Part shown: in pieces, positions 1-64,000 of the stretch
Layout of the letters: the number at the start of each line of letters is the position of its first letter
How positions within the stretch are numbered: the first letter of the stretch is position 1
Assembly: GCF_019203185.1 (NCBI RefSeq)
Contig: NZ_CP078093.1
Coordinates: 124,001-188,000 of the forward strand
Length of the DNA: 64,000 nucleotides
From: Crassaminicella indica
GTDB taxonomy: Bacteria; Bacillota; Clostridia; Peptostreptococcales; Thermotaleaceae
Reading direction: 5' to 3'
Translations under genes and position numbers: made by a program
Notes under the pieces: model-generated
Seen by the model: only the letters and a program-made list of their open reading frames with translations
Database searches by the model: none
Told to the model about the DNA's origin: nothing

Positions 1-550
1 TTAAATCAAAACCAGCGTTGCAAAATGCAGAAATTGCATGAAATATACTTAGTCCTATACCCTTTGATACACCATATATAGGAATAAATTTAAAGGATAA
101 CAGCACTGCACCAATTCCTTCTATTGTAAAGGTTGTAATCAATATATATTTTGTAAGTCGTACAATTCCAGCTATATTAAATTGATTGAGTGCTTCCTGC
201 ATGACTAAACGTTCTCGCAAAGTAATTCTTTTACCAAAAATTAATGCAAAAAAAGTAGCCATACTCATAAATCCTAATCCACCTATCTGAATAAGCAGAA
301 TAATAACAGTCTGCCCAAATACAGTCCAGTGGGTAGCTGTATCTACAACAACTAATCCTGTTACACAGACCGCAGAAGTTGCTGTGAAAATTGCATTAAT
401 AAATCCCACACTATGCCCAGACTTTGATGCAATAGGAAGACTTAAAAGTATCCCTCCCATTAAAATAACACTAGCAAATCCTAAAACGAGTATCTGTGCA
501 GGGTTTAATTTATACTTGTCAATTCTTTTGTTAATATCTATAACAATCAC
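1..550 (-). CDS. Trk/Ktr-type potassium uptake channel subunit (partial, N-terminal 183 residues)
   Basis: Membrane subunit of a TrkH/KtrB K+ uptake system; the C-terminal part lies beyond base 1. The translation starts MIVIDINKRIDKYKL, followed by a hydrophobic segment and a first pore loop SAVCVTG (about residues 59-65). It ends in SAFCNAGFDL, which fits the second selectivity-filter loop. The start is inferred: GTG at 550 follows GGACAGGG, but spacing is short and no in-frame ATG is near. The regulatory TrkA/KtrA partner is not in the window. Family assignment is firm; Trk versus Ktr subtype is not. Confidence 0.85.
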   Translation of the reverse strand, partial: MIVIDINKRIDKYKLNPAQILVLGFASVILMGGILLSLPIASKSGHSVGFINAIFTATSAVCVTGLVVVDTATHWTVFGQTVIILLIQIGGLGFMSMATFFALIFGKRITLRERLVMQEALNQFNIAGIVRLTKYILITTFTIEGIGAVLLSFKFIPIYGVSKGIGLSIFHAISAFCNAGFDL

Positions 551-682
551 CCCTGTCCAAATTCTTCCTAACTTTATTATGCATTTATTATAGCACTAAC
601 AAGTCTTTTTTAAAAGAAAAGTTCTATTCATTTCCATCTATTATTTTAAACAAATCCTTCAAAGTATATGAATCAACTATGA

Positions 683-715
683 AAAAAATAGACTCATGAA
701 TAGAGTCTATTTTTA
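683..715 (-). terminator. Rho-independent terminator of the infC-rpmI-rplT operon
   Basis: On the minus strand AAAAATAGACTC pairs with GAGTCTATTTTT across a 7-nt loop and a T-run follows. The TAA stop of rplT lies inside the stem. Confidence 0.85.
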
Positions 716-1072
716 TGCATTCAATTTTTGTTTTGCAACTTCTACTAATTGTGCAAAACCTTTCTCATCATTAATTGCCATTTCAGCTAACATCTTTCTA
801 TTGATTTGAACACCTGCTAGCTTTAATCCATTAATGAATCTACTATATGAAATATTGTTCATTCTTGCTGCTGCGTTAATTCTTGCAATCCAAAGCTTTC
901 TAAAGTCTCTTTTCTTTAATTTTCTTCCTATATATGCAGATCTTAAAGATCTCATTACTGCTGGATTTGCAGCTCTGAAAATCTTACTTTTAGCTCCATA
1001 AAATCCTTTTGCAAGCTTTAATATTTTTTTATGTTTCTTTTTAGCATTTACTGCTTTTTTTACTCTTGCCAT
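713..1072 (-). CDS. rplT: 50S ribosomal protein L20
   Basis: 119-residue bL20, which binds 23S rRNA and is needed early in large-subunit assembly. The lysine/arginine-rich N-terminus ([19 protein letters not shown]) and the conserved block [20 protein letters not shown] are typical, and length matches the family. ATG at 1072 is preceded by AAAGGAGGTAGAAAAAC. It is the last gene of infC-rpmI-rplT, 29 bp after rpmI. In Bacillus L20 represses its own operon through the leader; the leader at 1848-2020 has the matching architecture. Confidence 0.98.
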
Positions 1073-1101
1073 GTTTTTCTACCTCCTTTACCTTCCTATT
1101 T

Positions 1102-1299
1102 TTATGCGTATGGTAATACTTTTCTGATTCTTCTTTCTTCAGCTTTTGGCATCATAGCAGCTTTTCTTAGATTTCTTTTTCTTTTAGGACTCTTTTTAGT
1201 TAAAATATGGCTTTTATAAGCTTTTGCTCTTTTAACTTTTCCACTTTTTGTAACCTTGAATCTTTTTGCTGCTCCTCTATGTGTCTTCATTTTTGGCAT
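1102..1299 (-). CDS. rpmI: 50S ribosomal protein L35
   Basis: 65-residue bL35, a small basic large-subunit protein. It starts [20 protein letters not shown] and ends IRKVLPYA, both family hallmarks. ATG at 1299 follows GAGGGGAGGAAGCAAAC. It lies between infC and rplT as in most Firmicutes, 23 bp after infC, so it is presumably co-transcribed and controlled by the infC leader. Confidence 0.98.
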
Positions 1300-1322
1300 G
1301 TTTGCTTCCTCCCCTCTATCAT

Positions 1323-1832
1323 CTAAGCATTCTTTGGTGCTAAGAACATAGTCATGTTCCTACCTTCCAAATTTGGCTTTTTCTCTACAGTACCAACCTC
1401 TGAAATGAGCTGAGCGAATTTATCCATTACATCATATCCTAACTTAGAATAACCCATTTCTCTACCTTTAAATCTTAAAGTAACTTTTACTTTATCACCC
1501 TTTGATAAAAACTTAATAGCATTATTTGCTTTTACGCCTAAATCATGTTGTTCAATATTCAAACTCAATCGAACTTCTTTTACATTAATCACTTTTTGTT
1601 TTTTCTTTGCTTCTTTTTCTTTTTTTGATTGTTCAAATTTGTATTTTCCATAATCCATGATTTTACAAACAGGTGGCTTTGCTTGAGGCGCTATTTTTAC
1701 TAAATCTAATCTTTTTTGCATAGCTATCTCTAGTGCCTTTTTTCCTGAAATAACACCTAATTGCGTACCATCCATGTCAATAAGTCTAACTTCTCGGTCC
1801 CTAATCTCTTCATTAATTTCTAATTCTTTAAT
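1323..1832 (-). CDS. infC: Translation initiation factor IF-3 (ATT start)
   Basis: IF-3 binds the 30S subunit and checks start-codon and initiator-tRNA choice. The N-domain ([21 protein letters not shown]), a lysine-rich linker and the C-domain ([26 protein letters not shown]) are all present; 169 residues is normal. No ATG fits the start. A strong AGGAGGTG at 1839-1846 is followed by in-frame ATC (1835) and ATT (1832). ATT is chosen because infC is the classic gene with an AUU start, which lets IF-3 repress its own translation. A longer reading to 1901 would place the ribosome site inside the gene. Confidence 0.95.
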
Positions 1833-1847
1833 GATTGGACACCTCCT

Positions 1848-2020
1848 AAAATTAATGCTCCCTAATGGGATAAAATATATAACAATAAAAAGCGAATGCA
1901 TATAACATCCGCTTCATCAACCAACAAAATGCTTGCACAACTATGTAGCAAGTACTAAGCTATAAACCTTACGAACCCATGTTGCAAGGTGAGAAGCGGA
2001 AACCTTCTACTTGATATTAC
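1848..2020 (-). promoter_or_regulatory. infC leader, L20-type transcription attenuator
   Basis: Transcribed leader between the infC promoter and its ribosome site. A terminator hairpin at 1890-1914 (AAGCGGATG / CATTCGCTT, then TTTTT) competes with an upstream CCGCTTC at 1993-1999, which is exactly complementary to the GAAGCGG at the base of the terminator (1909-1915). This matches the Bacillus infC-rpmI-rplT leader, where L20 binding favours termination. Control by L20 is known for the family and inferred here. Confidence 0.8.
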
Positions 2021-2026
2021 TTATAT

Positions 2027-2055
2027 AGATTATCACTAAGTATTAACATTGTCAA
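2027..2055 (-). promoter_or_regulatory. Sigma-A promoter of infC operon
   Basis: TTGACA (2055-2050), 17-bp spacer, TAATCT (2032-2027). The -35 box begins only 14 bp beyond the stop of the upstream permease gene, and no terminator is seen between them. Confidence 0.85.
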
Positions 2056-2068
2056 CTATTTTTTTATT

Positions 2069-3403
2069 TTATCCTACTTTTTTAAATTGTATTCTTTTTT
2101 TCCAAGCATGAAGTCCTAAAGATAGACCAATAACACCATAAGCAACAAATGCTCTAAAAAATTCTCCTATTTGTGCATCTCCAAACAAGTTTTTCCCAGC
2201 CTTTGGAGAAACTATAAACAAAGTATGAAACAATATAGTTCCCAAAAGTGCTTGCCCAATAGTTGCTCTTGATACAGATGCTCCACCAATAAGGAGGGCA
2301 GCTATTGAAAAAGTAGCTATTTGCACATGACTTCCATAGGTATTGAGTGTCCCTATATTTTGAAGGAAAATCAATTGTCCCCAAGCAGCTAATAATGTAG
2401 AAATAGTAATTGCAATAATCCTAACCTTATTTACATCAATCCCTGAAACCTTTGCAATATGTTTATTCTGTCCAACCGTTCTAAAATCTTGACCTAATTT
2501 TGTTTTTACAATCAATATATTAAAAAGGCAAAGGACTAAAATTACTATACATGTAATGACAGGCAGCTTTATATTCTTAAACATCTTTAGTTGGCTTGGA
2601 AGATGGTTGCTATTAAAAGCAAATATACAGCTAATGATAATTATCACTAAACAAATTGTAATAGTTGTTATATATTTAGCTGAGAAAAATTTTTCTTTTT
2701 TATAATCTTTATACTTCACTTTATATATTCTAAACAAAGTATATATAATTATCGTAAAAAGAGCTACTACTAAACACACTTTAAAAACAGGTAATTTCAG
2801 AAGATTATCCAAAGCATATTTAATCCCAACATTTCTTGATAAATCAATAGTATTTCTTATACCTACGCCACTGCTTAACATCATTACTGGATCTTTCATA
2901 GGTATTATAGTACCAATAGAAAATAAGAATATAAATTGATATATCCCATTGGCAAAAAAACCTGCAATCATACTTGCAATCATTTCTTGCCCCTTTGTTT
3001 TATTTAATAATTTACCTGTCAAATAACCAAATAGCATTGCTAAAGGCACTGCTAACAAAGCACACAATAAAAACCCTTTGATTCCAGTTACCCCCAAATG
3101 TGTTACTGCAATAATAGCAATTTGTCCTGCCATCGCCCCAATAGTTATACCAAAGTTAAGCCCCATTCCTGCTAATACGGGAATAATTAGTGACAATACC
3201 AAAAATGAATTTCTTGTAATCCTTGTAAGCAATTCATTTGCAATAAAGAATAATGGTAATTTAGAAAGCTTAATGCCTATAATACATATAATAACAAATA
3301 ATATTGTTACACTGTGGTTAATAAAAATACTTTTTATATTCAACGATGTATTTTTGTTTTCTAAATTATTGTTAAACGTTTTTGTATTACTCATATGTGC
3401 CAT
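2069..3403 (-). CDS. ABC importer permease, BMP/nucleoside-sugar type (second permease)
   Basis: 444-residue multi-pass membrane protein of the branched ABC permease family (RbsC/YufQ-like). Glycine-rich segments such as MGLNFGITIGAMAGQIAII and the late block IATFSIAALLIGGASVSRATIGQALLG are the usual permease signatures. It follows the first permease by a single base (3404), so the two form a heterodimer. ATG at 3403 lies 8 bp after a run of eight G; a second ATG at 3394 is possible. A long charged insert (YKVKYKDYKKEKF) splits the membrane part. Substrate unknown. Confidence 0.85.
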   Translation of the reverse strand: MAHMSNTKTFNNNLENKNTSLNIKSIFINHSVTILFVIICIIGIKLSKLPLFFIANELLTRITRNSFLVLSLIIPVLAGMGLNFGITIGAMAGQIAIIAVTHLGVTGIKGFLLCALLAVPLAMLFGYLTGKLLNKTKGQEMIASMIAGFFANGIYQFIFLFSIGTIIPMKDPVMMLSSGVGIRNTIDLSRNVGIKYALDNLLKLPVFKVCLVVALFTIIIYTLFRIYKVKYKDYKKEKFFSAKYITTITICLVIIIISCIFAFNSNHLPSQLKMFKNIKLPVITCIVILVLCLFNILIVKTKLGQDFRTVGQNKHIAKVSGIDVNKVRIIAITISTLLAAWGQLIFLQNIGTLNTYGSHVQIATFSIAALLIGGASVSRATIGQALLGTILFHTLFIVSPKAGKNLFGDAQIGEFFRAFVAYGVIGLSLGLHAWKKRIQFKKVG

Positions 3404-3404
3404 A

Positions 3405-4445
3405 TTAATTTCCCCCCCCTACTTTTGTTAATGCATAAAGAATAATACCATTTTGTACAATCATTCTAAGTACTTCAGATAAATTCCCTTCACTTACAAT
3501 CTCATTTGCAACAGGGAGAGCAACCGTTAAAAGACCTTGAAATAAGAAAGCCCCTAAAATAACATGAGATATTTTTGCACGAGTAGCTGAAGCACCACCA
3601 ATTAATATAGATGCTACTGCTGGAAACGCCATCATAAGCGGTGCTTGATACAATTGAATAAAACCATAGCTTTGAGCATAAACCAATATACCAACAGCTC
3701 CAAGCACTGTAGATAAAACTGTACCAATAATTCTGCATCGGTCAACATTAATTCCTGATGCTACTGCAAATTTAGGATTATCTCCTGCTGCTTTCATTGC
3801 AGTTCCCATCTTACTTCTTGAAAATAACCAAACACACAAACAACATCCAAAGAAAAATAACAATAGACCTGTAGGAATATTTATTCCTAATATAGGAAAT
3901 GCCCCTAAATTATTCAATATTTGTCCAAAGGTTGTATCAAGAGCAATAGTTACCCTAAGCCCATTTCCAATCGGCCAAACCATCTCAGGATGATCAAAGG
4001 GGAGTAATATCCACATAATACTCATAAAAGATACCATTGAAAAACCTGTATATGTTGCAACAAGCATTTCAGATCCCTTTATCTTATTAAGAAGAATTCC
4101 ATAAATCCATCCCACAAGGATTGCAAAGGGTAAAGAAATCAATAGTGCTCCAATAAAGCTTTGAGTTCCTTTTAATCCAAATTCAATACTCATAAGACCT
4201 CCTAAAAGGCCACAAACAATGCCTAATGGCAGTGCAAAATTTGGACCAATACCGGATTGTATGGCTGGTACCATCGCTAATACCAATATCCCATACATAC
4301 CAAACCTTCGTATACTATCAGATATTAAAGTATTAATCGGCAGCTTAAATAATAATGCTAAGATGAAAAGAAATAGAAAAAATGCACTAATAATTATTCT
4401 TGGAAGACCTACTTTATTTGAAAATCTTCTAATCGTCTCTGTCAT
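3405..4445 (-). CDS. ABC importer permease, BMP/nucleoside-sugar type (first permease)
   Basis: 346-residue permease of the same family as the next gene, with about nine to ten hydrophobic segments. It shares the motif ILIGGASATRAKISHVILGAFLF with the partner's IGGASVSRATIGQALLG, indicating paralogous subunits. The ATG at 4445 directly abuts the TAG stop of the ATPase gene (TAGATG), so translation is probably coupled. Together with the lipoprotein and the ATPase it makes a complete importer. Confidence 0.87.
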   Translation of the reverse strand: MTETIRRFSNKVGLPRIIISAFFLFLFILALLFKLPINTLISDSIRRFGMYGILVLAMVPAIQSGIGPNFALPLGIVCGLLGGLMSIEFGLKGTQSFIGALLISLPFAILVGWIYGILLNKIKGSEMLVATYTGFSMVSFMSIMWILLPFDHPEMVWPIGNGLRVTIALDTTFGQILNNLGAFPILGINIPTGLLLFFFGCCLCVWLFSRSKMGTAMKAAGDNPKFAVASGINVDRCRIIGTVLSTVLGAVGILVYAQSYGFIQLYQAPLMMAFPAVASILIGGASATRAKISHVILGAFLFQGLLTVALPVANEIVSEGNLSEVLRMIVQNGIILYALTKVGGGN

Positions 4446-6053
4446 CTATAAAGCCCCCTTTCTATGCATTTTACGATATTCACCCGCCATCATTAAACCA
4501 AAATCTCTGTCACTTGCAAACGGACTAATAATCCCTTCAACCTCTCCTTCAGAAATAATAACAATCCTATCACAAATGGCTCTAAGCTCTGCTAGTTCAC
4601 TAGATGTCATCACAATAGTCATTCCAAGTTCTCTATTTAATTTTACCAACACTTCTAATACTAACTTTTTTGCTCCAATATCTATTCCTCTAGTAGGTTC
4701 TGAAACAAACAAAATATCTGGTTCTAATGTTAATGCTCTTGCAATACAAACCTTTTGCTGATTACCACCACTTAATCTTCTAGTAATCTGCATAGGCCCT
4801 GTACATCTTATATCTAAATCCTTTATCATTTTTAAAGCATGTTGTCTAATTTTTTTAGTATCTAATTGATCAAAAAAAGCAATTTTCTTTAAAAACTTAT
4901 TCCTTACTTGCATTGTTGTTATTGCTATATTGTGTTCAATAGAAGCATCTAACAAAAGACCTACACCCCTTCTATCTTCTGAAACAAAAGCTAATCCACT
5001 TTTAAGAGCATAACTTGGATTATTAAGCTTTAGTCTTTCTCCTTTTATATATACTTCTCCACTTGACGGATAAAGCCCCATAATCCCATTAGCAATTCCA
5101 ATTTTTCCTTGACCCGCTAACCCTCCTATTCCTAGTATTTCTCCATTTTTAATTTCTAGATCTATTCCTTTTACTACTTCTCCTGGCATATCTACTTTGA
5201 AATTTTTCATCGAAAGAATTATATCTCTATTTTCAATTTTTTTACCATCACCTTCTGATTTAGTAGTAACTTCAATCTTTCTTCCAACCATAAGTTCAGC
5301 AAGTTCTTCTACACTTGTTTCTTCTTTCCTCCTTAATGCAACTAACTCTCCGTCTCTTAAAATAGTTATATTGTCTGCTACCTCCATTACTTCATCTAAT
5401 CTGTGTGTAATAAATAGAATAGCAATCCCTGAAGCTGCTATTTTTTTCATAGCATCCATTAAATTGTCAGCTTCACTTTCTGTCAAAACAGCAGTAGGTT
5501 CATCAAAAACTAAAAGTTTTACATTGCTTTTATCAATTTCTCTTGCAATTTCAATAAACTGCATATATCCAACAGGTAATCCTTCTACCTTTGCCCATTC
5601 CTCTATATCCATTCCAAGAGTATCTAATGCTTTTCTTGCATCTTCATTCATTTTTTTAAAATCCAAAATTTTCAAACTCTCTCCAAATATTTTACTAAGA
5701 GGATTATCCTTCGTTATTTCTCTATTTAGCTTTATATTTTCTGTCAAAGTAAAGCCCGCAAGCAACATAAACTCTTGATGAACCATACCGATTCCAATTT
5801 TCATAGCTTCCTTAGGAGATTTTATATTTACTTTTTCCCCATTAATAATAACCTCTCCATTAAAACCACCTGTCGAATGTATAATTGGCATACCAAATAA
5901 TACATTCATAAGAGTTGATTTTCCTGCACCATTCTCTCCTAATAATGCATGGATTTCCCCATGTTTTACAGAGAGGCTAACCCCTTTTAGAACTTTATTG
6001 CCAAAGTATGATTTTTCTATATTTTTCATCTCAAGTACATACTGATCTGTCAT
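4446..6053 (-). CDS. ABC importer ATPase with two nucleotide-binding domains (RbsA/MglA-like)
   Basis: 535-residue double ATPase that powers the adjoining permeases. Domain 1 has Walker A GENGAGKST and Walker B LLVFDEPTAVLT. Domain 2 keeps LSGGNQQKVCIARAL and FVSEPTRGIDIGAK, but its Walker A region is degenerate (GGLAGQGKIG), as is usual in this family. The start is placed at MTDQYVLEM, preceded by AGGGGTGAGAAT; a reading from 6077 would put that ribosome site inside the gene. A stem-loop at 6123-6147 separates it from the lipoprotein gene. Confidence 0.92.
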   Translation of the reverse strand: MTDQYVLEMKNIEKSYFGNKVLKGVSLSVKHGEIHALLGENGAGKSTLMNVLFGMPIIHSTGGFNGEVIINGEKVNIKSPKEAMKIGIGMVHQEFMLLAGFTLTENIKLNREITKDNPLSKIFGESLKILDFKKMNEDARKALDTLGMDIEEWAKVEGLPVGYMQFIEIAREIDKSNVKLLVFDEPTAVLTESEADNLMDAMKKIAASGIAILFITHRLDEVMEVADNITILRDGELVALRRKEETSVEELAELMVGRKIEVTTKSEGDGKKIENRDIILSMKNFKVDMPGEVVKGIDLEIKNGEILGIGGLAGQGKIGIANGIMGLYPSSGEVYIKGERLKLNNPSYALKSGLAFVSEDRRGVGLLLDASIEHNIAITTMQVRNKFLKKIAFFDQLDTKKIRQHALKMIKDLDIRCTGPMQITRRLSGGNQQKVCIARALTLEPDILFVSEPTRGIDIGAKKLVLEVLVKLNRELGMTIVMTSSELAELRAICDRIVIISEGEVEGIISPFASDRDFGLMMAGEYRKMHRKGAL

Positions 6054-6122
6054 ATTCTCACCCCTTAAGAATTTCACTATGCTCTCCTATATTTAAGTTA
6101 TTAACTATCTACTTATAAAATG

Positions 6123-6147
6123 TAAGGCTGCCAATAGGGCAACCTTA
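6123..6147 (-). other. Intercistronic stem-loop after the binding-protein gene
   Basis: TAAGGTTGCC pairs with GGCAGCCTTA (one G-T pair) around a 5-nt loop, followed by ACATTTTAT. It could stop part of the transcripts or protect the binding-protein mRNA end; a similar loop follows the maltodextrin binding protein at 49994-50030. Confidence 0.6.
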
Positions 6148-6182
6148 TATTTAAATCTATATCTTCTACAAATATCAATTCA

Positions 6183-7331
6183 TTAAAAGTTTAGGAAATC
6201 CATCAGTACCATTAAATAGTTATCATAAGTCTTTCCACCCTCTTTTAGTGGTGTTAAATGTACATCTGTTTTTGCATATTCTTTGAACTTTTCATTAATT
6301 TTTTCCACATCTAATTTTCCATTTGTTTCTCCATCAATATAAGCTTTTGCATATTCAGCTCCTGCTTCAACAAACATCATAGCACAAGGTACTCGCCAAG
6401 TAGAAAATCTTCCTGTACCACCCTTTTCTGCTATTTTTTCTTTGATTTGACTTACTACAAAATCAATATCACCTTTTTTATCTTCAGGAATTTCAATTCC
6501 CAATGCAGAAGGGAATCCGTGATATGGAGAAGGACAACAAGGTTGAGGATAAATCGCTCCTTCATCTAAACAAGCTTTAATAAGAGGTACTTGCATAGAA
6601 CAGTTTGTACTGAAAAATGCTGTATCTTTTCCATATTGTTCAACTTTTCTTGGAACATCTTCTAAGATAAATTGCTGAGCCCCTGATACACCTGCATCAC
6701 CTGTTGGATCTGGAGCAGTTGCATCTATAAACTCAAGACCAAGCTTCTCACAATTTTCTTTTAATAAATCTCGTCTAGCAGAAAGAAGTGCATAAGACAT
6801 ATGTCTTGGGAATGAATAATGAACAAATTTAGTAGCCCCTTGTTTTTTAGCCTGCTCAGGTAGGGTACTTCCCATAGATAACTCATCCATTGCAAATACA
6901 ACATCTGCTTTAGATGCAATCATCTTTGGATCCTCTCCTGGAACACCACATATAAACAATATATCATCTCTTATTTCTTTTGCTTTATCAATAGCTGCTG
7001 AAGTTCCAGGAACAGCTTGCACAATAATTATAGCCTTAACAGCTGGATCTGAAGCCATACTTTCAACATTTGCGATTGTTGTTTCTTGCTCATCCATAAA
7101 TTTATCTGGATAAGTCATTAAAATCACATGCTCTTCTCCATATTTTTTAACTACTTCTTGAGCAGCTCTATACTCTTCTTCGTTTTGAGAAACAGTACCT
7201 GTCATAATCCCAATTTTCCAATTTTCATCAGATGCTGATACTGGTTCTTCTGATACTGGTTCCTGACCGCAAGCTGCAAGACCTACTAACATCAATAAAA
7301 CCATTAAAATTGATATGCTTCTTTTTAACAT
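6183..7331 (-). CDS. ABC transporter substrate-binding lipoprotein, DUF3798-like
   Basis: 382-residue extracytoplasmic lipoprotein. It begins MLKRSISILMVLLMLVGLAACG, with a lipobox LAAC. Start at 7331 follows GGGAGGAATTTCA; a reading from 7346 would swallow that site. The mature part (WKIGIMTGTVSQNEEEYRAA, AIIIVQAVPGTSAAIDKAKE) has a BMP-like periplasmic-binding look. From memory it belongs to the uncharacterised DUF3798 lipoproteins; that is recalled, not searched. Gene order with an RbsA-like ATPase and two permeases says importer. Substrate unknown; nucleosides, sugars or peptides are all possible. Confidence 0.8.
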   Translation of the reverse strand: MLKRSISILMVLLMLVGLAACGQEPVSEEPVSASDENWKIGIMTGTVSQNEEEYRAAQEVVKKYGEEHVILMTYPDKFMDEQETTIANVESMASDPAVKAIIIVQAVPGTSAAIDKAKEIRDDILFICGVPGEDPKMIASKADVVFAMDELSMGSTLPEQAKKQGATKFVHYSFPRHMSYALLSARRDLLKENCEKLGLEFIDATAPDPTGDAGVSGAQQFILEDVPRKVEQYGKDTAFFSTNCSMQVPLIKACLDEGAIYPQPCCPSPYHGFPSALGIEIPEDKKGDIDFVVSQIKEKIAEKGGTGRFSTWRVPCAMMFVEAGAEYAKAYIDGETNGKLDVEKINEKFKEYAKTDVHLTPLKEGGKTYDNYLMVLMDFLNF

Positions 7332-7651
7332 TGAAATTCCTCCCATTTTTTATTTTTTTAGAAAAGAGCAACACAATTCTTTTCTCTTTTCTATAAAATA
7401 CTTATTTATTTCTATGCAAGCAATGTCCCATTTTATTCTATTTTCTTTTTATTTTGAATTTTCTCATTTTTAACTTGTAAGTAGTTATATTCTATATTTG
7501 TTTGAAATTTCCTCTTTATAATATGTAATTTTTTTTATTTTCTGATATTTTATGGTTTAATAAAAATTTATTTATTCTTTTTTCTATTAATATTTTTTCT
7601 ACTTCATTGGGAAAACTAATGATAAAGAATTTAGAAAGAAGGTGATGAACT
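7332..7651 (-). other. Intergenic region between the divergent binding-protein and FtsH-like genes
   Basis: About 320 bp, AT-rich. On the minus strand a weak promoter TTGCAT-N17-TTATAG and a stem (AGAAAAGAG / CTCTTTTCT) in the leader of the lipoprotein gene can be drawn. No known riboswitch was recognised. Short reading frames here look non-coding. Confidence 0.4.
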
Positions 7652-7672
7652 ATCTCAAACAAGAAAAGCTTT

Positions 7673-9208
7673 TTGATTATTTTTAGTTCTATTCTATTGA
7701 TCAGCATCATTATAATAATGATCTTTTTCAATGGAAATAGCCATTATGTGCACATACCTAGTGCATATAGATTTGTTTTAATTTTATTCTGTTTAAGCTT
7801 ATTGATTGGCTATGTAAGATTAGACAAATCTGCTCAACTCGAACCTGTGCACATAAAAATGGATCGAGATGATAAACAAAACAAAAATATCAACAAACCT
7901 TCTATTCGTTTCAATGATGTTGCTGGTCTTGATGAAGTAAAAGAAGAATTATTTGAAATAATTGACTTCATTAAGCATCCCACTAAATATCACAAAATGG
8001 GTGCTAAAATTCCTAAAGGAATTTTATTTTATGGCCCTCCTGGAACAGGAAAAACATTACTGGCACAAGCTCTTGCAGGAGAAACAGATTCTAGCTTCTT
8101 TCCTGCTAGTGGTTCTGAATTCGTTGAAAAATATGTTGGTGTAGGAGCTAAAAGAGTAAGGTCTCTTTTTGAAAAAGCAAAAAAAACTTCTCCAAGTATA
8201 ATATTTATTGACGAAATAGATGCAATTGGTGCTAAGAGAACCTCAGAAAGCAACAATGAAAAGGATCAAACCTTAAACCAACTTCTAATAGAAATGGATG
8301 GTTTTCATTCAGAACAGACCATTATTGTGATTGGTGCAACCAACCGATTGGATCTTTTAGACGAAGCTCTTTTAAGACCTGGTAGGTTTGATAGACACAT
8401 ATTTATAGGAAATCCTGACCTTCGTGCAAGAGAAGAAATCCTTATGGTGCATACAAAAAATAAACCTATTGACCCAAGTGTAAACATAAAGGAATTAGCC
8501 CAAAGAACCCATGGACTGTCAGGTGCCCATCTTTCTAATATCGCCAATGAAGCTGCAATACTCGCTGTAAGAAACAACAAATCAGCCATTGGTATAGACG
8601 AATTCAACGAAGCCATTGAAAAGGTTATTGCAGGACTTCAAAGAAAAAATGCTGTTATCCTAGATAAAGAAAAGCGAAAAGTATCCTTCCATGAAGCCGG
8701 TCATGCTTTAATGGGAAAAATACTAAACTGCGATTTGGTCTCAAAGGTATCTATTGTCCCTCGTGGTGAAGCTTTAGGATATGTTATGTATGCTCCTGAA
8801 GAAGATCGATACTTAACTACAACCAATGAGCTTAAAAATAAAATAAAAGTTTTACTAGGAGGCAGATGTGCAGAACAACTTATTTTTGGAGAAGTTTCAA
8901 CAGGTGCAAAGGATGATTTAAAAAAAGCAAATACAATTGCCTATCAAATGGTTTGTGAATATGGGATGAGTAATTTAAAAAATCGTGTATTCGAACCAAC
9001 TCTAATAAGAAATTGTTACCCTTTAATTGATAAAGAAATAAAAAAGATCATAGATGAATGCTATGAAGATGCATTTCAAACATTAGAAAAGCATAGCCAT
9101 TTATTATCAGCAATAGCTACTGAACTATACAAAAAAGAAACACTTACTGGACAAGAATTAGAAAATATTTTAAAGCTTAATGAACAAAAATACAGCCTAT
9201 CCATATAA
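7673..9208 (+). CDS. FtsH-like membrane AAA+ zinc metalloprotease, short form
   Basis: ATP-driven membrane protease. Residue numbers count from TTG 7673. Two membrane segments (about 2-19 and 33-48) are joined by an outer loop of only about 14 residues, against roughly 70 or more in ordinary FtsH. Then come Walker A GPPGTGKT (121-128), Walker B IIFIDE, arginine fingers RPGRFDR, and zinc motif HEAGH (340-344) with a downstream acidic ligand in GAKDDLKKA. At 511 residues it is shorter than housekeeping FtsH (about 600-650), so probably an accessory paralogue. The start is unusual: TTG 7673 is the only standard codon and has a poor ribosome site. In-frame ATC 7652 follows AAGGTGAT and would give a better N-terminus (SNKKSFLIIF). 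Confidence 0.88.
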   Translation: MIIFSSILLISIIIIMIFFNGNSHYVHIPSAYRFVLILFCLSLLIGYVRLDKSAQLEPVHIKMDRDDKQNKNINKPSIRFNDVAGLDEVKEELFEIIDFIKHPTKYHKMGAKIPKGILFYGPPGTGKTLLAQALAGETDSSFFPASGSEFVEKYVGVGAKRVRSLFEKAKKTSPSIIFIDEIDAIGAKRTSESNNEKDQTLNQLLIEMDGFHSEQTIIVIGATNRLDLLDEALLRPGRFDRHIFIGNPDLRAREEILMVHTKNKPIDPSVNIKELAQRTHGLSGAHLSNIANEAAILAVRNNKSAIGIDEFNEAIEKVIAGLQRKNAVILDKEKRKVSFHEAGHALMGKILNCDLVSKVSIVPRGEALGYVMYAPEEDRYLTTTNELKNKIKVLLGGRCAEQLIFGEVSTGAKDDLKKANTIAYQMVCEYGMSNLKNRVFEPTLIRNCYPLIDKEIKKIIDECYEDAFQTLEKHSHLLSAIATELYKKETLTGQELENILKLNEQKYSLSI

Positions 9209-9241
9209 TAAAAGAGAGTCATATGACTCTCTTTTATTATA
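9204..9241. terminator. Perfectly palindromic bidirectional terminator
   Basis: A 38-bp perfect inverted repeat with T-rich ends on both strands. It contains the TAA of the FtsH-like gene (9206-9208) and the stop of thrS (9237-9239), ending two convergent genes. Confidence 0.9.
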
Positions 9242-11150
9242 ATTTTCTGTTTTTAATTTCATCTTCAACTCTTTTAATAAAGCTTTGAATTTCTTGACTA
9301 CCAAGTTCTCCTTCATCTCTTGAACGAACAGATATAGTATTTGATGTTTGTTCTTTTTCTCCAATAATAATCATATATGGAACTTTTTCTAATTGAGCTT
9401 CGCGAATTTTATATCCAATTTTCTCATTTCTATCATCTATTTCAACACGTATACCCTTTTCCTTCATCATCTCTACAATCTTTTGTGCATAATCCATAAA
9501 TTTATCAGCAATAGGAAGTACCTTTACTTGTACTGGTGCTAACCATGTTGGAAATTTTCCAGCAAAATGCTCTATTAATATCCCTATAAATCTTTCAATG
9601 CTACCAAAAGCAACTCTATGAATCACTACAGGTCTATGTTTTTCTCCATCTTTCCCAATATAAGTTAAATCAAATCTTTGCGGCAATTGGAAATCAAGCT
9701 GAATAGTACCGCACTGCCATGTTCTACCAATGCAATCCTCTAGGTGAAAATCTATCTTTGGTCCATAAAATGCACCATCTCCTTCATTTAACTTATATTC
9801 TAATCCTAATTCTTCTAATGCAGCCTTTAATGCAGATTCTGCCATTTCCCATTCTTCATCAGAACCCATTGAATCTTCTGGTCTTGTAGATAACTCTACT
9901 TTATATTTAAATCCAAATCTAGTGTAAACTTCATCTATTAATTTTGCTACTCCTTTGATTTCATCTTTAATCTGTTCTGGAAGCATAAAAATATGCGCAT
10001 CATCTTGTGTAAAAGCTCTAACCCTCATTAAACCATGAAGTGCACCAGATAATTCATGTCTATGAACTCTTCCTACTTCACCCATTCTAATAGGAAAATC
10101 TCTATAAGAGTGCATATCTGTTTTATATACAAGCATTCCTCCTGGACAATTCATAGGCTTTATTGCATAATCTTCTTCATCAATTTTTACTGTATACATA
10201 TTTTCCTTATAATGGTACCAATGTCCAGAAGTCTCCCACAACTTTCTATTTAATATAATTGGTGTTTCTACTTCAACATATCCCCATTTTCTATGAACTT
10301 CTCTCCAATATTCCATCAAAGTATTTTTAAGCTGTGTTCCCTTTGGTAAGAAAAATGGAAAACCTGGTCCTTCTTCAAGAATTGTAAACAATTTTAATTC
10401 TTTTCCTATTTTTCTATGATCTCTTTTCTTTGCTTCTTCCAATCTATGAATATATTCTTCTAATAATTTTTGTTTTGGGAAAGATGTCCCATAAATTCTT
10501 TGAAGCATTTCTCTTTTTTCATCTCCACGCCAATACGCACCAGCAACACTTAATAATTTTATTGCTTTTACTGGTTTTGTACTAATTAGATGAGGTCCTG
10601 CACAAAGGTCTACAAAGTCTCCTTGCTTATAAAAAGAAATTACTGCATCCTCTGGTAAATCTTCAATCAATTCTACTTTATAATTTTCTTCTCTTTCTTT
10701 CATGTATTTTATAGCTTCATCACGAGGTAATTCAAATCTTTCTAATTCTAAATTTTCACTAACTATTTTTTTCATTTCCTTTTCTATTTTTTCTAGATCG
10801 CTTTCTGTAAATCTATGGTCTGAATCGAAATCATAATAAAACCCATTTTCAATAGCAGGTCCTATTGCAAGCTTTGTATTAGGAAATAATCTTTTTACTG
10901 CCTGTGCTAAAATATGAGAGCTTGTATGTCTAAAAACCTCTTTTCCTTTTTCATCATCAAATTTTAAAATATTTACTTGACTATCTTTCATAATAGAATA
11001 TGTTAAATCTACAGTTTTACCATCTACCTCTCCTGCTACTGCTTCTTTCGCAAGTCTTCCACTAATTTCTTTTGCAATTTCAATAACTGTTATTCCTTTT
11101 TTACATACTTTTTCTGAACCATCTTTTAAAGTTATTTTTATTTGTTCCAA
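9237..11150 (-). CDS. thrS: Threonyl-tRNA synthetase
   Basis: Class II synthetase charging tRNA-Thr. All parts are present in 637 residues: TGS domain (ITLKDGSEKVCKKGITVIEIA), editing domain with HTSSHILAQAVKRLF and the CAGPHL block, catalytic core with motif 2 (GEVGRVHRHELSGALHGLMRVRAFTQDD) and zinc ligands in MNCPGG, and motif 3 (HRVAFGSIERFIGILIEH) before the anticodon domain. The start is TTG at 11150 after AAAGGAGG with 8-bp spacing; no ATG competes. A T-box leader lies directly upstream, so expression rises when uncharged tRNA-Thr accumulates. Confidence 0.98.
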   Translation of the reverse strand: MEQIKITLKDGSEKVCKKGITVIEIAKEISGRLAKEAVAGEVDGKTVDLTYSIMKDSQVNILKFDDEKGKEVFRHTSSHILAQAVKRLFPNTKLAIGPAIENGFYYDFDSDHRFTESDLEKIEKEMKKIVSENLELERFELPRDEAIKYMKEREENYKVELIEDLPEDAVISFYKQGDFVDLCAGPHLISTKPVKAIKLLSVAGAYWRGDEKREMLQRIYGTSFPKQKLLEEYIHRLEEAKKRDHRKIGKELKLFTILEEGPGFPFFLPKGTQLKNTLMEYWREVHRKWGYVEVETPIILNRKLWETSGHWYHYKENMYTVKIDEEDYAIKPMNCPGGMLVYKTDMHSYRDFPIRMGEVGRVHRHELSGALHGLMRVRAFTQDDAHIFMLPEQIKDEIKGVAKLIDEVYTRFGFKYKVELSTRPEDSMGSDEEWEMAESALKAALEELGLEYKLNEGDGAFYGPKIDFHLEDCIGRTWQCGTIQLDFQLPQRFDLTYIGKDGEKHRPVVIHRVAFGSIERFIGILIEHFAGKFPTWLAPVQVKVLPIADKFMDYAQKIVEMMKEKGIRVEIDDRNEKIGYKIREAQLEKVPYMIIIGEKEQTSNTISVRSRDEGELGSQEIQSFIKRVEDEIKNRKL

Positions 11151-11164
11151 TTGTATTACCTCCT

Positions 11165-11445
11165 TTAATCTTCTTACAAATATAAAAACCTCTCATCCCA
11201 AAGTAATTCTTTGGGACGAGAGGAATCTCCCGCGGTTCCACCCAGATTGATTTCATCCACTTTCAGGCATTAAGGCTGCCACACCGATATCCCTTTTACC
11301 TTTTGGCTACTCAGGCACAGCTTAAAGGTAGTTTTCCTATAGTCATATCAAAGGATGCTCACAGCCTAGGACATCCTATCTCTTTTGATTGGGTCTATAG
11401 TACTCTTCCTTATCATCGCTTTCTATTTTTTATCTTTTCTAACTT
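11165..11445 (-). promoter_or_regulatory. T-box riboswitch (threonine) upstream of thrS
   Basis: The leader carries the T-box core GGGTGGAACCGCGG (about 11231-11244), which pairs with the free acceptor end of uncharged tRNA. Stem I holds AGTA followed by ACTATAGAC and, on the returning side, GAAAACTACC. The triplet ACT at 11332-11330, followed by A and then the lower helix CCTT, is the likely specifier (threonine ACU). A terminator hairpin closes the element. Confidence 0.95.
11189..11223 (-). terminator. T-box-controlled terminator
   Basis: CCTCTCGTCCCAAAG pairs with CTTTGGGATGAGAGG, followed by TTTTTATATTT. The T-box core lies immediately upstream, as needed for the alternative antiterminator. 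Confidence 0.93.
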
Positions 11446-11451
11446 TGTTTC

Positions 11452-11480
11452 ATTATAAAAATATTTTTACTATTTGTCAA
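11452..11480 (-). promoter_or_regulatory. Sigma-A promoter of thrS leader
   Basis: TTGACA (11480-11475), 17-bp spacer, TATAAT (11457-11452): a full consensus promoter a few bases upstream of the T-box leader. Confidence 0.92.
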
Positions 11481-11522
11481 TAAGTTTGTTCAAATTTTCC
11501 TTTTTTATACATTATAAGTGAA

Positions 11523-11738
11523 CAACTTCAACATAAAAAAGAAATATATAAAAATAAGTGAATGACTTCGATAACTTTTGTAAAAAAACTTACTGAAATT
11601 TCATAAAAAATACGTTAAGAACCTTCATTGTTTGAACGAAGTGAGTTTTGAAGGTTTAGTATTTTTTCATGGAATGAAGTTTTGTTTTTTCAAAAGTTAT
11701 CTGGAATGAACTATTCTTTATATTTCATTTTGAAGTTG
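11523..11738. repeat. 216-bp inverted-repeat element, copy 1 (MITE-like)
   Basis: Begins CAACTTCAACATAAAAAAG and ends CATTTTGAAGTTG, so its ends are imperfect inverted repeats. Inside, GATAACTTTTG pairs with CAAAAGTTATC and AACCTTCA with TGAAGGTT, so nearly the whole unit can fold into one long hairpin. An almost identical copy in opposite orientation lies at 38218-38431. No coding capacity is evident. Clear target-site duplications were not seen. Confidence 0.85.
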
Positions 11739-11758
11739 TTTGCCTATAATCATGCAAT

Positions 11759-12361
11759 TTAAAACATAAATATGATAATTCCTTGAATAAAGCCTATTAC
11801 ACATCCAATGATAGCTCCTAAAATTTCTATGTGCTTTAATTCTTTTTTTGCAATGCAAAGTACGATTTCTTCTAATTTTTCTAATTCAAAATCATTGATT
11901 TTCTCTTCAATAATTTTAGAAATTTTTACTTTTTCTGTAGCCTTATGAATGAGCTTTTCTGTCAATTCAGTAATCGCTTTATCTGCTTCTTTATCTATCA
12001 TCTCATCAATATAACTTTCAATCATTCCCTTAAAAGCACTTGGAATAAACCCTGGAAGCTTCTCATCTATAATTTTTTTTATTTTTCTTTTAATATTAAA
12101 AATAATCTCACTTTTATTTTCATCTTCAATAAACTTATCAATAATCTCTTCCATAGATATAAGCTCTGTTTCTACTATTTCTCCTACACTTTTAGCAAGC
12201 TCTGCTTTTCTTTTTGGTATAAGTCCCTGTATTTTCATATTAAGTACAGGAATATTGATAGGCTTTAAAGGTCTAAAAATAAATTTGATCGCTAACACAT
12301 TTGTAATCCATCCAATAATTGCACCAACTACCGCTAGAACAAATAATTTCATCCAAAACAA
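11759..12361 (-). CDS. DUF445 (YheB-like) membrane protein
   Basis: 200 residues: an N-terminal membrane segment with the DUF445 signature GAIIGWITNVLAIKFIFRPLKP, then GLIPKRKAELAKSVGEIVETELISM, a long charged helical stretch, and a C-terminal membrane segment (GAIIGCVIGFIQGIIIFMF) echoing the first. Function is not established for the family. The start is TTG at 12361, 7 bp after GAGGTG; ATG at 12352 is the fallback. Its own promoter lies at 12448-12476, so it is probably monocistronic. Confidence 0.85.
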   Translation of the reverse strand: MFWMKLFVLAVVGAIIGWITNVLAIKFIFRPLKPINIPVLNMKIQGLIPKRKAELAKSVGEIVETELISMEEIIDKFIEDENKSEIIFNIKRKIKKIIDEKLPGFIPSAFKGMIESYIDEMIDKEADKAITELTEKLIHKATEKVKISKIIEEKINDFELEKLEEIVLCIAKKELKHIEILGAIIGCVIGFIQGIIIFMF

Positions 12362-12447
12362 TATGTTTCACCTCTACTACATTATCTTTTGTAAAAAATT
12401 ACTATATTTATAAATTTATTGTTATAATATGACCTTTTTTCGTATTC

Positions 12448-12476
12448 AGTATAGCATAGTTATTATTGCAATACAA
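12448..12476 (-). promoter_or_regulatory. Promoter of the DUF445 gene
   Basis: TTGTAT (12476-12471), 17-bp spacer, TATACT (12453-12448) on the minus strand, about 90 bp before the start. Confidence 0.6.
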
Positions 12477-12493
12477 TAGCATAACTCTCACAT

Positions 12494-12529
12494 TAAACAA
12501 GAGTAGCCCTATGTCTACTCTTGTTTAAT
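12494..12529 (-). terminator. Stem-loop at the end of ytxC
   Basis: AAACAAGAGTAG pairs with CTACTCTTGTTT around an 8-nt loop and includes the TAG stop of ytxC. The following T-rich tract is weak on the minus strand. Confidence 0.65.
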
Positions 12530-13426
12530 ATTTTTTACAGACCCACATAAATTACAACCACTACAAATATATACTCTATCTGAAAAAACCTTTTGGATAG
12601 TTTCTACAATTTCCTTTCTAGGTCCATTTGCAGAAAAATGAATACCAACTTTTTTAGGTGCTAATGTAATTAATGAGCTAATCAATAAATCATCACAGCT
12701 TATATCTTTATCTGCCATCTCCAGTGCTAAATCTTCAAGATATTCATTATTGATCATTCTATTTTTACTATCATAAAGATGATAATTTCCATTTTCGGAC
12801 ATAAGTACATGTACAGTATCTATTTTAGCTTCTTGAATATCTACAAAATATCTTAATAGTCTTATAAATTCATTATATTCCTTTTCCATGATAAAATCTT
12901 CCACTGCTCTATCTATATTGTTTTCCAATTCCTCTGTATAGCTTCTTAATCTAAACCGAATAAAGCCTTCCATATGGATTGCATCGTTTTCCATAAAATA
13001 ATTCATCATTTGCTGCACTATTTTTGCCTTTTTACTTATCGTACAGAGCACGCCCTCTTCATATTGATACATTTCATCTTTTTGTATATTATTAAAATGT
13101 TTGAGTATAGCCTTCCTTTCCTGTAATCCAAAATAAAAATACTGGCTAGATAAAATCTTATAAGCTAATCTTTCCTCAATATTATTAATAATTATCTCTG
13201 AAAAAATATTTGCCATATAGTATTTAAAGATATATTTAAAATCATCTGCTGTATATTTCTTTGTATTCAATTCTTTTACAGAATAGGTGATATATATTTC
13301 TTTTCCGACCTTTTCAATATTTCTATCTATTACAATTCCATCTTTTAAAAAAAAATCAGTTTCACGATTCAATCGATTGCAAATATCCTCCCAACCTGCA
13401 TTAAGTATCAATGTCAACAAAGTCAT
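12515..13426 (-). CDS. ytxC: Sporulation-associated protein YtxC family
   Basis: 303 residues, YtxC-like: the central FMENDAIHMEGFIRFRLRSY and the later SLITLAPKKVGIHFSANG are the recognisable family blocks. In Bacillus ytxC also neighbours thrS, which supports the call. The biochemical role is unknown. The C-terminus carries CSGCNLCGS, a three-cysteine cluster that could bind metal. Start at MTLLTLILNAGWED is favoured by AAGGAG 8 bp upstream; a reading from 13486 would contain that site. Confidence 0.85.
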   Translation of the reverse strand: MTLLTLILNAGWEDICNRLNRETDFFLKDGIVIDRNIEKVGKEIYITYSVKELNTKKYTADDFKYIFKYYMANIFSEIIINNIEERLAYKILSSQYFYFGLQERKAILKHFNNIQKDEMYQYEEGVLCTISKKAKIVQQMMNYFMENDAIHMEGFIRFRLRSYTEELENNIDRAVEDFIMEKEYNEFIRLLRYFVDIQEAKIDTVHVLMSENGNYHLYDSKNRMINNEYLEDLALEMADKDISCDDLLISSLITLAPKKVGIHFSANGPRKEIVETIQKVFSDRVYICSGCNLCGSVKNIKQE

Positions 13427-13508
13427 TTTTTTCACTCCTTCTTCTACTGTACTAGTAGTATATGTGTAATAAGAAGTGATATTCAAAATACCAGATTACA
13501 TTTATTTC

Positions 13509-14273
13509 TTAATATGCCATTTCTAAAATAGGTATAATCGAGCCAATATCCTTGAGCTTATCATTTTCTAAAAAGACTGGTTCCACACTATAATTCGCTA
13601 AAAATTCTAAAATTCTATCATAATCAGGATGGTGTGATAAAAACCCTGAAAATGCTATTTTATTTTTAGCAATAAGTCCTGAAGCACCTCCAATAAACCC
13701 ATAATCAAGTCCAGTAAGATCTATATATCCAGGAGATATTACCAAAGTATCTATTCCATATTTTTCGATAGTTTTTGCAATTCCTCTGTCCGACGTAATA
13801 ATGGCTCTTTCATTCACAATACAGATTGAACATTTTGAATATCCTTGTTTTACATGAATCAACTCTACACCACTTTTTTCAAGTAATTTTAAGGTAACTT
13901 TATCTGTATATTTTAAATTATGTATAGCAAAATTAGAAACTCTCCCTATATTATATGCAATATTATCTGGATAGTTCCTCCTTAAAACTGTTTCTCCTTT
14001 GATTACATTCAATCCATATTTTTTAAGAGGTTTTTCTAAATCGTCATAAACATTTGGAGCTACAACCACGTCTTTTCCATTTATAGGATGTAATAGGATA
14101 TCTGGATGATAAGAGATTGCACTATATAGCTCTTTACAATAAGGTGTTTTTATCATATTTATATCCATATATTTTAAGTTGTTTATAAAATTATCCGATA
14201 CTCGACCATCTACAATTACTGCTTTTACTTTATTTTTAGGTAAAAACGGTATATTTAATAATTTACATTTCAT
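13509..14273 (-). CDS. Hypothetical protein, probable GME-fold (DUF6873-like)
   Basis: 254 residues without membrane segments or signal peptide. Conserved-looking blocks are YSKCSICIVNERAIITSD, LVISPGYIDLTGLDYGFIGG and FSGFLSHHPDYDRI. I recall these as typical of a clostridial hypothetical family with a pentein (GME, amidinotransferase-like) fold; that is memory, not a search. No catalytic triad is asserted. Start at MKCKLLNIP follows AAGGTGAT; a GTG at 14282 lies within that site. It precedes ytxC on the same strand with an 82-bp gap. Confidence 0.7.
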   Translation of the reverse strand: MKCKLLNIPFLPKNKVKAVIVDGRVSDNFINNLKYMDINMIKTPYCKELYSAISYHPDILLHPINGKDVVVAPNVYDDLEKPLKKYGLNVIKGETVLRRNYPDNIAYNIGRVSNFAIHNLKYTDKVTLKLLEKSGVELIHVKQGYSKCSICIVNERAIITSDRGIAKTIEKYGIDTLVISPGYIDLTGLDYGFIGGASGLIAKNKIAFSGFLSHHPDYDRILEFLANYSVEPVFLENDKLKDIGSIIPILEMAY

Positions 14274-14347
14274 TTTTATCACCTTTTTTATTATTAGTAA
14301 TTATCTGTATAATATCATTTTAATACTATTTATATTTTAACAAAAAA

Positions 14348-14395
14348 ATAATAAATTCATCTCCCATCTAAAGGATGAGAGATGAATTTATTATA
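14348..14395 (-). terminator. Terminator of the M24 peptidase gene
   Basis: TAATAAATTCATCTC and GAGATGAATTTATTA form a long stem followed by TTTTTTT on the minus strand. The peptidase stop codon is inside the stem. Confidence 0.88.
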
Positions 14396-15467
14396 TTATT
14401 ACTTTTAAATCCTTATCAACCTTATTAAGAACCTCGCAACCATCTTTTGTCACTAGCACAAGATCTTCTATTCTCACTCCAACATCTCCAGGAAGATATA
14501 TACCTGGCTCTATTGAGAATATCATTCCAGGCTTTACTATATCAGTATTTATTGAAGATACATCGCCAAAGTCATGAACCTCTATTCCTATAGAGTGACC
14601 TGTTCTATGAGTAAAGTATTTGCCATAACCCTTTGACTCTATAAAATCTCTTGCAGCAAAATCTATATCACAAAATCTTACTCCTGGCTTAACAGTTTCT
14701 ATTGCCCTTTTGTTAGCCTCAAGTACTATTTTGTAAATCTCTTTTGACTTTTCTTTAACACTCCTAAAAAATACAGTTCTAGTCATATCTGAGCAGTACG
14801 AATCCTTTACACATCCTATATCAAGTATTATACTATCTCCTTCTTTTGGAGTCGCATCTCCTGATGAGTGATGTGGATTTGCTGCATTTTTCCCATATCC
14901 TATAATAGGCTCAAACGAAAAGCCATGTGCCCCAAGTTCTTCATATATTGAAAGAAGTAGTTCACCTAGCTTTTTCTCACTATGAGCATCTACTACTAAA
15001 TCTAGCAGCTTTTCCATAGCCATATCATTAAGCCTTGAAGCATTTTTCATAAGCTCTATTTCTTCTTTATCCTTTATCATCCTTGCCTTATCAACAACAA
15101 ATGATCCATTAACATACGAGCTTGCTACGTCTTTTTTCATAAGCTCTATCAAAAATCTAGCAGGCCAGTTTTTGTCTATTCCAATAGGCTTATTCCTAGA
15201 TATGCTTTCAGAAAGTATCTTTACACAATCATCAGTATCACTAAACCATATCTTTTCAACTCCTAAATCCTCACTTACAGGAAAAAGCTCGTTTATAAAA
15301 AGCTTATACTTTCCTTCAATACTTATATAAAGAGCTAGCATCCTTTCTCCTGGATGAATCCACTTCCCTGTTAGATAAAATATTGAAGCTGGATCTGAAA
15401 TTATAAGCTGAGGTATGTTTGATTTCCTCATTGAATCAAGTATCTTTTCTAATCTATTAATTTTCAA
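14391..15467 (-). CDS. M24 metallopeptidase, Xaa-Pro aminopeptidase/dipeptidase type
   Basis: 358-residue cytoplasmic peptidase removing N-terminal residues before proline, or splitting Xaa-Pro dipeptides. An N-terminal creatinase-like domain (to about 125) precedes the pita-bread domain. All five metal ligands are visible: Asp in IILDIGCV, Asp in [10 protein letters not shown], His in [12 protein letters not shown], Glu in [11 protein letters not shown] and Glu in [12 protein letters not shown] at 15467 follows GGAGGG. It is divergent from the XRE-cupin regulator, a likely controller. Isoleucine is nearly always ATA here, unlike neighbouring genes. Confidence 0.92.
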
Positions 15468-15627
15468 ATTTATTCCCTCCTTAATTTTTTATTTTTAATT
15501 TTATTTTGAGCCAAATTTTTTATGTAAACATCGAAATATTCAGTGTTCACAGAATTTTGTCATTATGTTATCATAAATGTAGAGCAATATTAAAAATAAT
15601 CAAATACATTTTGATAGAGGTGAACAT

Positions 15628-16179
15628 ATGCAAATGCTTAATGAAATAGCAGAAAAAATAAAGACACTAAGAAAAAATGCAAATTTTACACTAAAGGATT
15701 TGAGCGAAAAAACAGGGCTCTCAGTCAGTTTTCTTTCTCAAGTAGAAAATGTATCTTCTTCCCTTGCAATAACCTCTCTTAAAAAAATAGCCGATGCCTT
15801 TGGAGTTCCAATGACATATTTCTTCAAGGGCATGGAAATTCATAACTTCCATGTCAAAGTTCAAGAGCAGGAGCCTTTTAAAATAGAAGGTTCAAACTCT
15901 GAATTTATAAGACTAAGCGGAGACTTTGCAGACAGAATGCTTGAAGCTATGATAGTCATAATACAGGGTGGTCAAGACCACGGACACACCTACAGCCATC
16001 CTGGAGAAGAGTTCGTATACATAATAGAGGGAGCCCTCATAGTAAAAATAGATAACAATGAATATCTAGTAAAAAAAGGAGATTCAATACACTATCCATC
16101 TACAATAACTCACCAATGGACAAATCCTCTTGATACACCAGTAAAGGTTCTCTCAGTACTAACCCCTTCAATATTTTGA
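15628..16179 (+). CDS. XRE-family transcriptional regulator with C-terminal cupin sensor
   Basis: 183 residues. The N-terminal helix-turn-helix (about 9-62) includes TLKDLSEKTGLSVSFLSQVE. A cupin barrel (about 105-180) carries the metal-binding type motif HTYSHPGEEFVYIIEG and a later THQW. Such proteins sense a small ligand, often an amino acid or polyamine, and control adjacent genes. ATG 15628 follows GAGGTGAACAT. It is divergent from the M24 gene across 160 bp. About 17 of 18 isoleucines are coded by ATA, suggesting shared foreign origin with the M24 gene. Confidence 0.9.
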   Translation: MQMLNEIAEKIKTLRKNANFTLKDLSEKTGLSVSFLSQVENVSSSLAITSLKKIADAFGVPMTYFFKGMEIHNFHVKVQEQEPFKIEGSNSEFIRLSGDFADRMLEAMIVIIQGGQDHGHTYSHPGEEFVYIIEGALIVKIDNNEYLVKKGDSIHYPSTITHQWTNPLDTPVKVLSVLTPSIF

Positions 16180-16182
16180 TTT

Positions 16183-16222
16183 TAAAAACGGCAAAGCGAA
16201 TATTTTATTCGTAAGTCGTTTT
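16183..16222 (+). terminator. Terminator of the XRE-cupin gene
   Basis: CGAATA pairs with TATTCG, extended by AAACG / CGTTT with an internal mismatch, and TTTTTTA follows on the plus strand just after the stop codon. Confidence 0.7.
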
Positions 16223-16317
16223 TTATTTACAAAAGTGAAGAAAAAAGATGTCTCCCTAAAAAAGTAGCCATCTTCTTTCTTTTAAAAAAACTACTTAAAG
16301 CTTTGGCTTTTACTTTT

Positions 16318-17694
16318 TTAATATGCATTAATCTTTTCTTCAGGATCTTCATCTTCAAGTAGCTTTACAAGCTTTTTATCAGATAAGAAAAGTATCGTTG
16401 CACATATAAACAGAATTATTGGTATGACAACATATGACTGCATAATAGTATATTTTGAAGCAATAGCATATAAATAGCCATATGATTTACCTGCTATAAA
16501 CGTAGCAAAAATCCAAACGCCCATCAATATAGAGAAAATCTTATTAGGTGCATATTTAGTTACAAATGAGTTACCAAGTGGTGAAAACAGCATTTCTCCT
16601 ATACTTAATAACACACCAAATACAATAAGCCAAATTATACTTGCCTTTGATGTAGCATCTGCACCTACACCTCTTGTAATTTCTGCAAATACAAGCATTA
16701 AAAAAGCCATACCCAACAAAGCAAGACCCATGCTTAATTTTTTAAACAAGCTCAAATCTCCTTGAGGACGTTTTGATAATTTAAACCAAAGTGCACCCAA
16801 TATCGGTCCCATAGAAATACATACAAATGAATTTAATGAATCAAACCATGAAAGCGGTACTTTAAATCCATTTACATTCATATCTACGAATTGACCACCA
16901 TAATCATAAGCAGCAAGATAAGTCAAATACCAAAATACCCAAAATACTACTGAGAACATTGATATAAGTACAATAGCAAAAACTTTTCTTTTTTCTGTTT
17001 TTGTTAATGGTTTAACTTCTGTTTCAATCTTCTTTTCAGTATACTTACCAGCTTTAAACGGCTTTTTCCCTGCTTCTTTAAGAAATCTCATTCCAAATAA
17101 AAACCATATAGCATCAATAGCACAAATAATACTACATAGCTTAAAGGCAGCTCTAAAGCCCTGAACTTGCCCATGTGCAAAGGTAGTTGCTACAAGAATA
17201 CCAACTGATGTAGTCCCAATAAAAGCTCCAATATTTACAAATGAATACTGAACTGAAAATGCTGAATCTAGCTGTTTACTATCAGCAAACAAAGATCCAC
17301 TAATTGCAGAATTATTACCTTTAAAAAGACCTGTACCAATTGCTACAAGAGCAACCATTATATTCATAGCTGTAGCATCTGTTGCTATTCCACCAAAAAA
17401 ATATCCAACAGCCATCAAAGCTAATCCAACTGGGATACAGTATCTAGCTCCTATATATCTATCAGTAAGATATCCACCAATAAGAGGAGCAAGATATGTA
17501 AATGCAACAAGGTTTGATTGAATCAATGCAGCTTCAACCTTTGTAAGGCCTAACCCACCTACTATCACAGCAGCAGGAACAAAAGCAAAAATTAAATACT
17601 TAGCAGAATAATACGCCATTCTTTCTAGCATAAATGCTATACAGCAAACGTAAAAACCAAAAGGTCTTTTATTTTTTACTGCAACTTCGCTCAT
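16318..17694 (-). CDS. POT/PTR2-family proton-coupled oligopeptide transporter
   Basis: 458-residue MFS-type transporter with about 12-14 membrane segments. Family marks are APLIGGYLTDRYIGARYCIP, GTGLFKGNNSAISGSLF and FSVQYSFVNIGAFIG. The N-terminal ExxER proton-coupling motif is incomplete: FMLERMAYY keeps ER but has Phe in place of the first Glu. So peptide uptake may be less tightly proton-coupled, or the substrate may differ. ATG 17694 follows AGGAGGCGAAATT. It probably works with the neighbouring M24 peptidase in peptide use. Three phased TAATTAT motifs lie upstream. Confidence 0.85.
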   Translation of the reverse strand: MSEVAVKNKRPFGFYVCCIAFMLERMAYYSAKYLIFAFVPAAVIVGGLGLTKVEAALIQSNLVAFTYLAPLIGGYLTDRYIGARYCIPVGLALMAVGYFFGGIATDATAMNIMVALVAIGTGLFKGNNSAISGSLFADSKQLDSAFSVQYSFVNIGAFIGTTSVGILVATTFAHGQVQGFRAAFKLCSIICAIDAIWFLFGMRFLKEAGKKPFKAGKYTEKKIETEVKPLTKTEKRKVFAIVLISMFSVVFWVFWYLTYLAAYDYGGQFVDMNVNGFKVPLSWFDSLNSFVCISMGPILGALWFKLSKRPQGDLSLFKKLSMGLALLGMAFLMLVFAEITRGVGADATSKASIIWLIVFGVLLSIGEMLFSPLGNSFVTKYAPNKIFSILMGVWIFATFIAGKSYGYLYAIASKYTIMQSYVVIPIILFICATILFLSDKKLVKLLEDEDPEEKINAY

Positions 17695-17970
17695 AATTTC
17701 GCCTCCTGATCTGATATTTTCTCAACTAAATAAAAATGCTAAAGCTATATTTTAGTTAACCTCCTTTCTTATTGTATTTTTTACAGTATAAGTATAATTA
17801 TGTCTTTAAATACAAAAAATGTTAATCTCTACTATAATTATATTTTAAAAAATCAAACTTTTCAATATTTATTGTAATTATATTTAAAAAATTTCAATCA
17901 TTTCAAAAATTTTAAAATGCATAACTACTGTTTTCTTTTCCTTAAACTTTTAACAATGTTGGTACATAAA
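17695..17970 (-). promoter_or_regulatory. Upstream region of the POT transporter with three TAATTAT repeats 40 bp apart
   Basis: TAATTAT occurs at 17795-17801, 17835-17841 and 17875-17881, each followed by a T/A-rich TTTAAA stretch. The exact 40-bp period is close to four helical turns. A second AAGGAGG without a start codon and a weak hairpin lie nearer the gene. Role inferred only. Confidence 0.4.
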
Positions 17971-17974
17971 TAAA

Positions 17975-17997
17975 ACCACAGGGAATAACCCTGTGGT
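17975..17997. terminator. Terminator of the 4-hydroxybutyrate operon
   Basis: ACCACAGGG and CCCTGTGGT form a perfect stem with a 5-nt loop; TTTTATTT follows on the minus strand and CGTTTTTT on the plus strand, so it can work both ways. Confidence 0.9.
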
Positions 17998-18009
17998 CGT
18001 TTTTTAATC

Positions 18010-19125
18010 TTAGTATAAATTTTTATATATATTTAGTATCTCTTCTCTTGATAATGGCACATAATTATTTGCAAGAAGTCTTTGTTGCTTTTCAAGTACA
18101 CTATCTGTAAAGCTTTCAATTTCTTCTTGCTTCATACCATATTCTCTTAAAGGTTTTTTACTTAAAAGCTTATCAAGTACCTTTTCAATAGCATCATATA
18201 CTTGTGTCTCCTCTACATTTAGTAAATCAGCTAAGAAAGTATTTAATGCTTTAATTTTTCCTTCTGGATTTAATCTATTATAAGTTTTAAATACTTCTGT
18301 AAAGAACTGATAATTTGCCTCTCCATGTGGCACATGATATGTACCTCCTAATGGATAAGATAAAGCATGTACTGCTCCAACTCCTGTATTTCCAAATGCA
18401 ATTCCTGCATAGTTACTTGCAACTGCAAAATCTTCTAATAATTCTTGTCTATAATCTTCACCTTTTTCAATAATTTCTATATATCCTTTTAAAATCATTT
18501 CAATTGCTTTTACACTGATCATTTGTGTAAAATCGTTAGAATTTGGTGATACATAAGATTCTATGGCATGAATTAATGCATCTATAGAACTAAATACAAA
18601 GAATTTGTATGGAAGCCCCTTTATAAGCTCTGGAATAAGCACTGCATAATCAGCATATAATTCATCAATTGCAAGTCCCATTTTAGTATGCTTTGATTTA
18701 ATTTCTGCTATAGAAATATTTGTTACTTCGCTTCCTGTTCCACAAGTTGTTGGTACAATAATAAGTTCCTTATCTTTTATAAAATCAATTTTCTTTTCAA
18801 ACATATCTAATGCATTTTTACCATCTTTAAATATTAATAATTTTGCAATATCGATTACACTTCCTCCACCTATTGCAATAATCCTTTTGTATGGCTTATC
18901 TATTACCTCTGCTAAAATTTTATCAATCATTTCATCAGATGGCTCACCTACACCATACTTTTCTTGCATAATAAAATCTGCTTTCAAGTCTAATTCCTTC
19001 ATAAAAGGATCATAAAGGAATTGATGCGTAAGTACTAAATCATTTTCTCCAATTTTAAATTCTTCTGCAAAGCTTTTAAAATCATCAAATTTATGGATTT
19101 GTGTTGGTAATTTAAAAAATTTCAT
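18010..19125 (-). CDS. 4hbD: 4-Hydroxybutyrate dehydrogenase (NAD-dependent, iron-containing ADH family)
   Basis: 371 residues, interconverting succinate semialdehyde and 4-hydroxybutyrate. The length and many blocks (QEKYGVGEPSDEMID, RIIAIGGGSVIDIAK, IIVPTTCGTGSEVTNISIAE, GLPYKFFVFSSIDALIHA, GAVHALSYPLGG) match the C. kluyveri enzyme as I recall it. The GGGSVID motif binds NAD; the conserved His residues (DALIH, GAVHALS, HVPHGEAN) are the metal site. ATG 19125 follows AAAGGGG. It is the last gene of the operon, 20 bp after abfT. Confidence 0.94.
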   Translation of the reverse strand: MKFFKLPTQIHKFDDFKSFAEEFKIGENDLVLTHQFLYDPFMKELDLKADFIMQEKYGVGEPSDEMIDKILAEVIDKPYKRIIAIGGGSVIDIAKLLIFKDGKNALDMFEKKIDFIKDKELIIVPTTCGTGSEVTNISIAEIKSKHTKMGLAIDELYADYAVLIPELIKGLPYKFFVFSSIDALIHAIESYVSPNSNDFTQMISVKAIEMILKGYIEIIEKGEDYRQELLEDFAVASNYAGIAFGNTGVGAVHALSYPLGGTYHVPHGEANYQFFTEVFKTYNRLNPEGKIKALNTFLADLLNVEETQVYDAIEKVLDKLLSKKPLREYGMKQEEIESFTDSVLEKQQRLLANNYVPLSREEILNIYKNLY

Positions 19126-19145
19126 AATAATCCCCTTTCCATTCT

Positions 19146-20450
19146 TTATTCAAATTTACAATTAAATCTTTTTTCCCACTCTTCAATCAGCATTGGTCTA
19201 AAATCTGGATGCGCAATATTGATAAGAGCTCTTCCTCTTTCTTTTAAGCTTTTGCCTCTCAACTCCGCAATACCATATTCTGTAACTACATAATGAACAT
19301 CATTACGTGTAGTTGTAACAGCTGACCCTTCATCAATAAATGGTACAATACGAGATACCTTTCCTTTTGATGCTGTTGATGGAATAGCAATAATAGATTT
19401 TCCTTTTCTTGCCATGCTCGCTCCACGAATATAGTCAACCTGTCCACCTACACCACTAAATTGCTTTAATCCTATACTTTCTGACACAACCTGACCCATT
19501 AAATCAACTTGAATACAAGAATTTATAGAAACAATATTTTCATTTTGCATAATCACAACAGGATTATTTACATAATCTACTGGATATAACTCTACTGATG
19601 GGTTATTATCAACAAAATCATAAAGTCTTTTTGTACCCATTAAGAATGTTACTACCATTTTTCCTTTATGTAGTGTTTTTTTCTTATTATTAATAACTCC
19701 TGCCTCTATTAACTCAACAACACCGTCTGAAAACATTTCTGAATGAATTCCTAAATCTTTTTTGTCTTTTAAAAATAAAAGTACCGCATCTGGAATAGCT
19801 CCAATTCCTAATTGAAGTGTAGCACCATCTTCAACTAATTTTGCACAGTTTTCACCAATTGCCTTTTCAACTTCGCCAATCTTAGGAGGTTGAAGCTCTA
19901 TAATAGGATAAGAGGTTTCAACAATATGATCTATTTCAGAAATATGTATAAAAGAGTCTCCCATAGTTCTTGGCATTTGATCATTTACTTCTGCAATTAC
20001 TAGCTTTGCACATTCTGCTGCTGGTTTTGTATAATCAACAGAAAGACCAAAGCTACAATATCCATGCTCATCTGGACGACTTACTTGGATCAATGCCACA
20101 TCTACTGGTAAATATCCATCTTTAAAAAGTCTTGGAATCTCTGTGAAAAAACAAGGCGTATAATCTGCTCTCGCTTCATTCACTGCTTTTCTTGTAGAAC
20201 CTCCTACAAACAATGCATTATGTCTGAAGTGAGGCGCCATTTCTGGCTTTGCATATTCACTTTTTCCCATTGCTACCATGTGAACAATTTCAACATCTTT
20301 ATATTGATCTTTATTTGCAACCATTGCATCTACTAATACTAAAGGTTCACTACATGCATGACCGATAACCACTCTATTTCCTGATTGAATATGCTTTACA
20401 GCCTCTTGTGCAGTTGTAAGTTTTGACTTATAAATATCTTGCCAACGCAT
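19146..20450 (-). CDS. abfT: 4-Hydroxybutyrate CoA-transferase
   Basis: 434-residue cytosolic class I-type CoA-transferase moving CoA from acetyl-CoA or butyryl-CoA to 4-hydroxybutyrate. The catalytic Glu lies in GIHSEMFSDG (about residue 238, the position reported for the C. aminobutyricum enzyme). Other family blocks are VHMVAMGKSEYA, FRHNALFVGG, GATLQLGIGAIPDAV and SGVGGQVDYIRGA. Start at MRWQDIYKSKL (20450) aligns with the family and has AAAGGATGG at the right distance; the ATG at 20459 sits on the ribosome site. Confidence 0.95.
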   Translation of the reverse strand: MRWQDIYKSKLTTAQEAVKHIQSGNRVVIGHACSEPLVLVDAMVANKDQYKDVEIVHMVAMGKSEYAKPEMAPHFRHNALFVGGSTRKAVNEARADYTPCFFTEIPRLFKDGYLPVDVALIQVSRPDEHGYCSFGLSVDYTKPAAECAKLVIAEVNDQMPRTMGDSFIHISEIDHIVETSYPIIELQPPKIGEVEKAIGENCAKLVEDGATLQLGIGAIPDAVLLFLKDKKDLGIHSEMFSDGVVELIEAGVINNKKKTLHKGKMVVTFLMGTKRLYDFVDNNPSVELYPVDYVNNPVVIMQNENIVSINSCIQVDLMGQVVSESIGLKQFSGVGGQVDYIRGASMARKGKSIIAIPSTASKGKVSRIVPFIDEGSAVTTTRNDVHYVVTEYGIAELRGKSLKERGRALINIAHPDFRPMLIEEWEKRFNCKFE

Positions 20451-20467
20451 CTTATCCATCCTTTCTC

Positions 20468-20737
20468 TTACGCATGCATTTTTTTAATTGCTTGAATCAC
20501 TTTTTCATAGTCATTATGACTTTTTATACAAAACACACCTGCTTTGGTGTGAATATCTTCAAAATTTGCGCAGCAATTTGTACATCCGCCTACTACCAAA
20601 AGAAAATCATACTCATTTCCTTCTCTCGCAATTTCAAATATAAAATTTTCTCCTATTTCTTTTTCCACTTGATTTATAAATTTTTTTCGATCGTACCGAG
20701 GATTGCATCCACCGCAGTATTTTATCCCTATTTTCAA
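20468..20737 (-). CDS. Small cysteine-rich protein of the 4-hydroxybutyrate operon
   Basis: 89 residues, no family recognised with confidence. It has an N-terminal CGGCNPRYDR (Cys 8 and 11), a central GGCTNCCANF (Cys 52, 55 and 56) and Cys 70. The spacing suggests an iron-sulfur or other metal site, or a thiol carrier. TTG start at 20737 follows AGGGAG. It lies 11 bp after the NifU-like gene and 17 bp before abfT, so is co-transcribed with the iron-sulfur enzyme AbfD. A helper role for AbfD is inference. Confidence 0.75.
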   Translation of the reverse strand: MKIGIKYCGGCNPRYDRKKFINQVEKEIGENFIFEIAREGNEYDFLLVVGGCTNCCANFEDIHTKAGVFCIKSHNDYEKVIQAIKKMHA

Positions 20738-20748
20738 AGCAATTCTCC

Positions 20749-21027
20749 CTACTTTTCTTTATTTAATATTTTCTTTGCCATATCAATAAGGTCTTGACTA
20801 ACTTCTGTAACCAACACAACTTCCTTAACTTCAGGAATTTCTTTCTGTAAGTCATGAAGTACAATATCCTCAAGGGTAAACTTCGCAGATGGACAACCGC
20901 TACATGCTCCTAAAAGCTTTACTTCTACAACACCCTCTTTAACTTTTACAAGCTCGATATCCCCATAATGCTCTTTCAGCTTTGGTCTTATTATTTGATT
21001 AATTACTGCATTCACTTTATCAAACAT
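20749..21027 (-). CDS. NifU C-terminal-domain iron-sulfur scaffold protein
   Basis: 92 residues forming a single NifU/NfuA-like domain: VEVKLLGACSGCPSAKFTLEDIV includes the CxxC pair that holds a transferable iron-sulfur cluster. Length fits stand-alone NifU-like carriers. ATG 21027 follows GGAGTGATTGT. It directly follows abfD copy 1, whose product needs a [4Fe-4S] cluster, so dedicated cluster delivery is plausible. A strong hairpin at 21049-21070 separates the two genes. Confidence 0.88.
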   Translation of the reverse strand: MFDKVNAVINQIIRPKLKEHYGDIELVKVKEGVVEVKLLGACSGCPSAKFTLEDIVLHDLQKEIPEVKEVVLVTEVSQDLIDMAKKILNKEK

Positions 21028-21048
21028 ACAATCACTCCATTATAATGT

Positions 21049-21070
21049 TGGGGTGGAATTTTCCACCCCA
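21049..21070 (-). other. Intercistronic hairpin between abfD and the NifU-like gene
   Basis: TGGGGTGGAA and TTCCACCCCA form a perfect 10-bp stem around TT. No T-run follows, so it is more likely an mRNA processing or stability element, or a weak attenuator, than a full terminator. Confidence 0.6.
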
Positions 21071-21093
21071 TTTATAAAATTAACATTCAATTC

Positions 21094-22584
21094 TTACTTT
21101 GTAGCTGCTGCATTTCTTGCTGCTACAGATTCTTCATCTATTCTTGCAATCTTTCTTGCTAATTCTTTCTTATGCTCAAGATTTCCTTGTCTTGCAATCA
21201 TAATTCTTTGTGCTTGTGGTGAACCTGCTCCATGCATTGACTCTGTTCTGTATCCTACTGCTGCTGCTCCTAATGTCATATTTTCAATAAGTCTTAATAC
21301 TCTCATTCTATGCTCTGTTGGCACAGAATCTACGCCTTTAAAGTATTTTTCACAAATTGGTCCAAGCACTGGATGCTTAAAATCTTTTTCTGATGGCATT
21401 GTTACCATAAGTCCACCTGCTATATCTTCCGCAAGTCTTGTAATTTCATATGGGAATCTTGTTACATTTTGCTTACAGACATTTGCAAGTAATAAATCGA
21501 TTTGATAATTTCCTGCTTCTGTTGGATATCCTTCTGCTGAACAAGCTATACCACAGCAGTATAATGTTTCATTTAAGTGAGTCATTTCAATCAATTTATC
21601 TTTTATATGTGAAGCTTTTGCTGCTCCATTGAATTCCGCTGCTAATGCTGCTGCTCCTATAAGTACATCGCCTACACCTACTTTACATCCACCATAGCTT
21701 TGACGATGATATCCTGCAAATCTTTCTACTAGCATTCCTGCAAATTCTACTTCTCCATTTAAGAATATTCTATCATTTGGAACAAATACATCATCAAATA
21801 CTACTAATGCTTCTTGTCCACCAAATTCTTTGTTTCCTAGATCTACATCTGCTCCCTCTTCTAGCTTTCTTGTGTCGCAGCTTTGTCTTCCATAGATCAT
21901 ATAAAGTCCTTCTGCATCTGATGGTACTGCAAAGGATACAGCATAAGCTTCATCTCCTTCTCTCATAGCAATTGTTGGCATGATTAAATGCTCATGAGAG
22001 TTTACTGCTCCTGTTTGATGAGCTTTTGCTCCTCTTACAACAATACCATCTTCTCTCTTTTCTACAACACGTAAGAAAAGATCAGGATCTTCTTGCTTGC
22101 TTGGTGATAACCCTCTATTTCCTTTAGGGTCTGTCATAGCTCCATCTACTACTAAATCATTTTTTTGTACATACTCTAAAAACTTTTTAAAGTTTTCATG
22201 GTAGTTTGTTCCATGTGCTTTATCTACTTCATAAGTAGTGCTATATACTGCATTAAAAGCATCCATACCTACACAGCGTTGGAAACATGAACCTGTTTTT
22301 TGTCCAAGTAATCTTAACATCTTTACTTTCTTTCTTAAATCGTCAGTGCTTTGATGTAAATGCGTAAAACGATTTATTTTTTCTCCTGTTAAATTAGATG
22401 TTGCTGTCATCAAATCCTCATATTGTGGATCCTGTGCTAATTCATAAGTCATTGCAACTGAATTGATAGATGGTCTGATGATTGGATGATCTACAAAATT
22501 TTCAACCAATTCTCCAAACATGTACACCTTTATGTCTAATTTTCTTAAGCTTTCAAGATACTGCTCTTTTGTCATTAATGCCAT
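21094..22584 (-). CDS. abfD: 4-Hydroxybutyryl-CoA dehydratase / vinylacetyl-CoA isomerase, copy 1
   Basis: 496 residues, normal for the family. This FAD and [4Fe-4S] enzyme dehydrates 4-hydroxybutyryl-CoA to crotonyl-CoA by a ketyl-radical route. The four cluster ligands are present: Cys100 and Cys104 in GSCFQRCVG, His293 and Cys300 in GYHRQSYGGC, each one residue beyond the C. aminobutyricum numbering. It differs from copy 2 (25723-27213) at about 17 positions, mostly around 240-253 and the C-terminus. ATG 22584 follows GGGAG. It has its own sigma-54 promoter and leads the genes down to 4hbD. Confidence 0.97.
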   Translation of the reverse strand: MALMTKEQYLESLRKLDIKVYMFGELVENFVDHPIIRPSINSVAMTYELAQDPQYEDLMTATSNLTGEKINRFTHLHQSTDDLRKKVKMLRLLGQKTGSCFQRCVGMDAFNAVYSTTYEVDKAHGTNYHENFKKFLEYVQKNDLVVDGAMTDPKGNRGLSPSKQEDPDLFLRVVEKREDGIVVRGAKAHQTGAVNSHEHLIMPTIAMREGDEAYAVSFAVPSDAEGLYMIYGRQSCDTRKLEEGADVDLGNKEFGGQEALVVFDDVFVPNDRIFLNGEVEFAGMLVERFAGYHRQSYGGCKVGVGDVLIGAAALAAEFNGAAKASHIKDKLIEMTHLNETLYCCGIACSAEGYPTEAGNYQIDLLLANVCKQNVTRFPYEITRLAEDIAGGLMVTMPSEKDFKHPVLGPICEKYFKGVDSVPTEHRMRVLRLIENMTLGAAAVGYRTESMHGAGSPQAQRIMIARQGNLEHKKELARKIARIDEESVAARNAAATK

Positions 22585-22688
22585 TTTTAATCAGCTCCCT
22601 TTTGATTTGTTATTATTTTAACAAAATATTTTATTTTTGTACATACGTTTTTAAAATTTTTACCTCTCTTTTTACACTCATAAATATC

Positions 22689-22705
22689 AAGCAAAACCTA
22701 TGCCA
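22689..22705 (-). promoter_or_regulatory. Sigma-54 promoter of abfD copy 1
   Basis: Minus strand TGGCAT-AGGTT-TTGCTT fits the -24/-12 consensus TGGCAC-N5-TTGCW with one change. It lies about 105 bp upstream of the abfD start, after the gerAB-like terminator. Confidence 0.85.
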
Positions 22706-22737
22706 TTATTTAATATATAAGATATTTTTTAAAATCT

Positions 22738-22775
22738 AAAAAAAAGCCAGCTAATCATTTGAATTTACTGGCTTA
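22738..22775 (-). terminator. Terminator of the GerAB-like gene
   Basis: AAGCCAG and CTGGCTT close a stem extended by AAT/ATT, followed by TTTTTTTT on the minus strand. It isolates abfD copy 1 from upstream transcription. Confidence 0.88.
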
Positions 22776-22840
22776 CTATCTTTTATATATTCACTTATAC
22801 ATATATTATTTTACTCTTTAAAAAAACATCATTATCTTTT

Positions 22841-22964
22841 GTTGCAAAACAGCAACATTTTTCACTCGTTTCTGTTAAATGATAATCAATTTTTATTATG
22901 TACTAGTCTTTATCTACTTATTTACCTATGTTGCAAAACTGCATCACATTTGCATTTTCGCAAC
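22841..22964 (-). promoter_or_regulatory. Three activator-binding sites upstream of abfD copy 1
   Basis: Three 16-bp elements related to GTTGCA-N4-TGCAAC: GTTGCAAAACAGCAAC (22841-22856), GTTGCAAAACTGCATC (22930-22945) and TTTGCATTTTCGCAAC (22949-22964). They lie 136-260 bp upstream of the -24 box, the usual range for sigma-54 enhancers. The same arrangement precedes copy 2. Confidence 0.78.
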
Positions 22965-22981
22965 ACTTTTGTAAAAGTATT

Positions 22982-24064
22982 TCAATGCAACTGTTTCTTT
23001 TTTATTTTAGCACCAATAAATATGATGATAGGTAAAATTACTTGAAATAAAAAAGCATAACCAGGATATATATCCGAAGCAAATTCCGCCTTTTCCATTA
23101 CACTATTATGAATAAAATATGATAAATTAATTATCAATAATCCTATTGGTGTTGCTATGAACTTATAATCCTTAAAGCCAAATATTTTAGCAACTCCAGT
23201 ACAAGTACCTAATAAACATATACATACTTTGATAAAACCTCCTATTAATAATGTAACAGCGATCACAACTTCCAATCGTTCACCAAAATTTCCAATATTT
23301 AACCTAGTAGCAGTTGCATATGTTGGAAAATACATATTTTCAACAGTACCAGCCCCTAATACCAAAAGGTCAGCAATAGAAGATACATATAATATTATTC
23401 CTCCTATTAACAAACCCAATATATAAACTTTATGAACTTTTTTTACCTTTATTGAAGAAAAAAAAGTTGTAAATACAATCGTTTGAGTAAATGGAAATAT
23501 AAACGTATGAAAAGTACCTTCAATAATTGGTTTTATACCTTCAGCTAACATAGGTCTAATATTATTTATATTCATTTTATTAATTAACAGCAAAATAAAT
23601 ATTAGTATCAAAACAATAGTCACTATTAGAAAAAATTCTCCCCATCTACCTATTGTTTCAACTCCTTCCTTTACTGCCCAAATGCATAAAACACCAATAA
23701 ACAACATTGATATAATTTTAGGAGTATTTTGTAAAGAAACTATAAAAATAAAATCACCAAAAAGTCTCAATACTAATCCTCCTAAGAAAAATGTAAACCA
23801 AATAAATAATATCGAAATCCCTTTACCTACAAATTTTCCAAAAACGATCTCAAGGATATCATACAAATCTTTACCAGGAAAAAGCACCAAAAGACTAGAA
23901 TGTACTAATACTATAGGTATGGCACTAATAATTGATAAAATGATTGCAATCCATAAATCTTTTTTTGCTTCCCCTGCTGTAGCCAATACTATTGAACTTC
24001 CTATTATGAATAAACTTATAATGGATATACCTTGTTTATCAGAAAGAACCTCTTTGTTCAACAT
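22982..24064 (-). CDS. GerAB/ArcD/ProY-family spore germination permease-like protein
   Basis: 360 residues with about ten membrane segments, matching the GerAB subunit of nutrient germinant receptors (APC superfamily): ISIISLFIIGSSIVL, LYDILEIVFGKFVGKGISILF, FTQTIVFTTFFSSI. No GerAA or GerAC partner lies nearby. Start at MLNKEVLSDKQG is supported by GGAGGAAAAG; a reading from 24094 would contain that site. It lies between two abfD genes, so a transporter or sensor for 4-hydroxybutyrate or 4-aminobutyrate is possible. No clear promoter was found; a terminator follows at 22738-22775. Confidence 0.85.
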   Translation of the reverse strand: MLNKEVLSDKQGISIISLFIIGSSIVLATAGEAKKDLWIAIILSIISAIPIVLVHSSLLVLFPGKDLYDILEIVFGKFVGKGISILFIWFTFFLGGLVLRLFGDFIFIVSLQNTPKIISMLFIGVLCIWAVKEGVETIGRWGEFFLIVTIVLILIFILLLINKMNINNIRPMLAEGIKPIIEGTFHTFIFPFTQTIVFTTFFSSIKVKKVHKVYILGLLIGGIILYVSSIADLLVLGAGTVENMYFPTYATATRLNIGNFGERLEVVIAVTLLIGGFIKVCICLLGTCTGVAKIFGFKDYKFIATPIGLLIINLSYFIHNSVMEKAEFASDIYPGYAFLFQVILPIIIFIGAKIKKKQLH

Positions 24065-24183
24065 CTTTTCCTCCAAAGAATAGTTAACTGTCAACTAATT
24101 TTATCAAATCATAGTTTTCCCAAATCAATTAGTTTTATTAAAATTTAAAAATAATTGCATCAATATTTATATAATAATAAAAT

Positions 24184-24228
24184 CCACGCTTAGAAATTTC
24201 TAAATTATAATAAAATTCCTTAGCGTGG
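24184..24228 (-). terminator. Terminator of the permease gene
   Basis: CCACGCT and AGCGTGG close a stem with AT-rich interior; ATTTTATTATT follows on the minus strand. It lies between the permease and the GerAB-like gene. Confidence 0.7.
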
Positions 24229-24262
24229 GTCTTATTTTAAATATTAACAATAGCCTATAAAA

Positions 24263-25630
24263 TTAAGCTGCTTTTTCTTTTTCTTCAAATAAATACACAT
24301 CATATTCTGGCTTATTTCCTAAGTTAACAAGCAAACAAAGAACAATTCCTGCTGCTAATCCCCATGCAGCTCCACGAGTGCAAAGAATAGCTCCCATAAC
24401 ACCAGCAATACCTAAATCATTGAATGTACGAGATTTCATCACTCCAACACGTACAGAAACATATCCTTGAATCAACATAGTAGATGCTAAAGCAATTCCT
24501 AATATTGGTTTGCAAAGAGTAACAATTGGTAAAATCAGATAACCTGTAAGGGTACCAAATCTAAAAGAACCTGCTCCACCATTAATTGAATCCATCGCTT
24601 TTCTTCCATGCTTATAACGTTCGCATATAACAACCTGCATTGCTGCCCAAAGAGGTCCACACATAGTTAAATCTGGTCCAATAATAGACATAATAAGGTT
24701 TCTTAAACCAAATACTAAATGAGATCTATTAGGATTGTAGTCAATTTGTTCGTCTGTACGAACCTTTCCTGCATCTTCTAGTAATGCTTGTGATTGAATC
24801 ATATCTCCAAATAATACAATATATGCAGAAATAACTATAGGTAAGCTTTCAATAAACATATTTAACGAAGGGAAACCAACTCCTAAAAATGTCCATTCTC
24901 TCCATAATGTACTAAATGCTGGCTTTGTAATCCCCCACTCAATTTGTGGCCACGGTGTCTCTCCTAGCATAGGACCTACTATAATAGCAAGAGCAATAAC
25001 AGGTAAAATCCCTAAGTTTCCAATAATCTTTAATATTGCATGTTTTTCTCTAATACTTTTAAAATGATTTGAAAATAAAAGATAAAAGCCTAATCCTACA
25101 CAAATAACAATAGATATTGGAAAATTATCAAATTTAGCACCCTTCTTAAATATAAGGATTACAGCAGCAAAGCCTGCTCCCATTATAATCCCTGACTGCA
25201 TTGCATTTGGAACAATAGAAACAATTTTTTTCCCAAGACCTGTAATACCTAAAATAATTGCTAAAATACCCAATGTCATTTCAAATGCAATCAAAGCCTG
25301 CATTCTCTCAGGACCTATTTCATATTGACTAACATGAATCATCAAAAGTGGAATAGCTGGTGTTACCCATCCAGGTACTACTGGATCTCCTAAAAATACG
25401 TGTGCACAATATAATATTCCATTAAGTACCACTACTGCCATAGCTACTTCAAATGGCATTCCTAAATATTCTTGAAGCATTGGGACTGCTCCAAGACAAA
25501 CAGCACACATTAATAGTCCTTGAATATAATCTGCCCATTCAAATCTGTAATGAATAAAAGGAATACGGATTTTAAACGGCCCTGCTGGAATAAATGGCTG
25601 TTCTTTTCCTAGCTCTCTTTTCATCGCCAT
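24263..25630 (-). CDS. NCS2-like (uracil/xanthine permease-like) membrane transporter
   Basis: 455 residues with about 12-14 hydrophobic segments. Stretches such as GIIMGAGFAAVILIF and FGLRNLIMSIIGPDLTMCGPLWAAMQ suggest the nucleobase/SulP-type fold, but core motifs of true uracil permeases are not obvious. Start at MAMKRELGKEQPF follows AAAGGAGGAAATACT; a reading from 25666 contains the site. It sits directly downstream of abfD copy 2, so it may import 4-hydroxybutyrate or a related acid. That is inference from position. Confidence 0.7.
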   Translation of the reverse strand: MAMKRELGKEQPFIPAGPFKIRIPFIHYRFEWADYIQGLLMCAVCLGAVPMLQEYLGMPFEVAMAVVVLNGILYCAHVFLGDPVVPGWVTPAIPLLMIHVSQYEIGPERMQALIAFEMTLGILAIILGITGLGKKIVSIVPNAMQSGIIMGAGFAAVILIFKKGAKFDNFPISIVICVGLGFYLLFSNHFKSIREKHAILKIIGNLGILPVIALAIIVGPMLGETPWPQIEWGITKPAFSTLWREWTFLGVGFPSLNMFIESLPIVISAYIVLFGDMIQSQALLEDAGKVRTDEQIDYNPNRSHLVFGLRNLIMSIIGPDLTMCGPLWAAMQVVICERYKHGRKAMDSINGGAGSFRFGTLTGYLILPIVTLCKPILGIALASTMLIQGYVSVRVGVMKSRTFNDLGIAGVMGAILCTRGAAWGLAAGIVLCLLVNLGNKPEYDVYLFEEKEKAA

Positions 25631-25696
25631 AGTATTTCCTCCTTTATAATTTATATATAACAACAAAACGTTTTCTTTTGCTTAAATATTTATTTA

Positions 25697-25720
25697 AAAA
25701 GGGGAAAATATTCCCCTTTT
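25697..25720 (-). terminator. Terminator after abfD copy 2
   Basis: AAAAGGGGAA and TTCCCCTTTT form a 10-bp stem with a 4-nt loop and a T-run on the minus strand. Some read-through is likely needed to express the permease. Confidence 0.85.
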
Positions 25721-25722
25721 AT

Positions 25723-27213
25723 TTACTTCGCAGCCGCTGCCTCTCTTTCTGCTACAGATGCCTCATCTATTCTTGCAATCCTTCTTGCTAATTCTTTCTT
25801 ATGCTCAAGATTTCCTTGTCTTGCAATCATAATTCTTTGTGCTTGTGGTGAACCTGCTCCATGCATTGACTCTGTTCTGTATCCTACTGCTGCTGTACCT
25901 AATGTCATATTTTCAATAAGTCTTAATACTCTCATTCTATGCTCTGTTGGCACAGAATTTACGCCTTTAAAGTATTTTTCACAAACTGGTCCGATTACTG
26001 GATGCTTAAAATCTTTTTCTGATGGCATTGTTACCATAAGTCCACCTGCTATATCTTCCGCAAGTCTTGTGATTTCATATGGGAATCTTGTTACATTTTG
26101 CTTACAGACATTTGCAAGTAATAAATCGATTTGATAATTTCCTGCTTCTGTCTTGTATCCTTCTGCTGAACAAGCTATACCACAGCAGTATAATGTTTCA
26201 TTTAAGTGAGTCATTTCAATCAATTTATCTTTTATATGTGAAGCTTTTGCTGCTCCATTGAATTCCGCTGCTAGTGCTGCTGCTCCTATAAGTACATCCC
26301 CTACACCTACTTTACATCCACCATAGCTTTGACGATGATATCCTGCAAATCTTTCTACTAGCATTCCTGCAAATTCTATTTCTCCATTTAAGAATATTCT
26401 ATCATTTGGAACAAATACATCATCAAATACTACTAATGCTTCTTGTCCACCAAATTTTTTGTTTCCTACATCTATATCTGCACCATCCTCTAGCTTCCTT
26501 GTATCGCAGCTTTGTCTTCCATAGATCATATAAAGCCCTTCTGCATCTGATGGTACTGCAAAGGATACAGCATAAGCTTCATCTCCTTCTCTCATAGCAA
26601 TTGTTGGCATGATTAAATGCTCATGAGAGTTTACTGCTCCTGTTTGATGAGCTTTTGCTCCTCTTACAACAATACCATCTTCTCTCTTTTCTACAACACG
26701 TAAGAAAAGATCAGGATCTTCTTGCTTGCTTGGTGATAACCCTCTATTTCCTTTAGGGTCTGTCATAGCTCCATCTACTACTAAGTCATTTTTTTGTACA
26801 TACTCTAAATATTTTTTGAAATTTTCATGGTAATTTGTTCCATGTGCTTTATCTACTTCATAGGTAGTGCTATATACTGCATTAAAAGCATCCATACCTA
26901 CACAGCGTTGAAAGCATGCTCCTGTTTTTTGCCCGAGTAATCTTAACATCTTTACTTTCTTTCTTAAATCATCAGTGCTTTGATGTAAATGCGTAAAACG
27001 ATTTATTTTTTCTCCTGTTAAATTAGATGTTGCTGTCATCAAATCCTCATATTGTGGGTCCTGTGCTAATTCATAAGTCATTGCAACTGAATTGATAGAT
27101 GGTCTGATGATTGGATGATCTACAAAATTTTCAACCAATTCTCCAAACATGTACACCTTTATGTCTAATTTTCTTAAGCTTTCAAGATACTGCTCTTTTG
27201 TCATTAATGCCAT
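25723..27213 (-). CDS. abfD: 4-Hydroxybutyryl-CoA dehydratase / vinylacetyl-CoA isomerase, copy 2
   Basis: 496 residues, about 97% identical to copy 1; same reaction and same cluster ligands (Cys100, Cys104, His293, Cys300). Changes include Ser99 to Ala beside a ligand cysteine, Phe135 to Tyr, a group at 243-253, Pro to Lys in SAEGYKTEAG, and several near the C-terminus. DNA similarity stops near the gene ends, while flanking promoters share architecture rather than sequence. ATG 27213 follows GGGAG. It is the first structural gene after the activator and has its own sigma-54 promoter. Confidence 0.97.
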   Translation of the reverse strand: MALMTKEQYLESLRKLDIKVYMFGELVENFVDHPIIRPSINSVAMTYELAQDPQYEDLMTATSNLTGEKINRFTHLHQSTDDLRKKVKMLRLLGQKTGACFQRCVGMDAFNAVYSTTYEVDKAHGTNYHENFKKYLEYVQKNDLVVDGAMTDPKGNRGLSPSKQEDPDLFLRVVEKREDGIVVRGAKAHQTGAVNSHEHLIMPTIAMREGDEAYAVSFAVPSDAEGLYMIYGRQSCDTRKLEDGADIDVGNKKFGGQEALVVFDDVFVPNDRIFLNGEIEFAGMLVERFAGYHRQSYGGCKVGVGDVLIGAAALAAEFNGAAKASHIKDKLIEMTHLNETLYCCGIACSAEGYKTEAGNYQIDLLLANVCKQNVTRFPYEITRLAEDIAGGLMVTMPSEKDFKHPVIGPVCEKYFKGVNSVPTEHRMRVLRLIENMTLGTAAVGYRTESMHGAGSPQAQRIMIARQGNLEHKKELARRIARIDEASVAEREAAAAK

Positions 27214-27257
27214 TTTAAACCATCTCCCTTTTTATTTTTTTTGATATGTTTTTAACA

Positions 27258-27274
27258 AAGCAAAGCTTGTGCCA
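27258..27274 (-). promoter_or_regulatory. Sigma-54 promoter of abfD copy 2
   Basis: Minus strand TGGCAC-AAGCT-TTGCTT is a full match to the -24/-12 consensus, 45 bp before the abfD start codon. Confidence 0.92.
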
Positions 27275-27379
27275 TTTTTTATATTAATAATAAATTTCTT
27301 GAATTTTTTACAATATGTGTAATTTAGAATATTTATTCATATAGTTATTTTTTTCTTTTTTATACAGAAACAAAAATTC

Positions 27380-27507
27380 GTTGCAATACTGCAACGAATT
27401 TTTGAAATTTCTTTATGGATTTCTTTTATTTTTTTGACTTTTTATACTAACTTCCTTCATTTACACATTTATTGCAAAAACGCAACTTGTTTTTGTATTT
27501 TTGCAAC
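27380..27507 (-). promoter_or_regulatory. Three activator-binding sites upstream of abfD copy 2
   Basis: GTTGCAATACTGCAAC (27380-27395) is a perfect GTTGCA-N4-TGCAAC palindrome. ATTGCAAAAACGCAAC (27471-27486) and TTTGTATTTTTGCAAC (27492-27507) are weaker copies; the last touches the activator's stop codon. Spacings of 91 and 21 bp compare with 89 and 19 bp at copy 1. Confidence 0.78.
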
Positions 27508-29591
27508 TAATGTATTTTTTTATATTTTTTCCTTTTTCTAACAAATGTAGAAGCATCTATCCCTAATGCTTTTGCCGCACTCCTTACATTTCCATACTTT
27601 TTAAATGCCTTATCAATCAGTTCCATCTCTACCTTAGCAACAGCATCCTTTAACGGCACAATCTCATCTCTTAAAGTTATTTTTTTATCTCTATTCCTAC
27701 AAACCATATTTTTAGGTAAATCCTCAGATATAATTTTATCTCCACTACTCATAATAAATACTCTCTCTACAATATTTTTTAATTCTCTAACGTTTCCTGG
27801 CCAATCATATTCGTAAAATACCTCTAATGCATCTTTACTCAATTCCTTGCTCCAATTATATTTCTCATTAAGCTCAGAAAGAAAATAACGCGCAAGAGGA
27901 ATAATATCCCCTCTCCTTTCCCTTAGAGGAGGAATATAAATCGGCACAACATTTAATCTATAGTAAAGATCTTCTCTAAATTGCTTTTGCTTTACCATTT
28001 CTTCAAGGTTACGATTTGTTGCAGCCAAAATACGTACATCTATTTTAATAGGAACCGTTCCTCCAACACGCTTAATTTCTCTCTCTTGCAGTGCACGAAG
28101 AAGTTTTACTTGCATATCTAAAGGCAGCTCTCCCACTTCATCCAAAAATAAAGTTCCTCCATTCGCAACCTCAAATATCCCTAGCTTTCCTTCTCTATTA
28201 GCTCCAGTAAAAGCTCCTTTTTCATATCCGAACAATTCAGACTCAATTAAATTTATAGGAATTGCACCACAGTTTATTTTTATAAATTGCTTTTTCCTTC
28301 TATTGCTATTCTTATGAATAAATTTTGCTGCTTCCTCTTTTCCTACCCCCGTTTCTCCTAATAATAATACCGTTGTATCTACCTTTGCAACTCTTTTTGC
28401 AATACGCATAGTCTCAAGCATTTTTTCATCTTCTGCAACAATATGTAATGTATTTAAAAGCTGCAATCGCATTTCTTTAATTTCAGAATAATATTTTTGA
28501 GCTAGTTCTTTGTTTTTTTCAAGCTGCTTTTTAAGCTTTGCCAGTTCTGTAATATCTCTAACGTTTGTTACAACCATCGTAATTTTGCCATCACCATCAA
28601 AAATAGGCGTACTGGTAACTAATGCATTTTTCCCTGTACGAAATTTTTGATGGATAGTAGTGGTTTTTTTAGTCTTCAGCACTCTTAAAGTTGCAGATTC
28701 AGAAATGCATCCTGATTTTTCTAGTTCTATCATATTATTTCCTAACATTTCTTCTCTTTTTACGCCAGTAATTCTCTCATAAGCTTTATTTATTTTCATC
28801 GTATTTGCTTTTCCATCTGTAATATAAATACCATCGTATGAAGATTCAATGATTGCATCTAATTTTTTGGATATCTGCTGTACAGTATTTAATTCATCTA
28901 TTATACTTTGTAAATCAGCTCTATCTTTAAAAACAATCACCCCAGCAGCAACCTCTTCATCTTTAAACAAAGGAATACGATCACATATTAGCTCCTTATT
29001 CTTAAATCGAATCTTTTCTGTATATATAGTTTTTCCTGTCTTAATCGTTTCATGAAGCTTTAATTCTGGTAAAATATTTTCTATTTTTAATCCTATAATA
29101 TTATTATTTAAATTCAATATCCTAACAGCAGAAGGGTTACATCGCGTAATAACACCATGATTATTAATAATAATAACACCATTATTCGTAGAATGTAATA
29201 TCGCCTTAATCTCTTTAGACTCCTGAATTTCTTTTTCTAAAAGCTTCTTCGACAAATCCGTACGAGTAAGAATTCCTACTAAATTTCCTTTTGCATCTAA
29301 AACAGGCAGTCTTCCTACATTCATATTCCAAGCATCTTTTATATCCGAATTTTCATTTATAGTAATAACCCTTTTGGGAGAAATCTTGTCTATAGAAGTG
29401 AGAGGAGAAACTTTATTCGCAAAAGCTTTCATTACATCTGTTTTTGTAATGATACTTATTAATTTTCTATTTTCATTGATTACAGGAGCACCATCAATAT
29501 GATTTTTAATAAAAATCTTTACAACATGATTTAATGTATCATTGATCGTTACCACAATAGGATCTTTTGTCATCAAATCTTTAACCTTCAA
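27507..29591 (-). CDS. Sigma-54-dependent activator with CBS pair and two PAS domains
   Basis: 694 residues. Order: two CBS motifs (about 4-50 and 68-118), PAS 1 (about 128-220), PAS 2 (about 240-350), a short coiled linker, the AAA+ domain (about 390-620) and a Fis-type helix-turn-helix (NVRSAAKALGIDASTF). Walker A is GETGVGKE and Walker B TLFLDEVGEL; the sigma-54 contact loop GAFTGA is intact, so it should open sigma-54 promoters. Start is TTG 29591, 7 bp after GGAGG; no suitable ATG exists. CBS domains usually bind adenine nucleotides and PAS domains small ligands. Its likely targets are the two abfD promoters. Confidence 0.93.
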   Translation of the reverse strand: MKVKDLMTKDPIVVTINDTLNHVVKIFIKNHIDGAPVINENRKLISIITKTDVMKAFANKVSPLTSIDKISPKRVITINENSDIKDAWNMNVGRLPVLDAKGNLVGILTRTDLSKKLLEKEIQESKEIKAILHSTNNGVIIINNHGVITRCNPSAVRILNLNNNIIGLKIENILPELKLHETIKTGKTIYTEKIRFKNKELICDRIPLFKDEEVAAGVIVFKDRADLQSIIDELNTVQQISKKLDAIIESSYDGIYITDGKANTMKINKAYERITGVKREEMLGNNMIELEKSGCISESATLRVLKTKKTTTIHQKFRTGKNALVTSTPIFDGDGKITMVVTNVRDITELAKLKKQLEKNKELAQKYYSEIKEMRLQLLNTLHIVAEDEKMLETMRIAKRVAKVDTTVLLLGETGVGKEEAAKFIHKNSNRRKKQFIKINCGAIPINLIESELFGYEKGAFTGANREGKLGIFEVANGGTLFLDEVGELPLDMQVKLLRALQEREIKRVGGTVPIKIDVRILAATNRNLEEMVKQKQFREDLYYRLNVVPIYIPPLRERRGDIIPLARYFLSELNEKYNWSKELSKDALEVFYEYDWPGNVRELKNIVERVFIMSSGDKIISEDLPKNMVCRNRDKKITLRDEIVPLKDAVAKVEMELIDKAFKKYGNVRSAAKALGIDASTFVRKRKKYKKIH

Positions 29592-29647
29592 CAAAACACC
29601 TCCCCGTTTTCTCATTATTACCATTATATCACATGAAAATCAAAAAA

Positions 29648-29669
29648 ATCCTAGTAAACACTAGGATTC
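29648..29669 (-). terminator. Terminator of the tRNA operon
   Basis: AATCCTAG and CTAGGATT form a stem around a short loop, followed by TTTTTTT on the minus strand, 11 bp after the tRNA-Cys CCA end. Confidence 0.88.
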
Positions 29670-29679
29670 CAGTTTCTCT

Positions 29680-29754
<75 letters not shown>

Positions 29755-29759
29755 ATTAT

Positions 29760-29834
29760 TGGAGCGGAAGACGGGATTCGAACCCGCGACCCTCGCCTTG
29801 GCAAGGCGATGCTCTACCACTGAGCCACTTCCGC
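29760..29834 (-). tRNA. tRNA-Gly (anticodon GCC)
   Basis: 75 nt with encoded CCA. Acceptor GCGGAAG / CTTCCGC; anticodon stem-loop CGCCTTGCCAAGGCG; T-arm GGTTCGAATCC. Confidence 0.97.
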
Positions 29835-29846
29835 AATATGAAATTT

Positions 29847-29922
29847 TGGTGCCCAGAGGCGGAATCGAACCACCGACACGGGGATTTTCAGTCCCCTGCT
29901 CTACCGACTGAGCTATCTGGGC
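29847..29922 (-). tRNA. tRNA-Phe (anticodon GAA)
   Basis: 76 nt with encoded CCA. Acceptor GCCCAGA / TCTGGGC; anticodon arm GGGGACTGAAAATCCCC; T-arm GGTTCGATTCC. Confidence 0.97.
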
Positions 29923-29926
29923 AAAT

Positions 29927-30003
29927 TGGCGACCCGGAAGGGGCTCGAACCCTCGACCTCCAGCGTGACAGGCTGGCATTCTAACCAACTGAACTACCGG
30001 GCC
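29927..30003 (-). tRNA. tRNA-Asp (anticodon GTC)
   Basis: 77 nt with encoded CCA. Acceptor GGCCCGG / CCGGGTC (one G-T pair); anticodon arm CCAGCCTGTCACGCTGG; T-arm GGTTCGAGCC. First of the array, nearest the promoter. Confidence 0.97.
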
Positions 30004-30057
30004 AAAACAAATTAAGATTTACACCATAATAAGCACTTATGCTTACTGACAAAGAAT

Positions 30058-30085
30058 ATTATACCATAAACCAAAAAACTGTCAA
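30058..30085 (-). promoter_or_regulatory. Sigma-A promoter of the tRNA array
   Basis: TTGACA (30085-30080), 16-bp spacer, TATAAT (30063-30058), about 50 bp before tRNA-Asp. Confidence 0.9.
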
Positions 30086-30096
30086 GAAATATTTTA

Positions 30097-30139
30097 TATA
30101 ATTGGTAGAAGTAGCAAAATGCAATTTCTACCAATTATA
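30097..30139 (-). terminator. Stem-loop ending hslO
   Basis: TATAATTGGTAGAA and TTCTACCAATTATA form a perfect 14-bp stem that contains the hslO stop; TATAAAATATTT follows. Confidence 0.7.
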
Positions 30140-31016
30140 CTGCTTGCTCATATAATCTTAATAAATGCTCTTTATCAAAATGATACTTCTTATTACAAAA
30201 ATGACAAGTAAGCTCTGCTTGTCCATCTTCTTCAATCATTTCTTTTAGAGCTTTTTCTCCAACACTAATAAGTGCCTTCTCAAGCTTTTCAACAGAACAA
30301 TCACAAGCTAGTCTAACTTCTGTTTTATCTAGTATTTCAACATCAAAGCCTTCTAAAAGCATTTTTAAAATTTCTTCTCCATCAGATACTGTTTCCATTA
30401 GCTTTGTAACAGCTGGAATATCCTTTAACTTTTCTTCAAGCTTTACAATGATTTCTTCCCCTGCATCTGGTAAAACTTGAATGATCCATCCACCTGCATG
30501 TTTTACAGTATAATCTCTATCAACTAAAACACCTAAAGCTACAGCAGAAGGCTGTTGTTCTGAATAAGCAAAATAAGCAGTAAAATCTTCTGCAATCTCT
30601 CCAGATACTAGATCAGATTGTCCAATATAAGGCTCTTTCAAACCCAAATCCTTAATAACTACCATCTTTCCTTTTCTTCCTACCGCACCACCAACATCTA
30701 GTTTTCCATCTTCTCTTAAAGGTAATTCTATATGAGGATTTGACACATAACCTTTTACGTTTCCACTTGCATCTGCTACTGCTAAAATTTGCTTTATAGG
30801 ACCTTCTCCCTTTATCTGAACAGATAGCTTATCCCTTTGACCCTTAAGCATCAGTCCCATCATAGCTGTTGCTGTAAGAGTTCTTCCTAATGCTGCAGTT
30901 GCAACAGGTGTTGTATCATGTATTTTTCTTGCTTGTTCAACTAAATCTGTTGTCACTGCTAAAAAAACTCTTAAATTTTTATTCGCAGCTACTGCCCGAA
31001 TAACATAATTTTTCAT
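30135..31016 (-). CDS. hslO: Hsp33 redox-regulated chaperone
   Basis: 293-residue cytoplasmic holdase activated by oxidation. The core (VFLAVTTDLVEQARKIHDTTPVATAALGRTL) is followed by the C-terminal zinc switch with CDC (in LACDCSVEKLE) and CHFC; oxidation of these cysteines releases zinc and exposes the binding surface. Start at MKNYVIRAVAANK (31016) is chosen because the PHP gene, with an almost identical leader, has ATG at the equivalent place and GTA where this gene has GTG (31022). Ribosome site AGGAGGGAG. Confidence 0.95.
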   Translation of the reverse strand: MKNYVIRAVAANKNLRVFLAVTTDLVEQARKIHDTTPVATAALGRTLTATAMMGLMLKGQRDKLSVQIKGEGPIKQILAVADASGNVKGYVSNPHIELPLREDGKLDVGGAVGRKGKMVVIKDLGLKEPYIGQSDLVSGEIAEDFTAYFAYSEQQPSAVALGVLVDRDYTVKHAGGWIIQVLPDAGEEIIVKLEEKLKDIPAVTKLMETVSDGEEILKMLLEGFDVEILDKTEVRLACDCSVEKLEKALISVGEKALKEMIEEDGQAELTCHFCNKKYHFDKEHLLRLYEQAV

Positions 31017-31137
31017 AGCCACATCTCCCTCCTTGCTCAAAACAGAATAATATCATATAATAATGACAACAACAAGTACATATATAAAAATTACTCTTAA
31101 CAAAAATATACCCTACTCTTTTTTTATTATTCTTTTT
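31017..31137 (-). repeat. Duplicated promoter-leader segment, hslO copy
   Basis: About 120 bp upstream of hslO nearly matching 31946-32073 upstream of the PHP gene, including promoter, ribosome site and upstream T-rich tract. Homology ends at the start codons. Confidence 0.88.
31047..31075 (-). promoter_or_regulatory. Promoter of hslO
   Basis: TTGTTG (31075-31070), 17-bp spacer, TATTAT (31052-31047). The short leader leads straight to the ribosome site; the same promoter is repeated at 31977-32005. Confidence 0.7.
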
Positions 31138-31191
31138 ATAAAAATAAGCATGATACCTTCATGTCAAGGATCACGCTCACTTTATTTATAA

Positions 31192-31947
31192 TTATTTTTC
31201 AGCCTCTATTAGCCTTTTAAAATCTTGAATATTTTTTTTACCCTTTTCCTCTAAATAATTTATTAATTTATTCACAGATGTATTAATTACTAACTCCTCT
31301 GGCATATCAATCTCTTCAAACATTTCTTCCACATAATCAAATCTTCCTAATTGAGTTGCAATATGTGTATCCGTACCAACTGCTACTCTTACATCTAATT
31401 TTTTAGCTAGCTTAGCAATTCTCATGCAAATATCTTTACTCCCCGGTCTACTTTTTCCAAAAGAACTATTATTAATTTCTATCAATATATTATTTTTTTT
31501 AGCAGCTTTTAGTACCCTTTCTTCATCTATAGGAAATATAGGATTTCCCGGATGTGCAATTATATCTATATATTTATTCTCCATAGCTTGTATCAAGGTG
31601 TTTGTATTTTCTTCTTTGCCCTTTGCCTCTACACAAACATTATGAAGACTTGCAATCACAATATCTAAATCTTTTAAAACATCATCTTTTATATCAAGTT
31701 CCCCATGCTCATTAATAATATTTGCTTCTACTCCCCTAAGTACAAATACATCATCCATAACTCTTGGTATAACCTTTTGATTCTTTATATGATATATATG
31801 TGGTCCTCCAGGCATTGCTGGTCCGTGATCTGTAAGGGCAAACATTTTAATTCCTACATTTTTAGCTTCTCTTACCAAATCATGTACAGTACTGTAGGCA
31901 TGTCCACTAGCTATTGTATGACAATGGGTATCTAATACAAATTTCAT
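31192..31947 (-). CDS. PHP-family phosphohydrolase (YcdX-like)
   Basis: 251-residue metal-dependent hydrolase of the polymerase-and-histidinol-phosphatase fold. Metal-site motifs are visible: DTHCHTIASGHAYST at the N-terminus, TDHGPAMPG, GVEANI, ASLHNVC, IAHPGNP and AVGTDTH. The substrate of YcdX-type proteins is a phosphoester, but the physiological one is uncertain. Start at MKFVLDTHCH follows AGGAGGAG; a reading from 31986 would run through promoter and ribosome site. The gene follows a duplicate of the hslO promoter-leader. Confidence 0.9.
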   Translation of the reverse strand: MKFVLDTHCHTIASGHAYSTVHDLVREAKNVGIKMFALTDHGPAMPGGPHIYHIKNQKVIPRVMDDVFVLRGVEANIINEHGELDIKDDVLKDLDIVIASLHNVCVEAKGKEENTNTLIQAMENKYIDIIAHPGNPIFPIDEERVLKAAKKNNILIEINNSSFGKSRPGSKDICMRIAKLAKKLDVRVAVGTDTHIATQLGRFDYVEEMFEEIDMPEELVINTSVNKLINYLEEKGKKNIQDFKRLIEAEK

Positions 31948-32073
31948 AGCTACATCTCCTCCTTGTTCAAAACAGAATAATATCATATGATGATGACAAC
32001 AACAAGTACATGTATAAAAAAATTACTCTTAACAAAAATATACCCAACCCTTTTTTTATTATTCTTTTTCTAA
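31946..32073 (-). repeat. Duplicated promoter-leader segment, PHP copy
   Basis: Partner of 31017-31137 at roughly 90% identity by eye, including TTGTTG/TATTAT promoter boxes and the distal TTTTTTTATTATTCTTTTT tract. Confidence 0.88.
31977..32005 (-). promoter_or_regulatory. Promoter of the PHP gene
   Basis: TTGTTG (32005-32000), 17-bp spacer, TATTAT (31982-31977), same boxes as the hslO promoter. Confidence 0.7.
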
Positions 32074-32099
32074 ATACTTGCTTTGAAAATATCCAAACA

Positions 32100-32141
32100 T
32101 CGAATAAGAGTATTCTTTTATAAAAGAATACTCCTATTCGA
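32100..32141 (-). terminator. 42-bp near-perfect palindrome after the GNAT gene
   Basis: TCGAATA-G-GAGTATTCTTTTA pairs with TAAAAGAATACTC-T-TATTCGA with one mismatch. It lies between the GNAT stop and the PHP promoter; the T-run is weak on both strands, so termination efficiency is uncertain. Confidence 0.6.
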
Positions 32142-32160
32142 CTGCATTTTTATGAATTTT

Positions 32161-32583
32161 TTATAAACATTTTTTCATACAAATATGTTCTATACCAGCT
32201 TCATCAAAAATATCTCCATAAGCTTCAAACCCTAATTGCTCATAAAAGCCCTTAGCTGACATCTGTGCATGTAATCGAATTTCTTTTCCACCTAGCTCCT
32301 CTACCTTTTTTATAATATTTTCCATTATCACTTTTCCATAATCTTTTCCTCTATGCTCTTTTAAAACAGCTACTCTTCCTACTAAATAATAAGATTCCTT
32401 TTCTAATATTCTCCCAACAGCAATCGCTTCATCATTCTCGTATCCTACTATATGATAAGCTTGATCATCAAATTCATCTAATTCTAGTTCTATAGGAACA
32501 TTTTGTTCCTTTACAAATACTTCGTAGCGAACATGACTTGCATCTTTAAAATCTTCTTTTCCTTTTGACCATTTTATTTCCAT
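32161..32583 (-). CDS. GNAT-family N-acetyltransferase (ElaA/YjcF-like)
   Basis: 140-residue acyl-CoA-dependent acetyltransferase. The acetyl-CoA loop is VGRVAVLKEHRGKDYGKVIMENII (R/Q-x-x-G-x-G/A type), preceded by HIVGYENDEAIAVGRIL and followed by LHAQMSAKGFYEQLGFEAYG. The N-terminal VRYEVFVKEQNVP is typical of the ElaA/YjcF branch. Substrate unknown. ATG 32583 follows AAGGAGGATATAA. It is divergent from hydE across 131 bp. Confidence 0.9.
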   Translation of the reverse strand: MEIKWSKGKEDFKDASHVRYEVFVKEQNVPIELELDEFDDQAYHIVGYENDEAIAVGRILEKESYYLVGRVAVLKEHRGKDYGKVIMENIIKKVEELGGKEIRLHAQMSAKGFYEQLGFEAYGDIFDEAGIEHICMKKCL

Positions 32584-32643
32584 TTATATCCTCCTTCAAT
32601 TTATTGAATAATTCGCTAATCTGTCATATAATTTAACAAAATC

Positions 32644-32660
32644 ATATCATAATATGATAT
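32644..32660. promoter_or_regulatory. Perfect 17-bp palindrome between GNAT and hydE
   Basis: ATATCATA-A-TATGATAT, an operator-like inverted repeat in the divergent intergenic region, 55 bp before hydE. No regulator is assigned. Confidence 0.45.
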
Positions 32661-32714
32661 ATAGAACAATTAAAAAAACTGATTTTTTTCAGTAAAATTG
32701 ATTAGGAGGATTAT

Positions 32715-33743
32715 ATGGATACAAAAAAAATTATTGATAAAATCGTAGCAACTTCTAATGCAAGTGTTGAGGAAATCGTAAATATATTGCATTCTCATTG
32801 TGATGATTATTTATTTGATCAAGCAGATCAAATAAGAAAAAAATACTGTGGTGATGAAATCCACTTAAGAGCTATCATTGAATTTTCGAATCACTGCCGT
32901 TGCGACTGCTCTTATTGTGGAATCAATAAGCAAAACACCACTTTATATAGATATAGAATGGAACCAGCTGAAATAATTGAGTATGTAAAAAAAGCCTATA
33001 CAGCAGGCTATAAAACCATAGTTCTTCAGTCTGGTGAAGACATGTGGTACACTAAAGAAAAAATAACTTCTATCATTAAAGCTATTAAAAAGCTTGGCGA
33101 TATTGCGATCACCTTGAGTATTGGAGAAAGAGATTATGATACTTACAAACAGTGGAGGCTAGATGGTGCAGATAGATTCCTTATAAAGCATGAAACAGCT
33201 GATGAAGCTTTATATAATTCCCTTCATCCCCATTCATCATTTAAAAATAGAATAAAGTCATTAAAATGGCTCAAGGAACTAGGCTACCAAATAGGCAGTG
33301 GCTTTATGATCGGCCTTCCTGGTCAAACATTATATACTATTGCAGAGGATATACTTCTTCTAAAAGAGTTAGATGTAGATATGGCTGGAATTGGTCCTTT
33401 TATTCCTCATCCTAAAACAAAGCTCAAAAGCTCCTCTACAGGAAGTAGCCTTCTAACTTTAAAAGCCCTTGCAATTACAAGAATTTTATTAAAAACGCCT
33501 CATTTACCTACGACTACATCATTAGAAGTAATCAATATAAAAGATAGAAAAAATGCTTTTTATACTGGTGCCAATGTAATAATGCGCAAAGTTCACCCAT
33601 ATAAATATAGAAAACTATATGAAATATATCCAAATCCATCTATTCAAGAGAAAAGTATAGAAGAAGAACGGAAAGAAATAGAAGATTATATAAAAATGCT
33701 AGGTAGAAAAGTATCTATTAGCAGAGGAGATTCATTAAAATAA
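32715..33743 (+). CDS. hydE: [FeFe]-hydrogenase maturation radical SAM enzyme HydE
   Basis: 342 residues. The radical-SAM cluster motif CX3CX2C is CRCDCSYC (Cys 61, 65, 68). HydE blocks follow: YRMEPAEIIEYVKKAYTAGY, TIVLQSGEDMWYT, SGFMIGLPGQT and DMAGIGPFIPHPKT. HydE works with HydF and HydG on the di-iron subcluster of [FeFe]-hydrogenase; none of those is in this window. ATG 32715 follows TTAGGAGGATTAT. A BioB/PylB-type relative is the main alternative, but the GIGPFIPHP block favours HydE. Confidence 0.9.
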   Translation: MDTKKIIDKIVATSNASVEEIVNILHSHCDDYLFDQADQIRKKYCGDEIHLRAIIEFSNHCRCDCSYCGINKQNTTLYRYRMEPAEIIEYVKKAYTAGYKTIVLQSGEDMWYTKEKITSIIKAIKKLGDIAITLSIGERDYDTYKQWRLDGADRFLIKHETADEALYNSLHPHSSFKNRIKSLKWLKELGYQIGSGFMIGLPGQTLYTIAEDILLLKELDVDMAGIGPFIPHPKTKLKSSSTGSSLLTLKALAITRILLKTPHLPTTTSLEVINIKDRKNAFYTGANVIMRKVHPYKYRKLYEIYPNPSIQEKSIEEERKEIEDYIKMLGRKVSISRGDSLK

Positions 33744-33762
33744 AAAATTAATTTTATACATA

Positions 33763-33798
33763 AAAATACTACTCCTATTCATTTAAGAGTAGTATTTT
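33763..33798. terminator. Terminator after hydE
   Basis: AAAATACTACTC and its complement (AGAGTAGTATTTT with a mismatch) form a stem, followed by TATATATTTTTTATT on the plus strand. Confidence 0.8.
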
Positions 33799-33826
33799 AT
33801 ATATTTTTTATTGAGCTTTAATAACA

Positions 33827-35086
33827 TTAGATCTTAATTTTAAGCTTTTGTGTTAATTTTACGCCCAATATCCCCCCTATTGTTAATGAAGGAAGGAATA
33901 CCCATCCAGATAATGACATATTCGATAATCCTGAATACAACGCTCCCACATTACATCCTAAAGCAATTCTAGCACCATATCCCATCAGCAATCCACCAAT
34001 TGCATAAAATAAAATATCCTTTAATCTAAAATCTTTTTTAAATGAAAAATGTCCTGCTAATAAAGGTGCTATCAATGCTCCTACTATTATTCCCATATTT
34101 CTCATTGAACCTGGGTCATTAAAAAATCCTGCTTCCATAGTTGCCATTCTTCCAGAGAACCATCCCCAATCAGAAACATCTATTAATCCTAATCCTTGAT
34201 AGAACCAAGCTGCCCATTGTGCAAATATTGCTGTTACTCCCCAGCTTGTTCCTGTTGTAACTAATATAGTTATAAACATAATCATCAATAATACCGCTCC
34301 AGTATAATAAGACCATCTCTTAACAAAAAATTTATGGTATGTTTCTTTGCTGAAGAATTTGTACTCTTTTGGCTCAGGCAATTCCTTTTCCCAATCAGCA
34401 TATGTTTCTAATTTTAAAGTATTTTCTTTTCTTCTCTTATCTTCATATTTCTTAGCAATAATATAAATAAATAAATATCCTAACAATGAAAGTATAATTG
34501 TTCCCATAAACCCGAAAGCATCTGGCAAATAAAGTCTTTTGTGTATATCAAAGAATATACTTTGCTTCCACCATGGCATATCATGTGCTCCCCATAATGC
34601 TCCTGTTGAGAAAAAGAATAATACAATTAATCCTCTTCCTTCTCCTTCACCCGCATCTGTTAATGTTCCTGAAGCACAGCCTCCACCTAACATCATACCA
34701 ATACCAAATAATATTCCACCTAATATAGTAGCTAAATTAGCTGGTTCAACATAATCAGAACCCGGAATTACAGGTGCTCCTGATTTAATTGCTCTATAAA
34801 ATACATCTCCTCCGTTAATATATGATCCATAATGTATTGCTGCTGTTGCTAATAATGTAATAGAAAATAAAAACATGAGTGCTTTTGTCAAACTGCTATC
34901 TCCAGTTAAATATATCTTTCTGATCCCGCCTGCAAATCCAAATCTTGATCTTTGCATAATATATCCAATAGCTAGTCCAATAACTAGATGCAGTGCTAAT
35001 CTGTAATCTTTTGCATATTGGATTGTCGCAAATATGATCATTGCTATTAAAATTCCAAATCCAATAAATACTTGGTTCTTCTTCAA
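33827..35086 (-). CDS. YeeE/YedE (TsuA)-family sulfur-compound transporter, full length
   Basis: 419-residue membrane protein with two repeats. Each half keeps its conserved cysteine block: MMLGGGCASGTLTDAGEG in the first and IALGCNVGALYSGLSNMSLSGW in the second. In YeeE (TsuA) such cysteines form a path for thiosulfate uptake. The start is TTG 35086 after AAGGGGGAAAAG. It follows the CoA-disulfide reductase gene by 76 bp containing a hairpin, so the pair likely imports and reduces sulfur species. Thiosulfate versus other sulfur or selenium compounds cannot be decided. Confidence 0.9.
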   Translation of the reverse strand: MKKNQVFIGFGILIAMIIFATIQYAKDYRLALHLVIGLAIGYIMQRSRFGFAGGIRKIYLTGDSSLTKALMFLFSITLLATAAIHYGSYINGGDVFYRAIKSGAPVIPGSDYVEPANLATILGGILFGIGMMLGGGCASGTLTDAGEGEGRGLIVLFFFSTGALWGAHDMPWWKQSIFFDIHKRLYLPDAFGFMGTIILSLLGYLFIYIIAKKYEDKRRKENTLKLETYADWEKELPEPKEYKFFSKETYHKFFVKRWSYYTGAVLLMIMFITILVTTGTSWGVTAIFAQWAAWFYQGLGLIDVSDWGWFSGRMATMEAGFFNDPGSMRNMGIIVGALIAPLLAGHFSFKKDFRLKDILFYAIGGLLMGYGARIALGCNVGALYSGLSNMSLSGWVFLPSLTIGGILGVKLTQKLKIKI

Positions 35087-35137
35087 TTTCTTTTCCCCCT
35101 TAAAATTTATTTAGTATTATAAAACATCATCTAATTA

Positions 35138-35158
35138 TTAGGGGCATTAAGCCCCTAA
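35138..35158 (-). other. Intercistronic hairpin
   Basis: TTAGGGGC and GCCCCTAA form a perfect 8-bp stem with a 5-nt loop between the reductase and transporter genes. No T-run follows. Confidence 0.55.
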
Positions 35159-35162
35159 GCTT

Positions 35163-36863
35163 TTATTCAAAATTGTAATCTGTAACAATCATTTTTCTGT
35201 CAGTTGTTTTATCATTGAAATACTCATAGAAAGATAATCCTAAGAATCCACCTGATATATTATAAACATTTTCAAATCCTAAATTTTGAAGTGCTAATAC
35301 TGCATTATAGCTTCTTTGTCCACTTCTGCAATGTAAGTAGATTGGCTCATCCTTTGGAATTTCATCTAATCGATCTCTGATTTCACTAAGAGGCAAGTTT
35401 TTAGCTCCTATAATATGACTCTCATCATATTCATCTTTCTCTCTTACATCTATAATATAAGCACCACTTTCAACTAAACCTCTTACATCTGCTTCACGTA
35501 CTTGTCTAAAGTCTCCATGCAATAAATTAGAAGCTACATATCCTGCAAAATTCACCACATCTTTAGCTGTTCCAAATGGTGGCGCATAACATAATTCTAA
35601 ATCTCTTAAATGGTTTACAGTTGCTCCAAATTTAATAGCTGTGGCAATAACATCTATTCTCTTATCTACATTTCCTTTACCAATCGCTTGCGCACCTAAT
35701 ATTTTTCCTGTTGGTATTTCATATATTAATTTAAAGTGAACTTGTTCACATTCAGGCATTAATCCCACTTTATCCCCTGGAATTACCTTCACTACATCAT
35801 ATTGAATATTTAAGTTAAGAGCTTTAATCAACCCTTCGTTTAAGCCTGTAGCAGCTCCATTATAATCAAATACCTTAATAACAGATGATCCAATAAATCC
35901 TGTATTAGCTATTGGTCTTCCATGAATATGATCTGCTACTGCTCTAGCTTGCTTTTGAGCAGGTCCTGCCAATGGCAATTTTGTCATAGAGTTTGTTAAT
36001 GCATGGTATACTTCAATAGCATCTCCTACTGCATAAATGTCTTTATCATTTGTTCTATAATTTTGGTCTACTTTAATAGCACCTGTTTGTCCTAGTTCTA
36101 GCCCTGCTGCTACAGCTAAATCAGTTTCTGGAGTTACACCAATTGCCATAACTACTGCTTCAGCATCTATTTTCTTTCCAGATTCTAAAACAACTGTATT
36201 TTTTTCAAAAGAGCTTACTTTATCTCCTACAATTAGATTGATACCATGATCATATAGCTCTTTGTGTAGAATCTGCACCATATCATAATCAAATGGTTTC
36301 ATTATTTGAGGCATAGCTTCAATTAGAGTTACATTATATCCTGCTTCCTTTAAATTTTCAGCAACTTCAACTCCAATGAATCCTCCACCTATTACGGATA
36401 CATTTTTAGTTTCCATATTTTTTACAAATTTATTTAATTTTTCAATATCTACAACATTTCTTACTGTGAATATATTAGCATTTTCAATTCCTGGAATTGG
36501 TGGAACAATAGGTCTTGCTCCTGGAGATAATATTAATTTATCGTATGATTCACGGTACTCTTCTCCAGTTAATACATTTTTAACTGTTACTTCTTTCTTT
36601 TCTCTGTCAATAGCTATTACTTCATTATTTACTCTAGCCTCTATTCTGTATTGTTTTAAGAATTTCTCTGGCTGCATAAGCACTAAGTCATCACTATCTG
36701 CTACTGTTCCACTTAAATGATAAGGCAAACAACAGTTTGAGAAGGATACGTGAGGTCCTTTTTCAAACATAATTATTTTGTCCTCTTCGCTAAGTCTTCT
36801 TAATCTAGCTGCTGTAGATGCACCACCAGCTACTCCACCAACTATTAAAAATTTTCTACTCAT
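35163..36863 (-). CDS. CoA-disulfide reductase fused to a rhodanese domain
   Basis: 566-residue FAD flavoprotein. The FAD motif is VGGVAGGASTAARLRR; the single redox cysteine is Cys44 in SFSNCCLPY, where a second Cys stands in the usual Gly position. The NAD(P) motif is VSVIGGGFIGVEVAENL. The C-terminal rhodanese domain (about 465-555) has its catalytic Cys in LHCRSGQRS. Such fusions reduce CoA persulfide or polysulfide, tying sulfane sulfur to NAD(P)H. ATG 36863 follows GGAGGAGTAA formed by the end of the AGCS-like gene, 2 bp upstream. Confidence 0.93.
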   Translation of the reverse strand: MSRKFLIVGGVAGGASTAARLRRLSEEDKIIMFEKGPHVSFSNCCLPYHLSGTVADSDDLVLMQPEKFLKQYRIEARVNNEVIAIDREKKEVTVKNVLTGEEYRESYDKLILSPGARPIVPPIPGIENANIFTVRNVVDIEKLNKFVKNMETKNVSVIGGGFIGVEVAENLKEAGYNVTLIEAMPQIMKPFDYDMVQILHKELYDHGINLIVGDKVSSFEKNTVVLESGKKIDAEAVVMAIGVTPETDLAVAAGLELGQTGAIKVDQNYRTNDKDIYAVGDAIEVYHALTNSMTKLPLAGPAQKQARAVADHIHGRPIANTGFIGSSVIKVFDYNGAATGLNEGLIKALNLNIQYDVVKVIPGDKVGLMPECEQVHFKLIYEIPTGKILGAQAIGKGNVDKRIDVIATAIKFGATVNHLRDLELCYAPPFGTAKDVVNFAGYVASNLLHGDFRQVREADVRGLVESGAYIIDVREKDEYDESHIIGAKNLPLSEIRDRLDEIPKDEPIYLHCRSGQRSYNAVLALQNLGFENVYNISGGFLGLSFYEYFNDKTTDRKMIVTDYNFE

Positions 36864-36865
36864 AT

Positions 36866-38182
36866 TTACTCCTCCATAATCTTAAATTTTTTTATATATT
36901 TCATAACAAAAATAAGCATTGCTATAACATTTAAAGAAGCTACTATAAACATCAACAAATCTGCTGCATCAAAAATCACATCAAAGTTCGAAATACTAAG
37001 TATTCCAGATAAAGTTATTAATGTTATATAAAATAAAATTCTTTTATTTTGGCTTATATACATAGTTTTATTAAGAAAGTGAAATGCTCCTAATACTGTT
37101 GTTAAGCCAGATAAAATAAAGAAAATTATCACAATTGCACTCCCTAAATATCCTGTTACAGAAGCTACACTTGTAAAATAACCTGAAATTCTTTCAAAGC
37201 CATATTTCGTTAGCTTTATATTCTCCAAGTTATATCGTCCATACATAAATACATATGATGTTATGATAACAGCTATAAATGTTGTAATAATCGTTGATAT
37301 AGTTTGAAGCAAAGCTTCTCTTCTTGGAGAATTTTTAGCATCTGCACTTGCTAATGCACTAGTCCCTAAGCCCGTTTCACTTATTTGTATAATTCTTTGA
37401 AATCCTGTGATAAGACCTATTGGTATGCCAATAGAGGCTGATCTAAACTTTAGAAAGTCTTTCCAAATCAAGGATAGATACTCAGGAACAAATTCTACTG
37501 TTGAAAATAAAAATACAACAAAAAACATAGTATAAAATAAAATGATTAAAGATATCATAGATCCTAAAGTATTGATAAAAAGTTTATGGCTTTTTGTTAT
37601 GACTATAATAGACATAGCTGTGATCAATGGCAATATGATATAAAGCAACAATCCAATCTGAGTAAATTCATATTTGAAATTTTCCTTAAAAAATATCTTG
37701 ATCACACTCTGTATTCCAGTTAATTGAAATCCTACAAAACCAAAGGAATATAGTGTAACTAAACATATAGTATACACAGTTCCTGCTTTTTTATTCAAAT
37801 TATAATCTATAAAATCTCTAGGCGTCTTTTTGGTTACTTGAGAAAATAATACCTCTGAATATGTTAATGGAACTAATAAAAGCATTCCTATAATAACCCA
37901 TAAAACAATGCTCTCTCCTCCAATACCATTATTCGATGTTTTCCACATGGCTGTTAAGACACCAATAATAGCACCTGTTCCAATTTTAGATGATAAAGAT
38001 ATAGAAAGAGCGCTTTTCATTTTTGAAAATTCCCACTCAGCTTTATCCTTTTCACTTATAACTGTCAGAAATTTTATCATTCTATAAGTTACAAATCCCC
38101 CTGCAATTATAAGAAGTGGCAAAAATACGTTCCACAAACAACCATTTAATTTGTTAATTATTTGACCGAATTCCTTTACTAT
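36866..38182 (-). CDS. AGCS-like (sodium:alanine symporter-like) carrier
   Basis: About 439 residues with 10-11 membrane segments. A divergent AGCS pattern is seen: LSISLSSKIGTGAIIGVLTAMW resembles the SSVGTGNIAGVATA block, and ETGLGTSALASADAKNSPRREALLQ the GLGSAPIAHAAAK block. It probably carries an amino acid with Na+; being co-transcribed with a polysulfide reductase, cystine or a sulfur amino acid is possible. No standard start fits: the excellent GGAGGAGGTGAT is followed by TGT-ATA (38182). TTG 38203 would place that site inside the gene. An inverted-repeat element abuts the gene upstream. Confidence 0.75.
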   Translation of the reverse strand: MVKEFGQIINKLNGCLWNVFLPLLIIAGGFVTYRMIKFLTVISEKDKAEWEFSKMKSALSISLSSKIGTGAIIGVLTAMWKTSNNGIGGESIVLWVIIGMLLLVPLTYSEVLFSQVTKKTPRDFIDYNLNKKAGTVYTICLVTLYSFGFVGFQLTGIQSVIKIFFKENFKYEFTQIGLLLYIILPLITAMSIIVITKSHKLFINTLGSMISLIILFYTMFFVVFLFSTVEFVPEYLSLIWKDFLKFRSASIGIPIGLITGFQRIIQISETGLGTSALASADAKNSPRREALLQTISTIITTFIAVIITSYVFMYGRYNLENIKLTKYGFERISGYFTSVASVTGYLGSAIVIIFFILSGLTTVLGAFHFLNKTMYISQNKRILFYITLITLSGILSISNFDVIFDAADLLMFIVASLNVIAMLIFVMKYIKKFKIMEE

Positions 38183-38217
38183 ACAATCACCTCCTCCAGT
38201 CAACTTTAAATTTCATG

Positions 38218-38431
38218 CTTCAAAATGAAATATAAAAGATACTTCATTCCAGATAACTTTTGAAAAAACAAAACTTCATTCCATGAAAAAATACTAAACC
38301 TTCAAAACTCACTTCGTTCAAACAATGAAGGTTATTAACGTATTTTTTATGAAATTTCAGTAAGTTTTTTTACAAAAGTTATCGAAGTCATTCACTTATC
38401 TTTATATATTTCTTTTTTTATGTTGAAGTTG
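38218..38431. repeat. 214-bp inverted-repeat element, copy 2 (MITE-like)
   Basis: Reverse complement of 11523-11738 with few differences, from CTTCAAAATGAAATATAAA to TTTTTTATGTTGAAGTTG. It fills most of the gap between the AGCS-like gene and the LysR gene, so it may carry or disrupt promoters of either. Confidence 0.87.
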
Positions 38432-38648
38432 GATCCTTATATAAATAAAAACTATAGTATTTCGTTTGTTAATTTTCTATCAATTAGATTATAATATATC
38501 CTCTGCTTTTTTTATAATAACCAAATGTTATATACTATAACACTTTCTTATATGAATCTCTTTTGTTTAAATGTGTTTATTTTTGGGTATCATAGTGATA
38601 TAATAGCTATATCTTTAACAATTTTTATAGCTTTGAGGATGTGAACAC

Positions 38649-39539
38649 ATGAATCTTCAATATCTACGTTCATTTTATATGACGGTAAAATGCAACAGCA
38701 TATCAAAAGCTGCAAAAACTCTTCATCTTACCCAACCAGGATTAAGTCTACAACTTCAAAATCTAGAAAAAGAACTCGGCGCTAATCTTTTAATACGAAG
38801 TAATAAAGGAGTAGAATTAACAGAAGAGGGAAAAGTAGTATTCAATTATGCAGATACCTTACTATCCATTCAAGGAAATATAGAGAGGGATTTAAAAAAT
38901 TTACAGCAGGATCAGCCACAGCTAATGATTGGTTCGTGTAAAAGCGTAGGAGACTATGCACTTCCTTGTAGTATTTACACCTTTAAACAGCTTCATAAAG
39001 AAGTAGATATCAATCTAGAGGTAACTAGCTCTGCTGAAGTTATTGAAAATCTTCGTCAGCATACTATTAATATTGGAATCATTCAACATAATCCAAAAGC
39101 AAATGATATTATTACACAAACTATAGTTTCTGACGAATTGCTTTTAGTAGGAAATTGTCATGATTCTCCAAAACAGATTTCTTTAGAAGAACTAAAAGAA
39201 ATCCCTTTGATTTTACGTGAAAAGAATTCTGGAACAAGATACTTAGTAGAAGAAGCCTTAGAAAAAAAAGGAATTGACTTGAAAGATCTGAATGTCATTT
39301 ATAATCTAAATTCTTTAGAAGCTATAAAATCTTCTATTCTTGCAGGGAAAGGATTTTCTTTTTTACCAAAGTTAATTATCCAGCAAGAACTGAAAGACTC
39401 TAGCATCAAACCAGTTTTAGTAGAGGATCTAACTATTCATTTTGATTACTACATCGCTTCAAGAAAAAAATACAAATTCACAAAATACGAGCAAATGTTT
39501 GTAGATTTTATTATATCTCACAAAAGAGGATTTTGCTAA
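38649..39539 (+). CDS. LysR-family transcriptional regulator
   Basis: 296 residues. N-terminal winged helix (MNLQYLRSFYMTVKCNSISK, then LHLTQPGLSLQLQNLEKELG), followed by the two-lobed inducer domain. It resembles the CysL/selenium-sulfur group only by context. ATG 38649 lies after GAGGATGTGAACAC. It is divergent from the AGCS-like/reductase/YeeE genes and convergent with the split YeeE-TusA genes, so it probably controls one or both sulfur gene sets. The effector is unknown. Confidence 0.92.
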   Translation: MNLQYLRSFYMTVKCNSISKAAKTLHLTQPGLSLQLQNLEKELGANLLIRSNKGVELTEEGKVVFNYADTLLSIQGNIERDLKNLQQDQPQLMIGSCKSVGDYALPCSIYTFKQLHKEVDINLEVTSSAEVIENLRQHTINIGIIQHNPKANDIITQTIVSDELLLVGNCHDSPKQISLEELKEIPLILREKNSGTRYLVEEALEKKGIDLKDLNVIYNLNSLEAIKSSILAGKGFSFLPKLIIQQELKDSSIKPVLVEDLTIHFDYYIASRKKYKFTKYEQMFVDFIISHKRGFC

Positions 39540-39573
39540 AAAAAGGAAGACAACCGTCCTCCTTTTTTTATAG
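39537..39573. terminator. Bidirectional terminator between LysR and the YeeE C-half gene
   Basis: AAAAAAAGGAAGAC and GTCCTCCTTTTTTT form a stem with a 4-nt loop and T-runs on both strands. Confidence 0.85.
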
Positions 39574-40095
39574 CAAAAATCTAATCAAAATTTTACTTCC
39601 TATCCATGCCCCAAATATAGCAAAAATTCCAAAAAACCAAGCATGTAAAGAAAAAGATGGAATACCACTAAAAAAGGCACCTATATTGCACCCAAACGCA
39701 AGTCTTGTACCATACCCCATTATGATTCCACCAAAAAGAGCAAAGATAAATTGTCTTTTATTCTTTATTTTTTTCCATTTAAATTGAGATGCTAACAACG
39801 TTGCAATTAAAGAACCTACTATCACACCCATATTTAAAATTGTGTATTGATTAATAAATACATGATCATTTGAAATCACAGGAGCATAATAATATTTAAA
39901 ATGATCAAAATACTCCCAACGCAGTGGTTCTAATCCAAACCACTCCAAAATCCCAACACCCCACAGTAAAAAACCACTAGTAATCTGCCAGCTTATCCCA
40001 CTTACAGCCAACAGCATAACATTTATAAATCCTAATAAAATTCCTCCTACCCAATAAGGCCAAGGCTTTTTTAGCCATGTCACAATGGGCTTCAT
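39568..40095 (-). CDS. YeeE/YedE-family protein, C-terminal half only
   Basis: 175 residues with about four to five membrane segments, equivalent to the second repeat of the 33827-35086 protein: FALFGGIIMGYGTRLAFGCNIGAFFSGIPSFSLHAWFFG aligns with its ALGCNVGALYSG block (shown in part). It contains one conserved cysteine motif and must pair with the N-half encoded at 40353-41045. ATG 40095 follows AGGAGGAGATTTG. It lies 11 bp after tusA. Confidence 0.88.
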   Translation of the reverse strand: MKPIVTWLKKPWPYWVGGILLGFINVMLLAVSGISWQITSGFLLWGVGILEWFGLEPLRWEYFDHFKYYYAPVISNDHVFINQYTILNMGVIVGSLIATLLASQFKWKKIKNKRQFIFALFGGIIMGYGTRLAFGCNIGAFFSGIPSFSLHAWFFGIFAIFGAWIGSKILIRFLL

Positions 40096-40106
40096 CAAAT
40101 CTCCTC

Positions 40107-40340
40107 CTATTTTTCTTTTATCTTTTCAATATAAATTTCCCATTCTCCATCTTCTGCTTCAACTATTTCTACTGGATATTGATTCTTTACTGCCCATTCC
40201 TTTATATTAATTCCAACGCAGCTATGATCAGAACGTATAATCACAACATCTCCCGGCTCCATTGTTTTTAACTCCTTCATGGCTTTCAGCAAAGGAACAG
40301 GACATAGTTCACATAAACAATCAATTTCTCTTACTGCCAT
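40107..40340 (-). CDS. TusA/SirA-family sulfur carrier protein
   Basis: 77-residue cytosolic sulfur carrier. Cys13 in LCPVPLLKAMKEL is the conserved persulfide-forming residue; two further cysteines (8 and 10) precede it. The GDVVIIRSDHS block is typical. ATG 40340 lies 12 bp after the YeeE N-half gene. Being placed between the halves of a YeeE transporter suggests it takes sulfur from the channel, as TsuB does with TsuA. Confidence 0.93.
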   Translation of the reverse strand: MAVREIDCLCELCPVPLLKAMKELKTMEPGDVVIIRSDHSCVGINIKEWAVKNQYPVEIVEAEDGEWEIYIEKIKEK

Positions 40341-40352
40341 ACATTGCCTCCA

Positions 40353-41045
40353 TTATATATCTTTTCTATATTTATTTTCATACCAAATTGCCAGTACGTA
40401 CAAGCCAAATAATACCATTAGTTGTACAAGCACAACAATTTTAAAATCAAAATATTCAAGGAAATAAATAGTCTTTGCATTATAAATGATGTGCTGATAC
40501 CAAAAGTCATAATGCTTTGCTCCTAAAACAGTTCCAATCAAAAAACCAAAAAGAACAATCCATTGTAGTGCATGTCCTTCACCAATTCGCATCAATACAC
40601 CTGAACTACATCCCCCTGCAATGACCATTCCCACTCCAAATAAAAAAGCACCTATAATCACATGAATTCCTACAGAACTAACAGCTCCTGGAATGAGATC
40701 ATACTCAATAGTGTTTTTTTGAATATAGTTGTACTGAATTACAGCAAAGCCAATAGTACTCACCATCATTGCTAGCAGCATGCCTCTTAATAATCTTGTA
40801 TTGCCTGTAAGAAATGGATCTCGAAATGCTGATGCAAAACAAAATCGAGAATATCGAAGAACAACTCCGATGCCAATTCCAAAAATCCAACATACAGCTA
40901 ATCTGTACTCCTTTTGCCACAATTCTGCACATAGAATTATTGCACAAAATAGAAAAAATATTCCAAGAAAAATTTGAGTTTTCTTAGTCTTTTTTGTTCT
41001 ATTACGTCTTTCAATTAACCTAGCCATTTCATTTGACAAGATCAC
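40353..41045 (-). CDS. YeeE/YedE-family protein, N-terminal half only
   Basis: 230 residues with about five membrane segments, equivalent to the first repeat of the full-length YeeE: RYSRFCFASAFRDPFLTG and MVIAGGCSSGVLMRIGEGH match the corresponding QRSRFGFAGG and LGGGCASGTL blocks. It ends where the full-length protein has its cytoplasmic linker. GTG 41045 follows AAAGGATGAT. First gene of a three-gene unit N-half, tusA, C-half. Confidence 0.88.
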   Translation of the reverse strand: MILSNEMARLIERRNRTKKTKKTQIFLGIFFLFCAIILCAELWQKEYRLAVCWIFGIGIGVVLRYSRFCFASAFRDPFLTGNTRLLRGMLLAMMVSTIGFAVIQYNYIQKNTIEYDLIPGAVSSVGIHVIIGAFLFGVGMVIAGGCSSGVLMRIGEGHALQWIVLFGFLIGTVLGAKHYDFWYQHIIYNAKTIYFLEYFDFKIVVLVQLMVLFGLYVLAIWYENKYRKDI

Positions 41046-41146
41046 ATCATCCTTTTAAATAAACATTTTTATTGTAAATCCATTATTTCGTTTACATAAT
41101 TATATATCATACTATCTATCAAAACAAGAATATCATTTTCTTTTCC

Positions 41147-42004
41147 TTATAATTCTTCTTTTGTATAATATACTATTCCTATTGAACCCGGTCCAACATG
41201 TGTACCTATCACAGGTCCAATAGAACATATAAACACAGCTTTTCCAATTTTTTCTTCGATCTTTTTAGCAAATTTTTTTGCTTCTTCCTCACAATTAATA
41301 TGATGGACAATTACATCACCTAATCCACAGCTTTTAATATTTTCTAAAAATATATCTATCATTTTTTCTAATGCGCGTTTTTTTGTCCTCACTTTACTAA
41401 AAACATTAGTTTTCCCATCTGTTACAGTAAGAATAGGCTTAATTTGAAAAATAGATCCTATTAGCGCTTTGGCAGTCCCTATCCTGCCACCTTTTTTTAA
41501 ATACTCCAACGTATCTGGTATAAAAATAAATCTACTTCTTTTTATATTTTTCTTCACTGCTTCTACAACCTCTTGAAGAGACTTACCTTCTTTTGCTGCC
41601 TTTGCTGCTGCAAGCACAGCATATCCAAGCTGCATACTATTTGATCTAGAATCTATAATTTCAATTTTTGCTTTAGGATATTTCTCAAGAATCATATTCT
41701 TTGCTAGTCCAGCAGTGGAATAAGTACCACTCATATCAGAAGAAATGAATATTCCCACAATATCATTATTTTCTTTTACATTTTTTTCAAATACTTTATA
41801 AAATTCATCTACAGTAGGCTGAGATGAAGTTGGTATTTTTTTACTTTTTTCTAATTTTTCATAAAATCTATCATTACTAATATTCACTTCTTTAAATACC
41901 TCATCTTCAAAAATAATACTCAATGAAACTGTCGAAATATCATATTCCTTTTTTAAATTTTCTGGAATATAAGATGTACTATCAGTAATTATTTTAATAG
42001 TCAT
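41147..42004 (-). CDS. DegV-family fatty-acid-binding protein
   Basis: 285 residues. DegV (FakB-like) proteins hold a fatty acid for phosphorylation by FakA. Marks are IITDSTSYIPENL, TSSQPTVDEF, the SSDMSGTYSTAGLA block, DSRSNSMQLGYAV, LEYLKKGGRIGTAKALIG and IGPVIGTHVGPGSIG. ATG at 42004 (MTIKIITDS) follows AAAGGTGATG; an upstream reading from 42016 would cover that site. It follows glgP but is separated by a terminator. Confidence 0.93.
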   Translation of the reverse strand: MTIKIITDSTSYIPENLKKEYDISTVSLSIIFEDEVFKEVNISNDRFYEKLEKSKKIPTSSQPTVDEFYKVFEKNVKENNDIVGIFISSDMSGTYSTAGLAKNMILEKYPKAKIEIIDSRSNSMQLGYAVLAAAKAAKEGKSLQEVVEAVKKNIKRSRFIFIPDTLEYLKKGGRIGTAKALIGSIFQIKPILTVTDGKTNVFSKVRTKKRALEKMIDIFLENIKSCGLGDVIVHHINCEEEAKKFAKKIEEKIGKAVFICSIGPVIGTHVGPGSIGIVYYTKEEL

Positions 42005-42170
42005 TTTAATCATCACCTTTCCTAATTATTACATCTATTCTATAAGATAAACAACATCAACATTAAAAAAGGAATTATTTATCTATATAAAAAATTATAT
42101 AGAATTCATCTTATAATTTCTAGCATCTTTCATCACAATTTATGAATCATGATTAAACAAACTTAAAAAT

Positions 42171-42203
42171 AAGCACTATGAATTTTATCTTTTCATAGTG
42201 CTT
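42171..42203 (-). terminator. Terminator of the maltodextrin operon
   Basis: AAGCACTATGAA and TTCATAGTGCTT form a perfect 12-bp stem followed by ATTTTTAAG on the minus strand, 21 bp after the glgP stop. Confidence 0.9.
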
Positions 42204-42224
42204 TTATTATATGTTAAAAGTTTT

Positions 42225-44600
42225 TTATATCCTTTTAGGAGCTATATTCCAAATTTCTTTTGCATATTCTTCAATAGTTCGATCACTACTAAATTTTCCT
42301 GCATTCGCTATATTCATCAAAGCTTTTTTCGCCCATCCTAATCTATCTCTATAAGCTTTATCAACTCTTTTATGTGCTTCTCTATAATCATCAAAATCTC
42401 TTAATAAAAAGTAATTATCTGGTCTATGCCAGCTTGCTCCCATAAGCAATGAATTATAAATTTCCTCAAACATACCCGTTCTACCATCATCAAAGGTTCC
42501 ATCTATCAACGTATCTACCACTCTTTTTAGTCCTGATACTTTTTCATAGTATTCTTTTGGATCATAAGTTTCCTTAATTTTTTCTATTTCTTCTACCCTC
42601 GCACCAAATATAAAATTATTCTCTTCTCCTGCTTCAGCAACGATTTCCACATTTGCTCCATCAAAGGTACCTAGTGTAGGTGTTCCATTAAGCATAAATT
42701 TCATATTTCCTGTCCCTGATGCTTCCTTTCCTGCTGTAGATATTTGCTCAGAAATATCAGCTGCAGGAAATAATTTTTCTGCATAAGATACTCTATAATT
42801 CTGTACAAATACAACCTTTATTTTATGGTTTATTTCAGAGTCATTGTTCACAAGCTTTGCTATTTCATTTATAAACTTTATAATCCCCTTTGCTCTAAAA
42901 TAACCTGGTGCTGCCTTAGCTCCAAAGATAAAAGTTCTAGGAACTATATCCATCTTTGGATTTTCTTTTAATCTATAATATAAATCTAATATATGAAAAG
43001 CATTCAATAATTGTCTCTTATATTCATGAAGTCTTTTGATTTGAATGTCAAATATTGAATCTGGATTTATAGCAATCCCTTCATATTTCTGAATATATTC
43101 TGCTAATGCTTCTTTCTTTTTCTGTTTTATCTCTAAAAGCCTTTTTAAAACCACTTCATCATCTAAATACTTTTCAAGCTCCTTTAGCATAGTTAGCTTT
43201 GTAACCCATTCATCTATACCAAGCAGTTCTGTAATCATTGATGATAGTTCTTTATTGCAAAGCTTTAACCATCTTCTTGGTGTAATACCATTCGTCTTAT
43301 TTTGAAATCTGTTTGGATAAAGCTCATAGAAGTCTTTTAATTCCTGATTTATTAATATTTCTGTGTGAAGCTTTGCAACCCCATTCGTCGTATGGCTTCC
43401 GTGTATTGCTAAATGAGCCATTTTTATCATTTCATCATCAATAATTCTCACACGATTTATTTTTTCATCTGTATATCCTTTTTCCTTTAGCTCTATCACA
43501 AATCTTCTATCAATTTCTTCAATGATTTCATAAATTCTTGGTAAAATTTCTTTATAAAACCCACTCCACCACTGCTCTAAAGCTTCTGCTAATATGGTGT
43601 GATTTGTATATGAAAAAGTATTTACTGTAATATTCCAAGCTTTTTCCCAGCTTAATCCTTCTTCATCTATTAATATTCTCATAAGCTCTGGAATAGCTAC
43701 AACAGGATGTGTATCATTTAATTGTATAGCATGATACTCATGAAATTTTTCAAAATCATTTTCAAATTTCTCTTTAAAGCTTCTAATCATATCTTTTAAT
43801 GATGCTGAAACAAAGAAATACTGCTGCTTTAATCTTAATATTTTCCCTTCATTTTTAGAATCATTAGGATAAAGGACTCTTGATATATCCTCTGCTCGAT
43901 TCTTTTCCTTTACAGCTTCATCGTATTCCTGATCATTAAACAAATCAAAATCAAAATCTTTTATAGGTTCAGCTTTCCATAGTCGAAGCTTATTGATATT
44001 TTTTGTACCATATCCTATAATTGGCGTATCATAAGGAACAGCTCTAACAGAACAATCAGCAAATTCAACTACTACTGCCTCATCATATCGTCTTAAAGAC
44101 CACGGGTCTCCATATTTTAACCAATTATCTCCTTCTTCAACTTGAAATCCATTAACAAACTTTTGTTTAAAAATTCCATGACTATATCTTATTCCGTAAC
44201 CAGTTACAGGTAAATTCATAGTTGCACAGGAGTCCATAAAGCATGCAGCCAGTCTTCCAAGTCCTCCATTTCCAAGTCCTGCATCTTCTTCTATTTCTTC
44301 AATTCGATTTATATCTATCTTCATTTCATTTAGGATTTCTTTTACATCTTCATAGACACCTAAATTTATTAAATTATTTCCCAATGCCCTTCCCATTAAA
44401 AATTCTGCTGACAAATAATATGCTTGCTTTCCATTTTCATATGCTTTTTCTGTCATACTCCAATCATCAACAATGAATTCCATGATAGCTTTTGAAACTG
44501 CATAATACTTTTCATAGTCCTTAGCTTGATCTAATAATTTTCCAAAATCTATTTTAAGAATTCTTTCTATGCTTTCTTTAAACTTTTTTCTATCAAACAT
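42225..44600 (-). CDS. glgP: Glycogen/maltodextrin phosphorylase
   Basis: 791-residue GT35 enzyme that splits alpha-1,4-glucans with phosphate to glucose-1-phosphate. Signature blocks include AYYLSAEFLMGRALGNNL, GNGGLGRLAACFMDS, and the pyridoxal-phosphate site EASGTGNMKFMLNGTPTLG. Length matches bacterial phosphorylases. ATG 44600 follows AGGAAGGTAGGG... at usual distance. Last gene of the operon, 8 bp after malQ; it would use linear dextrins produced by MalQ. Confidence 0.97.
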   Translation of the reverse strand: MFDRKKFKESIERILKIDFGKLLDQAKDYEKYYAVSKAIMEFIVDDWSMTEKAYENGKQAYYLSAEFLMGRALGNNLINLGVYEDVKEILNEMKIDINRIEEIEEDAGLGNGGLGRLAACFMDSCATMNLPVTGYGIRYSHGIFKQKFVNGFQVEEGDNWLKYGDPWSLRRYDEAVVVEFADCSVRAVPYDTPIIGYGTKNINKLRLWKAEPIKDFDFDLFNDQEYDEAVKEKNRAEDISRVLYPNDSKNEGKILRLKQQYFFVSASLKDMIRSFKEKFENDFEKFHEYHAIQLNDTHPVVAIPELMRILIDEEGLSWEKAWNITVNTFSYTNHTILAEALEQWWSGFYKEILPRIYEIIEEIDRRFVIELKEKGYTDEKINRVRIIDDEMIKMAHLAIHGSHTTNGVAKLHTEILINQELKDFYELYPNRFQNKTNGITPRRWLKLCNKELSSMITELLGIDEWVTKLTMLKELEKYLDDEVVLKRLLEIKQKKKEALAEYIQKYEGIAINPDSIFDIQIKRLHEYKRQLLNAFHILDLYYRLKENPKMDIVPRTFIFGAKAAPGYFRAKGIIKFINEIAKLVNNDSEINHKIKVVFVQNYRVSYAEKLFPAADISEQISTAGKEASGTGNMKFMLNGTPTLGTFDGANVEIVAEAGEENNFIFGARVEEIEKIKETYDPKEYYEKVSGLKRVVDTLIDGTFDDGRTGMFEEIYNSLLMGASWHRPDNYFLLRDFDDYREAHKRVDKAYRDRLGWAKKALMNIANAGKFSSDRTIEEYAKEIWNIAPKRI

Positions 44601-44608
44601 TTGTTTCC

Positions 44609-46087
44609 CTACCTTCCATATAGCTTTGTAATATCATAAATCTTTCTAGCCAGTTCATCTGTTAAAAGTTCTTTTTTCACTCGCCACTGCCAATTGCCAC
44701 CTATTGTTGATGGAATGTTCATTCTTGCTTCACTGCCTAAACCTAAAAAATCCTGCAGCTGTGCTACTGCCAAAATCCCTACAGAACTCCATGCCCCCCT
44801 TATAAATCCCCAGTTATAGCCTTCTTCTTCATTTAAATTTAAATATTTAATTGCAAAATCCACATCACTTTTTTTCGTATTTTCAAACCAACCACAAACT
44901 GTATCATTATCATGAGTTCCCGTATATACTACACAATTTTTATCATAATTATGAGGCAAATAGTCACTCTCTTCCCTCGTATCAAATGCAAATTGCAGCA
45001 CCTTCATACCAGGATATCCAGTTGCTTCTCTAAAATCTACCACATCTTTTGTTAAAAATCCTAAGTCTTCTGCAATAATATCAATATCTCCTAATGCTTC
45101 TTTAATTGCATTAAAAAGCTTAATTCCTGGCCCTTTTACCCATTTCCCATTCACAGCTGTTTTCTCTCCATAATCAACCTCCCAAAAAGATTCAAAGCCT
45201 CTAAAATGATCTATTCTTAAAACATCATATAATTTCATACTTCCTCTTATCCTATTAATCCACCACTTATAGCCTGTTTCTTCTAAATAATCCCACCTAT
45301 ATATTGGATTTCCCCATAGTTGTCCAATTTCAGAAAAAGCATCTGGAGGACATCCTGCAACCTTAATAGCTTTCTTTTCTTCATCTAATAAAAATATTTC
45401 ACTATTTGCCCATGTATCTGCGCTGTCCTCCGCTACATAAATAGGTATATCTCCTATAATATTTATCCCTTTTTTATTTGCATACTGCTTTAAGTCAATC
45501 CACTGTTTAAAAAATAAAAACTGCAAAAACACCCAATAATCTATTTCATCTTTTAATATTTCTTTATAATGCTCTAAAGCTTCTTCTTTTCTTAACTTAA
45601 TATCTTCATCCCACTCTTGCCACGGCTTTAAATTAAATTCAGCTTTTACAGCCATATATAATGCATAATCATCAATCCAATCTTTATTTTCCTCTCTGAA
45701 GTTTTTCACTTCTTCATTATATTTTTGTTTTCCATTTTCAAAAGCTTTTCTTAAAACAGGCATTTTTTCATTAAATATTTTCTCATAATCTACCTTTTCT
45801 CTATCGCTCCCAAAATCTAAATGACTATAATCCTCTTTTTTAATTAATCCATCCTCTTCTAAAAATTCAAGATCTATAAAATATGGATTCCCTGCAAAAG
45901 CTGAAAATGATTGATATGGAGAATCACCATATCCAGTAGAACCTAACGGTAATAACTGCCAATATTTTTGTCCAGCCTTCACTAAAAAATCTATAAATGC
46001 ATATGCCTCTTTTCCAAATGTCCCAATTCCATATGGACTAGGTAAAGATGTAATATGCATTAATATACCACTGCTTCTTGTAATCAT
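44609..46087 (-). CDS. malQ: 4-alpha-glucanotransferase (amylomaltase)
   Basis: 492-residue GH77 enzyme that transfers maltosyl and longer units between maltodextrins. Visible motifs are LPLGSTGYGDSPYQSFSAFA, DVLRIDHFRGFESFWEV (nucleophile Asp), AEDLGFLTKDV (acid/base Glu) and YTGTHDNDT. Start at MITRSSG is preferred over ATG 46093, because AAGGAG then lies 7 bp upstream rather than next to the codon. It sits 28 bp after the GH31 gene. Confidence 0.96.
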   Translation of the reverse strand: MITRSSGILMHITSLPSPYGIGTFGKEAYAFIDFLVKAGQKYWQLLPLGSTGYGDSPYQSFSAFAGNPYFIDLEFLEEDGLIKKEDYSHLDFGSDREKVDYEKIFNEKMPVLRKAFENGKQKYNEEVKNFREENKDWIDDYALYMAVKAEFNLKPWQEWDEDIKLRKEEALEHYKEILKDEIDYWVFLQFLFFKQWIDLKQYANKKGINIIGDIPIYVAEDSADTWANSEIFLLDEEKKAIKVAGCPPDAFSEIGQLWGNPIYRWDYLEETGYKWWINRIRGSMKLYDVLRIDHFRGFESFWEVDYGEKTAVNGKWVKGPGIKLFNAIKEALGDIDIIAEDLGFLTKDVVDFREATGYPGMKVLQFAFDTREESDYLPHNYDKNCVVYTGTHDNDTVCGWFENTKKSDVDFAIKYLNLNEEEGYNWGFIRGAWSSVGILAVAQLQDFLGLGSEARMNIPSTIGGNWQWRVKKELLTDELARKIYDITKLYGR

Positions 46088-46115
46088 ATTCATTCTCCTT
46101 CTGAATTATATTTCA

Positions 46116-48266
46116 TTATATATTTACTGTTTTCTTTACAATTTTTCCATTTATATCTACAATATCAAAATGCAATTTTTCAATCTGATCATTTCCTGTC
46201 GAATCAACATTTATATAATAATCCTCATGCTGCTTATAAATCTCAATAACTATTTGAGTGTATATTCCCCTTTTATAATCATAGCTTTTTCCATCATCAT
46301 CATAATAAATATATTTTGCTTTATCTGTAACAAAAGCAATCACATGCAATTCACCATTATCAATACTTTCAACATTTTTAGCAGACTTTCCTAAAACAAG
46401 CATCTTATTTTTTCTTATAAATATTGGTATCTCACTAAAATCAACCTCTAAATACCTATGACCTGCTTTTACTACTTGGTAGCTTCTATCATTATAATCC
46501 TCTACCTTCCATAAAAGCATATCCTCTGGAAGATAAACATATCGACCTTTAGCATTTTCTTCATAAACAGGACTAATCATTAAAGAATCTCCAACTAAAA
46601 GTTGATTCTCTACTCTTTTGGACATTTCATCATCATACTCGAAAGATAATGGCGAAAAATAAATATCCTTATTAATAATAGCCTTCATATATTCAGAATA
46701 AATATATGGAAGAAGTGCATATCTTAGTTTTATTGTATTTTTTATAATATTTTTACTCTCCTCATCAAATGAAAATGGCTCTTGATTCCTTGTTCCCATT
46801 GCTGAATGATTTCTAAAAAGCGGCGTAAACAAACTAAATTGACTCCATCTTATCACTAATTGTGCATTTGCATCTTCATTAAATCCACCTGTATCTGCAC
46901 CGCTATATAAAAATCCACATATATTCAAAGAAGGCATCATCTTTATGTTAAGAAGTATATGCTCCCACCAAGAATGATTGTCTCCAGTCCATACCCCTGA
47001 ATAACGGTGCATACCTATATATGATGCTCTTGAGAATAATAAAAATCTCTTATTAGGAGCAATTTTCTTAAAGCCTTCTGAAGCAGCCCTTGTCATGTTA
47101 TAACCATATAAATTATGCACCTTATAATGATTTACAATTTCTCCATCAATCGTATGATAAAAGCTTTTATAATCATCAATGTTATTAGATAGCTTAATAA
47201 AAGAATCCTTAAGAGAAAAAAACGTATATATATCTAAATTTTCATTTTCTAATTCCTTTGCATGTGCTATTGCTTTTTTTAAGCCTCGATCTGTATAAAA
47301 AATTGCTGGTTCATTCATATCATTCCAAAAGCCTTCTATACCGCAGTCTATTAAAAGCTTATACTTTAAACCAAACCAACGTCTTGCATTAGGATTTAAA
47401 AAGTCAGGAAAATGTACTCTTCCTGGCCACACCGCAGCCACAAAAGGCTTTTCATTTTCATCTAAACAAAAGTAATTATTTTTTACACCCTCTTCATACA
47501 CATCATAATCTTTTTCAATTTTCACACCTGCATCAATGATCGGAATTAATCTAAAACCTTTTTTCTTCATCTTTTTTACAAAATCCTTGAAATTTGGAAA
47601 TCTCTCTTCACTAATAGTAAAATCTTTGAAGTCTTCCATATAATCAATATCTAAATAAATAGCATCACATGGAATGTCATATTTCAAAAAGGAATCTGCT
47701 ATTTTTTCTACCTCTATAGCACTTTGATAACTCCATCTACACTGCTGATAGCCAAAAGCCCATTTTGGCGGTACATACCCATCTCCTATAATATTCAAAA
47801 AGTTTTTTACAATTTCTTTTAGGCTATTTCCCTTTATGATATAAATATCTAAATCATTATCACCTATAAAAATTTCTAAATAATCCTTATAGGTAAATCC
47901 AATATCAAAGATTACTTTACCAGGGTAATCAATAAAAACCCCGAATTTATCTACCCCATCTATGATCAAAAAATTATGTGCACCATATAAGGATTTTTTA
48001 TCAGAGGTATGAAGTGGGTCATCTGAACAAAATGATTCATAAATGCCTCCTCTTTTGTTCATTCCCCTTTGATTTTCTCCAAGTCCTAATACAATATCAT
48101 CATCACCCATCTTATAACTAAGCTTAATCGTTTTCCCTTCCTCTAATTGAAAGAACTCTATTCCTTTTTTCTTTATTTCAATACCTGCCTTTACAACTGC
48201 ATCTGTACAAATAGGATGTCCAAATCTATACTTTATTACCTTTTCATTTATTGCATATGTGATCAC
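46116..48266 (-). CDS. GH31 alpha-glucosidase
   Basis: 716-residue retaining glycosidase releasing glucose from oligosaccharide ends. The catalytic nucleophile Asp is in GFWNDMNEPAIF and the acid/base Asp in GVWTGDNHSWWEH; PPKWAFGYQQCRWSY and the DAIYLDIDYMEDFKDFT block are also standard GH31. No signal peptide, so it acts on imported sugars. GTG 48266 follows AAGGAGAGATAAC. It lies 16 bp after the second permease gene. Confidence 0.95.
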   Translation of the reverse strand: MITYAINEKVIKYRFGHPICTDAVVKAGIEIKKKGIEFFQLEEGKTIKLSYKMGDDDIVLGLGENQRGMNKRGGIYESFCSDDPLHTSDKKSLYGAHNFLIIDGVDKFGVFIDYPGKVIFDIGFTYKDYLEIFIGDNDLDIYIIKGNSLKEIVKNFLNIIGDGYVPPKWAFGYQQCRWSYQSAIEVEKIADSFLKYDIPCDAIYLDIDYMEDFKDFTISEERFPNFKDFVKKMKKKGFRLIPIIDAGVKIEKDYDVYEEGVKNNYFCLDENEKPFVAAVWPGRVHFPDFLNPNARRWFGLKYKLLIDCGIEGFWNDMNEPAIFYTDRGLKKAIAHAKELENENLDIYTFFSLKDSFIKLSNNIDDYKSFYHTIDGEIVNHYKVHNLYGYNMTRAASEGFKKIAPNKRFLLFSRASYIGMHRYSGVWTGDNHSWWEHILLNIKMMPSLNICGFLYSGADTGGFNEDANAQLVIRWSQFSLFTPLFRNHSAMGTRNQEPFSFDEESKNIIKNTIKLRYALLPYIYSEYMKAIINKDIYFSPLSFEYDDEMSKRVENQLLVGDSLMISPVYEENAKGRYVYLPEDMLLWKVEDYNDRSYQVVKAGHRYLEVDFSEIPIFIRKNKMLVLGKSAKNVESIDNGELHVIAFVTDKAKYIYYDDDGKSYDYKRGIYTQIVIEIYKQHEDYYINVDSTGNDQIEKLHFDIVDINGKIVKKTVNI

Positions 48267-48282
48267 GTTATCTCTCCTTATC

Positions 48283-49110
48283 CTATTTTATAGAACCCTG
48301 TGTAACCCCTTTAATGATGTGTTTTTGCGCTGCAAAATAGAATATAATGATAGGAATCATAGCAATTACAAGTCCTGCTAATGCTAAATGCCATTGTTTT
48401 GAATGCTGTCCGAAAAAGTAAAACATCTTTAGTGGAATCGTATGCCACTGAGGTTTATTTATTACCAATTGAGGAAGTAAAAAGTCATTCCATATCCACA
48501 TAGTATTTAATATACCTACAGTAACTGTTATAGGCTTTAGCAGAGGAAATATAATATACCAAAACACTTGAAATTTATTACATCCATCAATAACTGCTGC
48601 CTCTTCCAATTCCTTTGGAATATTCTTAATAAACCCGTGGTACAATATAATAGACAAACTAGATCCAAATCCAAGATACATAAATACAAGACCAACAGGA
48701 TTTAAAAGACCTAATTTCCCCATGATATTTATAAGCGGTAGCATTACTGATTGAAAAGGAATAAGCATTGCAGCCGCAAATAAAAAGAATAAAAATGAAC
48801 TGAATTTTGTTTTAGTTCTAACAAGCATCCAAGCTGCCATAGAAGCAAATATAACAATGATTATTGTGCTAGATACTGTAATAAATAATGAATTGAAAAA
48901 CGAATGGATAAAATCAAGCTCCTTAAAGGCTTCCACATAATTATTTAAACTAAAAAATTGACCAAATGGGAGGCTCATTACATTTAAAAAAATCCCTTTC
49001 TGAGTTTTAAAAGAATTGCTCAATATAATATAAAAGGGTGATAAAAACAAAACACCAAGTAAAATGCTAACAGCCATCACAAATGTTTTATTTCTTCTTT
49101 TACTTTTCAT
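48283..49110 (-). CDS. Carbohydrate ABC transporter permease, MalG type
   Basis: 275 residues, six membrane segments. The EAA-loop motif ELEEAAVIDGCNKFQVFWYIIFPLLKP, which docks to the ATPase, is present (shown by its key start and end). The C-terminus AAQKHIIKGVTQGSIK is typical of MalG-type permeases. Its ATG overlaps the TAA of the upstream permease gene (TAATG), so the two are translationally coupled. Confidence 0.94.
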   Translation of the reverse strand: MKSKRRNKTFVMAVSILLGVLFLSPFYIILSNSFKTQKGIFLNVMSLPFGQFFSLNNYVEAFKELDFIHSFFNSLFITVSSTIIIVIFASMAAWMLVRTKTKFSSFLFFLFAAAMLIPFQSVMLPLINIMGKLGLLNPVGLVFMYLGFGSSLSIILYHGFIKNIPKELEEAAVIDGCNKFQVFWYIIFPLLKPITVTVGILNTMWIWNDFLLPQLVINKPQWHTIPLKMFYFFGQHSKQWHLALAGLVIAMIPIIIFYFAAQKHIIKGVTQGSIK

Positions 49111-49973
49111 TACATTTCTACCTCCCTTTTCTTACTATAATAAATTTGTGTTAATGAAATAGCAGCTACCGTAATTAAAAATATAACCGCCTTTCCTTGT
49201 GCTAAACCAAATTCATTAAACTTAAAAGCCGTATTGTAAATATTCATAGCTAACATTTGTGTAGAATTGTATGGTCCTCCTCCTGTTAATGACAAATTTT
49301 GATCATATAGCTTAAAGGAATTGGATAAAGTTAAAAACAATCCAACTGTAAAAGCAGGTGCCACCAAAGGTATAGTTATATGAATAAGCCTTTCCCAAGC
49401 ATTTGCCCCATCTATTTCTGCCGCTTCAATTAAAGAGTCTGGTATACTTTCTAAAGATGCAATATAAATAACCATCATATACCCTGCCATTTGCCACGAC
49501 ATAAGTATTACAAGCCCCCAAAAGCCTGTAGTTGGATCAGCCAACCAGCCTTCCAAAAAACTTAATCCTAATATTCTTCCCAACGAATCAAAAGCCTTTG
49601 TAAAAATAAACTGCCATACAAATCCTAAAATCAATCCTCCAATTAGATTAGGCATAAAAAATGCACTTCTTAAAAAATTACTTATTTTTAGTCCTCTTGT
49701 TACAAGGAGTGCTAAGCCAAATCCCATTAAATTTATAGTAATAACAGATACAAAAGCAAATTTAGCAGTAAAGATAAAAGCACTTAAAAATTCCTTATCC
49801 TTAAATACATCTATATAATTTTTAAATCCAACCCAATTAGCAGTATTTCCTATGCCATTCCAATCTGTAAATGAATAATAAATTCCCATAAACATAGGTA
49901 AAATAACTACAACAATGAATGCAAACAAAATGGGTCCTACGAAAAAACTAAACCAAAATTTTGAATTCTTCAT
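49110..49973 (-). CDS. Carbohydrate ABC transporter permease, MalF/UgpA type
   Basis: 287 residues, six membrane segments. The EAA motif is IEAAEIDGANAWERLIHITIP; the block NLIGGLILGFVWQFIFTK and the C-terminal TQIYYSKKREVEM are typical of the short MalF/UgpA-type subunits. ATG 49973 follows AAAGGAGGACAAT. A stem-loop lies between this gene and the binding-protein gene. Confidence 0.94.
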   Translation of the reverse strand: MKNSKFWFSFFVGPILFAFIVVVILPMFMGIYYSFTDWNGIGNTANWVGFKNYIDVFKDKEFLSAFIFTAKFAFVSVITINLMGFGLALLVTRGLKISNFLRSAFFMPNLIGGLILGFVWQFIFTKAFDSLGRILGLSFLEGWLADPTTGFWGLVILMSWQMAGYMMVIYIASLESIPDSLIEAAEIDGANAWERLIHITIPLVAPAFTVGLFLTLSNSFKLYDQNLSLTGGGPYNSTQMLAMNIYNTAFKFNEFGLAQGKAVIFLITVAAISLTQIYYSKKREVEM

Positions 49974-49993
49974 ATTGTCCTCCTTTATAGCTT

Positions 49994-50030
49994 TATGGGG
50001 GTTATATACCTTTGGTATATATCCCCCATA
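49994..50030 (-). other. Intercistronic stem-loop after the maltodextrin binding-protein gene
   Basis: TATGGGGGATATATACC pairs with GGTATATAACCCCCATA (one mismatch) around a 3-nt loop. Its place after the binding-protein gene is like the malE-malF interval, where such loops raise binding-protein mRNA levels. Confidence 0.75.
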
Positions 50031-50039
50031 TAATATACC

Positions 50040-51365
50040 TTATCTCATTTTCTCCCACTGAGCCTTTGCATCAGAAATCAATTCTTCCCAAGTATATTCT
50101 CCAGCTAAATATTTTTGAATGTCATTTCCTAAAATTTCCATTCCCCATCCTGTTGGATATCCCATAAATACCCATGGTATAGTCTTTCCATCTTCTGCAT
50201 ATCTCTTAACAGCTTTTCCTAATGGATCTTTAGGTTCAAGATTATCAAATCCTTTTAGTGGAGGTATAAAATAGAATTTGTTCACAATATAATCTTTTCC
50301 TGTATCAGATGTGTATAACCAATTTAAGAAATCCTTAGCAGCAGCCTTTACTTCATCTTTACTATCTTTATTTACTGCCCAATGCATTGGTACACCAACT
50401 GGAATTGAATCTTCCTTAGCTCCTTCAATTGGCATTGGGAGAATATCTAGATTGTTTGCAACCTTTTCATCTACCCCTTTGATTTTTCCATATACCCAGT
50501 TTCCTTGCTGAATTATTGCAACACGCTCTATAGCTAAGCCTTCTTCAGCTTGTCTTGTATAATCAACAGCATTTAACTTTTGTTTTTGATCTTTATTAGA
50601 TGAATAATTTGCTTGTAAATCAATTAATTTTTTTAATCCATCTCCATATTTGAAAGAAACCTTCTCTGCATTAAATGCTTCGATAGAATTACTAAACTCT
50701 TGACCTAAAGCAGCATTTGAAGTATGAAGACCTGTTACCCAAGTTTCTTTTGCAGGATATTCAAATACCGCTTCTAAAAGAGGATATTTTTCCTTTAATG
50801 CACCACTCTTAATCTTCTCATCTAAAGCTTTTACAGCTTCTTCTAAGCTTTTGTAATCTACAATTTTAGCAGGATCAATTCCAGCTGCTTCAAAAATACC
50901 TTTATTATATACAAATCCATATCCTTCAATATTGAAAGGTAATGCAAATACTTTTCCATCTACAGTAGCTCCTTCTAATATTCCAGGAAGAGCCAAATCT
51001 ACCCACGGTTGATCAGATAAATCTTCTAACTTATTCATCCAATCTTTTATATCTTGAGGACCACCTACATTAAAAATGTCTGGCTCGCTTCCAGATTGGA
51101 ATTTTGCTTTTAATGCTGCACCATAATCATCTCCACCACCAACTGTTTGAATATTAATCTTTACATTTGGATGCTCTTTTTCATAAGCAAGTACAGCTTC
51201 TTCTAATTCTTTGGCAATTTCAACCTTGAACTGGAAAACGTTAACCTCTACCTTATCTTTTTCTTCACTGACTTCCTTTTTCTCTTGTGATCCACATCCA
51301 GCAAACAACATCATACTCATAAACACAGTCATAATTAAAGCTAATATTTTTTTAGATTTGAACAT
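50040..51365 (-). CDS. Maltodextrin-type ABC substrate-binding lipoprotein
   Basis: 441-residue family 1 extracellular binding protein. Signal MFKSKKILALIMTVFMSMML ends in lipobox LFAGC (Cys24). The sugar-binding protein features KFQSGSEPDIFNVGGPQDI and ALPFNIEGYGFVYNKGIFEAAG are clear. ATG 51365 follows AAAGGGGGAGATAATT. It delivers alpha-glucosides to the two permeases downstream; the flanking GH31, malQ and glgP argue for maltodextrin. Confidence 0.93.
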   Translation of the reverse strand: MFKSKKILALIMTVFMSMMLFAGCGSQEKKEVSEEKDKVEVNVFQFKVEIAKELEEAVLAYEKEHPNVKINIQTVGGGDDYGAALKAKFQSGSEPDIFNVGGPQDIKDWMNKLEDLSDQPWVDLALPGILEGATVDGKVFALPFNIEGYGFVYNKGIFEAAGIDPAKIVDYKSLEEAVKALDEKIKSGALKEKYPLLEAVFEYPAKETWVTGLHTSNAALGQEFSNSIEAFNAEKVSFKYGDGLKKLIDLQANYSSNKDQKQKLNAVDYTRQAEEGLAIERVAIIQQGNWVYGKIKGVDEKVANNLDILPMPIEGAKEDSIPVGVPMHWAVNKDSKDEVKAAAKDFLNWLYTSDTGKDYIVNKFYFIPPLKGFDNLEPKDPLGKAVKRYAEDGKTIPWVFMGYPTGWGMEILGNDIQKYLAGEYTWEELISDAKAQWEKMR

Positions 51366-51380
51366 AATTATCTCCCCCTT

Positions 51381-52481
51381 TTACAAGCTTATATTTTTTT
51401 CACTATCATAATCAAATATATGACAGCTCTCCATATTGATAATAAACTTTTGCTCAGTACCAACCTTTAAGTCCCTGGCATCTAAAGAATCTATTCTAGC
51501 CGTCATTTGTAAATTTCCAATACTAAAATATATGAAGGTTTCATTTCCCATATGCTCTAGTACATCAATTTTACCCTTGATAGCTTCTTTAGATTCATGG
51601 TTTCTAATGCCTATATACTCTGGTCTAATACCAAACCATACTTTTTTGCCAATATGGCTCTTTACTTTTTTACATTTACTCAATGGTAAATCTAATGCCA
51701 TCCCCCCTATTTTTACAGCAATATTGTTATTCTTTTCAATTAACTCTCCCTCTACAAGATTCATAGCTGGAGAACCTATAAAACCTGCCACAAACTTATT
51801 AGCTGGATAATGATACAGATTTAGTGGCGTATCAACCTGCATGATTTTTCCTAAATTCATTACACATATCCTATCTCCCATTGTCATTGCTTCTACTTGG
51901 TCATGTGTTACATAAATCATAGTTGTTTTTAGCTTTTTATGAAGCTGTGATAGCTGAACCCTCATATGAACCCTTAGCTTTGCATCTAAATTAGATAAAG
52001 GCTCATCAAACAAGAAAACCTCTGGATCTCTTACAATAGCTCTTCCTACAGCAACCCTTTGCCTTTGCCCTCCTGATAACTGCTTAGGTTTTCTATCCAA
52101 TAAATTTTCTATATCTAAAATTTTTGCTGCTTCTCTTACCTTTTTCTCAATAATACTTTTTGGAGTTTTCCTCATTTTTAATGAAAAAGCCATATTATCA
52201 TAAACTGTCATATGAGGGTATAATGCATAGTTTTGAAAAACCATAGCTATTCCTCTATCCTTAGGTGCAATATTATTTACAATGCTTTCTCCTATAAAAA
52301 TAGTTCCTCCACTTATTTCTTCAAGACCTGCAATCATTCTCAACGTAGTTGATTTAGCACATCCCGATGGACCAACAAAAACCATAAATTCTCCATCCTT
52401 TATTTCTAAGTCAATTCCATGAACAGCCTTAAAACCATTTGGATAAATTTTTTCGACTCCTTTTAAAACTACTTTAGACAT
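51381..52481 (-). CDS. MsmX/UgpC-type sugar ABC transporter ATPase
   Basis: 366-residue ATPase with the C-terminal MOI/TOBE region of carbohydrate importers. Signature QLSGGQRQRVAVGRAIVR, Walker B EVFLFDEPLSNLDAKLR and switch IYVTHDQ are canonical. Walker A reads GPSGCAKST, with Ala where Gly is usual; this variant keeps Lys and Ser and is probably functional. ATG 52481 follows TAGGAGGAGGACA. It lies between the LacI regulator and the binding-protein gene, so it serves this importer. Confidence 0.95.
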   Translation of the reverse strand: MSKVVLKGVEKIYPNGFKAVHGIDLEIKDGEFMVFVGPSGCAKSTTLRMIAGLEEISGGTIFIGESIVNNIAPKDRGIAMVFQNYALYPHMTVYDNMAFSLKMRKTPKSIIEKKVREAAKILDIENLLDRKPKQLSGGQRQRVAVGRAIVRDPEVFLFDEPLSNLDAKLRVHMRVQLSQLHKKLKTTMIYVTHDQVEAMTMGDRICVMNLGKIMQVDTPLNLYHYPANKFVAGFIGSPAMNLVEGELIEKNNNIAVKIGGMALDLPLSKCKKVKSHIGKKVWFGIRPEYIGIRNHESKEAIKGKIDVLEHMGNETFIYFSIGNLQMTARIDSLDARDLKVGTEQKFIINMESCHIFDYDSEKNISL

Positions 52482-52491
52482 TGTCCTCCTC

Positions 52492-53511
52492 CTAAAACAA
52501 TTTTTTGCAAGATTCCCTAATCAGTAATTCTATATCAAAAACTATATGCTCATGTTCTTTACTATTATTCATCAAATCAAATAAAATCTCTATACTTTTT
52601 TGCCCCATCTCTTCTACAGGCTGCTTAACTGTTGTAATAGACGGATGAAAATACTTTGAATATTCAATCCCATCAAATCCAACTACAGAAATATCTTCAG
52701 GAATTTTTAATCCTCTGCTTAAAATTGCCTTTGCAGCACCTATAGCCATAATATCAGAAGTAACAAATACTGCTGTCAATCCTAAATCCTTATCTAATAG
52801 CTTATTCATAGCATCAAATGCAGATTCAAAGGTATAGTGTCCAAATTCTAAAAATTGTTCGTTATAATTTATTTTATTTTCAGCTAATGCTTTTTTATAA
52901 CCTTCAAATCTCAGCTTTCCAACATTTTTATCTCCTTCCCCAGTAGTAATGATTGCAATTTTTTTATGCCCTAATCTGCATAAATAATCTACTGCTTTAT
53001 ATGCTGCTTTCTCATTTTCAATCGCAACACTAGAAAAAATATTTTTATTTACTTTATCAGTAATATTTATAGATGTAAGCACTATTGGTGTTTTCAGATT
53101 CATTAATTGCTCTTCTTCTAAATTATCAAAATCACCTCCCAGACAAATCAAGCCTTTTAACTTCTTCTCTTTTATAAGCTCGATAGCAGCTTCAATATCA
53201 TTAGTGTTATCATCATTATAATGAAGAATCATAGAATAGCCTTCTTCATCTATTTTTTCTTCAATTGACCGAATCATCTTTGAAAAAAATGGATTATAAA
53301 TCCCTTTTACTAATACACCAATATTTTTAGAACTGTTTCTCTTCAAATTTCTTGCACTATTATTAGGAATATAATTACATTCTTCTATAACCTTTAATAC
53401 TTTCTTTCTTGTTTCATCTTTAACATCTGGATGATTATTTAAAACACGAGATACCGTACTTACTCCAACTCCTGCAATTTTTGCGATATCTTTTATGCTA
53501 AAATTCTTCAT
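52492..53511 (-). CDS. LacI-family transcriptional regulator of maltodextrin genes
   Basis: 339 residues. The N-terminal headpiece SIKDIAKIAGVGVSTVSRVLN has the LacI helix-turn-helix, hinge YIPNNSARNLKRN follows, then a sugar-binding core (VAIENEKAAYKAVDYL, TAVFVTSDIMAIGA, SVVGFDGIEYS). ATG 53511 is preceded by GAGAGG at 7 bp; an upstream TTG (53517) is less likely. It is the first gene of the operon, and the two operators at 53534-53565 just upstream suggest that it represses itself and the transport and glucosidase genes. Confidence 0.93.
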   Translation of the reverse strand: MKNFSIKDIAKIAGVGVSTVSRVLNNHPDVKDETRKKVLKVIEECNYIPNNSARNLKRNSSKNIGVLVKGIYNPFFSKMIRSIEEKIDEEGYSMILHYNDDNTNDIEAAIELIKEKKLKGLICLGGDFDNLEEEQLMNLKTPIVLTSINITDKVNKNIFSSVAIENEKAAYKAVDYLCRLGHKKIAIITTGEGDKNVGKLRFEGYKKALAENKINYNEQFLEFGHYTFESAFDAMNKLLDKDLGLTAVFVTSDIMAIGAAKAILSRGLKIPEDISVVGFDGIEYSKYFHPSITTVKQPVEEMGQKSIEILFDLMNNSKEHEHIVFDIELLIRESCKKLF

Positions 53512-53533
53512 ACCCAAACCTCTCTTTTGGTAT

Positions 53534-53547
53534 CGTTTCCGGAAACG
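53534..53547. promoter_or_regulatory. LacI-family operator 1
   Basis: CGTTTCCGGAAACG, a perfect 14-bp palindrome, 23 bp upstream of the lacI start codon. Confidence 0.8.
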
Positions 53548-53551
53548 TTAC

Positions 53552-53565
53552 TGGAAACGTTTCCA
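53552..53565. promoter_or_regulatory. LacI-family operator 2
   Basis: TGGAAACGTTTCCA, a perfect 14-bp palindrome with the central CG step of LacI/CcpA-type sites. Its centre is 18 bp from that of operator 1. Confidence 0.85.
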
Positions 53566-53703
53566 ATTTATATTTTAATTATACCACACTTCTTAAAATT
53601 TTCAAACTTTTTTATTGATTTTAATGGTATCAAAAAAATTTCAAAAATTCAAAGCTCTATAAATTTAACAAATATATTTCCTTAAATATTTTTGTATATT
53701 ATA

Positions 53704-53738
53704 AGCGATTAATAGCTTATCTAAAGCTATTAATCGCT
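53704..53738 (-). terminator. Stem-loop after the SLH binding-protein gene
   Basis: AGCGATTAATAGCTT and AAGCTATTAATCGCT form a perfect 15-bp stem with a 5-nt loop. The T-tract is poor (TATAATATAC), so it may terminate weakly. Confidence 0.6.
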
Positions 53739-53779
53739 ATAAATATTAAAGTTTTTAAAAATATTCTATTATAGCCTTT

Positions 53780-55216
53780 CTATTTTAAACTCTTTATTTT
53801 TTCCAAGCTTTCTACTGCTTCTTTTTCTGTTATCATCTCATTAGGATAAAATTTCCCGTCCTTTAGTGCCATTAATCCATTTTCCACAATAATTTCAACA
53901 ATTCTATTATTTTTAACCTCGTCTATATCTTTTATATTCACCATTCCTTCTTTGTCCTTTAAATCTTTAAGCATATAAAGCGTTTGAGCAAATTCTTCTC
54001 TTGTCACCTTTTCGTCTGGATAAAAATAATCTTTTTCTGCTTTTACATAACCTGATAATACTGCTGTTTCAATATAGTCAAAATTAGGATCGTCTACTGT
54101 AACATCCTTGAATGTCCCATATATATGTCCCTTATGTTCTTTTTTATAGTACTTTGATGTAGGTGCAAATATTCCTTTATGCTTAAACTTTACAGTCATC
54201 TCTGCCAAGCTCTTTCTTGTTAATGGTTCATCTTTTTTAAACTCATCTAAGCTATCTATTAATTCAGGATAAAACATACGACTAAGCTCCAATACACCTT
54301 TAGAAAATCTAAAGGTTGGACTTGAAACTAATTTTTCATTAATTGTATATACTCTTCCTTCTTTAACAGCTTTTATCGTATCAAAGCCAGGACGAATAGA
54401 AATAGAATGTAAATTTCCTCCTGCATTCATAGCACCTCTTTGAGAAACATAAACATCTATTTCATCTGCTTTTTCAAGTATTCTTTCTGCTCCAAAGCTT
54501 GCAATACTTGTTCCTTTTCGAATCGGCTTTGCATCAACTGCAATATTATTTCCTCCTGCAAGTTTAATTGCCATTGCAGCCATTGAATCATTTGTTATTG
54601 TACGATATTCAGTTTCTGTAGATTCAAAGAAAACATTTACTTTTGGTTTTATGTTTTTTGTAATACTTTCCAATTCTTTTAAATCATTATTAAATTTTGT
54701 TAACAACTTTTCTGCTACAGCTTCTTTTCCTGTTAAAATAGCCAGCTTCTTAATATAATTAGGAAACTCTTCAAACTTATCAGGATATAAAGAAACCACA
54801 TTAATTCCTGTATTTTCTAGTGCTTCTACAAATTCAGGTTTACTTTTTTTAATAAATGGACGAATAAGTACCAAATCAGGCTCTACTGCAATAACCTTTT
54901 CTGGATCAGCTCGATAATCAAAACGCTTCTTATTCATTACTGCTGCAGGATAAGCATCACTTTTACCAATTCCAATTATCTCATTATCTAATCCTAAAGC
55001 AAACAAATTTTCTGTATGAGCTGAATATAAAGAGATTATTTTCTTTGCTGGTTCGTCCATTCGAACAATTTTTCCAGAATCATCCTTAAATTCAATCTTA
55101 CTAAAATTGTTGTCACCTTTTACTACATCTTCATTTTCACTTTCATTTTTAGAACAAGCTCCTAAAATACTCATAACGAGTATTAAAATTAATAATATAG
55201 ATATTTTTCTTTTCAT
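53780..55216 (-). CDS. Cobalamin/metal-chelate binding lipoprotein with SLH-like C-terminus
   Basis: 478 residues. Lipoprotein signal MKRKISILLILILVMSILG ends with lipobox GACS. A BtuF/FecB-type helical-backbone binding domain follows (KKIISLYSAHTENLFALGL, IAVEPDLVLIRPF, GVLELSRMFYPELIDSL). From about residue 355 there are SLH-like repeats (FKDVTVDDPNFDYIETAVLS, DYFYPDEKVTREEFAQTLY, GKFYPNEMITEKEAVESL) that could bind cell-wall polymer. Start at 55216 follows GGAGGGGGAAAA. It partners the FecCD-type permease and ATPase under the riboswitch; a terminator-like hairpin separates it from the CbiK-like gene. Confidence 0.88.
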   Translation of the reverse strand: MKRKISILLILILVMSILGACSKNESENEDVVKGDNNFSKIEFKDDSGKIVRMDEPAKKIISLYSAHTENLFALGLDNEIIGIGKSDAYPAAVMNKKRFDYRADPEKVIAVEPDLVLIRPFIKKSKPEFVEALENTGINVVSLYPDKFEEFPNYIKKLAILTGKEAVAEKLLTKFNNDLKELESITKNIKPKVNVFFESTETEYRTITNDSMAAMAIKLAGGNNIAVDAKPIRKGTSIASFGAERILEKADEIDVYVSQRGAMNAGGNLHSISIRPGFDTIKAVKEGRVYTINEKLVSSPTFRFSKGVLELSRMFYPELIDSLDEFKKDEPLTRKSLAEMTVKFKHKGIFAPTSKYYKKEHKGHIYGTFKDVTVDDPNFDYIETAVLSGYVKAEKDYFYPDEKVTREEFAQTLYMLKDLKDKEGMVNIKDIDEVKNNRIVEIIVENGLMALKDGKFYPNEMITEKEAVESLEKIKSLK

Positions 55217-55286
55217 TTTTCCCCCTCCAATTATTAGCAAGCATTACATAATTATATCTAAATTTTAGCAACATTTCCTATATAAA

Positions 55287-55323
55287 ATAACAAGTAAATG
55301 AGATGCTCTCATTTACTTGTTAT
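55287..55323 (-). terminator. Hairpin between the CbiK-like gene and the binding-protein gene
   Basis: ATAACAAGTAAATGAG and CTCATTTACTTGTTAT form a perfect 16-bp stem with a 5-nt loop, then TTTATATAGG. Likely a partial terminator within the operon. Confidence 0.75.
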
Positions 55324-55327
55324 AATT

Positions 55328-57070
55328 TTATTTTTCTTCCCCTTCAATAGCTTTTCTTGCATGCTCTATATAAATATCTTGATATTTTTCATTTTCACCT
55401 AAACCATGAAGATAAGTATTTACAGTAAATCCTTTGCTCTTAAGGATTGTCTTCCATGAATCCTCTTCATCTCCTGCCATATCGTTATTTGCATGATCTC
55501 CTGCAACAAGCATATATGGCATTAATGTTACTTCTTTAATGTTTTTAGCTTTTAATTTCTCTATAACATCCTCTAAAGCAGGATATCCTTCTACCGTTCC
55601 TACAAATACATTTAACCCCTCATCATCAAGTACACTTTGTAAGCACGCATAGCTTGCATTTGCAGGATGATGTGTTCCGTGTCCCATTACTACAACAGCT
55701 TGTCCTTCTTTAAGCTCTGGTAATTGTGATTTTAATGCTTCTACTGCTACCTTATAATCATCTGGAGTATTTAAAATTGGTGTACCTACTGCTATTTTTT
55801 TAAATGTATTTTCATATTTCTTTACTACTTCTAATAAATCATTATATTCAGCACCTGCTATAACATGAAGTGGCTGAACAATAACTTCTTCAAAACCTTC
55901 TTCCTTCATTTTGTTTAAAGCTTTCTCTGGTGTGTCTACTAAAATATTATCTCTGTCCTTTAACTTTTTGATAATAATATCAGAAGTAAAAGCTCTTCTT
56001 ACTTCATATTCTGGAAATGCTTTTTGTATTTTTTCTTCAACTGCATCAATCGTAACCTTTCTTGTATCTGCATAGCTTGTTCCAAAGCTCACTACAAGCA
56101 TTCCTTTTTTACCTTCTTGCCAATTTCCTTTTTCAACACATTTAACTGGAGCAGGGATTTCTTCTCCTTTTCCCTCAATAGAATCCTTTACATGATTTAC
56201 ATAAATCTCTTGATATTTTTCATTTTCACCCAAACCATGAAGATAAGTATTTACAGTAAATCCTTCGCTTTTAAGGATTGTCTTCCATGAATCCTCTTCA
56301 TCTCCTGCCATATCGTTATTTGCATGGTCTCCTGCAACTACCATATATGGCATTAATGTCACTTCTTTAATATTATCTTTCTTTAACCTTTTAATAACAT
56401 CGTCTAATGCTGGATATCCTTCTACTGTACCAACATAAACACTTAAATTATTGTCATCGATTACATATTGTAAATCAGCATAACATGCATTTGCAGGATG
56501 TTCTGTTCCATGTCCCATCACTACAACAGCTTGTCCTTCTTTAAGCTCTGGTAATTGTGATTTTAATGCATCAACAGCCACTTGATAATCTTCCTGATGA
56601 GTTAGGATAGGTCTTCCTAATACAAACTTTTCAAAAGTTCCATCATTATATTTTCTAAGTTCTTCTTTGATATCACTGTACTCAGCACCAGGCATAATAT
56701 GTAATGGTTGAACAATTACTTCCTTAAAGCCTTCTGCTTTTAATTTATCCATTGCCTTAGCAACTGTATCCACTTCTATATTATCTCTGTCCTTTAACTT
56801 TTTGATAATAATATCAGAAGTAAATGCCCTTCTCACTTCATATTCTGGGAATGCTTTTTGTATTTTTTCTTCAACCGCATCAATTGTAACCTTTCTTGTG
56901 TCTGCATAGCTTGTTCCAAAGCTTGCAACTAATATTGCTTTTTTCACTTCCTTACTCTCCTCTTTTGCTTGATCTTGTTCTGCAGATGTTTCTTTTTTTG
57001 CACAACCTGCAAAACCAGCTACTACCAACATCAACGCTAAAATAAAACTTAAAATTCTAATCTTTTTCAT
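55328..57070 (-). CDS. Lipoprotein with two tandem CbiK-type cobaltochelatase domains
   Basis: 580 residues. The signal MKKIRILSFILALMLVVAG leads to lipobox FAGC (Cys23), so the protein should face outward. Two CbiK domains follow (about 44-300 and 322-575), each with ILVASFGTSYADTRK-like start, MGHGTxHPAN (His187 and His464) and AGDHANNDMAGDEEDSWKTI (His249 and His526), so both likely keep metal-binding histidines. CbiK inserts cobalt into sirohydrochlorin in cobalamin synthesis and is normally a single-domain cytoplasmic enzyme. The halves share long identical stretches, so duplication is recent. ATG 57070 follows AAGGGGTGGTATT. Its role here is unproven. Confidence 0.9.
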   Translation of the reverse strand: MKKIRILSFILALMLVVAGFAGCAKKETSAEQDQAKEESKEVKKAILVASFGTSYADTRKVTIDAVEEKIQKAFPEYEVRRAFTSDIIIKKLKDRDNIEVDTVAKAMDKLKAEGFKEVIVQPLHIMPGAEYSDIKEELRKYNDGTFEKFVLGRPILTHQEDYQVAVDALKSQLPELKEGQAVVVMGHGTEHPANACYADLQYVIDDNNLSVYVGTVEGYPALDDVIKRLKKDNIKEVTLMPYMVVAGDHANNDMAGDEEDSWKTILKSEGFTVNTYLHGLGENEKYQEIYVNHVKDSIEGKGEEIPAPVKCVEKGNWQEGKKGMLVVSFGTSYADTRKVTIDAVEEKIQKAFPEYEVRRAFTSDIIIKKLKDRDNILVDTPEKALNKMKEEGFEEVIVQPLHVIAGAEYNDLLEVVKKYENTFKKIAVGTPILNTPDDYKVAVEALKSQLPELKEGQAVVVMGHGTHHPANASYACLQSVLDDEGLNVFVGTVEGYPALEDVIEKLKAKNIKEVTLMPYMLVAGDHANNDMAGDEEDSWKTILKSKGFTVNTYLHGLGENEKYQDIYIEHARKAIEGEEK

Positions 57071-57132
57071 AATACCACCCCTTATATTTTTATATCAGCT
57101 TTAACAAAAAGTTAAAACTGTAAAAAACATTT

Positions 57133-57894
57133 TTATAAGCTTGGTAGAATAACCAAACCTTTCTCTTCAGTCTTTCTTATAGCTACACCAAACAATTCCT
57201 TGATCAACTCTTTTGTCATCACATCCTCTGTTTTTCCATATTTCGAAATTTTCCCATCTTTTAATGCCAATATTCTATCACTAAACATATGTGTTAAATT
57301 CAAATCATGCATAATAGCTATAACAGTAAGATGCTCTTTCTCAATACAATCCTTTAATAAATTTAAAAAATAAATAGTATACTGAATATCCATATTTGAA
57401 AAGGCTTCATCTAAAAATAATACCTTTGGCGTTTGGGCTAGAGCCTTTGCTAGCATAACTCTTTGTTTTTCTCCCCCACTCAATTCAGTAATAGGAATAT
57501 CAGAAAATTTTAGCGTATCTGTCATCTCCATGCATTCTCGTACTATCTTCATGTCTTTTGGGGTTAAATTCTTCATACGACTCTTAAATGGATTTCTTCC
57601 CATCATCACAACTTCTAAGCATGTAAAAGGGAATCTAATATCTACATTTTGAGACACAAAAGCTATTCTTTTACTTAAATCTTTTATACTATAGTCTTTC
57701 AAGCATTTATTTTGAAAATAAATATTTCCACTATATTTATGAAATTGTCCTGTAATCAAGCTAAGTAGGGTAGTCTTTCCTGAACCATTTGGCCCAATAA
57801 TCGTTGTAAATTTTCCTTGTTCAATAAAAAAACTAATATCATGTAAAATTTCTTTATCATCGTATGAAAAAAATAAATTTTTTACTTTATACAT
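57133..57894 (-). CDS. ABC ATPase of cobalamin/siderophore-type importer (BtuD/FecE-like)
   Basis: 253 residues. Walker A GPNGSGKTT, signature ITELSGGEKQRVMLAKALAQ, Walker B KVLFLDEAFSNMD and switch IAIMHDLN are intact. MGRNPFKSR is typical of the FecE/BtuD branch. ATG 57894 follows AAAGGGGGCTAAT, 16 bp after the permease gene. With the permease and the SLH binding protein it forms a complete importer, most likely for corrinoids given the riboswitch. Confidence 0.93.
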   Translation of the reverse strand: MYKVKNLFFSYDDKEILHDISFFIEQGKFTTIIGPNGSGKTTLLSLITGQFHKYSGNIYFQNKCLKDYSIKDLSKRIAFVSQNVDIRFPFTCLEVVMMGRNPFKSRMKNLTPKDMKIVRECMEMTDTLKFSDIPITELSGGEKQRVMLAKALAQTPKVLFLDEAFSNMDIQYTIYFLNLLKDCIEKEHLTVIAIMHDLNLTHMFSDRILALKDGKISKYGKTEDVMTKELIKELFGVAIRKTEEKGLVILPSL

Positions 57895-57910
57895 ATTAGC
57901 CCCCTTTACT

Positions 57911-58972
57911 TTAGTGCAGCGATTTATTTCTCGTCATAAAAATATATATGAAGAATGGTCCTCCAAGCAATGTTGTAAGCACACCTACAGGAATTTCTAT
58001 ATTCATCAATACTCTTGCACCTGTATCTGCTACCAATAATAATTCTGCACCAAGTAATGCTGAAAGAGGAATCAAAGTACGGTTATCAGACCCAATACAA
58101 AATCTAAGCATATGTGGCACAATAAGACCTATAAAGCTGATAATCCCACTTACAGATACGCATACAGCCGTAATGAATGAACCACATATTAAAAAAATCC
58201 TTCTTACACTTTGTGTATCAATACCTAACAATTTTGCTTCTTTCTCTCCCAAGCAAAGAAGATTCAAATCCTCTGAAAAATATATACAAATAATTATACA
58301 TAATATTATCATCGGAAAACTCATCAAAACATGTTCCCAGCTTCTTGCTGATAAGCTTCCCATTAACCAATTCACAATAGGTGCAACGTTTTCTCCTGCT
58401 AGATTTTTTAAAAACTTAATACCAGCTGAAAGAATAGATGTCACTATAATTCCAGCAATAATCAAATTTGAAGAGCTTAAAACTCCTTTAACCTTAGCAA
58501 TAGAAATCACAATACCTAATGTTATAAATGCACCAATAAAAGCACACGCTGTTATAGGAACTTGAAAATTATCCATCAAAAACATATTTATAAAAAGTGC
58601 TAGTGCTGCTCCAAAGGCTGCTCCAGATGAAACACCCATAGTATAAGAATCTGCCAATGGATTCATAAGCAACGACTGAAAAACAGCCCCTGAAACTGCC
58701 AAACCACTTCCTACTATCATTGCTGTAAAAATTCTTGGAAGCCTTACATTCCAAACAATAGCCACATAAGAAGCTTTTATATAACTATACACAGACTCAT
58801 TTCCTGTAATTTTTCCAAATATAATTTTTACAACATCATAAGCACGAATATTTGCTCTCCCTAAATGAACTGATGAAAAAAAAGTGATAATCAATAAAAC
58901 TAAAAAACAAATACCAATGATTTTCTCTTTATACCGTTTTTGCTGTATAGTCAAAGCCAAATTATTCTCCAT
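57911..58972 (-). CDS. FecCD-family permease (BtuC-like) of cobalamin-type importer
   Basis: 353 residues with about nine to ten membrane segments. Family blocks include VWNVRLPRIFTAMIVGSGLAVSGAVFQSLLMNPLADSYTMGVSSGA (key ends given) and SFIGLIVPHMLRFCIGSDNR. ATG 58972 follows TGGAGGAATT. First gene of the operon, 37 bp after the riboswitch-controlled terminator, so cobalamin should repress it. Confidence 0.94.
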   Translation of the reverse strand: MENNLALTIQQKRYKEKIIGICFLVLLIITFFSSVHLGRANIRAYDVVKIIFGKITGNESVYSYIKASYVAIVWNVRLPRIFTAMIVGSGLAVSGAVFQSLLMNPLADSYTMGVSSGAAFGAALALFINMFLMDNFQVPITACAFIGAFITLGIVISIAKVKGVLSSSNLIIAGIIVTSILSAGIKFLKNLAGENVAPIVNWLMGSLSARSWEHVLMSFPMIILCIIICIYFSEDLNLLCLGEKEAKLLGIDTQSVRRIFLICGSFITAVCVSVSGIISFIGLIVPHMLRFCIGSDNRTLIPLSALLGAELLLVADTGARVLMNIEIPVGVLTTLLGGPFFIYIFMTRNKSLH

Positions 58973-59008
58973 AATTCCTCCAGTGGTAAAGTTTCACAAA
59001 ATACATAA

Positions 59009-59035
59009 TAAAAAAAGAGCTTCTCGGAAAGCTCT
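59009..59035 (-). terminator. Riboswitch-controlled terminator
   Basis: AGAGCTT and AAGCTCT form a stem (loop TCCGAG region), followed by TTTTTTT on the minus strand, between the riboswitch and the first gene. Confidence 0.87.
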
Positions 59036-59125
59036 ATATACACAGTAAAATGGTTTTAACATATCAAAATCTCCATTTTTTACTAGTCTATTCTACTTTC
59101 CCTCCGAAAGAATGAATATTAACAA

Positions 59126-59280
59126 TTAGGCAGGTCTCCTGGCTTGGCTTCATTTTACTCCTTAACCTTCCCAAAGCAAACAGCTTCAGTGGTTTTAAAG
59201 TTTCATCCACCTCACAGTAGCGGGGGCTGCAGTGGCTTTTACCACTTTCCCTTTTAATTCTTAAAGAAACCTAATATTCT
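59126..59280 (-). promoter_or_regulatory. Cobalamin riboswitch
   Basis: The B12 box AGCCAGGAGACCTGCC is at 59144-59129. Upstream parts fit the consensus: GGTTTCTTTAA, AAAAGGGAAAGTGG, CCACTGCAGCCCCCGCTACTG and GGATGAAAC. The terminator downstream gives transcriptional repression when cobalamin binds. Confidence 0.96.
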
Positions 59281-59485
59281 GTATGAATTTGTCAATAACA
59301 CCTTTAATTATATATAATCATAAAAAGCATGTCAATAATAAGATTATTTTTAGTTTTGAGTATACAAAAACAAAACAGACTACTTAATTTTATATATTTT
59401 CGGTTTTAAAAGCTTATATTGATTAATTAGATTGATTCTGTTAGAGTTATAATTGAATTTAAAAACAGGAGGCAGCAATGAATAA
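59281..59485. other. Divergent region between the riboswitch and the ABC-2 genes
   Basis: About 200 bp, AT-rich. It ends with AGGAGG (59467-59472) and a three-codon frame ATG-AAT-AAA-TGA (59478-59489) that overlaps the next ATG. No strong sigma-A boxes were recognised on either strand. Confidence 0.45.
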
Positions 59486-60334
59486 ATGAAGCATATAATT
59501 GAGATCAAAAAAGTAACAAAAAAATATGGAGATTTTACAGCTGTAGATAATTTAAGCTTAAAGATTCAAAAGGGAAGCTTTTTTGGCCTCTTAGGTCCTA
59601 ATGGTGCAGGAAAAACTACACTTATTAAAATGCTTGTAGGGCTATTAAAGCCAACTAAGGGAACTATCCTTATTGAAAACCAAAAAATGAATCGTGACAA
59701 TACTTTCATCAAAAGTAAAATTGGCATTGTTCCTCAGCATATCAACCTCGATAAAGAACTTTCTGTAAGAGAAAATCTTATTTTTTCTGCAAAGCTTTAT
59801 AAAATAAAAGGAAATCAACTTCATCAAAAGATTGAAAAATTATTAGCTTTTTCAGATCTAAAGTCTATAGAAAATAGACTTAGCAAAAAATTATCTGGTG
59901 GTATGCAAAGAAAATTAATGATTACTAAAGCATTGGTTAATGATCCTGATATTCTTTTTTTGGATGAACCTACTGTAGGAATTGATGTAAATCATAGAAG
60001 GAAAATATGGGATATGCTAAAAGGAATGAAGGCTATGGGAAAAACAATCATTCTTACAACTCACTATATTGAAGAAGCTGAATATCTTTGCAATCAAATA
60101 GGTCTTATGGATCAAGGAAAAATATTTTATTGTAATACAAGCGATGCTTTAAAAAACAATCTTGGTAAATTTACTGTCGAATATTTTAATACAGAAAAAA
60201 TAACAGAATATAAGTATTTTCAATCTATAGAAGAAGCAAAAGAATATGCTCATTCACTTGATACACATTATATTTTGAGAAATACAAATCTAGAAGATGT
60301 TTTTTATAATTTTACGAATAGGAAGGTACAATAA
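59486..60334 (+). CDS. ABC-2 type exporter ATPase
   Basis: 282 residues. Walker A GPNGAGKTT, signature LSGGMQRKLMITKALVNDP, Walker B ILFLDEPTVGID and switch LTTHYIEEAEYL match the DrrA/CcmA class of drug or polysaccharide exporters. The family's C-terminal extension is present. ATG 59486 is 14 bp from AGGAGG, which is too far; the tiny frame MNK at 59478 has ideal spacing and its TGA overlaps this ATG, implying coupling. The next gene encodes the membrane partner with no gap. Confidence 0.93.
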   Translation: MKHIIEIKKVTKKYGDFTAVDNLSLKIQKGSFFGLLGPNGAGKTTLIKMLVGLLKPTKGTILIENQKMNRDNTFIKSKIGIVPQHINLDKELSVRENLIFSAKLYKIKGNQLHQKIEKLLAFSDLKSIENRLSKKLSGGMQRKLMITKALVNDPDILFLDEPTVGIDVNHRRKIWDMLKGMKAMGKTIILTTHYIEEAEYLCNQIGLMDQGKIFYCNTSDALKNNLGKFTVEYFNTEKITEYKYFQSIEEAKEYAHSLDTHYILRNTNLEDVFYNFTNRKVQ

Positions 60335-61066
60335 ATGGAAGTTTTCACAATACTTTGGCGAGAATTTGCTTTTTTCAAAAAAAGAGCTTTCAAAATTACT
60401 TCTTCTGCAGTCATCACTCCTCTTTTATATTTATTAGCATTTGGATGGGGACTAGGAGCAGATGTTTCCATAGAAGGATATAGTTATCTACATTATATTA
60501 TTCCTGGAATAATTGCTATGTCTACAATGCATACAAGCTTTAATGCTGTAGCCATTAGAATTTCTGTAGCAAGACTTCACGAAAAAAGCTTTGAATACTA
60601 TCTAACAGCACCTGTAAATATGTATTTATTAACACTAGGCTACGTCATAGCTGGAGCATTACGTGGTTTTTATGCGGGATGTATCATTTTAATAGTCTCT
60701 TATCTATTTGGTGCTTATATCAATATTACATTTTCTTTTTTGCTAATATGCTTTTTGAACAGTCTTCTCTTTGCTGCTTTTGGATATTTTGCAGCAATGG
60801 TCATAAATACTCATTATGACATGAATCGCTTCACAAGCTTTGTCATTACACCTATGACCTTCTTATGTGGAACATTTTTTTCATTAGAAAAAATGCCATA
60901 TATTATAAAAAGAATCATAGAGATACTTCCTCTTACCCATGCTATAATGGGGCTAAGAAATATCGCACTCAAAGGAATTACTAATTATTTTTCAATATTT
61001 ATATTACTTACATACTTTTTAATCCTTTATGCCTTAGGTGTATATGCAAGCTATAGAGAAATATAA
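60335..61066 (+). CDS. ABC-2 type exporter permease
   Basis: 243 residues with six membrane segments; IITSSAVITPLLYLLAFGWGLG-like N-terminal block and the conserved FVITPMTFLCGTFFSLEKMP (ABC-2 signature) are clear. Its ATG directly follows the TAA of the ATPase gene. Being upstream of cobI on the same strand and next to a cobalamin-riboswitch operon, a link with corrinoid or metal traffic is possible but unproven. Confidence 0.91.
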   Translation: MEVFTILWREFAFFKKRAFKITSSAVITPLLYLLAFGWGLGADVSIEGYSYLHYIIPGIIAMSTMHTSFNAVAIRISVARLHEKSFEYYLTAPVNMYLLTLGYVIAGALRGFYAGCIILIVSYLFGAYINITFSFLLICFLNSLLFAAFGYFAAMVINTHYDMNRFTSFVITPMTFLCGTFFSLEKMPYIIKRIIEILPLTHAIMGLRNIALKGITNYFSIFILLTYFLILYALGVYASYREI

Positions 61067-61118
61067 AACCATTTTTAGAAAGGAGGAAAACGAATACACT
61101 CGTATTCGTTTAAAGCTT

Positions 61119-61826
61119 ATGTCAAAATTTTATGGAATTGGTACTGGCCCTGGAGACAGCTCTTTGGTTACAGTAAAAGCAGTAAACACACTTAAAAAAT
61201 TAGATGTTCTTTTTGCTCCTCAACCAAAGGAAGGGGGAGAAAGCTTAGCTTTATCTATTGTCAAGGAATATATTTTACCTAAAACAGAAATAAAGCAAAG
61301 ACACTTTCCAATGAATTTCAATGATGAAGAAAGAATAAATGCTTGGAATAAAATTGCAAAATCAATAGAAAATGAAGTAAAAAGTGGAAAAAATGTGGGC
61401 TTTATTACTTTAGGAGATCCAATGCTTTACAGTACTTATGTTTATATTTTAGAACTTTTAAGAGGAAAAGTAGAAATAGAAACAATCCCGGGAATCAGTG
61501 CTTTTTCAAATATTGCTTCAAGTCAAAACTTTCCTCTTGTCATGGACCGAGAAGCTTTGGTAATACTACCATGTACCGCTGATGAAGAAAAAATTGATTT
61601 TACGTTAAAAAATTATAACTCTATTGTACTAATGAAAGTATATAAAAATTTCAAGGAAATAATTAAAAAGCTTAAAAAATACGATTTAATCAAATATGCA
61701 ATCCTAGTAAGCAATTCTTCTCAAGACCGTGAAATAGTTTATCATGATTTGGAAAATATTAGAGAGGATCAAATATCATATTTTTCAACTATATTAATTA
61801 ACAAAGAAAACTACCACAATAAGTAA
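61119..61826 (+). CDS. cobI: Precorrin-2 / cobalt-factor-II C20-methyltransferase
   Basis: 235 residues, SAM-dependent tetrapyrrole methylase of cobalamin synthesis (CobI/CbiL). Marks are MSKFYGIGTGPGDSSLVTVKAV, GFITLGDPMLYSTYVYI and IPGISAFSNIASS. Start is ATG 61119; an open frame continues upstream but overlaps the permease gene. The ribosome site AGGAGG lies 33 bp upstream, with a perfect 9-bp hairpin (AACGAATAC / GTATTCGTT) between, which would bring it to normal distance. The only clear corrin-ring gene here. Confidence 0.9.
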   Translation: MSKFYGIGTGPGDSSLVTVKAVNTLKKLDVLFAPQPKEGGESLALSIVKEYILPKTEIKQRHFPMNFNDEERINAWNKIAKSIENEVKSGKNVGFITLGDPMLYSTYVYILELLRGKVEIETIPGISAFSNIASSQNFPLVMDREALVILPCTADEEKIDFTLKNYNSIVLMKVYKNFKEIIKKLKKYDLIKYAILVSNSSQDREIVYHDLENIREDQISYFSTILINKENYHNK

Positions 61827-61857
61827 GTATCTTTAAAAGATTAGCCAAATATTTTAA

Positions 61858-61899
61858 GCCCGTAAAACCTTCTATATAAACAACAGAGGTTTTACGGGC
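61858..61899. terminator. Terminator between cobI and fabI
   Basis: GCCCGTAAAACCT and AGGTTTTACGGGC form a 13-bp stem; CATTTTATA follows on the plus strand. Probably bidirectional for these convergent genes. Confidence 0.82.
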
Positions 61900-61931
61900 C
61901 ATTTTATATACAAATCAACGTAAAAAATCCA

Positions 61932-62708
61932 TTAATATCCTAATATATGATAGCCACCATCTACATGAATATTTTCACCTGTTACACCGCTGCTTAAATC
62001 ACTACATAAAAAAAGCGCTGTATTTCCTATCTCTTCTGTATTTATAAGCCTCTTCATAGGAGTTTTTTCTTCAAATGCTTTTAACATCGTATTAAAATCT
62101 TTAATTCCTTTTGCTGCTAATGTTTTTATAGGACCAGCAGAAATTGCATTTACTCTTATATTTTCTTCACCTAAATCATGAGCTAAATACTTTACACTAG
62201 CTTCTAATGCTGCTTTTGCTACACCCATTACATTATAGTTTTTAACTACTCTCTCTCCCCCTAAATATGTCAATGCCACTATACTTCCTCCATTAAGCAT
62301 AAGAGGCTTTGCATATTTAGCAACTGATACTAAAGAATACGCACTAACCTCTTGTGCCATCATATATCCATCTCTTGATGTATCTACATAGCTTCCTTCA
62401 AGCTCTTCCTTTTTTGCATGAGCAATGCTGTGTACAACCCCATGAAGTGTTTCAAATTCACCTCTTAATATATCAAATGTATTTTCTATTTCTGTATCTT
62501 TTGTCACATCACAAGAAAGCAAAAGTACATCCTTCATGCCCTCTTGTTCAATAAGCTTTTCGATACTTTTTTTTGTTTTTTCTCCTAAATATGTAAATGC
62601 TAATTTTGCTCCTGCTTTATGAAAAACCTTTGCAATTGCCCAGGCAATACTCCATTTATTTGCCACACCCATAATCAAAATATTTTTATCCTTTAATAAA
62701 GTACTCAT
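61932..62708 (-). CDS. fabI: Enoyl-ACP reductase (FabI type)
   Basis: 258-residue short-chain-dehydrogenase-fold enzyme for the last step of fatty-acid elongation. Nucleotide motif NILIMGVANKWSIAWAIAK, catalytic Tyr-(x)6-Lys spacing in YNVMGVAKAALEASVKYLA, and VNAISAGPIKTLAA are all FabI features. ATG 62708 follows AAGGAGATGACAAT. It begins 12 bp after the penicillin-binding protein gene ends, so may be co-transcribed with it. Confidence 0.96.
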   Translation of the reverse strand: MSTLLKDKNILIMGVANKWSIAWAIAKVFHKAGAKLAFTYLGEKTKKSIEKLIEQEGMKDVLLLSCDVTKDTEIENTFDILRGEFETLHGVVHSIAHAKKEELEGSYVDTSRDGYMMAQEVSAYSLVSVAKYAKPLMLNGGSIVALTYLGGERVVKNYNVMGVAKAALEASVKYLAHDLGEENIRVNAISAGPIKTLAAKGIKDFNTMLKAFEEKTPMKRLINTEEIGNTALFLCSDLSSGVTGENIHVDGGYHILGY

Positions 62709-62720
62709 ATTGTCATCTCC

Positions 62721-64000
62721 TTATCTCAATCTATCTAGAGCAGTCGCCATAACATCTCCTGCAATAGGAGCTGCACTTTTCCCTCCAGTTATTCCAATAT
62801 TCTCTAATACTACAGCAATAGCCACCTTAGGATCATTAGCTGGTGCAAAACCTATAAACCATCCATGTCCTTTTTTTGTCTCATTTTGTGCTGTTCCTGT
62901 TTTACCAGCTACCTTTATATTTTTAATTCTTGCATTCTTACCTGATCCTTCTTCTACAACACTAATCATCATTGTCTTCAAATCTTGTGCTACTGCTTTG
63001 CTGCTTGTCCTTGATAAAACTTGAGGATAATTTATTTTCACAGTCCTTCCCTTAGGGTCAATCACCTCCTTTACTAAAATAGGCTTCATCATTTCTCCAT
63101 CATTGGCAATAGCCCCTGCTACCATTGCCATATTCAGCGGAGTAACAAGTATTTTCCCTTGACCAATAGCAGATGCCCCAAGTTCAGGACGCGTCATACT
63201 TCCCTTTGGAAATCTTGATTTTTTTACTTTTAAATCGAATGGAATATACTTATTGAACATATACTTTTCTGCTACATTTCTTAGTTTTTCTTCCCCTAAT
63301 TGAAGTCCAGCTTGACTGAAGAACACATTGCAGGAAACCTCTAAAGCCCTTTTCATATCTAATCTTCCATGAGCTATACCTTTATAATCTTTTAATATAT
63401 ATCCATCAATATTAATAGAACCCTTACAATCAAAAGTTTTTTCTACATTTTTATTTTCTAAAGCTGCTGTGGCAGTTATAGTTTTGAATATAGATCCTGG
63501 TGTATAAAGTCCCATAGTTGCTCGATTAAGAAGAGGACTGTTTTTATCTTCTATAATTTCATTCCATTGATTTTTTATTATAGATGGATCAAAATCTGGC
63601 TTGCTTACCATTGCATAGATTTCTCCAGTTTTAGGATTCATCAAAACAATTGCTCCCTTTTTTCCTCGAAGCTTCCTTTCTGCATAACTTTGAAGCTCAT
63701 GATCAATAGTTAAAATTAAATTATTTCCTTTTTCATTTGTTCCAATAATCTTTTCTGTAATTTCTTGTATAGGATTTTCTTTAATGTTTAATAGCTCATT
63801 ATTATAAGAAGATTCCAATCCTGCTTTTCCATACTCTTTAAAGCTATATCCTATTATATGACTATAAACTCTTCCATATGGATATTTGCGAATTTGATTG
63901 TTCTCCTTTTTTTCGCTATATGCAAGTGTTTTACCATTTCTATCAGCAATAACACCTCTAAGCACATACTCTTCATTTATCCACTGTCTTTTATTATAAT
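62721..64000 (-). CDS. Penicillin-binding protein transpeptidase (FtsI/PbpA type; 5' end outside window)
   Basis: At least 426 residues; the N-terminus lies beyond base 64000, because the frame stays open with YNKRQWINEEYVLRGVIADRNG, a typical PBP start region without the signal anchor. Catalytic motifs are SIFK (Ser in YTPGSIFKTITA), SCN in EVSCNVFFSQ and KTG in VAGKTGTAQN. It cross-links peptidoglycan; the short size fits the PbpA/FtsI group often paired with FtsW/RodA. A GTG at 63965 could be mistaken for the start but lies inside the conserved region. Confidence 0.93.
   Translation of the reverse strand, partial: YNKRQWINEEYVLRGVIADRNGKTLAYSEKKENNQIRKYPYGRVYSHIIGYSFKEYGKAGLESSYNNELLNIKENPIQEITEKIIGTNEKGNNLILTIDHELQSYAERKLRGKKGAIVLMNPKTGEIYAMVSKPDFDPSIIKNQWNEIIEDKNSPLLNRATMGLYTPGSIFKTITATAALENKNVEKTFDCKGSINIDGYILKDYKGIAHGRLDMKRALEVSCNVFFSQAGLQLGEEKLRNVAEKYMFNKYIPFDLKVKKSRFPKGSMTRPELGASAIGQGKILVTPLNMAMVAGAIANDGEMMKPILVKEVIDPKGRTVKINYPQVLSRTSSKAVAQDLKTMMISVVEEGSGKNARIKNIKVAGKTGTAQNETKKGHGWFIGFAPANDPKVAIAVVLENIGITGGKSAAPIAGDVMATALDRLR

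Follow-up and report, generated by a model that had tools for sequence, protein, structure and literature searches.

A predicted lipid-anchored double CbiK in a cobalamin-riboswitch operon of Crassaminicella indica and the possible use of sirohydrochlorin as a cobalt carrier

The riboswitch operon and its divergent neighbours

We analysed a window of 64,000 nucleotides from Crassaminicella indica (contig NZ_CP078093.1, positions 124,001 to 188,000 of the forward strand, read 5′ to 3′). The gene for a double-CbiK protein lies there in an operon with importer genes, and CbiL is encoded divergently to this operon, behind an ABC-2 exporter. The features are listed below by window coordinates and strand, with the basis of the call in brackets.

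53780..55216, minus strand: substrate-binding lipoprotein, BtuF-like, with SLH motifs at its C-terminus (ORF, Pfam)
55287..55323, minus strand: 17-pair terminator-like hairpin in the gap between the CbiK and BtuF genes
55328..57070, minus strand: lipoprotein with two CbiK cobaltochelatase domains (ORF, Pfam, NCBIfam, AlphaFold2, Foldseek)
55331..56113, minus strand: CbiK domain 2, about aa 320-580, with His464, Glu494 and His526
56162..56944, minus strand: CbiK domain 1, about aa 43-303, with His187, Glu217 and His249
57002..57070, minus strand: signal peptide and lipobox to Cys23 (FAGC, read from sequence)
57133..57894, minus strand: BtuD-like ATPase (ORF, Pfam, NCBIfam)
57911..58972, minus strand: BtuC-like permease of the FecCD family (ORF, Pfam, NCBIfam)
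59016..59035, minus strand: terminator-like hairpin and T run in the gap between riboswitch and btuC, likely the expression platform
59112..59289, minus strand: cobalamin riboswitch aptamer RF00174 (121.6 bits, gathering cut-off 31.5)
59307..59335, minus strand: sigma-70-type promoter of the importer/chelatase operon, TTGACA-17-TATAAT, 12/12 (consensus scan)
59289..59318, plus strand: promoter-like site, 11/12, facing the ABC-2 exporter and CbiL genes (consensus only)
59486..60334, plus strand: ABC-2 exporter ATPase (ORF, Pfam)
60335..61066, plus strand: ABC-2 exporter permease; its distinct subfamily co-occurs with exported CbiK (Pfam, own profile)
61119..61826, plus strand: CbiL, cobalt-factor II C20-methyltransferase, the sole CbiL found in the genome (NCBIfam, profile search)

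The double-CbiK gene reads from an ATG start and encodes 580 aa. Its N-terminus, MKKIRILSFILALMLVVAGFAGC (read from sequence), carries a lipobox of the classic type, FAGC at Cys23, after a hydrophobic core, and the protein is predicted to be exported and lipid-anchored. The Pfam CbiK model PF06180 matched two full-length domains (692 bits for the whole protein, cut-off 26.2) and the NCBIfam sirohydrochlorin cobaltochelatase model NF047852 matched two stretches (623.7 bits for the whole protein, cut-off 400). Both active-site His/Glu/His triads are fully intact. The AlphaFold2 model has a mean pLDDT of 84 and two domains, with residues 1-39 below 50, and the best Foldseek matches were 1qgo (CbiK, TM-score 0.93 by target length, i.e. 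the CbiK fold), 2xvz/2xvx (CbiK-P) and 9b86 (FetB). The preliminary description of this DNA had claimed a Gram-positive lipoprotein with two CbiK domains, both with their His motifs, in a cobalamin-riboswitch operon with a BtuCDF-like importer, and all of this was borne out, the export by prediction.

RF00174 was recovered also at 11 of the 12 exported-CbiK loci scanned (none in L199). The consensus scan gave no more promoter sites in total than shuffled sequences; the perfect site at 59307..59335 lies directly upstream of the riboswitch. For the BtuF-like gene, the ORF list starts at a TTG at 55240, and the ATG at 55216 is the more likely start. Among the families shown (the top 25 of 194 in the case of the ATPase), no NCBIfam cut-off was reached by the three importer proteins: the permease scored 257 bits against a cut-off of 461 and 229 against 334 with a second BtuC model, the ATPase 134.6 against 281 and the binding protein 41.6 against 234. 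We therefore call the importer BtuCDF-like only. The top score of the ATPase came from a haem-transporter model, under that model's cut-off.

The two halves of the double CbiK are identical at 201 of 260 amino acids and 632 of 780 nucleotides, and the domains had been described as recently duplicated. A recent duplication is not supported by the domain tree (FastTree), where N halves are nearest to N halves and C halves to C halves across genera g1, g2, g5 and g8, with the exception of genus g3 (G043), whose two halves lie near each other. The identity between the halves is patchy, from 0.62 to 0.95 at the nucleotide level in blocks of 20 codons. Together with the tree, this patchwork suggests a duplication that looks older than the genus and a later local homogenisation, so that its young appearance probably comes from local gene conversion. 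A search of other genomes for the same fusion, as the description had proposed, recovered tandem CbiK proteins in several other lineages, with separate duplications in L043/L044, L066, L067/L085, L069, L070 and L072 and two triple-CbiK lipoproteins (L068 and L071). Most exported CbiKs have a single CbiK domain; the tandem form nevertheless recurs. Additional domains are present in some exported CbiKs, in one case with a weak match to NEAT.

Chelatases and cobalt importers in the genome and its relatives

Elsewhere in the genome lies an operon that we read from the translations as CbiA, P, B, CobD, CbiC, D, E, T, F, G, HemA, CbiH, J, SirC, HemC, CobA-HemD, HemB and HemL; the names are our own reading, with only CbiD and the TP-methylases matched by profiles. 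It contains neither chelatase nor CbiL, and the sole CbiL and the sole CbiK lie in the window cluster. The PF06180 search of the genome found the window protein as its only match, and no full match to PF01903 (CbiX) was found outside the lipoprotein. One extra PF01903 half match at the cut-off belongs to a 394-aa membrane protein (C1:2241524), which we rejected as a second, cytoplasmic chelatase, the match being a half one and the first motif having, by eye, no His; genomes that have CbiX or a cytoplasmic CbiK also show weak PF01903 matches in frames of similar length. By these profile matches, the window protein is the only recognisable CbiK/CbiX chelatase of a genome that has the rest of the anaerobic corrin pathway. 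The search for cobalt importers covered two families, CbiM (PF01891) and NicO (PF03824), and neither was found in the genome; a congener (G072) has one weak NicO match. Enzymes of the SirC type, relatives of CysG/Met8p, can act as chelatases and cobalt can enter sirohydrochlorin without an enzyme, which leaves room for a cytoplasmic route.

Our survey covered 297 genomes of the order. CbiD was present in 191, of which 166 were classified and 25 were left unclassified, many because their CbiK matches lay below the listed ones. To call export we used a hydrophobicity/lipobox rule of our own making instead of SignalP, and the presence of CbiM, CbiX and CbiD was entered by hand at strong-match thresholds (E <1e-20 for CbiM, <1e-15 for CbiX). 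The 13 genomes with a CbiK-CbiL fusion and one genome, G228, with a CbiO-CbiK fusion (CbiO being an ABC ATPase) were set by hand to cytoplasmic. CbiM was absent from 29 of 36 genomes with exported CbiK only, from 13 of 78 with cytoplasmic CbiK only and from 0 of 41 with CbiX only. Compared with all genomes that have cytoplasmic chelatases only (13/119), the Fisher test gave 4e-15 with relatedness ignored. The direction is alike in families f1, f2, f4 and f11, and by genus the counts are 20/26 versus 4/59. A CbiM-family protein is present in 7 of the 36 exported-only genomes, split by open-frame length alone into five long forms, which we take to be perhaps of nickel type, and two of CbiM length (G011 and G043).

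Survey counts of this kind are inflated by relatedness. On the CbiK tree there are 6 changes between the exported and cytoplasmic states, and in five independent sister pairs the absence of CbiM agrees in direction in about 3, makes no difference in about 2 and is opposite in 0; the presence of the ABC-2 permease behaves likewise, with one opposite pair in a few pairings. The sister-pair test stays below significance because the switches are too few (about six independent). Among 131 exported domains, duplicates counted, the active-site His, Glu and His are kept in 131, 131 and 130, with one gap.

Two relatives show what can take the place of the window arrangement. In G023, which belongs to the genus of the double-CbiK genome G043, the corresponding locus holds the riboswitch, CbiM, CbiQ, CbiO and a signal-less CbiK, its neighbours CbiL/FabI/PBP are orthologous to those of the window, and no ABC-2 permease was found by the profile search. 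In G202, the signal peptide and linker of CbiK are deleted in frame, CbiM is present in the genome, and the locus keeps an apparent 3′ remnant of BtuD, with no BtuC, D or F seen there. Export being called from sequence, the predicted signal might in principle go unused and CbiK stay in the cytoplasm. However, the lipobox after the hydrophobic core is clear, the named set of exported CbiKs gave 44 lipoprotein calls and 17 other signals out of 61, G202 combines the deletion of the signal segment with loss of the importer and presence of CbiM, and the Desulfovibrio CbiK is 'periplasmic' in structure titles, so we consider such an artefact extremely improbable.

The ABC-2 permease subfamily is sharply bimodal, with at least 302 bits in 46 genomes and at most 112 for the remaining matches. 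It occurs in 35 of 47 genomes with exported CbiK, at least 11 of these 35 having supplied a row to its profile, and in 5 of 119 without; the 19 rows of this profile (A2) were drawn from CbiK loci, which therefore match it by construction. In families f1 and f4 the ABC-2 pair is present in 15/15 genomes with exported CbiK and 1/59 without, and the link is weak in f2 (5/8 versus 2/10, p 0.14). The permease is sometimes unlinked from CbiK (in G029 on contig C4, with CbiK on C29). The pair is also kept beside a signal-less CbiK in G202 and in several f11 genomes (L248, L249, L253, L254, L257), and so the exporter may serve another role. It could be a detoxification pump for excess or mis-metallated sirohydrochlorin, independent of exported CbiK, with CbiK and the importer recovering leaked cobalt-tetrapyrrole. 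The signal-less cases fit such a pump, the pair in the f11 genomes standing with sirohydrochlorin-synthesis genes, but the link in f1 and f4 is tighter than general detoxification predicts, and we regard this reading as very unlikely.

The position of CbiL is less telling: it lies within 4.5 kb of CbiK in 49 of 72 cytoplasmic and 12 of 34 exported cases, hence its nearness is no mark of the exported form. The cytoplasmic fusions (13 CbiK-CbiL and one CbiO-CbiK) link CbiK both with CbiL and with the entry of cobalt.

The missing CbiM/NicO and the in-place replacement by CbiMQO could be accounted for without any exporter, if exported CbiK bound Co(II), either by itself or together with a tetrapyrrole from the environment, and handed it to the BtuFCD-like importer; chelation would then be cytoplasmic, spontaneous or by a SirC/CysG-type enzyme, and turnover outside would be off-pathway. 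The 11 of 36 exported-only genomes without the ABC-2 subfamily agree with this. It leaves the missing cytoplasmic CbiK/CbiX, the travelling exporter and the kept active sites unexplained, however, and importers of the BtuCDF type carry chelates and tetrapyrroles and are not known to carry bare ions. We consider it unlikely.

A possible sirohydrochlorin cycle

The divergent ABC-2 exporter and CbiL, with no other recognisable CbiK/CbiX and no CbiM/NicO, give the locus its meaning. Judged from its genes, the cluster may well be, on odds slightly in favour, a combined module for cobalt capture and cobalt insertion in anaerobic B12 synthesis. That the module replaces cobalt import and cytoplasmic chelation appears quite likely. 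Cobalt insertion probably occurs outside the cell, and the chances that the ABC-2 pair exports sirohydrochlorin seem even. We infer cobalt-sirohydrochlorin as the substrate brought in by the importer. Taken together, we propose, with a probability of roughly 0.45, that sirohydrochlorin is a cycled 'cobaltophore', exported by the ABC-2 pair, loaded with low-level cobalt by the tethered CbiK and returned to CbiL by the BtuFCD-like importer.

In the proposed cycle, sirohydrochlorin (factor II) made in the cytoplasm would leave through the ABC-2 pair, and the membrane-anchored double CbiK would insert Co(II) outside, two (elsewhere three) CbiK domains offering more capture sites per anchor. The BtuF-like lipoprotein and the BtuCD-like importer would return cobalt-sirohydrochlorin, CbiL would methylate it and the pathway would go on, and the riboswitch would turn off the importer/chelatase operon once B12 suffices. 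Among the options raised in the preliminary description, loading of a tetrapyrrole with cobalt outside before uptake is the one favoured by the comparative evidence; the chemistry is predicted.

To our knowledge, exported CbiK proteins have no settled role to date. Of the 61 exported CbiKs that make up the named set, 48 have BtuC within 6 kb; the set over-represents exported CbiK, the query itself having been exported. Exported CbiK beside BtuCDF, taken earlier for a new arrangement, is as such widespread and partly in print (PMC545781, PMC7755780). What is new is an exported CbiK as the sole recognisable chelatase, with no CbiM/NicO found and the sole CbiL behind an ABC-2 exporter. No description of an export-load-reimport cycle was found in the accessible literature, which mostly excludes subscription papers, and no paper with the term 'cobaltophore' was found.

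If the cycle is true, the role of exported CbiK and the CbiK bacteria without known cobalt transporters are two puzzles with one answer: the chelatase would be a cobalt scavenger, the tetrapyrrole its carrier and the 'B12 importer' the way back in, an unrecognised microbial metal-acquisition strategy for cobalt. In many genomes the annotation of BtuCDF-like transporters would be corrected, and these may mark B12 producers, not scavengers. B12 synthesis would include an obligatory extracytoplasmic step in many Clostridia and Negativicutes of gut, rumen and sediment. In gut and rumen communities B12 precursors could then become public goods, and the intermediate would be open to cross-feeding or theft between species.

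Comparison with known systems

CbiK-P of Desulfovibrio vulgaris (2xvx/2xvy/2xvz), 'periplasmic' in its structure titles, shares the CbiK fold; it is a single domain in a Gram-negative periplasm, whereas the window protein has a double domain. Haem binding and an oligomer are seen in crystal structures of exported CbiKs of the CbiK-P/FetB type. D. vulgaris is said, in work by Lobo from 2008, to have two functional CbiK enzymes, while the window genome has no recognisable CbiK beside the exported one. We take the CbiK of the Desulfovibrio regulon to be CbiK-P. In that regulon cbiK-cbiL and btuCDF stand under one B12 element; the same source lists delta-proteobacteria of the CbiK type without known cobalt transporters, proposes CbtX as the missing transporter and reads btuCDF as B12 transport (PMC545781). 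The cbi cluster of Sulfurospirillum multivorans, a de novo producer, likewise has CbiK adjacent to BtuCDF, as CbiK-BtuC-BtuD-BtuF, and its transporter is annotated as a corrinoid importer (PMC7755780).

FetB/IhtB, a haem-binding protein of Porphyromonas gingivalis (9b86), also shares the CbiK fold. FetB is a surface lipoprotein. It is described as a chelatase making Mn-protoporphyrin IX, and Mn-porphyrin accumulates at the surface (PMC13402209). In a similar manner, exported CbiK might remove or replace the metal of environmental haem, sirohaem or products of corrinoid breakdown before they are taken up, the B12 operon then being one of salvage. The haem-transporter model as top score of the ATPase and the extra domains noted above, with the NEAT match, point the same way. 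Against this stand a corrin pathway without other recognisable chelatase in the window genome and the cobalamin element over the locus, and we find salvage distinctly doubtful. FetB/IhtB differs from the window protein in its iron/haem/Mn-porphyrin setting and single domain, and no link to a corrin pathway or CbiL was found in the accessible text.

The cycled-carrier reading differs also from the CbiMNQO/CbiMQO ECF importer, the apparent functional alternative that holds the corresponding riboswitch-controlled locus in G023: unlike the window cluster, this importer takes up Co(II) itself and has a cytoplasmic CbiK as partner. Salmonella CbiK (1qgo, 2xwp), with 42% identity to the window protein in the structural match, is cytosolic, with one small domain and neither signal nor double domain. 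CbiK inserts cobalt into sirohydrochlorin, with a Km for Co(II) of 0.79 nM with sirohydrochlorin versus a KD of 14 nM alone (PMC10206600), and uptake by CbiMNQO and NhlF has a Km of 1e-7 to 1e-8 M (PMC7689651).

The double CbiK lipoprotein and its locus

The open reading frame was called at window positions 55328-57070 (minus strand), and its product has 580 residues. The N-terminus of this protein reads as a lipoprotein signal with the lipobox FAGC and Cys23, and profile searches recovered two complete CbiK domains, in both of which the His/Glu/His active site is present. A confident structural model (mean pLDDT 84) resembles Salmonella CbiK, Desulfovibrio CbiK-P and Porphyromonas FetB. The preliminary description of a lipid-anchored double CbiK with both active sites was borne out, export being predicted from sequence, and so was its placement in a cobalamin-riboswitch operon with a BtuCDF-like importer. 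Ahead of the gene come, in order, a promoter-like site that fits the consensus perfectly, the cobalamin riboswitch, a terminator-like platform and BtuC- and BtuD-like genes; after it come a strong terminator-like hairpin and a BtuF-like lipoprotein of the substrate-binding type, with SLH motifs. Divergent genes in the same region encode an ABC-2 ATPase, an ABC-2 permease and CbiL.

Other features of the window
53780-55216, minus strand: BtuF-like lipoprotein with C-terminal SLH (cell-wall/S-layer) motifs (profile scan)
46116-53517, minus strand: adjoining sugar-uptake operon with LacI-type regulator, MsmK-like ATPase, sugar-binding lipoprotein, two permeases and alpha-glucosidase-like enzyme (read from translations)
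11209-11425, minus strand: T-box leader RF00230, outside the finding (covariance-family match, 98.1 bits)

A binding protein tied to both membrane and wall is unusual. SLH motifs end the BtuF-like proteins in eight of nine relatives scanned (loci L035-L040, L042 and L075; L054 is without them).

The two CbiK halves share 201 of 260 residues, and their nucleotide identity swings between 0.62 and 0.95 across 20-codon blocks. The duplication had been taken as recent, which a FastTree tree built from 249 CbiK domains does not bear out. In it, N halves have the N halves of other genera as their closest neighbours, and C halves have the C halves (genera g1, g2, g5 and g8); the exception is g3, in which the two halves are near each other. 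This grouping and the patchy identity suggest that the duplication probably predates the genus, the halves being later homogenised locally, perhaps by gene conversion. There are 19 doubles and two triples among 226 domain-counted proteins (some genes present twice, in two collections), and the tandem lipoproteins of other lineages, the triples included, seem to have arisen separately. The triple-domain lipoproteins are L068:18-2945 (975 aa) and L071:9770-12469 (899 aa; source label sheep rumen). In translations of the exported CbiK proteins of L067, L068, L085, L132 and L135, CbiK is followed by a recurring C-terminal domain (about DGxYxIxVxSSSSMFRV), and in L135 there is an additional region that matches NEAT weakly, under the Pfam cut-off.

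The pathway gap and a possible route for cobalt

The window genome consists of one contig (C1) of 2.76 Mb. Its anaerobic B12 operon, with its own riboswitch, lies at about C1:2066-2085 kb and reads CbiA, P, B, CobD, CbiC, D, E, T, F, G, HemA, CbiH, J, SirC, HemC, CobA-HemD, HemB, HemL, where CbiD and the TP-methylases were matched by profile and the others were read from translations. On the same reading, this operon has no gene for the chelatase or for CbiL, which act in succession, and the sole CbiL and sole CbiK found in the genome both sit in the window cluster. Searches with the CbiX, CbiM and NicO profiles found no member of these families. One CbiX candidate, G000:C1:2241020-2242204 (L063:521-1705), was rejected: in this 394-aa membrane protein the match, which only just reaches the Pfam cut-off, is half of a full one, and inspection by eye showed no His in the first motif. 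Similarly sized frames in other genomes of the order also give weak PF01903 hits, irrespective of which chelatase those genomes have.

The ring must hold its cobalt by the time CbiL acts. As no cytoplasmic CbiK or CbiX and no CbiM or NicO is recognisable, the most economical interpretation is that insertion takes place outside the cell and that cobalt enters as Co-sirohydrochlorin. In the proposed cycle, the ABC-2 pair would export sirohydrochlorin, the exported CbiK would insert cobalt outside, and the BtuFCD-like importer would bring the cobalt in as Co-sirohydrochlorin. Affinity gives a possible reason. Salmonella CbiK has a KD for cobalt of 14 nM alone and a Km of 0.79 nM with sirohydrochlorin (accessible part of PMC10206600), the latter considerably lower than the Km of 1e-7 to 1e-8 M reported for CbiMNQO and NhlF (accessible part of PMC7689651). 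Alternatively, cobalt may enter the ring by a cytoplasmic route, either SirC-type chelation or spontaneous insertion.

Export class, CbiM and the ABC-2 exporter across the order

We searched 297 genomes of the order for PF06180, CbiM, CbiX and CbiD and fetched 139 CbiK loci; 166 of the 191 CbiD-positive genomes were classified.

CbiM and the ABC-2 permease by chelatase class (export called by a simple rule on fetched CbiK proteins; at least 11 of the 35 permease positives with exported CbiK contributed a row to the ABC-2 profile)
Class; CbiM missing; permease present
Exported CbiK only; 29/36; 25/36
Exported CbiK plus another chelatase; 9/11; 10/11
Cytoplasmic CbiK, none exported; 13/78; 4/78
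CbiX only; 0/41; 1/41

CbiM absence separates exported-only genomes from the cytoplasmic and CbiX-only groups (Fisher 4e-15, relatedness ignored). The direction was the same in four families when exported-only genomes were compared with these two groups (f1, 5/7 vs 0/6; f2, 5/5 vs 1/10; f4, 4/7 vs 9/53; f11, 13/15 vs 1/22). There were about six independent switches between exported and cytoplasmic forms; sister-pair tests agreed in direction in about three of five, with CbiM opposite in none, and are too few to reach significance. A NicO search of 50 genomes gave one weak match, in a congener of the window genome (G072).

The ABC-2 permease profile left a clean gap, with 46 genomes at 302 bits or more and further matches at 112 or less. 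Its presence with and without exported CbiK was 15/15 vs 1/59 in f1 and f4 together and only 5/8 vs 2/10 in f2, and 11 exported-only genomes are without this exporter subfamily. The permease gene and the CbiK locus can be well apart (genome G029), so the link is more than neighbourhood. Counting only those fetched loci of the order that had 4 kb or more on each side, BtuC lay within 3 kb of 26/34 exported vs 7/72 cytoplasmic CbiKs, the permease within 4 kb of 18/34 vs 6/72, and CbiL within 4.5 kb of 12/34 vs 49/72. The exported form is marked by BtuC and ABC-2; CbiL accompanies both forms. Among the named loci, all three (BtuC, the ABC-2 permease and CbiL) fall within 6 kb of 13 of 61 exported CbiKs, those of Tepidibacter, Desulforamulus, Pelosinus and Anaerospora included.

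Five f11 loci (L248, L249, L253, L254 and L257) contain CbiL, both ABC-2 genes (ATPase and permease) and a CbiK without signal beside SirC-HemC-CobA-HemD genes. Separate exported CbiKs are carried by four of the five genomes (G288, G289, G042 and G285), and none was found for G168. Because the ABC-2 pairs here adjoin signal-less CbiK and sirohydrochlorin-synthesis genes, these clusters favour a connection between the exporter and sirohydrochlorin, but they do not support the order of steps.

Replaced loci, fusions and known systems

One locus, in genome G023, is bounded by orthologues of the window PBP, FabI and CbiL (64, 71 and 81 % identity) and contains the riboswitch; after it come two small proteins that look exported, then CbiM, CbiQ, CbiO and a signal-less CbiK. 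Its congener G043 has BtuCD, a double CbiK lipoprotein and BtuF in a locus that also holds the ABC-2 pair and CbiL, the FabI/PBP side falling outside the fetched stretch. The CbiK of G202 starts MKIKK and runs straight into post-linker sequence, and the DNA 5′ of it resembles, by eye, the 3′ end of BtuD from G194. No BtuC, BtuD or BtuF was found in this locus, and CbiM is present in the genome. Lipoprotein CbiK and BtuCDF occur in all three classified congeners of G202, one of which (G241) has a long CbiM. G202 retains the ABC-2 pair, an observation that the proposed cycle would not have predicted. Fusions to CbiL were seen in 13 cytoplasmic CbiKs, at 13 loci of f4 (e.g. L048:4644-6122), and a fusion to CbiO in one (L049:3726-5393); these fusions tie CbiK to CbiL and to cobalt entry.

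The arrangement had been proposed as new, which holds in part. Both an exported CbiK and its position next to BtuCDF are already known or partly in print (accessible parts of PMC545781 and PMC7755780, and PDB titles), while the portions of the literature covered by our search yielded no description of tandem domains, of a missing chelatase together with a missing importer, of the exporter link or of a locus swap with CbiMQO and cytoplasmic CbiK. FetB, a protein of the CbiK fold that inserts metal into porphyrin (accessible part of PMC13402209), is a partial precedent for the proposed chelation outside the cell. If the cycle is true, the complete system would be of a new kind.
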